From a virus: DNA of 29,861 bases. The notes under the pieces were generated by a model. The model did not search any database and was not told where the DNA came from. It saw only the letters and a list, made by a program, of their open reading frames with translations. This document shows positions 1 through 29,861 of this stretch, one piece after another. The position numbers and the translations under genes were made by a program. Location: positions 1-29,861 of IMG/VR virus record IMGVR_UViG_3300017764_001812; one strand, 5' to 3'. Each line of letters opens with the position of its first letter. Within the stretch, counting starts at the first letter, position 1.

Positions 1-479
1 AAGACAACAAGTTAGCAATCCAAAATGGTTTAAGAACTGAAATCGCTGAGGACTTTATGAATAAGTTGAAAGACCTATTTACTGAGTCACACATTCAGGT
101 GCCAGAGGATAAAGTTGACATGGTTGACGAACTCGCAGACAATGTTGAAGAACTTGAGTCACAACTCAATGACACAATTGCAAAGTCCGTATCAATGGCT
201 GAAGAGTTAGAGACATATAAAAGGGAGTCTATCATTAGAGAGGCAACCAAAGATTTGGCTGAAACTCAAGTCGAAAAGCTAAAGTCACTAGCAGAAAACG
301 TAGATTTTGATGACGAAGAAACTTTTGCAAAGAAAGTTGCTCAGTTAAAAGAATCTTACTTCGCTAAGACAGCAAAAACCCAAGAAGAAATCATTGAAGA
401 CGATGATGCTCCAATAATGCAAACATCAGGTTCAATGGATTCTTATCTTAACGCAATAAAGAAAACTGCAAATAAATAG
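1..479 (+). CDS. 22: Prohead core scaffold protein gp22, 3' part
   Basis: C-terminal portion of the T4-type prohead core (scaffold) protein, which assembles inside the capsid shell and is degraded by the prohead protease during maturation. The reading frame is open from position 3 to the stop at 479, so the true start lies outside the window; the first internal ATG at 57 is unlikely to be the start because the upstream residues (NGLRTEIAEDF) continue the family pattern. The protein is highly charged, Glu/Asp/Lys rich and predicted helical, with a coiled-coil-like stretch (ELADNVEELESQL). It lies 10 bases before the major capsid gene, the conserved T4 order 22-23. Identification is by pattern and synteny. 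Confidence 0.85.
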   Translation, partial: DNKLAIQNGLRTEIAEDFMNKLKDLFTESHIQVPEDKVDMVDELADNVEELESQLNDTIAKSVSMAEELETYKRESIIREATKDLAETQVEKLKSLAENVDFDDEETFAKKVAQLKESYFAKTAKTQEEIIEDDDAPIMQTSGSMDSYLNAIKKTANK

Positions 480-489
480 GGAGTCCTAA

Positions 490-1806
490 ATGACAGTATC
501 ATACGATAGATTGATCGAAAAGTGGGCACCAGTATTGAACGAAGAGTCAGCTGGTACTATCACCGATCATCATAAGAAAGCCGTTACTGCAGCAGTACTT
601 GAGAATCAAGAGATCGCTCTTAGAGAAGAAGGAATGATTACTGAAGCCGCTCCAGCAAACGCAACATCATCTGTATCAAATTGGAATCCAGTATTGATCG
701 CACTCGTAAGACGAGCTATGCCAAACTTAATGGCATACGACATCTGTGGTGTGCAGCCAATGTCTGGTCCAACAGGCTTAATCTTCGCGATGAAGTCAAG
801 ATATGGCGGTGGTTCAACATCTAATAGAGAAGCACTATTCAACGAAGCTGAGACTCAGTTTTCTGGTGACAGTGCTGGTACTCACGACTCTGATAATGCA
901 TCAGGTCTTAACGTAACAAACTTAGACTCAGACTCAACAGCTGATGATGCAAGACTTACAAACATCATGGCTGGTGGTATGACTACAAACGAAGCTGAAA
1001 AGTTAGGTTCATCTGGAGAAACTTCATTCAGAGAAATGGGTTTCACTATTGAGAAAGCAACTGTGACTGCTAAGTCAAGAGCATTAAAAGCTGAATACAG
1101 CTTAGAATTAGCTCAAGACCTTAAAGCTATTCATGGTCTAGACGCTGAGACAGAATTGGCAAACATCTTGTCAACAGAAATCTTAGCTGAAATCAATAGA
1201 GAAGTTATTAGAACTATTAACTCTCAAGCTAAAACTGGCGCACTTCAAAAGAACACTGCGGTAAACGGTATCTTCAATATTCAGACAGATGCAGACGGCA
1301 GATGGTCAGTCGAGAAGTTCAAAGGTTTGATTCTTCAAATCGAAAGAGAGTCAAATATCATTGCTAAAGAGACACGTAGAGGTAAAGGAAACTTCCTCGT
1401 ATGTTCATCTGATGTAGCATCTGCATTAGCTGCAGCTGGTATGATGGATTACACACCTGCAATGGCAACTAACTTAAATGTTGATGACACAGGTAATACT
1501 TTTGCCGGTACTATAAACGGCAGAATGAGAGTATACATCGATCCGTATGCAAATACAGACTACGCAACAGTAGGTTATAAGGGTACTAACCCATATGATG
1601 CTGGTCTTTTCTACTGTCCATACGTTCCATTAACAATGGTACGTGCAGTTGGAGAAGATACATTCCAACCAAAAATTGGTTTTAAAACCAGATATGGAAT
1701 GGCATCAAACCCATACGTAGGTGCTACACCTGCTAATGGCCTAGCCGCTGTTAAGACTAATCAGTACTACAGAATATTCAGAGTTGACAATATTCTAGGT
1801 GCATAA
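490..1806 (+). CDS. 23: Major capsid protein gp23
   Basis: T4-type major capsid protein of 438 residues (T4 gp23 has 521), forming the hexamers of the head. A Shine-Dalgarno GGAGT sits 7 bases before the ATG. A prohead-protease type site ends at residue 52 (MITE, then AAPAN), in the expected N-terminal place for removal of the propeptide. The central and C-terminal parts carry the gp23 pattern: an LVRRAMPNL segment, a long Gly/Ser/Asp-rich insertion at about residues 110-175, and a C-terminal region rich in YVG and FKTRYG motifs. It follows gp22 directly and is followed by a strong terminator, as expected for a very highly expressed late gene. Confidence 0.96.
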   Translation: MTVSYDRLIEKWAPVLNEESAGTITDHHKKAVTAAVLENQEIALREEGMITEAAPANATSSVSNWNPVLIALVRRAMPNLMAYDICGVQPMSGPTGLIFAMKSRYGGGSTSNREALFNEAETQFSGDSAGTHDSDNASGLNVTNLDSDSTADDARLTNIMAGGMTTNEAEKLGSSGETSFREMGFTIEKATVTAKSRALKAEYSLELAQDLKAIHGLDAETELANILSTEILAEINREVIRTINSQAKTGALQKNTAVNGIFNIQTDADGRWSVEKFKGLILQIERESNIIAKETRRGKGNFLVCSSDVASALAAAGMMDYTPAMATNLNVDDTGNTFAGTINGRMRVYIDPYANTDYATVGYKGTNPYDAGLFYCPYVPLTMVRAVGEDTFQPKIGFKTRYGMASNPYVGATPANGLAAVKTNQYYRIFRVDNILGA

Positions 1807-1827
1807 GTCTTAGTACTTAATATTAAA

Positions 1828-1854
1828 GAGAGGAGCTTCGGCTCCTCTTTTTTT
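1828..1854 (+). terminator. Intrinsic terminator after the capsid gene
   Basis: Perfect GC-rich stem AGAGGAGC/GCTCCTCT closed by the very stable TTCG tetraloop, followed by a run of T. It lies 21 bases after the gp23 stop and ends the capsid transcript. Confidence 0.93.
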
Positions 1855-1856
1855 CG

Positions 1857-1864
1857 TATAAATA
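1857..1864 (+). promoter_or_regulatory. T4-type late promoter TATAAATA
   Basis: Exact match to the T4 late promoter box read by the gp55 sigma factor, which is itself encoded at 8106-8690. By T4 spacing initiation would fall near 1870, leaving an AGGAGA ribosome site at 1876-1881 inside the leader of the next gene. It sits immediately after the gp23 terminator and would drive the 1886-2870 genes. Confidence 0.8.
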
Positions 1865-1885
1865 GAATTATTATAGGAGATAGCA

Positions 1886-2179
1886 ATGCCAGTAACAGTA
1901 GTAACAACATTTTATAAAACTGATGCGTCTATCGAAGATTACGCTAATCCTGAAGTTAAAAAAGTTTTAGATGATTATGAGAGTTCTAATAAAATAACCG
2001 AGCGTAAAACTAGTAGATCTGAAAATGGATTAGTACAAGAGCGAACTAGAGTATTTGCCGACCAAGAAAGTTATGATGCGTTTAGACTTGAAACTGCAGT
2101 TGTTAACAATAAAGCGATTAGAGATAAATGGCAGGCGGATAACAACGTAAGAATGGACCGTTCGGTCGTTGCAAAATAA
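1886..2179 (+). CDS. Conserved hypothetical late protein, 97 aa
   Basis: Unrecognised soluble protein with no obvious catalytic motif or membrane segment. The N-terminus is a short beta-like stretch (PVTVVTTFYKTD), followed by charged helical sequence with several Arg/Lys/Glu pairs. An AGGAGA ribosome site precedes the ATG, and a late promoter lies 21 bases upstream, so it is probably made late, with virion proteins. Its stop codon directly abuts the ATG of the NqrM-like gene. It could be a minor structural protein or assembly factor; that is inference from position only. Confidence 0.75.
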   Translation: MPVTVVTTFYKTDASIEDYANPEVKKVLDDYESSNKITERKTSRSENGLVQERTRVFADQESYDAFRLETAVVNNKAIRDKWQADNNVRMDRSVVAK

Positions 2180-2317
2180 ATGGACGTATTCTTATTAACA
2201 TTATTTGTGTTCATGTCATTCATAGCTTCAAGTTTGTCATTAGCGTCCATGCTTAATAGACCGATAAAAGGTAGCTGTGGTGGAATAAATTGTAGGTGTA
2301 AAAATGGCACTAACTAG
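2180..2317 (+). CDS. NqrM-like (DUF539) small membrane protein, 45 aa
   Basis: Short gene starting directly after the upstream stop (TAAATG) and overlapping the next start by 14 bases, so probably translationally coupled. Residues 1-25 are one hydrophobic segment (VFLLTLFVFMSFIA); residues 27-36 read RPIKGSCGGI, followed by Cys38 and Cys40. This layout, an N-terminal membrane helix then a GSCGG motif and further cysteines, is the hallmark of NqrM (DUF539), the maturation factor thought to deliver iron to the Na+-pumping NADH:quinone oxidoreductase in bacteria. The phage version is shorter at the C-terminus and has three cysteines in all. The function in a phage is unknown; homology rests on this motif and topology. 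Confidence 0.65.
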   Translation: MDVFLLTLFVFMSFIASSLSLASMLNRPIKGSCGGINCRCKNGTN

Positions 2318-2870
2318 TAACTTTAACTATTTACAACCTACGGGTTTTAAGTTAGTTATAGATAGAAAAAATTATCCTAACTTAGAGTTTTTTGTACAAG
2401 ACTTTACACATGCTGGTGTCATAATGAATACCGCAGACTTAGGATATAAAAAGATTGCAGCAATACCATTTATTGGTGATAAACTCACATATAATGAAAT
2501 GTTGGCAAATATTATTTTAGATGAAGACATGAAGTCTTATACAGAAATGCATAACTGGATGAGACGTAACTTAGATCGAGATAACGTAACACCACTCGAC
2601 AGATTTAAAAATGCAACACAAAGACCACCATCACAATCCGATATTACACTATCAATATTGAACAGTGCTAATAACGCAATTGCGCAGATTATATATAGAG
2701 ATAGTATACCAGTAGCATTGACCGATATACAATTTCAAGCCACCAGCGGTGCAGAATCATTCTTAACATTTGGTGCATCATTTAGATTTACTTACTTTGA
2801 TATTAAAACATTCAATGCAACAACTGGAGCAATCGAAGATTCGTTTGATGTGACTGGCACCACTGGCTAA
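2304..2870 (+). CDS. Tail-tube-like virion structural protein, 188 aa
   Basis: Resembles a protein family common in marine T4-like phages that begins with a NFNYLQPTGFKL motif and is treated as a tail or tail-tube-like structural component. The sequence alternates beta strands with short loops (FKLVIDRKNYPNLEFFVQ, GDKLTYNEMLANIILDED) and has a Trp-containing helix (MHNWMRRNL), consistent with the gp19/gp54 tube fold, but I cannot assign a T4 number with confidence. It is in the late cluster downstream of the 1857 late promoter. The start is ATG 2304, with AGGTG about 6 bases upstream, inside the tail of the NqrM-like gene. Confidence 0.6.
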   Translation: MALTSNFNYLQPTGFKLVIDRKNYPNLEFFVQDFTHAGVIMNTADLGYKKIAAIPFIGDKLTYNEMLANIILDEDMKSYTEMHNWMRRNLDRDNVTPLDRFKNATQRPPSQSDITLSILNSANNAIAQIIYRDSIPVALTDIQFQATSGAESFLTFGASFRFTYFDIKTFNATTGAIEDSFDVTGTTG

Positions 2871-2891
2871 CATATATTATTGGAGACCTAA

Positions 2892-3725
2892 TTGGAATTT
2901 ACATATTATGATCAAACAGTTGACCTTTTACCTGAAAAATATTTAGAACTTTGGCGACCTAGGATTGTCGTTAGCGTATCAGGAGGATTAGACTCTGCTG
3001 CGTTATTATGGTTATTGTGCACATACTTTCCAGATATTGAAAAGCATATATTCACGGGAGATGACGCAAATCACCCGGCAGATGCTTGTTGTGCTGAAGA
3101 CGTAGTTAATTACATAAAGAAACAAATACCTAACCATAATATAAAGTCTCATGATTTTGTGGTGTTCGATGATATGGATCTTGAAATATTAGAAGAAGTT
3201 AAATTACTCGTTGAACAAAATCCTGAACAATATAGAAAACAATTTCCTTACATAGAAAGAGACAAGGAAAGAAGAGAGCAAGGCCTTCCACCTCATAGAT
3301 ATACAGATGAAGAAATGTTTTTAGGTAAAATAGCGAAACCGTTATTGAATCGTAGAAACATGACACGTATAATGGAAAAGCATAACTGTCCAATCTACTT
3401 ATCTGGTATGACAATGAATCCACCTAATGATGAAATGAAACGCTTAGGTTTTTATAATATTGCCGAAACGAAAAGAAATGAAGATTGTGTTGATCAGCGA
3501 ATAAAAGTTGCAGTTCATCGAAGAGGAGGAATAGCTTATCAACCTTTTTGCAGAGTTAATAAACTATTTGTTAAAGGAGTTTTTGAGGCACACGGTATAC
3601 TGGAAGAAATATTTCCTCTAACTGGCTCTTGTACTGGTGGAGCAAATGTAACTAAATTGTGGACGGAACCTTGCATGAAATGTTTTTGGTGTCAAGAAAA
3701 ACATTGGGCATTTGGAAAGTATTAA
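2892..3725 (+). CDS. PP-loop ATP pyrophosphatase, QueC-like
   Basis: Adenine nucleotide alpha-hydrolase superfamily enzyme of 277 residues. The PP-loop SGGLDS is at residues 30-35 after a beta strand (RIVVSVS). The C-terminus has four cysteines (247, 261, 264, 267; pattern C-x13-C-x2-C-x2-C), matching the zinc site of 7-cyano-7-deazaguanine synthase QueC. Family members adenylate a carboxyl group or base before attack by a nitrogen or sulfur nucleophile. The only in-frame initiation codon before the PP-loop is TTG 2892, with GGAGA 5 bases upstream. The next gene overlaps by one base (TAATG). No folE, queD or queE appears here, so a preQ0 product is not proven; the middle region (residues 90-130) is unlike standard QueC. 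Confidence 0.75.
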   Translation: MEFTYYDQTVDLLPEKYLELWRPRIVVSVSGGLDSAALLWLLCTYFPDIEKHIFTGDDANHPADACCAEDVVNYIKKQIPNHNIKSHDFVVFDDMDLEILEEVKLLVEQNPEQYRKQFPYIERDKERREQGLPPHRYTDEEMFLGKIAKPLLNRRNMTRIMEKHNCPIYLSGMTMNPPNDEMKRLGFYNIAETKRNEDCVDQRIKVAVHRRGGIAYQPFCRVNKLFVKGVFEAHGILEEIFPLTGSCTGGANVTKLWTEPCMKCFWCQEKHWAFGKY

Positions 3726-4300
3726 TGGAAGACTTAAAAGAATTAAATATGTTAATCGACTATGTTGGTCATCCAGCAATGAATGATGATTATTTAAACA
3801 AAAAAAGATTAGATACTCTTAATATGCTTATCAGAACTAACAGACATGTTGTGATTGTTAATATTGGCAGTATACATCACACTGGAAAAGATGGTTGGGA
3901 TCATTTTACAAGATACGGTGAAATGTTTAAAGAGATTAAACGTATTGCGTTAAAAAGATCAAATGTAACTTGGATTGATGTTAAAGATGATGTAAGTATT
4001 CCAGAATTAAGCGAAATACTTAATAAATATAATTATACCATTACACCATCAACCGAAATAAATATAAGTGGAACAAACTTATCGGGTTGTGTTATGAGTA
4101 ACAAACAAACTTCGGTTACAAACTTTGCAGAACTTGGATTTAAAGTTAACATTATTCTTCCTATGTGTGCTGAAGGAGAAAACACTGGAGTTAATGATTT
4201 AGAAAAAATGATGAAAGCAATTACTCATATGTATAGTCATTTAAAAAAGAGAAAACTAATAGATAACGTAGATTTAAAATGGCCATATCTAAAAACATAA
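3725..4300 (+). CDS. Isochorismatase-fold (cysteine hydrolase-like) protein, 191 aa
   Basis: Start chosen at ATG 3725, which overlaps the upstream stop by one base; an upstream ATG at 3659 lies inside the previous gene. The layout suggests the isochorismatase/nicotinamidase fold: a first strand ending in an acidic residue (MLIDYVGHP, Asp12), a strand HVVIVNIGSIHH at 41-52, and the segment ISGTNLSGCVMSN with Cys122 followed by a helix and NFAELGFKVNIILPMC, which mirrors the family's G-x-x-x-x-x-C-V then A-x-x-x-G-y-x-V pattern. Lys87 (WIDVKDD) is a possible third member of the Asp-Lys-Cys triad. The reaction is unknown. It overlaps the radical SAM gene by 22 bases. Confidence 0.5.
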   Translation: MEDLKELNMLIDYVGHPAMNDDYLNKKRLDTLNMLIRTNRHVVIVNIGSIHHTGKDGWDHFTRYGEMFKEIKRIALKRSNVTWIDVKDDVSIPELSEILNKYNYTITPSTEINISGTNLSGCVMSNKQTSVTNFAELGFKVNIILPMCAEGENTGVNDLEKMMKAITHMYSHLKKRKLIDNVDLKWPYLKT

Positions 4301-5556
4301 GACAACAGATTGAAGATGATGACATATACTTTTGTCATATGCCGTGGACTATGGTTTACAGCGAAATAAATGGTGCGTGGCAAACGTGTTGTCATGCTAA
4401 AAATTCTGGTATGTCTTTAAAAACTACTACACCTGAACAATGGATGCAATCTGATTTTCAAAACAAGTTACGCAATGAAATGTTGGATCCAAATTCTGAT
4501 CACAAGTTAATTAACGAAATTTGCAGAAGATGCAAGGTAGAAGAAAAACAATATGGAGAATCTAGAAGATTACGAAAATTAAGAAGCATGAAAAGTAATC
4601 AAGAATATTACGACAATATAATGCAAGCAGTTGAAATGTACAAAGCTGCGGAACATTTTGATTTTCATGAAAGAATATTAGAAACTCAAGTAAAAGTTTT
4701 TGGAATGGAATGTAATTTAGATTGTCACATGTGTCCACCCGCTTATTCTACTACCAGACAAAAGACACAATTAAAAGATGGAATGTTACATGAAGAAATT
4801 TACGGTGATGCACAAAGGCATATAAGATCTACTCTAGCTACTGCACAAAATGTTAAGATTGACATGATGGAAAGTTTAAGGGAATTAGCTCCTTATACTC
4901 ATTTTGTAAAAATCATTGGTGGTGAACCTTTAGTAATGAAAAAACAATTTGAGTATTTAAAGATACTGATTGACAGCGGTCATTCAAAGCACGTCACTAT
5001 TAAATATCAAACCAACATGACAAAACTTGGAAACAAGAAACACAGAGTAATTGATTTTATTCCTCATTTTAAAAGATTCACATTTACCGCTTCTTTAGAT
5101 AGTATGGGTGATGCTATAGAATACTGTCGTAGAAGAACAAAATGGGATGAGGTACTTCACAATATGGAAACAGTAAAACAATATGATAATGTTGTTGTCG
5201 ATACAAACTCTACTATGGGTTTTCTAAGCATACTAAGATTCTATGAGTTTTTAGAATGGGCAGAAAATTATAAATATATAGATAGAGTACAGAGTGTTTA
5301 TGCTTTAGAAAGACCACCGCATTTTCAAGTTAAAAATTTACCGCAAAAAATAAAAGATAATCTTATACCAAAGTATTCAAACTGGCCGCATATTCAAAAA
5401 ATGTTGATGCAGACGCACGATAAGTTCGGTGAACCAAAGGAACTTAAAAACACTTTTAATTATCTATTAGCACAGGACGATTATTATAGAGGAACAAAGT
5501 ACGAAAAAAATTTATTTGAAGTTTTTCCTGAACTTGAAGAATTTTATGTTAGATAA
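4279..5556 (+). CDS. Radical SAM protein with N-terminal SPASM/twitch-like domain
   Basis: Radical S-adenosylmethionine enzyme of 425 residues. The catalytic [4Fe-4S] motif CxxxCxxC is at Cys145, Cys149 and Cys152 (ECNLDCHMC), and GGEPL, the SAM-binding GGE motif, is at 214-218. Residues 17-90 form a cysteine-rich module ahead of the radical SAM core (Cys19, Cys37, Cys38, Cys82, Cys85, with a PW, a WMQ and a LRNEML segment), like a SPASM/twitch auxiliary cluster domain placed N-terminally. Such proteins are frequent in marine phages but their substrates are unknown. It is the last gene of the cassette with the PP-loop and isochorismatase-fold genes, so the three may act on one substrate. Confidence 0.8.
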   Translation: MAISKNIRQQIEDDDIYFCHMPWTMVYSEINGAWQTCCHAKNSGMSLKTTTPEQWMQSDFQNKLRNEMLDPNSDHKLINEICRRCKVEEKQYGESRRLRKLRSMKSNQEYYDNIMQAVEMYKAAEHFDFHERILETQVKVFGMECNLDCHMCPPAYSTTRQKTQLKDGMLHEEIYGDAQRHIRSTLATAQNVKIDMMESLRELAPYTHFVKIIGGEPLVMKKQFEYLKILIDSGHSKHVTIKYQTNMTKLGNKKHRVIDFIPHFKRFTFTASLDSMGDAIEYCRRRTKWDEVLHNMETVKQYDNVVVDTNSTMGFLSILRFYEFLEWAENYKYIDRVQSVYALERPPHFQVKNLPQKIKDNLIPKYSNWPHIQKMLMQTHDKFGEPKELKNTFNYLLAQDDYYRGTKYEKNLFEVFPELEEFYVR

Positions 5557-5574
5557 ATAGATTATGGAGACATT

Positions 5575-6021
5575 ATGATTGATTTGAAACAAGTCCACGA
5601 AATGTGGCAACAAGATTGCGCTATTAATAATATGCAGCTAGATGAAACATCTAAGCAAACACCAAAATTACATTCAAAATACTTACAGCTATGGTCAACC
5701 GCAAAGCTTGAATTACGGCGTGCAGAGTTTGATCAGAAAAAATTATTGAAAGAAAAATGGTTATACTATAATGGTAAGATGGATCAGGAAACTTTAAAAG
5801 AAAAAGGTTGGGATCCGGATCCGTTTGAAGGTTTAAAGATACTTAAAGGCGAAATGGATTACTACTATGATAGCGATCCTGAAATACAGAAGTCAGAAGA
5901 AAAAATACAATATTGGAAAACAACAATTGATACATTAACAGAGATTATAGATAATTTAAAATGGCGACACCAAACTATATCGAACATAATTAGATGGAAA
6001 CAATTCGAGTCAGGAAACTAA
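5575..6021 (+). CDS. uvsY: UvsY recombination mediator
   Basis: T4 UvsY-like protein of 148 residues (T4 UvsY 137), which loads the UvsX recombinase on gp32-coated single strands. Matching landmarks are an N-terminal helix, the LHSKYLQLWSTAKLELRRAE segment, a LYYNGK motif (T4 LDYYSGR), QYWKTTIDTL (T4 LQYWGILLD) and the C-terminal RWKQFESGN (T4 MRAFEAGK). TGGAGA lies just upstream of the ATG. The uvsW start overlaps its 3' end by 28 bases, the same order as in T4 and cyanophages. Confidence 0.92.
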   Translation: MIDLKQVHEMWQQDCAINNMQLDETSKQTPKLHSKYLQLWSTAKLELRRAEFDQKKLLKEKWLYYNGKMDQETLKEKGWDPDPFEGLKILKGEMDYYYDSDPEIQKSEEKIQYWKTTIDTLTEIIDNLKWRHQTISNIIRWKQFESGN

Positions 6022-7466
6022 ATCATTCAATCATACATTTAGAGTGTGAAAGAAGTGTTGGAGCAGAGTTAAGAGAGTTCTTTTCTTTTTACGTTCCAGG
6101 ATACAAGTTTATGCCCGCATATCGTAATAGAATGTGGGATGGAAAAATAAGATTATATAATCAAACTACTGGCCAAATACCAGCAGGTTTATTTCCTCAG
6201 GTACTTTCATTTGCAGAATTAAGAGAATATGAATTAGAAATAGAAGAAACAGAATACGGTAATCCTAATGAAGGAAATAAAATTAATCCTGAATTTATGA
6301 TGAAATTTATAGATGCTTTAAAGTTACCATTTAAAATAAGAGATTATCAGTTTGATGCAGTGTGCACTGGAATACAAAGAAAAAATGCTATATTATTATC
6401 GCCGACTGGTTCTGGTAAATCACTTATAATATATGCTCTAATGCGTTATCTTATATCGTCGTTTGAACAAGACGTTCTTGTGATAGTACCGACTACGTCA
6501 TTAGTTGAGCAAATGTATAATGATTTTAAAACTTATGGTTATGATGTAGAAAAATATTGTCATAGAATATATTCAGGTAAAGATAAAAATACAACTAAAA
6601 GAATCATAATAAGCACATGGCAATCAATATATAGATTTCAACCAGATTGGTTTAGTAGATTTGGAGCAGTATTTGGAGATGAGTGTCATGGATTTAAATC
6701 TAAATCACTTACTACTATAATGAATAAATGTGTAGAAGCTGAATACAGATTTGGCACAACTGGAACTTTAGATGGCGCATTAACGCATGAATTAGTATTA
6801 CAAGGATTGTTTGGAAAGGTATATAGAGTTACAAGCACAAGAGAATTACAAGATAACGATACTCTTGCAAAACTTAATATAAGACGAATAGTATTAGATT
6901 ATAATGACATAATAAAAAAAGATTTTGGAAAGAAAACATATCAAGAAGAAATTGAATTTATTGTAACTTACCAAAAAAGAAATACGTTTATAAAAAATTT
7001 AACATTAGATTTAAAAGGTAACACATTAGTTTTATATAATTATGTAGAAAAACATGGTAAGCCACTTTATAATATGATTAAAGATGATGTTGAAGAAAGT
7101 CGCAAGACTTTTTTTGTATCCGGAGAAACAGCTGCTACAGATCGTGAAGCGATAAGAGCTATAGTAGAAAAACAAAAAAATTCTATTACAGTTGCGTCTC
7201 TTGGTACGTTTAGCACAGGTATAAATATTAGGAATCTACATAATATAGTCTTTGCATCTCCATCCAAATCACAGATAAGAGTGTTGCAAAGTATTGGTAG
7301 AGGTCTAAGAAAAACAGATGATGGCAAAGATACTACATTATACGATATTATAGATGACATAAGTTGGAAATCTAGAAAAAATTATGGAATATTACATGCA
7401 GATGAAAGACTTAGAATTTATGGAAGAGAAAAATTTAACCATAAAACGTACAGAGTAAATTTATGA
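5994..7466 (+). CDS. uvsW: UvsW ATP-dependent helicase
   Basis: Superfamily 2 helicase of 490 residues (T4 UvsW about 503), which remodels R-loops and stalled forks and helps the switch from origin-dependent to recombination-dependent replication. The N-terminal domain has the T4-like pattern ECERSVGAELREFFSF and RMWDGKIRLY. Walker A SPTGSGKS is at about 136-143, the DECH box at about 229-232, and motif VI (QSIGRGLRK) in the C-terminal RecA-like domain. The terminal KFNHKTYRVNL matches the T4 C-terminus. It overlaps uvsY upstream and the following gene by 4 bases (ATGA). Confidence 0.95.
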   Translation: METIRVRKLNHSIIHLECERSVGAELREFFSFYVPGYKFMPAYRNRMWDGKIRLYNQTTGQIPAGLFPQVLSFAELREYELEIEETEYGNPNEGNKINPEFMMKFIDALKLPFKIRDYQFDAVCTGIQRKNAILLSPTGSGKSLIIYALMRYLISSFEQDVLVIVPTTSLVEQMYNDFKTYGYDVEKYCHRIYSGKDKNTTKRIIISTWQSIYRFQPDWFSRFGAVFGDECHGFKSKSLTTIMNKCVEAEYRFGTTGTLDGALTHELVLQGLFGKVYRVTSTRELQDNDTLAKLNIRRIVLDYNDIIKKDFGKKTYQEEIEFIVTYQKRNTFIKNLTLDLKGNTLVLYNYVEKHGKPLYNMIKDDVEESRKTFFVSGETAATDREAIRAIVEKQKNSITVASLGTFSTGINIRNLHNIVFASPSKSQIRVLQSIGRGLRKTDDGKDTTLYDIIDDISWKSRKNYGILHADERLRIYGREKFNHKTYRVNL

Positions 7467-7957
7467 CTATAAAACAATTTAAGTTAACAAATAATGAAGA
7501 AGTGATATGCGAAGTCGTTGAATGGGACACAAACGATGAAGTTGGTGACATTTTGGTGAAGAAAGCATTACGAATAATTGGTGTAGAAGATTATCAAAAA
7601 GGTTGGAGGTTCTTTGCTTTTAGACCTTGGATGTCTTTTCATGATGATCCGGAATCTTTGCAAACAATAAACTCTTCACATATTATAGTCACAACGAATC
7701 CAACATCAAAAATATTAAAACATTATAAAGCATGTTTACATGGTATAAAAAGAGATTTAAAATTAGATAAATCAGGTAAAAAGAAAAAAGTATACGCCAA
7801 TCTAGATGAAATACAAGATGTAATAAAAGATCTTACAGATGATGAGATGGATGACTTTTTAGCCAGAAAATATGGTGCAGTTGAAGAAGATAGTTTTCTT
7901 CCTGATTCCGATAATAGTAATGTAATTAAGTTCAAGCCGAAGGGTACTCTACACTAG
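7463..7957 (+). CDS. Conserved marine T4-like hypothetical, possible Sm-like barrel
   Basis: Unassigned 164-residue protein. The N-terminal half has a strand pattern LTNNEEVICEVVEW, then RFFAFRPWMSF and SSHIIVTTNPT, which resembles an Sm-like small beta-barrel seen in conserved proteins of marine T4-like phages. The C-terminal half is charged and probably disordered, with a Lys-rich patch (SGKKKKVY) and an acidic tail. It overlaps uvsW by ATGA and is the last gene before the promoter at 8052, so it belongs to the uvsY-uvsW transcript. RNA binding would fit an Sm fold but is inference. Confidence 0.7.
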   Translation: MTIKQFKLTNNEEVICEVVEWDTNDEVGDILVKKALRIIGVEDYQKGWRFFAFRPWMSFHDDPESLQTINSSHIIVTTNPTSKILKHYKACLHGIKRDLKLDKSGKKKKVYANLDEIQDVIKDLTDDEMDDFLARKYGAVEEDSFLPDSDNSNVIKFKPKGTLH

Positions 7958-8051
7958 GGTATATCCCTCCTCCGAATATACTATTCTATTTTACCACACT
8001 TTTCAGCAAATGTACACCGTTATTTTTGCTTCTTAAATGAAAAAATACTAT

Positions 8052-8080
8052 TGTACTTTTACACAAAAATAGTGTATAAT
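8052..8080 (+). promoter_or_regulatory. Sigma70-like promoter for 55-47-46
   Basis: -35 TGTACT (8052-8057), 17-base spacer, -10 TATAAT (8075-8080), then the shared AGTACTATA initiation context. One -35 mismatch makes it the weakest of the eight-member promoter family. AAAGGA at 8094-8099 gives the gp55 ribosome site. Confidence 0.75.
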
Positions 8081-8105
8081 AGTACTATACAATAAAGGAT
8101 TAGCT

Positions 8106-8690
8106 ATGGCCCGTAAAAAAAGTATACATTATGTCAACAATTCTGATTTTTCTACTTCAGTAGTCGAATACGTCAAAAGAGTAGAAAAAGCTAGAAAAGA
8201 AGAAACAACGATTCCTACAGTACCAGATTATGTAGCTCAATGCTTTCTCAGAATAGCAGAAGGTTTATCACATAAAGCTAACTTCATAAGATATACTTAC
8301 AGAGAAGAAATGGTAATGGACGCAGTTGAAAATTGTTTAAAAGCAATAGGGAACTATAACTTAGAAGCAGCAACAAGAACCGGTAAACCAAATGCATTCG
8401 CATACTTTACACAAATAACTTGGTATGCATTCTTAAGAAGAATAACAAAAGAAAAGAAACAACAAGAAATAAAAATAAAGTATTTAACTAAATCAGGCAT
8501 TGATAGCTTCATAGATGCAGGTACAGAAGAAGTTGCTACAGCTACAGCTACACATTTTGTAGATACTTTAAGAGATAGAATTCAAAGAGTTAGAAGCACT
8601 GATGAAGAAATTAAAGAGATTGTTAAAAAAGAAAGAAAGAAACGTAAAGTGAAAATAGCAGATTCAGATTTAAGTGAGTTTATGGAATGA
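8106..8690 (+). CDS. 55: Late-transcription sigma factor gp55
   Basis: T4 gp55-like sigma factor of 194 residues (T4 185). It binds host RNA polymerase core and, with the sliding clamp, recognises TATAAATA late promoters; two such boxes are present in this window. Typical features are an N-terminal basic start, a region-2-like helix with RYTYREEMVMDAVENCLKAIGNYNLE, an aromatic FAYFTQITWYAFLRRI helix for -10 recognition, and a Lys-rich C-terminal tail. It is followed by gp47 with a 4-base overlap, as in cyanophages. Confidence 0.93.
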   Translation: MARKKSIHYVNNSDFSTSVVEYVKRVEKARKEETTIPTVPDYVAQCFLRIAEGLSHKANFIRYTYREEMVMDAVENCLKAIGNYNLEAATRTGKPNAFAYFTQITWYAFLRRITKEKKQQEIKIKYLTKSGIDSFIDAGTEEVATATATHFVDTLRDRIQRVRSTDEEIKEIVKKERKKRKVKIADSDLSEFME

Positions 8691-9745
8691 AGATAGCTAT
8701 ATTGACTGATACACATTGTGGTATCAGAAACTCTTCTGAGGTATTCTTAGACAATGCAGAAGATTTTTATAGTAACATATTTTTTCCTGAATGCGAAAAG
8801 CGTGGTATAAAACAGATATTGCACTTAGGTGATTACTATGATCATCGTAAGTTTGTAAATTTTAAAGCGTTAAACCAAAATCGTAGAGTATTTCTTGATC
8901 AGTTAAGAAAAAATAAAATGACTATGGATATTATACCAGGGAATCATGACACTTACTACAAAAACACGAATGAACTTAATGCATTAAAAGAATGTCTTGG
9001 ACATTACATGAACGAAATTCATATTGTTATGGAACCAACTGTCATGCAATATGGATCATTAAGTATGGGTCTTCTTCCGTGGATATGCGCAGACAACTAT
9101 GATCAGTCGATGAATTTTATTAGAGATTGTAAAGCTGATTGGTTAGGTGCACACCTTGAATTAGCCAACTTTGAAATAGGAAGAGGTATAATGGCTCATA
9201 GTGGTATGGACCCTAAATTATTTAAAAAGTTTGAACAAGTATTATCTGGACATTATCATACTGCATCTAAAAAAGAAAACATCTGGTATCTTGGAAACCC
9301 CATGGAGTTCTTTTGGTCTGATGCGCATGATCCTAAGTACTTTCATGTGTTAGATACTGAAACAAGGCAAATTGAAAAAGTAAGAAATACTTACACTTTA
9401 TTTGAAAAAATAGTGTACAATGACAAAGAAGTATGTTATAATAACTATAATAAAAACTTATCTAAAAAGTTCGTAAAAGTTATAGTTGCTGAAAAGACTG
9501 ATCCTTTTACTTTTGACAGATTCATTGATAACATTCAGAATCAAGACATATATGAATTAAAGATAGCAGAAAACTTTAGTGAGTTTATGGGTGAAAATGT
9601 TAATGATGAAGAAGTTAATTTTGAAGATACAACAGAAATAGTAGATTCATATGTTGAAGCAGTGGATACTGATTTAGATAAAGATAAGATTAAGATCCAA
9701 ATGAGAGAATTGATGACTGAAGCACAGGCACTTGAAATAGCATGA
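8687..9745 (+). CDS. 47: Recombination nuclease subunit gp47 (Mre11/SbcD-like)
   Basis: Calcineurin-like metallophosphoesterase of 352 residues (T4 gp47 339). Motifs in order: DTH at residues 8-10, HLGDYYDHR at about 46-54, GNHDTY at about 86, a MAHSG motif near 170 and GHYH near 188, which together bind two Mn ions. With gp46 it resects DNA ends for recombination-dependent replication and degrades host DNA. It overlaps gp55 and gp46 by ATGA sequences, consistent with stoichiometric coupled translation. Confidence 0.95.
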   Translation: MKIAILTDTHCGIRNSSEVFLDNAEDFYSNIFFPECEKRGIKQILHLGDYYDHRKFVNFKALNQNRRVFLDQLRKNKMTMDIIPGNHDTYYKNTNELNALKECLGHYMNEIHIVMEPTVMQYGSLSMGLLPWICADNYDQSMNFIRDCKADWLGAHLELANFEIGRGIMAHSGMDPKLFKKFEQVLSGHYHTASKKENIWYLGNPMEFFWSDAHDPKYFHVLDTETRQIEKVRNTYTLFEKIVYNDKEVCYNNYNKNLSKKFVKVIVAEKTDPFTFDRFIDNIQNQDIYELKIAENFSEFMGENVNDEEVNFEDTTEIVDSYVEAVDTDLDKDKIKIQMRELMTEAQALEIA

Positions 9746-11442
9746 TAATTTTTAAATCTATTAAATATAAAAACTTTTTATCTTCTGGCAATTATTTTAC
9801 TGAGATACCTTTAGATAAAAGTAAATCAACATTGATAGTTGGTCACAATGGTGCAGGTAAATCAACCATGCTTGATGCTATATCTTTTGCGCTGTTCGGT
9901 AAACCACATCGAAAGATAAGTAAGAATCAACTTGTTAATTCTATAAATCAAAAGCAATCACTTGTTGAAGTAGAATTCTCCATAGGTAAAGCACAATTTA
10001 AAATTGTAAGAGGCATAAAACCTAATGTGTTTGAAATATGGAAAGATGGAAGCATGATTAATCAATCATCGCATGCATTGGAATATCAGAAGATCCTCGA
10101 ACAAAACATTTTAAAACTCAATCATAAGAGTTTTCATCAAGTAGTAGTATTAGGTTCGTCATCTTTTATCCCCTTTATGCAGCTTAATGCTGGTCACCGT
10201 AGAAATGTCATCGAGGATCTTCTGGATATTAATATCTTTTCTAAAATGAATATTATATTAAGAGAAAGAAATTCTACACTTAAAGAAAACATTAACACAA
10301 CCAATAATGAAACTAATATAGTTAAAAGTAAAATAGAACAACAAACAAAATATATACGTGACATTGCTGCAGTTACCGAAGAAAATAAAGGTAAGTATGA
10401 AAAACAAATTAAAAGTGGTAAAGAAAAAATAAAGAAGTTACAAGATGAAAATAATAATATCAGTAAACAACTTGAAGAAAGTACAGCTGCAGATGAATTA
10501 AAAGAAATACAAAAAGAAAAGAATGAAGCAATCGCACACATAGCAGAAATAAAACAAGAAATGAAAGCAATTGCAAAGCGTGGAATGTTTTTAGAAAAAA
10601 ATGATGAATGCCCAACATGCGATCAGCCTATAGCAAATAAAGAGAAACTTGTTTTTGATACTAAGAACGAAGCTTATCAGGTACAATCAACTTTAAATAT
10701 GGTTGAAGGACATAGTACTACCGTAGATAGAAAAATAATAAAGCTAGAAGAAGCCATGAAGGCTGTTAAGGAAAAAGCAGATAACTTAAATGCTAATAAC
10801 AGAGATATAGTTTCAATCAACCAAAGCAATGAAGAATTACAAAGTTATTTAGAATCAGAAGTTTCTGCAGATCTTACCGGTGCCAAACGTGATTTAGAAG
10901 CAATGAACAGTGATAAAGAAAGTTTATTCGAAGAAAAATTAAAACTAAATGAACAGTTTGCATATAATAATGTTATAGCAGAAATGTTAAGAGACACTGG
11001 TATTAAAACAAAAATAATAAAACAATACTTGCCAACTATCAATAAACTTGTTAATCAATACTTACAAGTTTTAGATTTCTTTGTGCACTTTAACCTAGAT
11101 GAAAACTTTAATGAAACCATAAGGTCAAGACATAGAGATGACTTTACTTATGATTCATTTAGTGAAGGTGAAAAGCAAAGAATAGATTTATCATTGTTAT
11201 TTACATGGCGTCAAATAGCAAAGATGAAAAACTCAGTAGCTACGAATCTACTGGTACTCGATGAAACATTTGACTCATCACTCGATCATGATGGTATTGA
11301 AAACTTATTAAAGATACTATATACTCTTGATGCTGGTAGTAATACGTTTATTATATCACATAAAGGAGATATATTAGATGGTAAGTTTGAATCAAAGATA
11401 GAGTTTTATAAAGACAAAAATTTCTCTAAGATAAAAAATTAA
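9742..11442 (+). CDS. 46: Recombination nuclease subunit gp46 (Rad50/SbcC-like)
   Basis: SMC-type ATPase of 566 residues (T4 560), partner of gp47. Walker A GHNGAGKST is at 34-42, a long coiled coil runs from about 170 to 280, the zinc hook CPTC is at 290-293, a second coiled coil follows to about 400, then the ABC signature SEGEKQR near 474, Walker B LLVLDETFD near 503 and the H-loop ISHKGD. All catalytic motifs are intact. It ends shortly before the promoter of the sliding clamp gene. Confidence 0.96.
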   Translation: MIIFKSIKYKNFLSSGNYFTEIPLDKSKSTLIVGHNGAGKSTMLDAISFALFGKPHRKISKNQLVNSINQKQSLVEVEFSIGKAQFKIVRGIKPNVFEIWKDGSMINQSSHALEYQKILEQNILKLNHKSFHQVVVLGSSSFIPFMQLNAGHRRNVIEDLLDINIFSKMNIILRERNSTLKENINTTNNETNIVKSKIEQQTKYIRDIAAVTEENKGKYEKQIKSGKEKIKKLQDENNNISKQLEESTAADELKEIQKEKNEAIAHIAEIKQEMKAIAKRGMFLEKNDECPTCDQPIANKEKLVFDTKNEAYQVQSTLNMVEGHSTTVDRKIIKLEEAMKAVKEKADNLNANNRDIVSINQSNEELQSYLESEVSADLTGAKRDLEAMNSDKESLFEEKLKLNEQFAYNNVIAEMLRDTGIKTKIIKQYLPTINKLVNQYLQVLDFFVHFNLDENFNETIRSRHRDDFTYDSFSEGEKQRIDLSLLFTWRQIAKMKNSVATNLLVLDETFDSSLDHDGIENLLKILYTLDAGSNTFIISHKGDILDGKFESKIEFYKDKNFSKIKN

Positions 11443-11455
11443 ATGCATTTAACGG

Positions 11456-11484
11456 TTTACTTTTATGAAAAACTGTGGTATAAT
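11456..11484 (+). promoter_or_regulatory. Sigma70-like promoter for the sliding clamp operon
   Basis: -35 TTTACT (11456-11461), spacer of exactly 17, TGTGG then -10 TATAAT (11479-11484), and CTATAAAATAAAG at the start site. The leader carries AAGGAAGG before the gp45 ATG. It gives the clamp and the downstream 44, 62 and regA genes their own transcript. Confidence 0.85.
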
Positions 11485-11514
11485 ATACTATAAAATAAAG
11501 AAGGAAGGTTTATT

Positions 11515-12192
11515 ATGGAATTAAGTGAAAACACTTTGCAAATCTTAAGAAACTTTTCAGGTATTAATCAGAATTTATTGATTAAACCTGGATCGAATAT
11601 TAAGACTATTAGTGAAGCAAGGAACGTGGTGGCAACTGCCGATGTCACCGAAAGTTTCGAAAAAGATTTCGGCATATACGATTTAAATGAATTCATTGGA
11701 GTAATGGGATTAGTCGATACTCCAAGTTTAAAATTTGAAGATGACTTTGTTACTGTTTCTGATTCATCAGGTAGATCTAAAGTAAAATATTTCTATGCTG
11801 CTGAAGAAACATTAACGTCACCTGCAAAAGATGTGAATATGCCTGATGGAGATGTTAAGTTTACATTAGATAATGATACTCTTAACAAATTAAAAAAAGC
11901 TGCATCAACGCTAGGTCACAACGAAGTATCAATAAAAGCAAATGATGGCATATTGAGTTTGTCAGTTGTTGAAAATCAAAATGCAACATCAAATGCTTTT
12001 TCTATTGATATAGACGGCGAGTTTAAACAGGACGCTGTTTTTAACTTTATTATAAGTATTTCTAATCTTAAGATCCTTCCAGGTGATTATGAAGTAGAAA
12101 TATCTTCTAAATTAATAACGCAATTCAAACATAAAGAAATGCCTTTAAAATATTGGATTGCACTTGAAAAAACTTCAACATACGGAGCATGA
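11515..12192 (+). CDS. 45: Sliding clamp gp45
   Basis: T4-type DNA polymerase processivity clamp of 225 residues (T4 228). It forms a trimeric ring, tethers gp43 to DNA and also activates gp55-dependent late transcription. The fold shows repeated beta strands; recognisable stretches include the N-terminal LSENTLQILRNFSGINQNLLIKPGS, close to the T4 start, GDVKFTL, and the C-terminal LKYWIALEKT. It is first in a promoter-led operon with a small unknown gene and gp44 downstream. Confidence 0.95.
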   Translation: MELSENTLQILRNFSGINQNLLIKPGSNIKTISEARNVVATADVTESFEKDFGIYDLNEFIGVMGLVDTPSLKFEDDFVTVSDSSGRSKVKYFYAAEETLTSPAKDVNMPDGDVKFTLDNDTLNKLKKAASTLGHNEVSIKANDGILSLSVVENQNATSNAFSIDIDGEFKQDAVFNFIISISNLKILPGDYEVEISSKLITQFKHKEMPLKYWIALEKTSTYGA

Positions 12193-12193
12193 C

Positions 12194-12424
12194 ATGTCAG
12201 ATAATTTAACGCAATTAAAAGATCTTGCTAATAAAGCAAGTAGAAGTACAGTAGCAGTAATTGATGCTGTAACTCAAAGAGGTGGATTCAAAGGCGAAGA
12301 GCTTTCCACTATAGGTAGCTTAAGAGACCAATGTATTCAAATCATTCAAATTAGTGAGGCACTTCAGCAAGAAGATGCAATGAATGATAAGAGTGAACAA
12401 AAGAAACCAGAAGAAAAGAAGTAA
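12194..12424 (+). CDS. Small conserved hypothetical between clamp and clamp loader, 76 aa
   Basis: Start placed at ATG 12194 with GGAG 6 bases upstream; a longer frame from 12158 would overlap gp45 needlessly. The protein is helical and polar with an acidic/basic C-terminal tail (EQKKPEEKK). No motif recognised. In T4 the slot near gene 45 holds rpbA, an RNA polymerase-binding protein, but I see no clear similarity. Its stop overlaps the gp44 start (TAATG), so it is co-expressed with the replisome genes. Confidence 0.7.
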   Translation: MSDNLTQLKDLANKASRSTVAVIDAVTQRGGFKGEELSTIGSLRDQCIQIIQISEALQQEDAMNDKSEQKKPEEKK

Positions 12425-13362
12425 TGAGTACTGATTTTTTATGGGTTGAAAAGTACAGGCCTCAAAAGATATCCGATACGATCTTACCTGAATCTTTAAA
12501 ACAAACCTTCCAAAAGATTGTTGACAGTAAAGAACTTCCTAATATGTTGTTCACTGGTACTGCCGGCCTAGGTAAGACTACCGTAGCCAGAGCTCTATGT
12601 AATGAGCTCGGCTGCGATTATATATTAGTTAATGGTTCTGAGGAAGGTAACATTGATACGTTAAGAACCAAGATAAAACAATTTGCGTCATCCGTCTCAC
12701 TACAAGGTGGCTATAAAGTTGTAATACTCGATGAAGCAGATTACTTAAATCCTCAATCCACACAACCAGCATTGCGCGGATTCATTGAAGAGTTCTCCAA
12801 AAACTGTAGGTTCATACTTACATGTAATTTTAAGAACAGGATTATTGAGCCATTACATTCAAGATGTGGTGTATATGAATTTAATACTTCAAAAAAAGAT
12901 ATGGTAGAACTATGTCAGTCTTTTATGGTAAGATGCCAAACAATCTTAATCAAAGAAAATATTCAATATGATGATCCTGCAATTGCTGAACTCATAATGA
13001 AGTTTGCACCAGATTGGCGTAGAGTATTAAATGAATTACAAAGATACTCTGTTAATGGAAAGATCGACTCTGGTATTATTAACACTTTACAAGATAAAAA
13101 CTTTGATGATTTATTCTCTCATTTAAAAAATAAAAATTTCAAAGGTATGCGTTCTTGGGTTGTAAACAATATAGATACAGATGCAAGCGCTATTTTTAGA
13201 GCCATTTATGATAGGATGTCAAATAAAGTTGCACCACAATCTATTCCACAACTGGTTCTTCTGCTTGCAGACTACCAATATAAAAATGCATTTGTAGCTG
13301 ACCACGAACTTAACGTGGTTGCTTGTTTAACGGAGGTAATGTCAGATGTTCAGTTCAATTAA
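12424..13362 (+). CDS. 44: Clamp loader ATPase gp44
   Basis: AAA+ large subunit of the T4-type clamp loader, 312 residues (T4 319). It opens and loads gp45 rings together with gp62. Motifs are KYRP at 10-13, Walker A GTAGLGKTT at 45-53, Walker B VVILDEAD at 99-106, and the SRC arginine-finger motif in LHSRCGVYEF. The glutaredoxin gene overlaps the 3' end by 17 bases. Its partner gp62 is displaced 1.7 kb downstream by inserted genes. Confidence 0.95.
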   Translation: MSTDFLWVEKYRPQKISDTILPESLKQTFQKIVDSKELPNMLFTGTAGLGKTTVARALCNELGCDYILVNGSEEGNIDTLRTKIKQFASSVSLQGGYKVVILDEADYLNPQSTQPALRGFIEEFSKNCRFILTCNFKNRIIEPLHSRCGVYEFNTSKKDMVELCQSFMVRCQTILIKENIQYDDPAIAELIMKFAPDWRRVLNELQRYSVNGKIDSGIINTLQDKNFDDLFSHLKNKNFKGMRSWVVNNIDTDASAIFRAIYDRMSNKVAPQSIPQLVLLLADYQYKNAFVADHELNVVACLTEVMSDVQFN

Positions 13363-13648
13363 TTTAACACTATACACTCAAGATGATTGTGGTTATTGTC
13401 ATCTTTTAAAAAAGAAACTCGCTGAATGGGACTTTAGGTATAGAGAAATTAATGTCAGTTACGATTTGTTTGCAAAAGATTTCATGAAAGCAAATGGTCA
13501 TAGAACAGTTCCTCAATTGTATTGGAATAATACACACTTAAATAAACTTCCAACTACTGAGCTTACCAAGCAACACATTATAGACGAACTTGATTATGAA
13601 AATTACATGGGTGGAGTAGAAGATTGGGGAACTCTAAAAAGAGCATAG
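13346..13648 (+). CDS. Glutaredoxin-like protein, CGYC active site
   Basis: Thioredoxin-fold disulfide oxidoreductase of 100 residues. A first beta strand (INLTLYT) leads to the CGYC redox motif at residues 15-18, followed by a helix, then the cis-proline TVPQLYW at 54-60. These are glutaredoxin/NrdH features; T4 NrdC is the functional counterpart, reducing phage ribonucleotide reductase. GGAGGT is 8 bases before the ATG, a strong ribosome site inside the gp44 coding region. It is the first of three genes inserted between gp44 and gp62. Ribonucleotide reductase genes are not in this window. Confidence 0.85.
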   Translation: MFSSINLTLYTQDDCGYCHLLKKKLAEWDFRYREINVSYDLFAKDFMKANGHRTVPQLYWNNTHLNKLPTTELTKQHIIDELDYENYMGGVEDWGTLKRA

Positions 13649-14811
13649 CCATTATCGGTGGAGGTGTCGCTGGCATAACCACTGCATACTTCCTAGCTAA
13701 AAAATATAAAGTAGTATTATTTGATCCAAACGGTGTGGCTGAACAATGTAGTTACGCAAACGGTGGTCAACTTTCTGTATGTAATGCAGAAGTGTGGAAT
13801 AGTTACGATAATATAATCAAAGGTGTTAAATGGTTAACACAACCTGATGCACCTCTTGCTTTTAGACCAGATCATTGGTCTTGGTCTAAAATTAAATGGA
13901 TTGCTGGTTTTATTGGTGCAACCATAACTAATAAGTACGATTATAACACACGTAGAACTATTGAATATAGTTTAAGATCTCGTAAGTTACTTAAAAAATT
14001 AATGAAAGAAATAGACATTGACTTTCATCATAATGACTGTGGTATATTACACATATATAAAAATCAAAAGTCTTGGGATAAAGCACAAAGAACTCTAGAT
14101 AGATTTAAAGACACTGGTTGGGGTAGAGTTAAAACAAAAACAAATCTTATAAAGTATAATATTAAATCAAATGATGTGGTAGGTGCTACTATAACTAAAG
14201 GTGATTCAGTTGGTGATATACATGCCTTTTGTACTGCACTACAAACTCATATGCTTTCTGATAAAAAATATAATTATAGTTTTCGTATTAATAAAATTGT
14301 TCGTAATGAAGATGAAGTCTATTGGTCGAATCGAAGAGATATGGCAATAAGTATCGATACCCTTAAAAAAGATTATGATGAAGTTATAGTATGTGCAGGT
14401 GCATATACAAAAACATTTTTACCAAATTTAAATATATATCCAATCAAAGGTTATTCTATAACATATCAAAATGCTTATGAAGCTCCTACTATATCTGTGC
14501 TTGATGACGATAGAAAAATAGTAGCTTCGCCTTTTGGTAATAATGTATTTAGAGTTGCAGGTACAGCAGAACTTGCCGGTTGGAATCATGATATGAGGGA
14601 AGACAGAATTAAACCTTTAGCCGACTGGGTAAAAGAAAATACTTTTGTTGATAAAGATAATTATGAGAAATGGTCATGCTTAAGACCAATGACACCGAAT
14701 ATGTTACCTGTTGTTGGTAAAGTAAAAGGCTTATGGGTTAATAGCGGTGCCGGTCATCTTGGTTGGACAATGGGAATGGCACTAGCAGAAAAGTTAACAA
14801 AGGATATATAA
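13624..14811 (+). CDS. FAD-dependent D-amino acid dehydrogenase-like (DadA/DAO family)
   Basis: Flavoprotein oxidoreductase of 395 residues. The N-terminal dinucleotide fold IAIIGGGVAGITTAYFLAKK has the GxGxxG loop at 12-17, followed by a strand ending VVLFD. CSYANGGQLS at about 42-51 matches the DadA signature, and a conserved C-terminal SGAGHLGWTMGMA closes the FAD site. DadA enzymes oxidise D-amino acids to 2-oxo acids and ammonia, passing electrons to the quinone pool. Start is TTG 13624 with GGAG 7 bases upstream, overlapping glutaredoxin by 25 bases. Substrate could instead be glycine, sarcosine or another amine. An uncommon phage metabolic gene placed inside the replisome operon. Confidence 0.8.
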   Translation: MGNSKKSIAIIGGGVAGITTAYFLAKKYKVVLFDPNGVAEQCSYANGGQLSVCNAEVWNSYDNIIKGVKWLTQPDAPLAFRPDHWSWSKIKWIAGFIGATITNKYDYNTRRTIEYSLRSRKLLKKLMKEIDIDFHHNDCGILHIYKNQKSWDKAQRTLDRFKDTGWGRVKTKTNLIKYNIKSNDVVGATITKGDSVGDIHAFCTALQTHMLSDKKYNYSFRINKIVRNEDEVYWSNRRDMAISIDTLKKDYDEVIVCAGAYTKTFLPNLNIYPIKGYSITYQNAYEAPTISVLDDDRKIVASPFGNNVFRVAGTAELAGWNHDMREDRIKPLADWVKENTFVDKDNYEKWSCLRPMTPNMLPVVGKVKGLWVNSGAGHLGWTMGMALAEKLTKDI

Positions 14812-15044
14812 TGGAAACAGAAATGTTAAATCAATTTGTAAATCAACTTGCAATGTGTGAGTTATTATCAGCACATAGTATAATACAACCATCTATGGCA
14901 TTTGAATGTTTACAAGTTGAAAACTTTATAAAAGAATCATATTTCGATAATAACTACAATGAATTTATAAAATGGTGGGATGCTACAATAGTTCCTATAG
15001 TCACAGAATTACAATCAATGGTACAAAAAAATGAATCCCTTTGA
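14811..15044 (+). CDS. Small hypothetical protein, 77 aa
   Basis: Starts at ATG 14811, overlapping the DadA-like stop by one base (TAATG). A longer frame from 14763 lies within the DadA-like gene and is not needed. Mostly helical with many aromatic residues near the C-terminus (FIKWWDATIVPIV). No known motif. It overlaps the gp62 start by 14 bases. Function unknown; it is part of the insert between gp44 and gp62. Confidence 0.65.
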   Translation: METEMLNQFVNQLAMCELLSAHSIIQPSMAFECLQVENFIKESYFDNNYNEFIKWWDATIVPIVTELQSMVQKNESL

Positions 15045-15408
15045 GTATTGCAATGCAATAAATTATACTAAGAAAAATATTATGATAGATGATATCACAG
15101 AAAAAGCATATTCATCTTACATGGTAAATAGACAATTATCTTACTTTCCAGATACAGTTTTAGCTGCAAATGAAATGAACCGCAACCATCATATTGATAA
15201 CCGTCTTCAATTTGATTTTTTTATAAATATAATTAGAAAACGTAAAAGGTTTTCTAAATGGTTTAAACCAGAACAAATTAGTGATTTGGAAGTAGTTAAA
15301 CAGTATTATGGCTATAGCAACGAAAAAGCCCGTCAAGTTTTAACACTCCTATCCACTGATAATATAAAAGAATTGAAAAATAAGGTGGCTAAAGGTGGAA
15401 GAAAATAA
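15031..15408 (+). CDS. 62: Clamp loader small subunit gp62
   Basis: Small subunit of the clamp loader, 125 residues, shorter than T4 gp62 (187) but like the compact marine forms. Typical stretches are NPFEYCNAINYTKKNIM, MVNRQLSYFPDTVLAANEMNR, KRKRFSKWFKP and YYGYSNEKARQVL. It has no ATPase motif, as expected. It works with gp44 (12424-13362) to load gp45. The gp44 to gp62 adjacency of T4 is broken here by three genes. Confidence 0.9.
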   Translation: MNPFEYCNAINYTKKNIMIDDITEKAYSSYMVNRQLSYFPDTVLAANEMNRNHHIDNRLQFDFFINIIRKRKRFSKWFKPEQISDLEVVKQYYGYSNEKARQVLTLLSTDNIKELKNKVAKGGRK

Positions 15409-15811
15409 AATAGTAGAATGGAACCCAGCAAGCATGCTCGAGGTGACATTGAATGAGCCGGACGATTTCCTTAAAATTAGAGAGACTCTTACTAGGATAG
15501 GAGTCGCATCTCGTAAAGACAATAAACTTTATCAGTCTTGTCACATCTTACATAAACAGGGTAGGTACTTCATTGTGCATTTTAAAGAACTCTTTTTATT
15601 AGATGGAAAAAAATCAAACTTAGAAGAAAACGATGTTGGCCGTAGAAATACTATAGCTACGTTGATGAGTGATTGGGGTCTATTAACTGTAGAAAATAAA
15701 GAACAGCTACAACCTATAGCACCACTAAGACAAATTAAGATAATCTCTTTTAAAGATAAAGATCAATGGGAATTATGTCCGAAATACAATATTGGTAATG
15801 CAACAAAGTAA
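15395..15811 (+). CDS. regA: RegA translational repressor
   Basis: T4 RegA-like RNA-binding protein that represses translation of early phage mRNAs by binding near their start codons. From residue 14, MLEVTLNEPDDFLKIRETLTR follows the T4 start MIEITLKKPEDFLKVKETLTR; YQSCHILHKQGRY, YFIVHFKEL and the end PKYNIGNA also match. Start is uncertain: GTG 15395 has AAGGTGG 6 bases upstream and gives 138 residues; ATG 15434 would match the T4 N-terminus and length but has no clear ribosome site. I favour GTG 15395. It overlaps gp62 by 14 bases. Confidence 0.93.
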   Translation: MEENKIVEWNPASMLEVTLNEPDDFLKIRETLTRIGVASRKDNKLYQSCHILHKQGRYFIVHFKELFLLDGKKSNLEENDVGRRNTIATLMSDWGLLTVENKEQLQPIAPLRQIKIISFKDKDQWELCPKYNIGNATK

Positions 15812-15995
15812 AATTAAAGAAGCTTATAGAATATTCTTTTTAGTAAAAGGTCATCTTGACATTACTGACGATACTGCTCTAGCATGTTACGATAATTACT
15901 TTAAAAGATTATGGTACAATCAAGAAGCTTGGGTAAGAGAAGAAGCATTTGAAATAGCTTATAAAAAAAAATTTGGACCTACTGGTTTAAATTAA
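15798..15995 (+). CDS. Small hypothetical protein after regA, 65 aa
   Basis: Start placed at ATG 15798, overlapping regA by 14 bases; a TTG two codons upstream is possible. Predicted helical with many aromatics (YRIFFLVKG, NYFKRLWYNQEAW). No motif recognised. It is the last gene of the clamp operon before an AT-rich non-coding stretch at 15996-16073. Function unknown. Confidence 0.6.
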   Translation: MQQSKIKEAYRIFFLVKGHLDITDDTALACYDNYFKRLWYNQEAWVREEAFEIAYKKKFGPTGLN

Positions 15996-16020
15996 AAAAA
16001 AATATATTATATATATTATA

Positions 16021-16042
16021 GAGTCGCCGATAACCGGGACTC
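16021..16042 (+). promoter_or_regulatory. 5'-leader hairpin upstream of the heat-shock gene
   Basis: GAGTC pairs with GACTC and, after one bulged G, CCG pairs with CGG around an ATAAC loop, giving an 8-bp GC-rich stem in an AT-rich gap. No T run follows, so it is not an ordinary terminator. The ribosome site AGGAGG lies about 20 bases further on and is not sequestered by this stem. A role in mRNA stability is possible. No family-type promoter is visible in the AT-only stretch just before it. Confidence 0.5.
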
Positions 16043-16073
16043 GTTTAACCTTGCTAGTCAATAGGAGGCAATT

Positions 16074-16484
16074 ATGACTAAGAACTTTATTTATCCAAGA
16101 AACGCTTTTTTGGGTTTCGATCACATTTTCGACCAGCTAGAAAATATTCATAGCCACGCGAAAGATACTTATCCACCATACAATGTAGTTAAGCATGATA
16201 GTATGACATATGAGATTGAGATGGCAGTAGCCGGTTTCAAGAAAGATCATATCGATATTGAAATAAAAGATCATGTGTTAACGATTATTGGTGATAGACC
16301 AAAGCGTAGAGAACAAGACGCTTACGTCCATAAAGGTATCAGTGCTCGAAAGTTTAATAGGTCATTTAGACTGTCTGAATATACAGAAGTAGACGGTGCC
16401 GACATTCAGGATGGAATCCTTACTGTTAATCTTAAAGTAGTTCTACCAGAAGAGAAGCGACCTCGTAAAATTAAAATTAATTAA
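16074..16484 (+). CDS. Small heat-shock protein, Hsp20/IbpA family
   Basis: Alpha-crystallin domain chaperone of 136 residues that would hold unfolded proteins in soluble form. N-terminus FIYPRNAFLGFDHIFDQLE is IbpA-like. The alpha-crystallin core runs from about 40 to 128: YEIEMAVAGFKKDHIDIEI, the HVLTIIGDRP strand pair, the RKFNRSFRL motif, and DGILTVNL. The C-terminal IXI-like tail is KIKIN. A strong AGGAGG site precedes the ATG. Small heat-shock genes are a known feature of marine T4-like phages. It has somewhat more GC-rich codons than the neighbours. Confidence 0.95.
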   Translation: MTKNFIYPRNAFLGFDHIFDQLENIHSHAKDTYPPYNVVKHDSMTYEIEMAVAGFKKDHIDIEIKDHVLTIIGDRPKRREQDAYVHKGISARKFNRSFRLSEYTEVDGADIQDGILTVNLKVVLPEEKRPRKIKIN

Positions 16485-16500
16485 TAACGAGGAAAAATAA

Positions 16501-16731
16501 ATGACAACTCTAACTCAGGCTGTAAGTACAGCCACATGCCGGGTATGCGACGCAATTGCAGCCTGGGGCAAACGCACTCTATCAAATATTCAATACAATA
16601 GACAAATGGCAGCCAATAGACGTGTTGCTCAGGATCTTATAAGTCTTGGCTTTAATCATCAGAAGGAGCATGATCAAATACTCCGTCAGTTGAATGATCG
16701 CACTATTAATGAATATTATGGTAAGTACTAA
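16501..16731 (+). CDS. Small hypothetical, 76 aa, DUF1127-like flavour
   Basis: Short basic helical protein (RTLSNIQYNRQMAANRRVAQDLISLGF) with two cysteines near the N-terminus (CRVCDAI) spaced CxxC. The Arg-rich helix followed by a short second helix faintly recalls DUF1127 small proteins of alphaproteobacteria, but I cannot confirm it. It follows the heat-shock gene by 16 bases with an ACGAGG ribosome site, so the two share an mRNA. Codon use is slightly more GC-rich than the rest of the window, which hints at acquisition from a host. Confidence 0.6.
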   Translation: MTTLTQAVSTATCRVCDAIAAWGKRTLSNIQYNRQMAANRRVAQDLISLGFNHQKEHDQILRQLNDRTINEYYGKY

Positions 16732-16732
16732 T

Positions 16733-16774
16733 ATGTGGCCATACACTGAAGAAGAAAACGATTTTTTATCATAA
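16733..16774 (+). CDS. Possible 13-residue micro-ORF (MWPYTEEENDFLS)
   Basis: An ATG one base after the stop of the previous gene opens a 13-codon frame ending at TAA, just before the terminator at 16790. The spacing suggests reinitiation. The peptide is acidic with a WPY start. Support is positional only; translation is not shown. Confidence 0.3.
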   Translation: MWPYTEEENDFLS

Positions 16775-16789
16775 TCAAATCAAAAATTA

Positions 16790-16812
16790 GGCGGGTTCTT
16801 CCCGCCTTTTTT
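16790..16812 (+). terminator. Intrinsic terminator after the heat-shock operon
   Basis: GGCGGG/CCCGCC stem, TTCTT loop, six T. Ends the heat-shock and small-ORF transcript directly before the lysozyme late promoter. Confidence 0.95.
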
Positions 16813-16814
16813 AT

Positions 16815-16822
16815 TATAAATA
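16815..16822 (+). promoter_or_regulatory. T4-type late promoter for lysozyme
   Basis: Exact TATAAATA box three bases after the T run of the terminator. T4 spacing predicts initiation near 16828, leaving AAGGAGG at 16833-16839 as the ribosome site for the ATG at 16845. Confidence 0.85.
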
Positions 16823-16844
16823 GTTAATTATAAGGAGGTATAAT

Positions 16845-17288
16845 ATGAATATAGAACAGTTAAGAAAAGAACTTGAAGTGGATGAAGGAGTTAAATATGA
16901 AATATATAAAGATCACCTTGGTTACCCTACCTTTGGCATTGGTCATTTGGTTATTGATTCTGATCCAGAACATGGACAAGAAATTGGAACTCCTGTATCA
17001 GAAGATAGAGTTATCGAAGCCTTTGACAAAGACGTACAAATCGTGCTCTCAGATTGCGAGCGATTGTACAATGACTTTAATGTCTTGCCAGAAGAATGCA
17101 AACTAATCATTGCTAACATGATGTTTAATATGGGAAGACCGCGTCTATCCAAGTTTAAGGGTATGAAGGCTGGAGTGGATTCAAAAGATTGGAATAAAGC
17201 CGCAGATGAAATGATAGACTCTGCATGGTATAGACAAGTACCAAATAGAGCAGGTAGACTTGTTAAAAGAATGAGAGCATTAGCATAA
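16845..17288 (+). CDS. e: T4-type lysozyme (endolysin, GH24)
   Basis: Muramidase of 147 residues (T4 lysozyme 164) that cleaves peptidoglycan for host lysis. The catalytic triad matches T4 Glu11, Asp20, Thr26: here Glu14 (VDEGV), Asp23 (YKDHLGY) and Thr29 (PTFGIGH). The C-terminal SAWYRQVPNRAGRLVKRMR matches T4 SRWYNQTPNRAKRV. It has no signal peptide, so it would need a holin, which I do not see here. It could also be a baseplate gp5-type lysozyme domain, but free-standing length and its own late promoter favour endolysin. Overlaps the next gene by one base. Confidence 0.92.
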   Translation: MNIEQLRKELEVDEGVKYEIYKDHLGYPTFGIGHLVIDSDPEHGQEIGTPVSEDRVIEAFDKDVQIVLSDCERLYNDFNVLPEECKLIIANMMFNMGRPRLSKFKGMKAGVDSKDWNKAADEMIDSAWYRQVPNRAGRLVKRMRALA

Positions 17289-17530
17289 TGTCAGATTTAG
17301 ATTTCGATTTTGGTTTTACTGCTGTAACTGAAGATGAGTTAGAAGCAGTACAAAAAACTAAAGTATCAGCAGAAGGCGCTCAAGAAAAACTTGATAAGCT
17401 TTATAATGCAATCACACCGCTATTAACTAACTTAAAGAAAAATCCAGAAAAAGAATATATTCTTTGGCCAAACAGGCTGGAGAAAGTAGAAGCATTTGAA
17501 GATCATATTCAGAAAATTTATTTAAAATAA
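17288..17530 (+). CDS. Conserved T4-like hypothetical, 80 aa
   Basis: Small acidic protein starting SDLDFDFGFTAVTEDEL, with a helical middle (KLDKLYNAITPLLTNLKKNP) and a WPNRLEKVEAFEDHI tail. I recognise this type as widespread in marine T4-like phages but know no function. It overlaps the lysozyme stop (TAATG), so it is a late gene from the 16815 promoter. It ends 3 bases before the promoter of the next operon. Confidence 0.75.
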   Translation: MSDLDFDFGFTAVTEDELEAVQKTKVSAEGAQEKLDKLYNAITPLLTNLKKNPEKEYILWPNRLEKVEAFEDHIQKIYLK

Positions 17531-17533
17531 TCC

Positions 17534-17562
17534 TTTACTTTTACTAAAAACTATGGTATAAT
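17534..17562 (+). promoter_or_regulatory. Sigma70-like promoter with start codon at the initiation site
   Basis: TCC then -35 TTTACT (17534-17539), 17-base spacer, TATGG then -10 TATAAT (17557-17562). By family alignment transcription starts near 17569, only about 3 bases before the ATG at 17572, so the first cistron is probably leaderless. Confidence 0.85.
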
Positions 17563-17571
17563 ATAACTACA

Positions 17572-18177
17572 ATGGAAAATTTTAAAACATTTTTATTAGA
17601 AGCTCAAGGAAAAGGTTTAACGATCTTTGATATTGATGAGACTATGTTTATAACCAAAGCAAAAGTAAAGGTGGTTAAAAATGGTAAAGTTATTAAGAAA
17701 CTTGATAACCAAGAATTTAATACTTATAAGAAAAAAGCTGGAGAAGAATATGACTTCGGCGAATTCAAAAACGCCGAAGTATTTAAGCGGACGTCAACGC
17801 CAATCGCACGAATGATTAACAAAGTTAAGGCAATATTGAAGAATGCTACAAGAGCAGGATCAAAAGTTATTATCGTAACTGCAAGGCCTAACTTTGATAA
17901 CAAGAAAACATTTCTAGATACATTTAGAAAACAAGGGATCGACATAGATAAAATCTATGTTGAACGTGCTGGTAACTTAGGTAGTGGACCAGCAGCAGAA
18001 AATAAAAGAGTAATATTTAAAAAATACTTAAATCAAAATATATATAAAAGAATAAGACTTTTTGATGATGCTAAGTCTAATCTTAAAGTTTTTTTATCAT
18101 TACAAAAAGACTACCCGGATGTTTCATTTGAAGCATTCTTGGCAAAACCAAATGGCTCTGTTTCAAGAGTAAGATAA
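17572..18177 (+). CDS. HAD-superfamily hydrolase
   Basis: Haloacid dehalogenase-fold phosphatase of 201 residues. Motif I FDIDET places the nucleophile Asp20 and acid/base Asp22; motif II is the VTARP threonine 103; the KR/KK region near 145-151 gives the lysine of motif III; motif IV is FDDAKSN (Asp165, Asp166). A cap-like insertion lies between motifs I and II. It might dephosphorylate nucleotides or DNA 3' ends, as in the polynucleotide kinase phosphatase domain, but there is no kinase domain. No ribosome site precedes the ATG and the promoter is too close for one. A 9-bp inverted repeat lies inside it (17753-17780). Confidence 0.75.
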   Translation: MENFKTFLLEAQGKGLTIFDIDETMFITKAKVKVVKNGKVIKKLDNQEFNTYKKKAGEEYDFGEFKNAEVFKRTSTPIARMINKVKAILKNATRAGSKVIIVTARPNFDNKKTFLDTFRKQGIDIDKIYVERAGNLGSGPAAENKRVIFKKYLNQNIYKRIRLFDDAKSNLKVFLSLQKDYPDVSFEAFLAKPNGSVSRVR

Positions 18178-18186
18178 GGAGAAAAA

Positions 18187-19254
18187 ATGAAATCGATACT
18201 GCACGCAATGGCAGTGGCAACACTGTCTTTGTTTTTTTGTTTGTCAGCGTACGCTGACAAGGTGAAAGTTGGATTTATATACGTAGGACCTATCGGCGAC
18301 CACGGTTGGACTTACAGACATGATATTGGTCGACTTGATGTTGAAAAACATTTTGGTGATAAAGTAGAAACTATATACATGGAAAGTGTAAAGTATGGAC
18401 CTGATGCCGAAAGAGCAATAAGGGCTATGGCAAAAGACGGAGCTGATATTATATTCGCTACATCTTTTGGTTATATGGAACCTATGTTAAAAGTTGCTAA
18501 AGAATTTCCAAATGTAAAATTTGAACATGCAACTGGTTACAAGCAATCTGAAAACATGGCTAGCTATGGTTTAAGATTATATCAAGCAAGACACGTTCAA
18601 GGAATTATCGCTGGAATGATGACTAAAACAAATAAGATTTGTTATGTAGGTGCATTTCCAATTCCTGAAGTAATTAGAGAAATTAATACTTTCTACTTAG
18701 GCGCAAAGAAAATGAATCCAAAAGTTGACATCGATATTGTATGGGTAAACTCTTGGTACAATCCACCTAAGGAAGCTGATGCTGCAGCGGTTATGATTGC
18801 AGAAGGATGTGACATGGTAGCTCAACATACTGATTCACCTGCACCTCTACAAACTGCACAGAAAAATGGTGTAACAGGTTTTGGTCAGGCTTCTGATCAA
18901 ATAAGATTTGCACCAAAAGCACAGCTTACTGCTACTATCGATAACTGGTCTCCTTATTATATTGAAAAGGTACAAGCAGTTATAGATGGTAATTGGAAAA
19001 CTGGAGATTACTTTGGTCATATGAAAGATGATGTCGTACAAATGGCGCCATTTACTAATATGCCTGTAGATGTTGAAGCATTTGCACAGAAAATTAAAGA
19101 AGGTATTACAGATGGTAAGTACTTTGCTTTCACTGGACCTATTAAAGACAACACTGGTAAACTTCAATTAAAAGATGGAGAGATTGCTAGTGATGCTCAT
19201 TTAAATAGCATGATGTACTATGTCGAAGGCATAGACGCTACGGTGCCAAAATGA
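18187..19254 (+). CDS. BMP-family ABC transporter substrate-binding protein, secreted
   Basis: Periplasmic binding protein of 355 residues of the basic membrane protein (BMP/PnrA) family. Residues 1-23 are a Sec signal peptide: basic start, hydrophobic core ATLSLFFCLS and an AYA cleavage site before DKVKVGF; there is no proper lipobox. The mature part has the family pattern VGFIYVGPIGDHGWTYRHD, DGADIIFATSFGYM and a late TATIDNWSPYY. Known family members bind purine nucleosides or purine bases. GGAG precedes the ATG. The phage encodes no permease here, so it would have to feed a host transporter. It is coupled (ATGA) to an oxygenase and then to apt. Confidence 0.85.
   Translation: MKSILHAMAVATLSLFFCLSAYADKVKVGFIYVGPIGDHGWTYRHDIGRLDVEKHFGDKVETIYMESVKYGPDAERAIRAMAKDGADIIFATSFGYMEPMLKVAKEFPNVKFEHATGYKQSENMASYGLRLYQARHVQGIIAGMMTKTNKICYVGAFPIPEVIREINTFYLGAKKMNPKVDIDIVWVNSWYNPPKEADAAAVMIAEGCDMVAQHTDSPAPLQTAQKNGVTGFGQASDQIRFAPKAQLTATIDNWSPYYIEKVQAVIDGNWKTGDYFGHMKDDVVQMAPFTNMPVDVEAFAQKIKEGITDGKYFAFTGPIKDNTGKLQLKDGEIASDAHLNSMMYYVEGIDATVPK
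18241..18260 (+). repeat. Perfect 20-base palindrome in the signal-peptide region
   Basis: TTGTCAGCGT followed directly by its reverse complement, covering the codons for the signal-peptide cleavage region. GC-rich relative to its surroundings. Could be a protein-binding site, an RNA hairpin of the 5' mRNA, or chance. Confidence 0.8.
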
Positions 19255-20111
19255 TACCAGTAATTGATTTTAAAGGGCCTAACGTCCTCGATAAAATTAA
19301 AGAAGCCTACACGACTGTAGGCTTCGCTGTATTTACTGATTGCCTAACATCTCATGAGCAGGATTCAATGGAAGCTTGGTCGGAGAAAATGAAAGAATTT
19401 TTTACTTTATCTCTCGAAAAAAAGATGCAATACGCATATGAAGGTATTGAATCTAATATAGGTTACACTATGTGGTTAAAAGAAAACGTGGATCCTACCG
19501 CACCAAAAGATATGAAAGAGAGTTTTAATTATAACGATAAAAGAACTACAAACTGGCCAACAGAAATAAAAGATTTTAAACCATCCGCTTTAGAAAGTAT
19601 TGATATAGCAGATAGACTTACACTTAATATATTAGAAAAATTTGATAATATAATGAAAAGCCGTACTGTTCTTGTTGATGCACATAAAGAAAACTATAGT
19701 ACTACAAGGTTTATACACTATCCAGCATATGAAGGTGACATTGAACCAAAACAATTGAGAATAGGTGAACATTCTGACTACGGTACCATTACACTATTAT
19801 GGCAGATTAATGATGTACCAGGGTTGGAAGTACAAGACTTAGAAGGCCAATGGCATCCAGTTCCTTATGCAAAAGATGGAGTCGTTGTTAACATCGGTGA
19901 TCTATTACAAAGATGGACTAATGATTATTTTGTAAGTACAAAACATAGAGTTGTAAATTCACACATACATTTACCAAGATATAGTATGCCACATTTTGTT
20001 GATCCTAAACCGAGAACAGCCGTAGTTAATATACATGACACACCAACAAAGTATCGTCCAGTTTTCAGTGATGAATATTTGGAATTTAGATTAGAGCAAA
20101 CTTATAAATGA
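19251..20111 (+). CDS. Fe(II)/2-oxoglutarate oxygenase, isopenicillin N synthase-like
   Basis: Non-haem iron dioxygenase of 286 residues with the DIOX_N type start (IPVIDFKGP and GFAVFTD) and a complete facial triad: His174 and Asp176 (GEHSDYGTITLL) and His232 (KHRVVNS), plus RYS at 243-245, the 2-oxoglutarate carboxylate grip. WHPVPYAKDGVVVNIGDLLQRWTND is the classic core. Related enzymes include thymine 7-hydroxylase and many plant and fungal oxidases, so a base or nucleoside substrate is possible but unproven. Its ATG overlaps the BMP gene stop (ATGA) and its stop overlaps apt in the same way. A strong hairpin sits 51 bases after the start. Confidence 0.88.
   Translation: MIPVIDFKGPNVLDKIKEAYTTVGFAVFTDCLTSHEQDSMEAWSEKMKEFFTLSLEKKMQYAYEGIESNIGYTMWLKENVDPTAPKDMKESFNYNDKRTTNWPTEIKDFKPSALESIDIADRLTLNILEKFDNIMKSRTVLVDAHKENYSTTRFIHYPAYEGDIEPKQLRIGEHSDYGTITLLWQINDVPGLEVQDLEGQWHPVPYAKDGVVVNIGDLLQRWTNDYFVSTKHRVVNSHIHLPRYSMPHFVDPKPRTAVVNIHDTPTKYRPVFSDEYLEFRLEQTYK
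19302..19325 (+). repeat. Perfect hairpin at the start of the oxygenase gene
   Basis: GAAGCCTACA, loop CGAC, then TGTAGGCTTC: a 10-bp perfect stem with a 4-base loop, no T run. Placed about 50 bases downstream of the end of the BMP gene, it could protect the upstream mRNA from 3' decay or slow translation of the oxygenase. Confidence 0.85.
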
Positions 20112-20638
20112 AAATAAAAGATTACATTAGAAGTTTTGAAGATTGGCCTGTTAAAGGTGTAAGTTTTAAAGACACCGCAGGTTTATGTAATGGTGACGGG
20201 TTTAAACTCACAAATGATTTTATATTTAAAAAATTAATAAAGTATACTAGTGAAAGCTATACTGATAAAATTATAGGAATAGATGCAAGAGGTTTTATAT
20301 TTGCAGCGCCCTTAGCTCATAATTCGTCTATACCTTTAGTTTTAGCAAGAAAAGAAGGTAAGCTTCCCGGACCAGTAATATCTAAAACATATGATTTAGA
20401 ATATGGTACATCTACGTTACAGATACAAAAAGACAGTATTAGTAATAAAGATCGCGTAATTATTGTAGATGATCTTTGTGCCACTGGCGGAACAATGAAA
20501 GCAACTATTGATATTGTTGAAAGTGTATCAGCTAAAGTTGTAGCAGTCTTATGTGTTATAGATTTACCTAAGCTTGGTGGATCTACAAAAATAAAAGAAA
20601 GAAATATTCCATTTTATAACGCGGTATCATATGAATGA
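20108..20638 (+). CDS. apt: Adenine phosphoribosyltransferase
   Basis: Type I phosphoribosyltransferase of 176 residues, close to the usual bacterial Apt length. Matches the family from the N-terminus: IRSFEDWPVKGVSFKD, DARGFIFAAPLA, RKEGKLPGPVISKTYDLEYG, and the PRPP motif VIIVDDLCATGGTM at 117-130. It makes AMP from adenine and PRPP in the cytoplasm. It is coupled to the oxygenase upstream (ATGA) and overlaps the MIP18-like gene by 8 bases. With the BMP protein this suggests uptake and salvage of purines for phage DNA synthesis. Confidence 0.92.
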   Translation: MKIKDYIRSFEDWPVKGVSFKDTAGLCNGDGFKLTNDFIFKKLIKYTSESYTDKIIGIDARGFIFAAPLAHNSSIPLVLARKEGKLPGPVISKTYDLEYGTSTLQIQKDSISNKDRVIIVDDLCATGGTMKATIDIVESVSAKVVAVLCVIDLPKLGGSTKIKERNIPFYNAVSYE

Positions 20639-20948
20639 TAAAAATAAAATAATGGCTCAAGTTGTAAAGAACTTAGAACAGGTATACGATCCTGAGATGC
20701 CAAGTATTTCTGTCATACATTTGGGTTTAATTTATGATATAGAAATATTAGAAAATAATACAGTGGTTAAAATTACACATACACTTACAAGTGCTTTCTG
20801 TCCAATGGCAGATGAAATAAATCAAAATATTCAACAAGCTGGAATGGTAGAAGGAATAAAAGAAAGTATAGCCAATTGTACTTTTCAACCACCATTCAGT
20901 ATGGACATGGTTCCGGAAGAAACTAAAATGGCTATGGGTTGGACATGA
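20631..20948 (+). CDS. MIP18/DUF59 (SufT/PaaD-like) Fe-S assembly factor
   Basis: DUF59-family protein of 105 residues. Diagnostic pieces are QVYDPEMPSISVIHLGLIYDIEI (family consensus DPE-x-N/P...DLGLIY), TLTSAFCPMADEI with Cys57, and the C-terminal MAMGW. Family members help mature Fe-S proteins. The family's usual DP-CP pattern is present, so it looks functional. It overlaps apt by 8 bases and the A-type carrier by ATGA, making a two-gene Fe-S unit at the end of the operon. Confidence 0.85.
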   Translation: MNDKNKIMAQVVKNLEQVYDPEMPSISVIHLGLIYDIEILENNTVVKITHTLTSAFCPMADEINQNIQQAGMVEGIKESIANCTFQPPFSMDMVPEETKMAMGWT

Positions 20949-21250
20949 TTAAGCTAACTGAAAACGCAAAAAAATATCTAACTGATATTAAAAAGGATGA
21001 TTACATTACTCTTGGTGTTAATGGAGGAGGCTGCTCTGGATTTCAGTATGTCTGGGATTATAAGAAAAACTGGCCTAATGTAAAATGGAGTCAACCATAC
21101 GAAGATTGTTTAGTTCTCGATCCAATGGCCGAAATGTTTGTAGCAGGTTGTACAATAGATTATGTTACTGAACTAGGCGGCTCATATTTAAAAGTTATAA
21201 ATCCAAATGCAGTTGCATCCTGTGGTTGTGGCGAATCTTTCGCCGTATAA
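20945..21250 (+). CDS. A-type Fe-S carrier, HesB/IscA/ErpA-like
   Basis: Start placed at ATG 20945, overlapping the previous stop (ATGA); a TTG at 20939 is less likely. The 101-residue protein has the three invariant cysteines: Cys30 in GGGCSGFQY and Cys93 and Cys95 in SCGCGESF. It binds Fe or a [2Fe-2S]/[4Fe-4S] cluster and delivers it to client proteins. HesB-domain genes are a known auxiliary gene in marine T4-like phages. Possible phage clients here are the radical SAM protein; the NqrM-like protein also points to iron delivery. Confidence 0.92.
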   Translation: MIKLTENAKKYLTDIKKDDYITLGVNGGGCSGFQYVWDYKKNWPNVKWSQPYEDCLVLDPMAEMFVAGCTIDYVTELGGSYLKVINPNAVASCGCGESFAV

Positions 21251-21278
21251 TTTTATTTCAAAAAATATCATTTTTTCC

Positions 21279-21307
21279 TTTACATTTGCTGAAAACTAGT
21301 GTATAAT
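21279..21307 (+). promoter_or_regulatory. Sigma70-like promoter for DNA polymerase operon
   Basis: -35 TTTACA (21279-21284), exact 17 spacer, TAGTG then -10 TATAAT (21302-21307), then AGATCTATA. The upstream 16 bases CATTTTTTCCTTTACA are shared with the promoters at 27425 and 27919. Confidence 0.88.
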
Positions 21308-21331
21308 AGATCTATAATTGAAGGAGAGCTT

Positions 21332-21514
21332 ATGACTAAATTACAACAACACTATATTAATTTTCAATCACAACCAACAATACCACATAAAATTTTATAT
21401 TTACAACAAAACCAAAACGAATTATCACAATTCAATATAAACGTACCTAATCTCATCAAGGCCTGGACTACAAATCAATGGCCATGGAACCAACCTAAAC
21501 CGGACCAAAACTAA
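21332..21514 (+). CDS. Small hypothetical leader protein before gp43, 60 aa
   Basis: Starts at ATG 21332 after a good AAGGAGAG site; an in-frame ATG at 21299 lies upstream of the -10 element and cannot be on this transcript. Gln/Asn rich with a WTTNQWPWNQP tail. No motif. Its stop directly abuts the DNA polymerase ATG (TAAATG), so translation of gp43 may depend on it. Function unknown. Confidence 0.7.
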   Translation: MTKLQQHYINFQSQPTIPHKILYLQQNQNELSQFNINVPNLIKAWTTNQWPWNQPKPDQN

Positions 21515-24037
21515 ATGTCATTTTACACCAACGTATTACGATACAAAAATAATATTTTGTATCGTGGTTATTCTGATAACGGCGATAGAGTTATTAAAAA
21601 AGAACATTACAAACCAAAGTTCTACGTCACATCAAATACTAAAACTAAATTTAAAAGTTTAGATGGAAATTATGTTGGACCTATAGAATTTAATAGCATG
21701 TATGAAGCCGGCCAATGGTTTAAAGACAATATTGAAGTATCAGGTAGAAGTATATACGGTAACAAAAGATTTACTACACAATACACAATGGATAAGTTTC
21801 CACAAGATATTCAATTTAATCGTAATATGATTAACGTTGGTACGTTTGATATTGAAACAGATTATGATGATGGTTTTCCATATCCAGACCAAGCTGCTCA
21901 TACTATATTATCAATATCGTATAAGTCAAGTAAATATTCAACATATCATGTGTGGGGCTATGGAGATTTTGATACTGAAGCTTCTCTTATAAAAGATGTT
22001 AAATACACTCGGTGTAACAGTGAAGAAGAACTTCTCACTAAGTTTATAGAATTCTGGTCTCATCCGGATATCACGCCTGATATTATAACAGGTTGGAATA
22101 CAAGATTTTTTGATATACCGTATATTATTAATCGTGTTTCTAAAGTCTTAGGTATTGAATGGCTATCAAAGTTTTCTCCTTATGGATTACAAATACCACC
22201 TCCAAGAATGGTACCAAGTCGTGGTAAAGAAAATATGGTTTATGAGATTCCTGGAATACAAACACTTGATTACATGGAATTATTTCAAAAGTTTGGTTAT
22301 ACATACGGTCCGCAAGAATCATATGCATTGAATCATATTGCTTATGTTGTACTTGGCGAAAAGAAACTTTCATATGAAGAATCAGGTTCGCTTAAAAATC
22401 TTTATAAAGATGATTATCAAAAGTACATCGATTATAATATGAAAGATGTTCAATTAGTTGATAGACTTGAAGAAAAACTTGGATTGATTACTTTAGCTAT
22501 TACTGTAGCTTATAAGGGTGGTGTTAATTATCAAGACACATTTGGTGTTACAGCAATATGGGAATCTATTATTTGTAAAAAATTAAGTCAACACAATATT
22601 ATAACTCCTCTTACTCAAGACTTTGATGATTATCAAATCATTGGTGCAACTGACACATCTAAAAAGAATCCATCACCAGCTTTTCGTGAACAAGGTAAAA
22701 AACATCATATCGCCGGCGGTTATGTAAAAGATCCAATCCCTAAAAAATATCAATGGGTAGTATCATTTGATTTGAATTCTCTATATCCTAACATTATTGT
22801 TCAAAACAACATGTCACCAGAAACTATAGTAAACCATATTGATGATCCCGATAAATACGTTAGAGCTGCTAATGAAACATATTATCGTAAAGACTTTCAA
22901 GGTGTACTTCCACAGATTATTGAAGAATATTATGATGAACGTGTATCAGTAAAGAAGATGATGTTAGCAGCTAAAACTCAAATGCAAAAAGGTTATACAG
23001 TTGAACTTGATAAAGAGATAAACACTCTTGAAAATCGTCAAGTAGCTATTAAAATCTTGCTTAATAGTTTATATGGTGCACTTGCTAACAAACACTTTTT
23101 ATATTTCAGACCAGCACTTGCTGAAGGTGTTACTCTTACAGGCCAAAAAGCAATTAAGTGGGCTGAACAAACTATGAATAAAGAATTAAACAATTTACTT
23201 AAGACAGATAAAGATTATGTTATAGCAATTGATACGGATTCTTTATACGTTAACTTTGGTCCACTCGTAGAGAAATTTGCACCAAAGAATCCAGTTTTAT
23301 TCTTAGATGAAATTTGTAAGAAACATTTTGAACCTGCTATAGAAAAGGCTTATCACGAGTTTTACCTCATGCATAATGCATATAAAAATAGAATGGTCAT
23401 GGCAAGAGAAGCAATATCAGATGTTGGTATTTGGACTGCAAAGAAAAGATATATTCTTAATGTACATAATAATGAAGGTGTTCAATATTCAGAACCAAAA
23501 CTTAAGATTATGGGTATTGAAGCAATTAAGTCATCAACACCTGAAATAGTTCGTAATAAATTTAAAGAAGCATTTAAACTTATAATATCTGGTACTGAAG
23601 CCGAAACACAAAAGTTTATTGCTAACTTTAAAGCAGAGTTTAAAACATTACAACCAGAAGAAGTAGCTTTTCCACGTAGAGTTACAAACATTACGGATTG
23701 GCATGATAGAAAAACAATATTCAAAAAGAGTTGTCCAATACATGTTAGAGGATCTCTCTTACATAATTATTATCTTAAACAAAATAAACTAAATAATAAA
23801 TATGAACTTATAACAAATGGTGATAGAATTAAATTCGTTTATTTAAAGATGCCAAACTCTATAAAGCAAAATGTAGTATCATTTAAAGATGTATTGCCAA
23901 AAGAATTAAAATTACATAACTATATTAACTATGATTTACAGTTCGAAAAAACATTTATCGAACCACTAAATTTAATACTCAACCCAATCGGCTGGACCGC
24001 CGAAGAACAAGCAACATTGGAGGATTTTTTCGTATGA
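21515..24037 (+). CDS. 43: DNA polymerase gp43 (family B)
   Basis: Replicative DNA polymerase of 840 residues (T4 898). Exonuclease motif I FDIETD is at 111-116, with the exonuclease II motif in ITGWNTRFFDIPYI near 191-204. Polymerase motif A SFDLNSLYPNII is near 417-428, motif B KILLNSLYGALANK near 512-525, and motif C DTDSLY near 573-578, all intact. The C-terminus (LEDFF) resembles the gp45-binding tail of T4 (LDFLF-type). The MazG-like gene overlaps the stop (ATGA). Confidence 0.97.
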   Translation: MSFYTNVLRYKNNILYRGYSDNGDRVIKKEHYKPKFYVTSNTKTKFKSLDGNYVGPIEFNSMYEAGQWFKDNIEVSGRSIYGNKRFTTQYTMDKFPQDIQFNRNMINVGTFDIETDYDDGFPYPDQAAHTILSISYKSSKYSTYHVWGYGDFDTEASLIKDVKYTRCNSEEELLTKFIEFWSHPDITPDIITGWNTRFFDIPYIINRVSKVLGIEWLSKFSPYGLQIPPPRMVPSRGKENMVYEIPGIQTLDYMELFQKFGYTYGPQESYALNHIAYVVLGEKKLSYEESGSLKNLYKDDYQKYIDYNMKDVQLVDRLEEKLGLITLAITVAYKGGVNYQDTFGVTAIWESIICKKLSQHNIITPLTQDFDDYQIIGATDTSKKNPSPAFREQGKKHHIAGGYVKDPIPKKYQWVVSFDLNSLYPNIIVQNNMSPETIVNHIDDPDKYVRAANETYYRKDFQGVLPQIIEEYYDERVSVKKMMLAAKTQMQKGYTVELDKEINTLENRQVAIKILLNSLYGALANKHFLYFRPALAEGVTLTGQKAIKWAEQTMNKELNNLLKTDKDYVIAIDTDSLYVNFGPLVEKFAPKNPVLFLDEICKKHFEPAIEKAYHEFYLMHNAYKNRMVMAREAISDVGIWTAKKRYILNVHNNEGVQYSEPKLKIMGIEAIKSSTPEIVRNKFKEAFKLIISGTEAETQKFIANFKAEFKTLQPEEVAFPRRVTNITDWHDRKTIFKKSCPIHVRGSLLHNYYLKQNKLNNKYELITNGDRIKFVYLKMPNSIKQNVVSFKDVLPKELKLHNYINYDLQFEKTFIEPLNLILNPIGWTAEEQATLEDFFV

Positions 24038-24459
24038 GTACAAACTGGTTTAAAGATATGCAAGATATGCATAAAAAATATGGAGTCAACAAATGGATGC
24101 AAGCTGAGATGCAGTCTGATGTAGACTGGAGAAAAATTAATAAGTTCATGCAATTTAGAATTGGTATGATGCAAGAAGAACTTGATGAAACAAAGAATGC
24201 CTTTGAGAAAAAAGATGCAGAAGAAATGGTTGATGGTATTATAGACTTATGTGTTTTTGCAATCGGTACGCTCGAAGTATTCGGTGTTGATGCCAATAAA
24301 GCATGGGATGAAGTATATAGAGCCAACATGTCAAAAGAAGTTGGAATTAAAGAAGGCCGACCTAATCCACTTGGATTACCAGACTTGGTAAAGCCAGAAG
24401 GTTGGGAAGGTCCAGATCACGAAGGTAATCATGGAAATATCACTGACTCTTTTCAATAG
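24034..24459 (+). CDS. MazG-like / PRA-PH all-alpha NTP pyrophosphohydrolase
   Basis: All-alpha NTP pyrophosphatase of 141 residues. Metal-binding pattern EExxE at 48-52 (QEELDE), followed by ExxD at 64-67 and Asp71 (EMVDGIIDLCVF), and a C-terminal NMSKE helix end. Such enzymes hydrolyse (d)NTPs or modified nucleotides; MazG proteins are a common auxiliary gene in marine phages. The loop between the two metal motifs is short. Coupled to gp43 by ATGA and overlaps the next gene by 29 bases, so it belongs with replication. Confidence 0.75.
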   Translation: MSTNWFKDMQDMHKKYGVNKWMQAEMQSDVDWRKINKFMQFRIGMMQEELDETKNAFEKKDAEEMVDGIIDLCVFAIGTLEVFGVDANKAWDEVYRANMSKEVGIKEGRPNPLGLPDLVKPEGWEGPDHEGNHGNITDSFQ

Positions 24460-25357
24460 TATATTTGATAATAAGACTGGCCAAAAGCTTACATTTAAAG
24501 ACTTTGATAGTTTTGAAAAAGCTTTATATGGTTTGTCTGAACGTAGAATAAAATCAAAGAAAGAAGCTCCCCTAATGTCACCAGCTTGCTACAAGCCTGA
24601 CACCACACGTAAGAACGATAATGTTACAATGTGGTCAAGCTGGTGTGCAGTTGATGTTGATGATTTTAAATTTGAAGGAGATTTATATGGAAATTTACGT
24701 GCACGGTTTGGTAATTATAAGTTCGTTTGTTACTCTACTGCTAGCTCTACACAATCTTTTCCAAAGTTTCGTCTTGTCTTCCCTCTTACAAAAAACGTTC
24801 CGGCTGAAAAGATTCGACACTTTTGGTTTGCTCTCCAAACGGAACTCGGCGACCTCGGAGATAAACAAACCAAGGATCTATCTCGCATGTATTATATACC
24901 AGCAAAATATGATAATGCTTTTAATTTTATCTTTAGTAACAGTGGCGATTATATCGATCCAGATATGGTTATGAATAAGTACCCGTATCGAGAAAAAGCA
25001 ACTAATAGTTTCTTTGATAGATTACCTGAAGATATGCAAAAAGAAATTATACAACATCGTAAGTCTAAACTTGATAATACAAATGTAAATTGGTCATCAT
25101 ATAGGGATTGTCCTTTCTTTCCAAAACAATTGGAAAAAGAATATCGAATGATAAGTAGCGCTGGTTGGTATCATAAAATGTATCAGATCATGGTTGCCAC
25201 AGCTGGTAATGCAGTTAAAAACAAATATCCAATTACCGCACAAGAAATTACTAACCTATGTAGAGAACTTGATGTGGAAACTGGTAATTGGTATAAGTCC
25301 CGTCCATTAGAAAAAGAAGCTGATCGTGCTTTAGAATACGTATATAAAAATATTTAA
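24431..25357 (+). CDS. Primase-like (archaeo-eukaryotic primase fold?) protein
   Basis: 308-residue protein I do not recognise firmly. Residues 71-78 read WCAVDVDD, a DxD pair like primase motif I; 101-119 read YSTASSTQSF then PKFRLVFPL, like the S-x-x-H-x-x-R element with the His absent; LSRMYYIPAKY follows in the place of motif III. The C-terminal third is helical (HKMYQIMVATAGNAV) and could be a PriCT-like or DNA-binding domain. This points to a primase or replication-initiator homologue, distinct from T4 gp61. Position after gp43 and the MazG-like gene supports a replication role. The missing His makes activity uncertain. Confidence 0.5.
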   Translation: MEISLTLFNSIFDNKTGQKLTFKDFDSFEKALYGLSERRIKSKKEAPLMSPACYKPDTTRKNDNVTMWSSWCAVDVDDFKFEGDLYGNLRARFGNYKFVCYSTASSTQSFPKFRLVFPLTKNVPAEKIRHFWFALQTELGDLGDKQTKDLSRMYYIPAKYDNAFNFIFSNSGDYIDPDMVMNKYPYREKATNSFFDRLPEDMQKEIIQHRKSKLDNTNVNWSSYRDCPFFPKQLEKEYRMISSAGWYHKMYQIMVATAGNAVKNKYPITAQEITNLCRELDVETGNWYKSRPLEKEADRALEYVYKNI

Positions 25358-25366
25358 ATAAATTAC

Positions 25367-25395
25367 TTGAAACACGTATAACTCGTATATATATT
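25367..25395 (+). promoter_or_regulatory. Candidate weak promoter for the synthetase-like gene
   Basis: TTGAAA (25367-25372), 17-base spacer, TATATT (25390-25395). It does not share the TCCTTTAC or CTATA context of the main family and sits in an AT-rich gap where such matches arise easily. Confidence 0.3.
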
Positions 25396-25429
25396 ACAAT
25401 TGCGTGTAAAAACAGATGAAGGAATTATC

Positions 25430-26245
25430 ATGACACAACTCATATCACCCCAAAAATTCACAGACACAGTTGGCCTTTTAAGGTCATTTTTTTTAGATAA
25501 AGGTTTTTTAGAAGTACACACTCAAAATAGATTATCTATCCTTGCAGCATGCGAAGATCCATTCAATGTTGCAACTTACAATTATGCAGGCCAAGTATGG
25601 CCACTGCCACAAACAGGTCAAATGTGGTTAGAACACGAATTATTATCCGCCCCTGATTCTAAGGGGTTTTTTTGTGTCTCCACTTCGTATAGGCAAGAAC
25701 CAAATGCAATACCCGGAAGACACGATATAATCTTTCCGATGTTTGAATTTGAAATGCCGGGTAACATATATGATCTTGCAAGAATGGAATATGAACTCGT
25801 TGAATACTTAGGATTTAAAAAGCCAATAGAAAAGAAATATTCTCAATGGCAAAAAGAGTATGGTGTTGATGGAGAACTTACTGCAGAGCATGAAGGTAAG
25901 ATGTTTGATGATTACACAACAACAATGATTACTGACTTTCCAGAGTTTACGAGTCCATTTTGGAATATGAGTCGATATGAAGATGGAATACATTCTAAAA
26001 AGATTGATGTTATTCTTGGAGGTATGGAAACAATAGGATCAGCAGAAAGATCAACTGATGTGGATCAAATGCGTGATACATTTCATACAATAACTGAAGG
26101 TGCTTATGCTAATCTTTTATTTGATTTATTCGGTAAAGAAAGAGTAGAAGCAGAGTTAGAAGAATTCTTAAAGTTTGATTTCTTTCCAAGAGTTGGTGGA
26201 GGAATTGGAATAACAAGAATGATCCCGGCTTTAGAGACCATATAG
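25430..26245 (+). CDS. Class II aminoacyl-tRNA synthetase core, AsxRS/AsnA-like
   Basis: 271-residue protein with the catalytic fold of class IIb synthetases (Asp, Asn, Lys) but no OB-fold anticodon-binding domain. KGFLEVHTQ near 24-32 fits motif 1; YRQEPNAIPGRHDI then FPMFEFEMPG at 87-111 fits motif 2 (Arg88, Glu90, Arg97, His98); VGGGIGITRMIPAL at 255-268 fits motif 3 with Arg263. Start at ATG 25430, AAGGA 6 bases upstream. Options are a stand-alone asparagine synthetase (AsnA or the archaeal AsnRS-derived type), which share the GGGIG-x-x-R ending, or an enzyme acting on the tRNA encoded 6 bases downstream. Two terminator-like hairpins lie in the gene. Confidence 0.7.
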   Translation: MTQLISPQKFTDTVGLLRSFFLDKGFLEVHTQNRLSILAACEDPFNVATYNYAGQVWPLPQTGQMWLEHELLSAPDSKGFFCVSTSYRQEPNAIPGRHDIIFPMFEFEMPGNIYDLARMEYELVEYLGFKKPIEKKYSQWQKEYGVDGELTAEHEGKMFDDYTTTMITDFPEFTSPFWNMSRYEDGIHSKKIDVILGGMETIGSAERSTDVDQMRDTFHTITEGAYANLLFDLFGKERVEAELEEFLKFDFFPRVGGGIGITRMIPALETI

Positions 26246-26251
26246 GTTTAT

Positions 26252-26336
26252 TGTTGGGTGGTGGAATTGGTAGACACGCACGATTGTTTCTCGTGTGCTG
26301 AAATGCGTGCAGGTTCGACTCCTGCCCCAACAGCCA
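26252..26336 (+). tRNA. Unusual class II tRNA, anticodon GTT, leucine-type body
   Basis: Complete cloverleaf: acceptor TGTTGGG/CCCAACA (26252-26258, 26326-26332), D arm GTG/CAC with GGTAGA loop, anticodon stem CACGA/TCGTG with loop TTGTTTC (26284-26290, anticodon GTT at 26286-26288), 13-base variable arm (26296-26308), T arm GCAGG/CCTGC with TTCGACT, discriminator G and encoded CCA. The TGGTGGAATTGGTAGACAC D region and long variable arm are typical of tRNA-Leu, yet GTT, G73 and the T1-A72 pair are asparagine-like, and base 37 is T, where a purine is normal. Isotype is therefore uncertain: Asn by anticodon, Leu by body. Confidence 0.85.
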
Positions 26337-26366
26337 ATAATTTACACTAAGTAGAAAATTTAATCC

Positions 26367-26395
26367 TTTACTTTTCTACTTTTTTAGTGTATAAT
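26367..26395 (+). promoter_or_regulatory. Sigma70-like promoter for the ParB-like gene
   Basis: TCC then -35 TTTACT (26367-26372), exact 17 spacer, TAGTG then -10 TATAAT (26390-26395). Initiation expected near 26402, just before a leader hairpin. Confidence 0.85.
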
Positions 26396-26410
26396 AAATA
26401 TATAAAATAA

Positions 26411-26436
26411 AGCCAGGCGGAAATCCTTCCGCGGCT
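26411..26436 (+). promoter_or_regulatory. 5'-leader hairpin of the ParB-like mRNA
   Basis: AGCC/GGCT and GCGGAA/TTCCGC stems joined by a bulged AG, loop ATCC: 10 pairs about 10 bases into the transcript. No T run. Likely a 5' stabiliser or regulator; the AAGGAG ribosome site (26448-26453) stays free. Confidence 0.65.
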
Positions 26437-26459
26437 TAGTCATTATCAAGGAGATACAT

Positions 26460-27377
26460 ATGACACTATCAGAAATAGTACGCGACCCGCGTAAATTCCT
26501 AAAAAGCTTTCAAGAACACATTGCACATATCGATTCAGTACCAGTTGGTATTGAGACTATTAAAGTGTGGAAACATGTGCAAACTAGACTTCACTCTACA
26601 ATTCAAGAACATATAGATCATTTAGTAGAACTAATAGACTCTGGTGTTAAACTAGATCCTATAATAGTTTTTAAGGATTTTTATGGTCCGGAAGAACACT
26701 TGATTGTAGAAGGAAATCATAGAAGACAAGCATGTATCGAATCTAAGTATGGTAAAAGCTTAGACGTAGTATATGTAACTAAAGATGTTTGGGAGTATTA
26801 TGCAAATCCTATGGTTATAAACCAACTGGGATTAGCTTACAATGCTCATCCAGTAAAAAGACAACTTGTTTTAAATAAGAATGATGCTAAAAATTTCATG
26901 TTTAAATATTTTGCCGATAAACAACCTATTGAAGATTTACCTTTTATCTTAGCTACTTTTGGATATACTAAAAGAGAAGTAAAGTCTTTGATGAGTAAAG
27001 GTGAAAAAATTAAACAACAACAAGATTATCTTGGTTCTCTTTCTAGAAATTTTGTTTTTAGAAACTGGAAAGAAAATGGTGATCTTCAAAAAGAAGTTGA
27101 AAAAAAGAAAAAGCCAGGAGCTTTAGTAGTTTCAATGTCATCTGGTAATTTTAGTTATGATAAAATGATATTTAAATTATCGGATGCCATTGACGATGAT
27201 AATCCATATACTGAAATTTGTGTAATAGTTCATCATCCAGATCATCCAGCCATGACAGAATGGAATGATTATTGGGAAGCTAAACATAAAAAAGTTATGA
27301 AGAATTTTGCAAAAGCTTTTAATTGTTCTCAAAATATTATAGTTTTAGATCATTTAAAAGTAAACGCTGAATTATAA
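26460..27377 (+). CDS. ParB/Srx-like N-terminal domain protein
   Basis: 305-residue protein whose N-terminal half looks like a ParB/sulfiredoxin-fold domain: LVELIDSGVKLDPIIVFKD, then LIVEGNHRRQA at 81-91, matching the G-x-HR nucleotide-binding/nuclease motif. The middle is helical with Lys-rich stretches (EKKKKPG), and the C-terminal part has alternating strands and helices (ALVVSMSSGNFSYDKMIFK, EICVIVHHPDHPAM) of unknown type. Phage ParB-like proteins can be nucleases, CTP-dependent switches or DNA-binding regulators; which one is not clear. It has its own promoter, a structured leader and a terminator, so it is a single-gene transcript. Confidence 0.65.
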   Translation: MTLSEIVRDPRKFLKSFQEHIAHIDSVPVGIETIKVWKHVQTRLHSTIQEHIDHLVELIDSGVKLDPIIVFKDFYGPEEHLIVEGNHRRQACIESKYGKSLDVVYVTKDVWEYYANPMVINQLGLAYNAHPVKRQLVLNKNDAKNFMFKYFADKQPIEDLPFILATFGYTKREVKSLMSKGEKIKQQQDYLGSLSRNFVFRNWKENGDLQKEVEKKKKPGALVVSMSSGNFSYDKMIFKLSDAIDDDNPYTEICVIVHHPDHPAMTEWNDYWEAKHKKVMKNFAKAFNCSQNIIVLDHLKVNAEL

Positions 27378-27388
27378 GCTTAAAAAAT

Positions 27389-27422
27389 AAAATGCACTTT
27401 TTTTCATTTAAGTGCATTTTTT
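27389..27422 (+). terminator. Terminator after the ParB-like gene
   Basis: AAAATGCACTT pairs perfectly with AAGTGCATTTT (11 bp) around a T-rich loop; the T run continues to 27422. The right arm and T run merge into the -35 region of the next promoter. Confidence 0.8.
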
Positions 27423-27430
27423 CCTTTACA
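27395..27430 (+). repeat. 36-base direct repeat, copy 1
   Basis: Identical to 27889-27924. Spans the loop and right arm of the terminator and the -35 TTTACA of the next promoter. Its last 16 bases also occur at 21269-21284. Confidence 0.95.
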
Positions 27431-27453
27431 TTCTCTAATTTCTATGGTATAAT
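27425..27453 (+). promoter_or_regulatory. Sigma70-like promoter for 27488-27879
   Basis: -35 TTTACA (27425-27430), exact 17 spacer, TATGG then -10 TATAAT (27448-27453), AGTACTATAAAATTAAA start region. AAGGGAG serves as ribosome site for 27488. Confidence 0.9.
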
Positions 27454-27487
27454 AGTACTATAAAATTAAAAAGGGAGTTTTTATATT

Positions 27488-27685
27488 ATGTCTACTAAAT
27501 TCAACACTACTCAAAACGCACCATCTAGGTCTAACGCTAATCGTTCTCCAAACAAACAACCTAAAGCTTTTCCACGAAATGGTAAATGGCCTAATGATTT
27601 TGGACAGCAAAGATTAGGTATTCTCCAAAAAGAATGGGTTGCCTTGCAATTACGTAATCACGGTTTTATAAAGTATGGTGCATAA
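27488..27685 (+). CDS. Small basic hypothetical protein, 65 aa
   Basis: N-terminal half is Asn/Ser/Pro/Lys rich and probably disordered (PSRSNANRSPNKQPKAFPR); C-terminal half has a helix with aromatic and basic residues (LGILQKEWVALQLRNHGFI). Could bind nucleic acid, but no motif supports this firmly. First gene of a short two-gene early transcript with a strong promoter and AAGGGAG site; the next gene begins 2 bases after its stop. Confidence 0.65.
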   Translation: MSTKFNTTQNAPSRSNANRSPNKQPKAFPRNGKWPNDFGQQRLGILQKEWVALQLRNHGFIKYGA

Positions 27686-27687
27686 TA

Positions 27688-27879
27688 ATGGCTCATGAAT
27701 CTGAAATCATAAATACTTACAAACATCCATTCGTCGGCATTAAATGGCCGGTGACTGGATCTAAAGGTGATCAATATACCGTCACTATGCGTGATAGTGG
27801 TTTTGATTGTGACTGTATTGCATTCAGAAAATGTAAACACATCAAAGAAGTAGAAGAAAAGATTGTGCCAAATGATTAA
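27688..27879 (+). CDS. SWIM-type zinc finger small protein
   Basis: 63-residue protein with a C-terminal zinc-binding pattern Cys41-x-Cys43-x5-Cys49-x-His51 (CDCIAFRKCKH), the CxCxnCxH signature of SWIM domains, preceded by the expected strands (QYTVTMRDSGFDC). SWIM fingers bind DNA or proteins. Nothing else is attached, so it may act as an adaptor or host-directed early protein. Its last two sense codons and stop form the left arm of the following terminator. Confidence 0.7.
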   Translation: MAHESEIINTYKHPFVGIKWPVTGSKGDQYTVTMRDSGFDCDCIAFRKCKHIKEVEEKIVPND

Positions 27880-27897
27880 TATGTTAATCACTTTTTT
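27874..27897 (+). terminator. Terminator overlapping the stop codon
   Basis: GATTAA, loop TATG, TTAATC, then A, C and seven T. AT-only pairs make it weak. The stop TAA lies inside the left arm. The second repeat copy starts here with its own terminator left arm lost. Confidence 0.55.
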
Positions 27898-27924
27898 TCA
27901 TTTAAGTGCATTTTTTCCTTTACA
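27889..27924 (+). repeat. 36-base direct repeat, copy 2
   Basis: Identical to 27395-27430. It keeps the T runs and the -35 but lacks the AAAATGCACTT left arm, so it no longer forms the copy-1 terminator. Confidence 0.95.
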
Positions 27925-27947
27925 AACCATAAAAAGTATGGTATAAT
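27919..27947 (+). promoter_or_regulatory. Sigma70-like promoter for 27982-28777
   Basis: -35 TTTACA (27919-27924), exact 17 spacer, TATGG then -10 TATAAT (27942-27947), ATATCTATAAAATTAAA start region; GCGGAG gives the ribosome site. Confidence 0.9.
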
Positions 27948-27981
27948 ATATCTATAAAATTAAAAAAGCGGAGAATAAAAT

Positions 27982-28338
27982 ATGTATAAAGGTTATCAAT
28001 TTGAATTATTTACTAACAGCTGGGGTATCAACTCAGGTTTCAAAAGGTTAGCGGACGAGTTACACGGTTTAGTACCTCTTCAAGGTAAGTGTGAATTTTC
28101 ACAATCAAAAAATAAATATTTAGATAAGTTCAGAAGAGCTCAAAATGCAGCTTATGATCTTTTCAATAATGGCCTTTGTAACAGAAGAGGTCAATTCAAT
28201 AATATATTTGGTTTTGCACCAACTCAAAGTAATGTACATTATTCTAATAAAGATACATGGACACATTGGGAAAACATGGTCGAAGAAGTTATGACACCAA
28301 TCATACAGGCTGCGGCTAAAGAACAAGGAGTTAAGTAA
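27982..28338 (+). CDS. Hypothetical protein, 118 aa
   Basis: Soluble protein with many aromatic and Asn/Gln residues (YKGYQFELFTNSWGINSGF, LFNNGLCNRRGQFNNIFGF). No known motif. First gene of a run of three small overlapping genes behind a strong early-type promoter. Its stop overlaps the next start (TAATG). Function unknown; position suggests an early accessory role. Confidence 0.7.
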   Translation: MYKGYQFELFTNSWGINSGFKRLADELHGLVPLQGKCEFSQSKNKYLDKFRRAQNAAYDLFNNGLCNRRGQFNNIFGFAPTQSNVHYSNKDTWTHWENMVEEVMTPIIQAAAKEQGVK

Positions 28339-28556
28339 TGTATTATGTTGATGCTTTTAAAAGTGATATTATAATTGATATGACTACCGGAATGGAAGTT
28401 CTTGATAGTAACATTAAGTCAGATGGAAAAAGATATAAATGGTTTGATGAAATGATGGTATGCGCTTCTGGCCATATTAAAAAAGAAGATGCTGTCGCTC
28501 AAGTAAAAAAGCTTGAAGGTAAAGGTTATAGAGTTGAAATGGAGGAAAGTTTATAA
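28338..28556 (+). CDS. Hypothetical protein, 72 aa
   Basis: Small mixed alpha/beta protein with a C-terminal helix and strand (DAVAQVKKLEGKGYRVEME). No recognised motif and no membrane segment. Overlaps its neighbours by one base on each side (TAATG), so the three genes are made from one mRNA. Function unknown. Confidence 0.65.
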   Translation: MYYVDAFKSDIIIDMTTGMEVLDSNIKSDGKRYKWFDEMMVCASGHIKKEDAVAQVKKLEGKGYRVEMEESL

Positions 28557-28777
28557 TGGTTAAGTTTGATAATATATTTTATGTAGGTGATACCGTAGAA
28601 ACTAAATACGGTCTAAATAAGATTAAGAAGATAGAGTTAATGCCTGAGCCAAGACATTACTCTAAGTGTGGAATTGATGTAAAAAAAATGTTTACAAATA
28701 TGAAAAACTATTGTATAATAGATCTAGATAACAAACATTTTGTATATGGAGATGAGGTAGAATTATGCCGAAAATAG
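28556..28777 (+). CDS. Hypothetical protein, 73 aa
   Basis: Small basic protein with a strand-rich start (IFYVGDTVETKYGLNKIKKIEL) that looks like an SH3-like small barrel, and an acidic end. GGAGG lies just upstream in the previous gene. Its 3' third contains a complete promoter (28691-28719), and it overlaps the next gene by 13 bases. Function unknown. Confidence 0.65.
   Translation: MVKFDNIFYVGDTVETKYGLNKIKKIELMPEPRHYSKCGIDVKKMFTNMKNYCIIDLDNKHFVYGDEVELCRK
28691..28719 (+). promoter_or_regulatory. Internal sigma70-like promoter inside a coding region
   Basis: -35 TTTACA (28691-28696), exact 17 spacer, TTG then -10 TATAAT (28714-28719), AGATCTA start region. It would separately drive the DUF1599-like, hydroxymethylase and deaminase genes. 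Confidence 0.75.
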
Positions 28778-29142
28778 ATAGAAAAGAATCAGTTGCAGTC
28801 TTACAAGAATGTATGGACTTACAACTCAGAAAATCCAAAGATTATCAAAGCGATACATCTAACGTAACACAATCAATGCATTACCGTAGAGGTGTGGATA
28901 CAATCCATGACATCATTATCGGTAAGCTTATGCGTGCTACATCATTAATTGAATCAGGTAATGATCCAAACTTCGAATCACTCGAAGATACTTACAAAGA
29001 TATGATTAACTATGCATCATTTGCAGTATCATATATGCGTGGTAAAATGGACGGCCAACAATCTGGTAGAGATATGTTTAATAAACCAACAGCCAGTACA
29101 AATGGTGGTTTCTCTGGTGTTGGAGGAAGGGCAGTAAAATGA
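28765..29142 (+). CDS. DUF1599-like, possible nucleotide-modification-associated protein
   Basis: 125-residue, mainly helical protein. LRKSKDYQSD, then DTIHDIIIGKLMRATSLIESG, then SLEDTYKDMINYASFAVSYM resemble the DUF1599 arrangement (kdY..., K-x-x-R, E-D-x-x-D-x-x-N-Y), a MazG-related all-alpha family linked to nucleotide metabolism and base modification. The C-terminus is Gly/Ser rich. GATGAGG precedes the ATG. Its ATGA overlap with the hydroxymethylase gene supports a joint role in dNTP modification. Family assignment is by eye. Confidence 0.55.
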   Translation: MPKIDRKESVAVLQECMDLQLRKSKDYQSDTSNVTQSMHYRRGVDTIHDIIIGKLMRATSLIESGNDPNFESLEDTYKDMINYASFAVSYMRGKMDGQQSGRDMFNKPTASTNGGFSGVGGRAVK

Positions 29143-29831
29143 TACAAGAAAATACAAGCGATATAAAACATTACTTTATTAATGCTTTGGACAAAGAAGA
29201 TTTTGTTATGGATAGGTCAGGTCAAAAAACTATTGAACTTATCGGTGCCAGTTTCTTTGCTGATCAACCAGCAATATTTGGTACACCAAACAAATCATAT
29301 ATAGAAATAGAAAAAGCATGGTATGAAAGCCAATCAACAAATGTCAATTGGATTAAAGAAAATTATAATCGAAATGTACCTGAAGCTTGGCTAGCATCAT
29401 CAAATGATTTTGGTCAAATCAATTCTAACTATGGTCATTTAATTTATTCTGATAAGTATCATCATCAGTATGGTCAAGTGCTTGATGAATTACTAACAAA
29501 TCCAGATGGCCGTAGAGCTTCAATGATTTACACAAGACCTAGTATATGGATGGAATATAATGAAGATGGTAAAAATGATTTTATATGTACTAACGCCGTT
29601 ACTTATTACATACGTGATGGTAAAATACACTGTGTTGTCCAAATGCGCTCAAACGATGTTGTGTTCGGATACAAGAATGATTATGCTTGGCAGCTTTATG
29701 TTTTAGAACAAATGATAAAAGACTATAATGACTGTAAAGAAGATGGTACACCAGAATTAAAAGTTGGTGACATAATCTGGCAAGTACAAAACTTGCATGT
29801 TTACGAAAGGCACTTTCATCTTGTCAAATAA
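29139..29831 (+). CDS. 42: dCMP hydroxymethylase-like (thymidylate synthase family, gp42)
   Basis: Thymidylate-synthase fold enzyme of 230 residues (T4 gp42 246). The nucleophile is Cys150 (FICTNAVTYY), the RSND phosphate/water motif is at 170-173, and Asp181 occupies the position of Asn177 of thymidylate synthase; T4 dCMP hydroxymethylase has Asp179 there, the change that favours dCMP over dUMP, and its Cys148 gives the same +2 offset. FGQINSNYGHLIYS and HVYERHF at 220-226 complete the active site. It should convert dCMP and methylene-tetrahydrofolate to hydroxymethyl-dCMP, which would put hydroxymethylcytosine in phage DNA. No glucosyltransferase is visible here. Confidence 0.8.
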   Translation: MIQENTSDIKHYFINALDKEDFVMDRSGQKTIELIGASFFADQPAIFGTPNKSYIEIEKAWYESQSTNVNWIKENYNRNVPEAWLASSNDFGQINSNYGHLIYSDKYHHQYGQVLDELLTNPDGRRASMIYTRPSIWMEYNEDGKNDFICTNAVTYYIRDGKIHCVVQMRSNDVVFGYKNDYAWQLYVLEQMIKDYNDCKEDGTPELKVGDIIWQVQNLHVYERHFHLVK

Positions 29832-29861
29832 ATGGGATAAAAGATTTTTAGAAATGGCTAA
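29821..29861 (+). CDS. Probable dCMP deaminase, 5' end only
   Basis: A TTG at 29821, with GAAAGG 10 bases upstream, opens a frame reading (M)SNKWDKRFLEMA to the window edge. This is like the N-terminus of phage deoxycytidylate deaminases, and the position after a hydroxymethylase-like gene fits pyrimidine metabolism. It overlaps the previous gene by 11 bases. Only 13 residues are visible. Confidence 0.45.
   Translation, partial: MSNKWDKRFLEMA

Follow-up and report, generated by a model that had tools for sequence, protein, structure and literature searches.

A QueC-like PP-loop protein linked to a protein of predicted isochorismatase fold and a twitch-domain radical SAM enzyme in uncultured marine phages

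In a virus record of 29,861 bases, analysed over its whole length and called here the window (G+C about 30-38%), three overlapping genes separate a tail gene from a recombination gene, and the question is whether their products work together and on what substrate. The carrier is an uncultured T4-like marine phage. T4-like genes of the window encode scaffold, major head protein, tail tube, UvsY, a UvsW-type helicase (downstream of uvsY), late sigma factor, SbcCD-like nuclease, sliding clamp with its loader, and DNA polymerase; the major head protein is nearest to those of Phage C48C1 (68.5%), Methylophilales phage Melnitz (62%) and Pelagibacter phage HTVC008M (61%). The features under discussion are:

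2304..2870, + strand: left flank, tail tube protein, gp19-like (phrog_45, E 8.6e-20)
2892..3725, + strand: QueC-superfamily PP-loop ATP-pyrophosphatase, 277 aa, TTG start
3725..4300, + strand: gene 2, protein of predicted isochorismatase/nicotinamidase fold, 191 aa
4279..5556, + strand: twitch-domain radical SAM enzyme (NF033640), 425 aa
5575..6021, + strand: right flank, UvsY recombination mediator (phrog_231, E 1.2e-39)
20631..20948, + strand: SUF-associated Fe-S assembly protein (PF01883/TIGR02945), not adjacent to the cassette

The cassette comprises three co-directional, overlapping open reading frames (2892-5556) and starts 21 bp past the gp19 stop; the reading frames and their gp19 and uvsY flanks bear out an earlier sequence-only reading of this DNA, which had placed three overlapping genes between tail and recombination genes. 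The TTG start of the PP-loop gene lines up with ATG starts of its relatives, and GGAG is found at 2882-2885. Gene 2 starts at ATG 3725 in a TAATG overlap with the PP-loop stop, and its relatives begin at or near this codon; a GTG start at 3659, given by the mechanical list of reading frames, was rejected as it has no support from relatives. Scans of 2200-6100 for intrinsic terminators and sigma-70 promoters gave a signal no greater than in shuffles. Judged by NG86 dN/dS (the ratio of computed dN and dS), which is about 0.12-0.14 for the radical SAM gene, 0.20-0.24 for the PP-loop gene and 0.5-0.7 for gene 2, the cassette genes are under purifying selection.

Elsewhere the window carries accessory metabolic genes for a D-amino-acid-dehydrogenase-like FAD protein (13624-14811), a PnrA/Bmp-type transporter binding protein (18187-19254), a 2OG-Fe(II) oxygenase (19251-20111) and adenine phosphoribosyltransferase (20108-20638). 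At 25400-26336 a 281-aa class II tRNA-synthetase-like protein (PF00152; phrog_29758) is encoded about 6 bp upstream of a predicted tRNA-Asn(GUU) (ARAGORN), which has no Rfam tRNA match at gathering score and may be degenerate or false.

The three proteins

The PP-loop protein scores below the threshold of Pfam QueC (PF06508; 17.9 bits vs a cut-off of 22). In a profile-profile comparison (hhalign) 28 diverse relatives matched seven genuine QueCs, that of E. coli and six from phages and a halovirus, with a probability of 97.3, the alignment spanning both ends with the C-terminal Cys4 included; unrelated pairs taken as controls gave 1.1 and 0.1. The AlphaFold2 model (pLDDT 91.6, pTM 0.90) has its best structural matches (VIA) in Cap9 (Z 14.4) and QueC (Z 14.1), followed by TilS and LarE, and superimposes on Cap9 9nto with an rmsd of 2.7 over 170 aligned positions. 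Profile and structure together confirm a QueC-like protein with a four-Cys site, as had been read from the sequence.

The phosphate-binding loop (SGGLDS, residues 30-35) is kept throughout the family, SGGxDS (pattern S[GA]GxDS) being present in 28/28 members. The C-terminal cysteines are C247, C261, C264 and C267, and the protein ends in ...CFWCQEKHWAFG. Four cysteines are found in 27/28 members with a first gap of 9-30 residues. The exact spacing C(x)8CxxCxxC, given as the canonical QueC zinc-site motif in PMC13329287, occurs in 0/28. Genuine QueCs vary too, and Cys4 spacing alone is a weak criterion because 2/7 of them are also missed by the regular expression used here. Neither YxQxHxxE nor YPDC is present in any of the 28 members, and VPxRN is missing from the window protein. 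Roughly where QueC has its base-recognition segment, family members show the pattern G-[MI]-T-x-N-P-P, which reads GMTMNPP in the window protein.

The radical SAM enzyme was described in the sequence-only reading as having an N-terminal SPASM-like module; this proved correct and can be put more exactly, as the protein matches the twitch radical SAM family NF033640 over its full length (280.7 bits vs a curated cut-off of 170). The family model itself carries no function name. The CxxxCxxC motif (C145, C149, C152) and the N-terminal cluster cysteines (C19, C37, C38, C82, C85) are invariant in 11 diverged sequences. There was no relative of solved structure at E 0.001, and a viperin-like match (PADLOC E 1.1e-5) was set aside in favour of NF033640 since it covers the protein only in part. 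The SUF-associated protein of the window could help to mature an Fe-S enzyme such as this one. Two relatives (L019/L020) have a ferredoxin-like gene upstream of the PP-loop gene, flanked by the head protein gene and gp19; together with the SUF protein it fits phages that must supply Fe-S enzymes. A virus that carries the radical SAM gene of the cassette also has a ferredoxin-like gene followed by one reading as ribosomal protein bL12 (L010, 4030-4718).

Gene 2 could be placed by predicted structure only, sequence searches (Pfam, PHROGs, NCBIfam, PDB) having returned nothing useful, with no match to PF00857 up to E 10. Its model (pLDDT 88.1, pTM 0.86) matches B. subtilis PncA (VIA Z 12.7, rmsd 3.3, 149 aligned), and the list of structural matches is filled by the nicotinamidase/isochorismatase superfamily (Foldseek E 1.7e-4), so that an isochorismatase/nicotinamidase-like fold is predicted and the Cys-hydrolase fold proposed earlier holds on the model. 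A BFVD protein, A0A1B1IX44, is a close structural match with 26% identity. Among 62 distinct family sequences C122 (in GTNLSGC), N118, G116 and G121 are invariant, C148 and R28 are each kept in 61/62, and D12 in 49/62 (His in 11). The family profile matches five E. coli isochorismatase-fold proteins weakly; at the candidate catalytic position, mapped by this weak alignment (prob 2.9), Lys is found in 7/62, and gene 2 apparently has no conserved catalytic lysine. Hydrolysis by gene 2 is uncertain because there is no convincing Asp-Lys-Cys triad. The protein may hydrolyse its substrate by an unusual mechanism, it may carry an acyl group, or it may not be a hydrolase. In two further loci (L156 4887-9522, L138 2-4583) gene 2 and a nitroreductase-like gene form a pair directly after genes reading as ribonucleotide reductase subunits, with neither a twitch-type radical SAM gene nor a PP-loop gene.

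As to distribution, no relatives of the PP-loop protein or of gene 2 were found in cultured phages, and pattern-based scans, in which remote homologues may escape notice, confirmed none in bacterial or archaeal genomes. Cultured-phage relatives of the radical SAM enzyme are only distant ones. Vibrio phage K566 (L268; cultured, 255 kb) encodes at 14995-21731 four proteins matching the twitch radical SAM profile among genes that read as glycosyltransferases, and it offers a tractable system for this family.

Linkage, fusions and the insertion site

The trio occurs in identical order in four other contigs (L009, L014, L011, L012), the radical SAM gene of L014 and the PP-loop gene of L011 being truncated by contig ends. 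In L009 and L014 it follows gp19, and in L009 it also precedes uvsY; in L011 and L012 it lies outside the gp19-uvsY site, and the cassette has therefore moved as a unit. Among 71 other marine T4-like loci that contain gp19 as well as uvsY, 57 have gp19 directly before uvsY (gap 1-65 bp), and since the junction is usually empty the cassette can be regarded as a clean insertion.

The same junction is a cargo hotspot and holds unrelated genes in L197 (5475-7958), L251 (6915-7826) and L216 (7350-7991), from which it could be argued that the three genes are unrelated cargo collected there. This explanation is most improbable: the same genes recur in the same order at a second genomic location, the PP-loop and radical SAM genes are sometimes fused, and enrichment is seen from three independent anchors. 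Around 49 sequence clusters of the PP-loop family, a twitch-like radical SAM gene was found within 6.5 kb in 37/49 and gene 2 in 16/49. With gene 2 as the anchor (78 loci) the radical SAM gene was present in 62/78, mostly touching, and the PP-loop gene in 28/78. Anchoring on the radical SAM gene (25 clusters) gave PP-loop in 16/25, gene 2 in 12/25, and either or both in 20/25. As a control 79 uvsY-anchored loci of related marine phages were taken, the near-identical contig of the window among them; with that contig excepted, none of the three families was found (0/78). These counts refer to loci and not to independent events, as many contigs are short or of shared ancestry.

Fusion of the PP-loop and radical SAM parts into a single protein of 743-761 aa is seen in three separate sequence clusters (L037, to which the truncated L038 is related; L048, at 6001-8286; L150), and one fusion contains a full-length NF033640 match. 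The possibility that the genes occur independently in relatives, which would have spoken against a joint function, is thus answered by strong linkage across many viral contigs and by the fusions, and on these grounds the three enzymes likely make up one pathway. Co-occurrence is not obligate: many loci have gene 2 and the radical SAM gene without PP-loop, and some PP-loop loci have neither of the others (L022, L063), so the three steps may be separable. The three-gene set recurs across many uncultured marine phages, with two of the three sometimes fused.

Candidate substrates and products

In the preQ0 route the radical SAM enzyme QueE makes a carboxylate, which QueC then activates with ATP. 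It is proposed, with somewhat less than even confidence, that the cassette is a mobile unit performing a relay of this QueE-to-QueC kind in which another substrate takes the place of deazaguanine. The twitch radical SAM enzyme would make or rearrange a carboxylate-bearing small molecule; the PP-loop protein would activate the carboxylate with ATP, giving acyl-AMP and pyrophosphate, and join it to ammonia or an amine; gene 2 would use its invariant cysteine on the intermediate, be it an amide or an acyl, and would release ammonia or else carry the acyl group. We infer this chemistry, the order of steps and the role of gene 2 from the genes, folds, linkage, fusions and loss of motifs. The proposal draws on conserved linkage from three anchors, the PP-loop-radical SAM fusions, end-to-end QueC homology with Cys4, and best structural Z values to Cap9 and QueC, and for the shift of substrate on YxQxHxxE (0/28) and YPDC (0/28) as against SGGxDS (28/28). 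Weighing on the other side are the non-obligate co-occurrence, the dependence among the counts, a gene 2 with no convincing triad, and the lack of a glycosyltransferase adjoining the window cassette.

One alternative is a preQ0/queuosine pathway that is degenerate or incomplete and relies on queD and folE of the host. The PP-loop protein is homologous to QueC, CDG could come from the host, and on a 73-kb contig (L145, 7655-9573) a QueE-like radical SAM gene lies beside a relative of gene 2, with no queD in that contig. The PF06508 gathering score is not reached. The earlier remark that the usual deazaguanine partners are absent holds: queD and folE are missing from the window record, a 30-kb fragment, and PHROG scans of the other window proteins gave no deazaguanine family. 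Nor did a standard preQ0 pathway with queD, queE and folE emerge among relatives, queD being found in 0/24 and folE in 2/15 of the records tested, which are fragments, the two both being distant-branch members. According to two papers, the Tyr of YxQxHxxE and the Tyr of YPDC are both required for E. coli QueC activity, and Cap9 binds deazaguanine through the Tyr and Asp in the YPDC region (PMC13329287, PMC13279940). Phage QueCs such as those of KVP40 and Dp-1 retain Y-x-D-C, unlike the present family, in which YPDC and YxQxHxxE are missing from all 28 members. The loss of these recognition motifs counts against deazaguanine as the substrate and most simply points to some molecule other than CDG. 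A partial preQ0 pathway is accordingly very unlikely, and preQ0 is an unlikely product.

For the relay on another substrate, the product would be a small molecule or a decoration rather than a nucleic-acid base, with a sugar-type class as the first guess. In larger relatives (L035/L036 on a 98-kb contig, L047, L048, L051) the cassette families adjoin extra radical SAM enzymes, a stand-alone SPASM-type protein, nitroreductase-fold proteins, a PseC/LegC-like aminotransferase and a NodU-like carbamoyltransferase. Over the 49 PP-loop clusters, the aminotransferase was counted in 15/49, NodU/CmcH carbamoyltransferase in 16/49 and nitroreductase in 16/49, and SGNH-like proteins in 20/49 and glycosyltransferase-like genes in 11/49 and 7/49 (the last two labels being readings of sequence and not scored family matches); all were 0/78 in controls. 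For two other radical SAM groups the counts run too high, since superfamily hits enter them. One 170-kb contig (L121) has radical SAM, nitroreductase, gene 2 and radical SAM at the gp19-uvsY site. Taken together, these wider clusters point to tailoring of small molecules or glycans no less than to a nucleic-acid target.

The two foremost guesses for the product are tailoring of a sugar type and protein conjugation. WbpG/PseA-type PP-loop enzymes aminate or amidate sugars, and the cassette could act likewise on a glycan or sugar nucleotide, the PP-loop protein aminating or amidating the sugar and the radical SAM enzyme altering it; the resulting compound would decorate the fibres of the virion or the surface of the host. 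Aminotransferase, carbamoyltransferase, SGNH-like and glycosyltransferase-like genes in the larger clusters, unseen in the 78 controls, argue for it, as do distant PP-loop members among tail-fibre-like and glycosyltransferase-like genes (L022, L066) and the K566 radical SAM relatives, which alternate with glycosyltransferase-reading genes. Several of these neighbour labels are unscored, however, and the window and its nearest relatives hold three genes only, with no glycosyltransferases beside them at gp19-uvsY; the idea is rather doubtful.

QueC-family scaffolds have recently been shown to be repurposed for protein conjugation in bacterial immunity. By analogy with Cap9 and QatC, the PP-loop protein might couple a carboxylate made by the radical SAM enzyme to a protein of phage or host, at its N-terminus or on a side chain. 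By Z, the highest-ranking solved structure is the complex of Cap9 with its conjugated partner (QueC is tied within 1 Z unit), and the PP-loop family, like QatC, keeps SGGxDS and a Cys4 variant and has lost CDG-recognition residues. Against this, no CD-NTase, QatB or conserved acceptor candidate was seen travelling with the cassette, which in the window and in L014 has no room for an extra reading frame; gp19 and gp23 do not start with Met-Gly; and PADLOC on seven proteins gave no strong match, the PP-loop protein showing only weak QueC/SspD matches. Conjugation of this kind is unlikely.

A bolder reading is that a twitch radical SAM enzyme, a repurposed QueC-like ligase (the two being fused in some viruses) and a non-canonical gene 2 form a phage-specific pathway that builds a new chemical group and attaches it to a macromolecule, either of the virion or of the infected cell; this is possible and is put forward tentatively. 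The sequence-only reading had spoken of a new modification or anti-defence pathway, of which the joint pathway stands as likely, while nothing shows a modified base or an anti-defence role.

Comparison with known systems

The components of the cassette are variants of known superfamilies, and a literature search with partial coverage did not find the three-gene combination described. With this set a large group of QueC-like proteins from uncultured marine phages joins them, associated with radical SAM enzymes by neighbourhood and by fusion and devoid of deazaguanine-recognition motifs. Genes tallied as 'queC' among auxiliary metabolic genes of ocean viromes may thus include some that do not make preQ0, and the PP-loop-radical SAM fusions give a defined one-polypeptide entry to new ATP-dependent ligation chemistry.

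With NF033640 the radical SAM enzyme shares a full-length match, the cassette member being linked or fused to a QueC-like domain. A T4-like environmental genome (Nishimura et al. 2017) is likewise a radical SAM-rich marine virus with Fe-S assembly genes, namely 12 radical SAM genes and paaD, whereas the available part of that paper describes no PP-loop or isochorismatase-fold partner (PMC5332604). Gene 2 has in common with the isochorismatase/nicotinamidase hydrolases PncA, RutB and YecD the predicted fold, a nucleophile-type Cys at the matching position and, in most members, an Asp at the end of strand 1. It differs from them in having no PF00857 match and no conserved Lys at the (weakly) aligned position, and in a second, nearly invariant Cys (C148) and the invariant N118.

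Cap9 of type IV CBASS and QatC of qatABCD are, like the cassette protein, cases of the QueC scaffold used outside base synthesis; the likeness to Cap9 is structural (9nto, Z 14.4) and QatC shares the loss of CDG-recognition residues. In contrast to them the cassette is phage-borne and not in bacterial defence loci, and the cassette loci read showed neither a CD-NTase nor QatA, QatB or QatD as a partner. With QueC of the preQ0 pathway the PP-loop protein shares end-to-end homology (prob 97.3), SGGxDS, a C-terminal zinc-type Cys4 and a radical SAM partner. Its Cys4 spacing is longer, though, and YxQxHxxE, VPxRN and YPDC are absent from the window protein; the cassette has no queD or folE, and its radical SAM protein is a twitch enzyme and not QueE. 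The cassette looks like a small assembly line that is related to the queuosine route and distinct from it.
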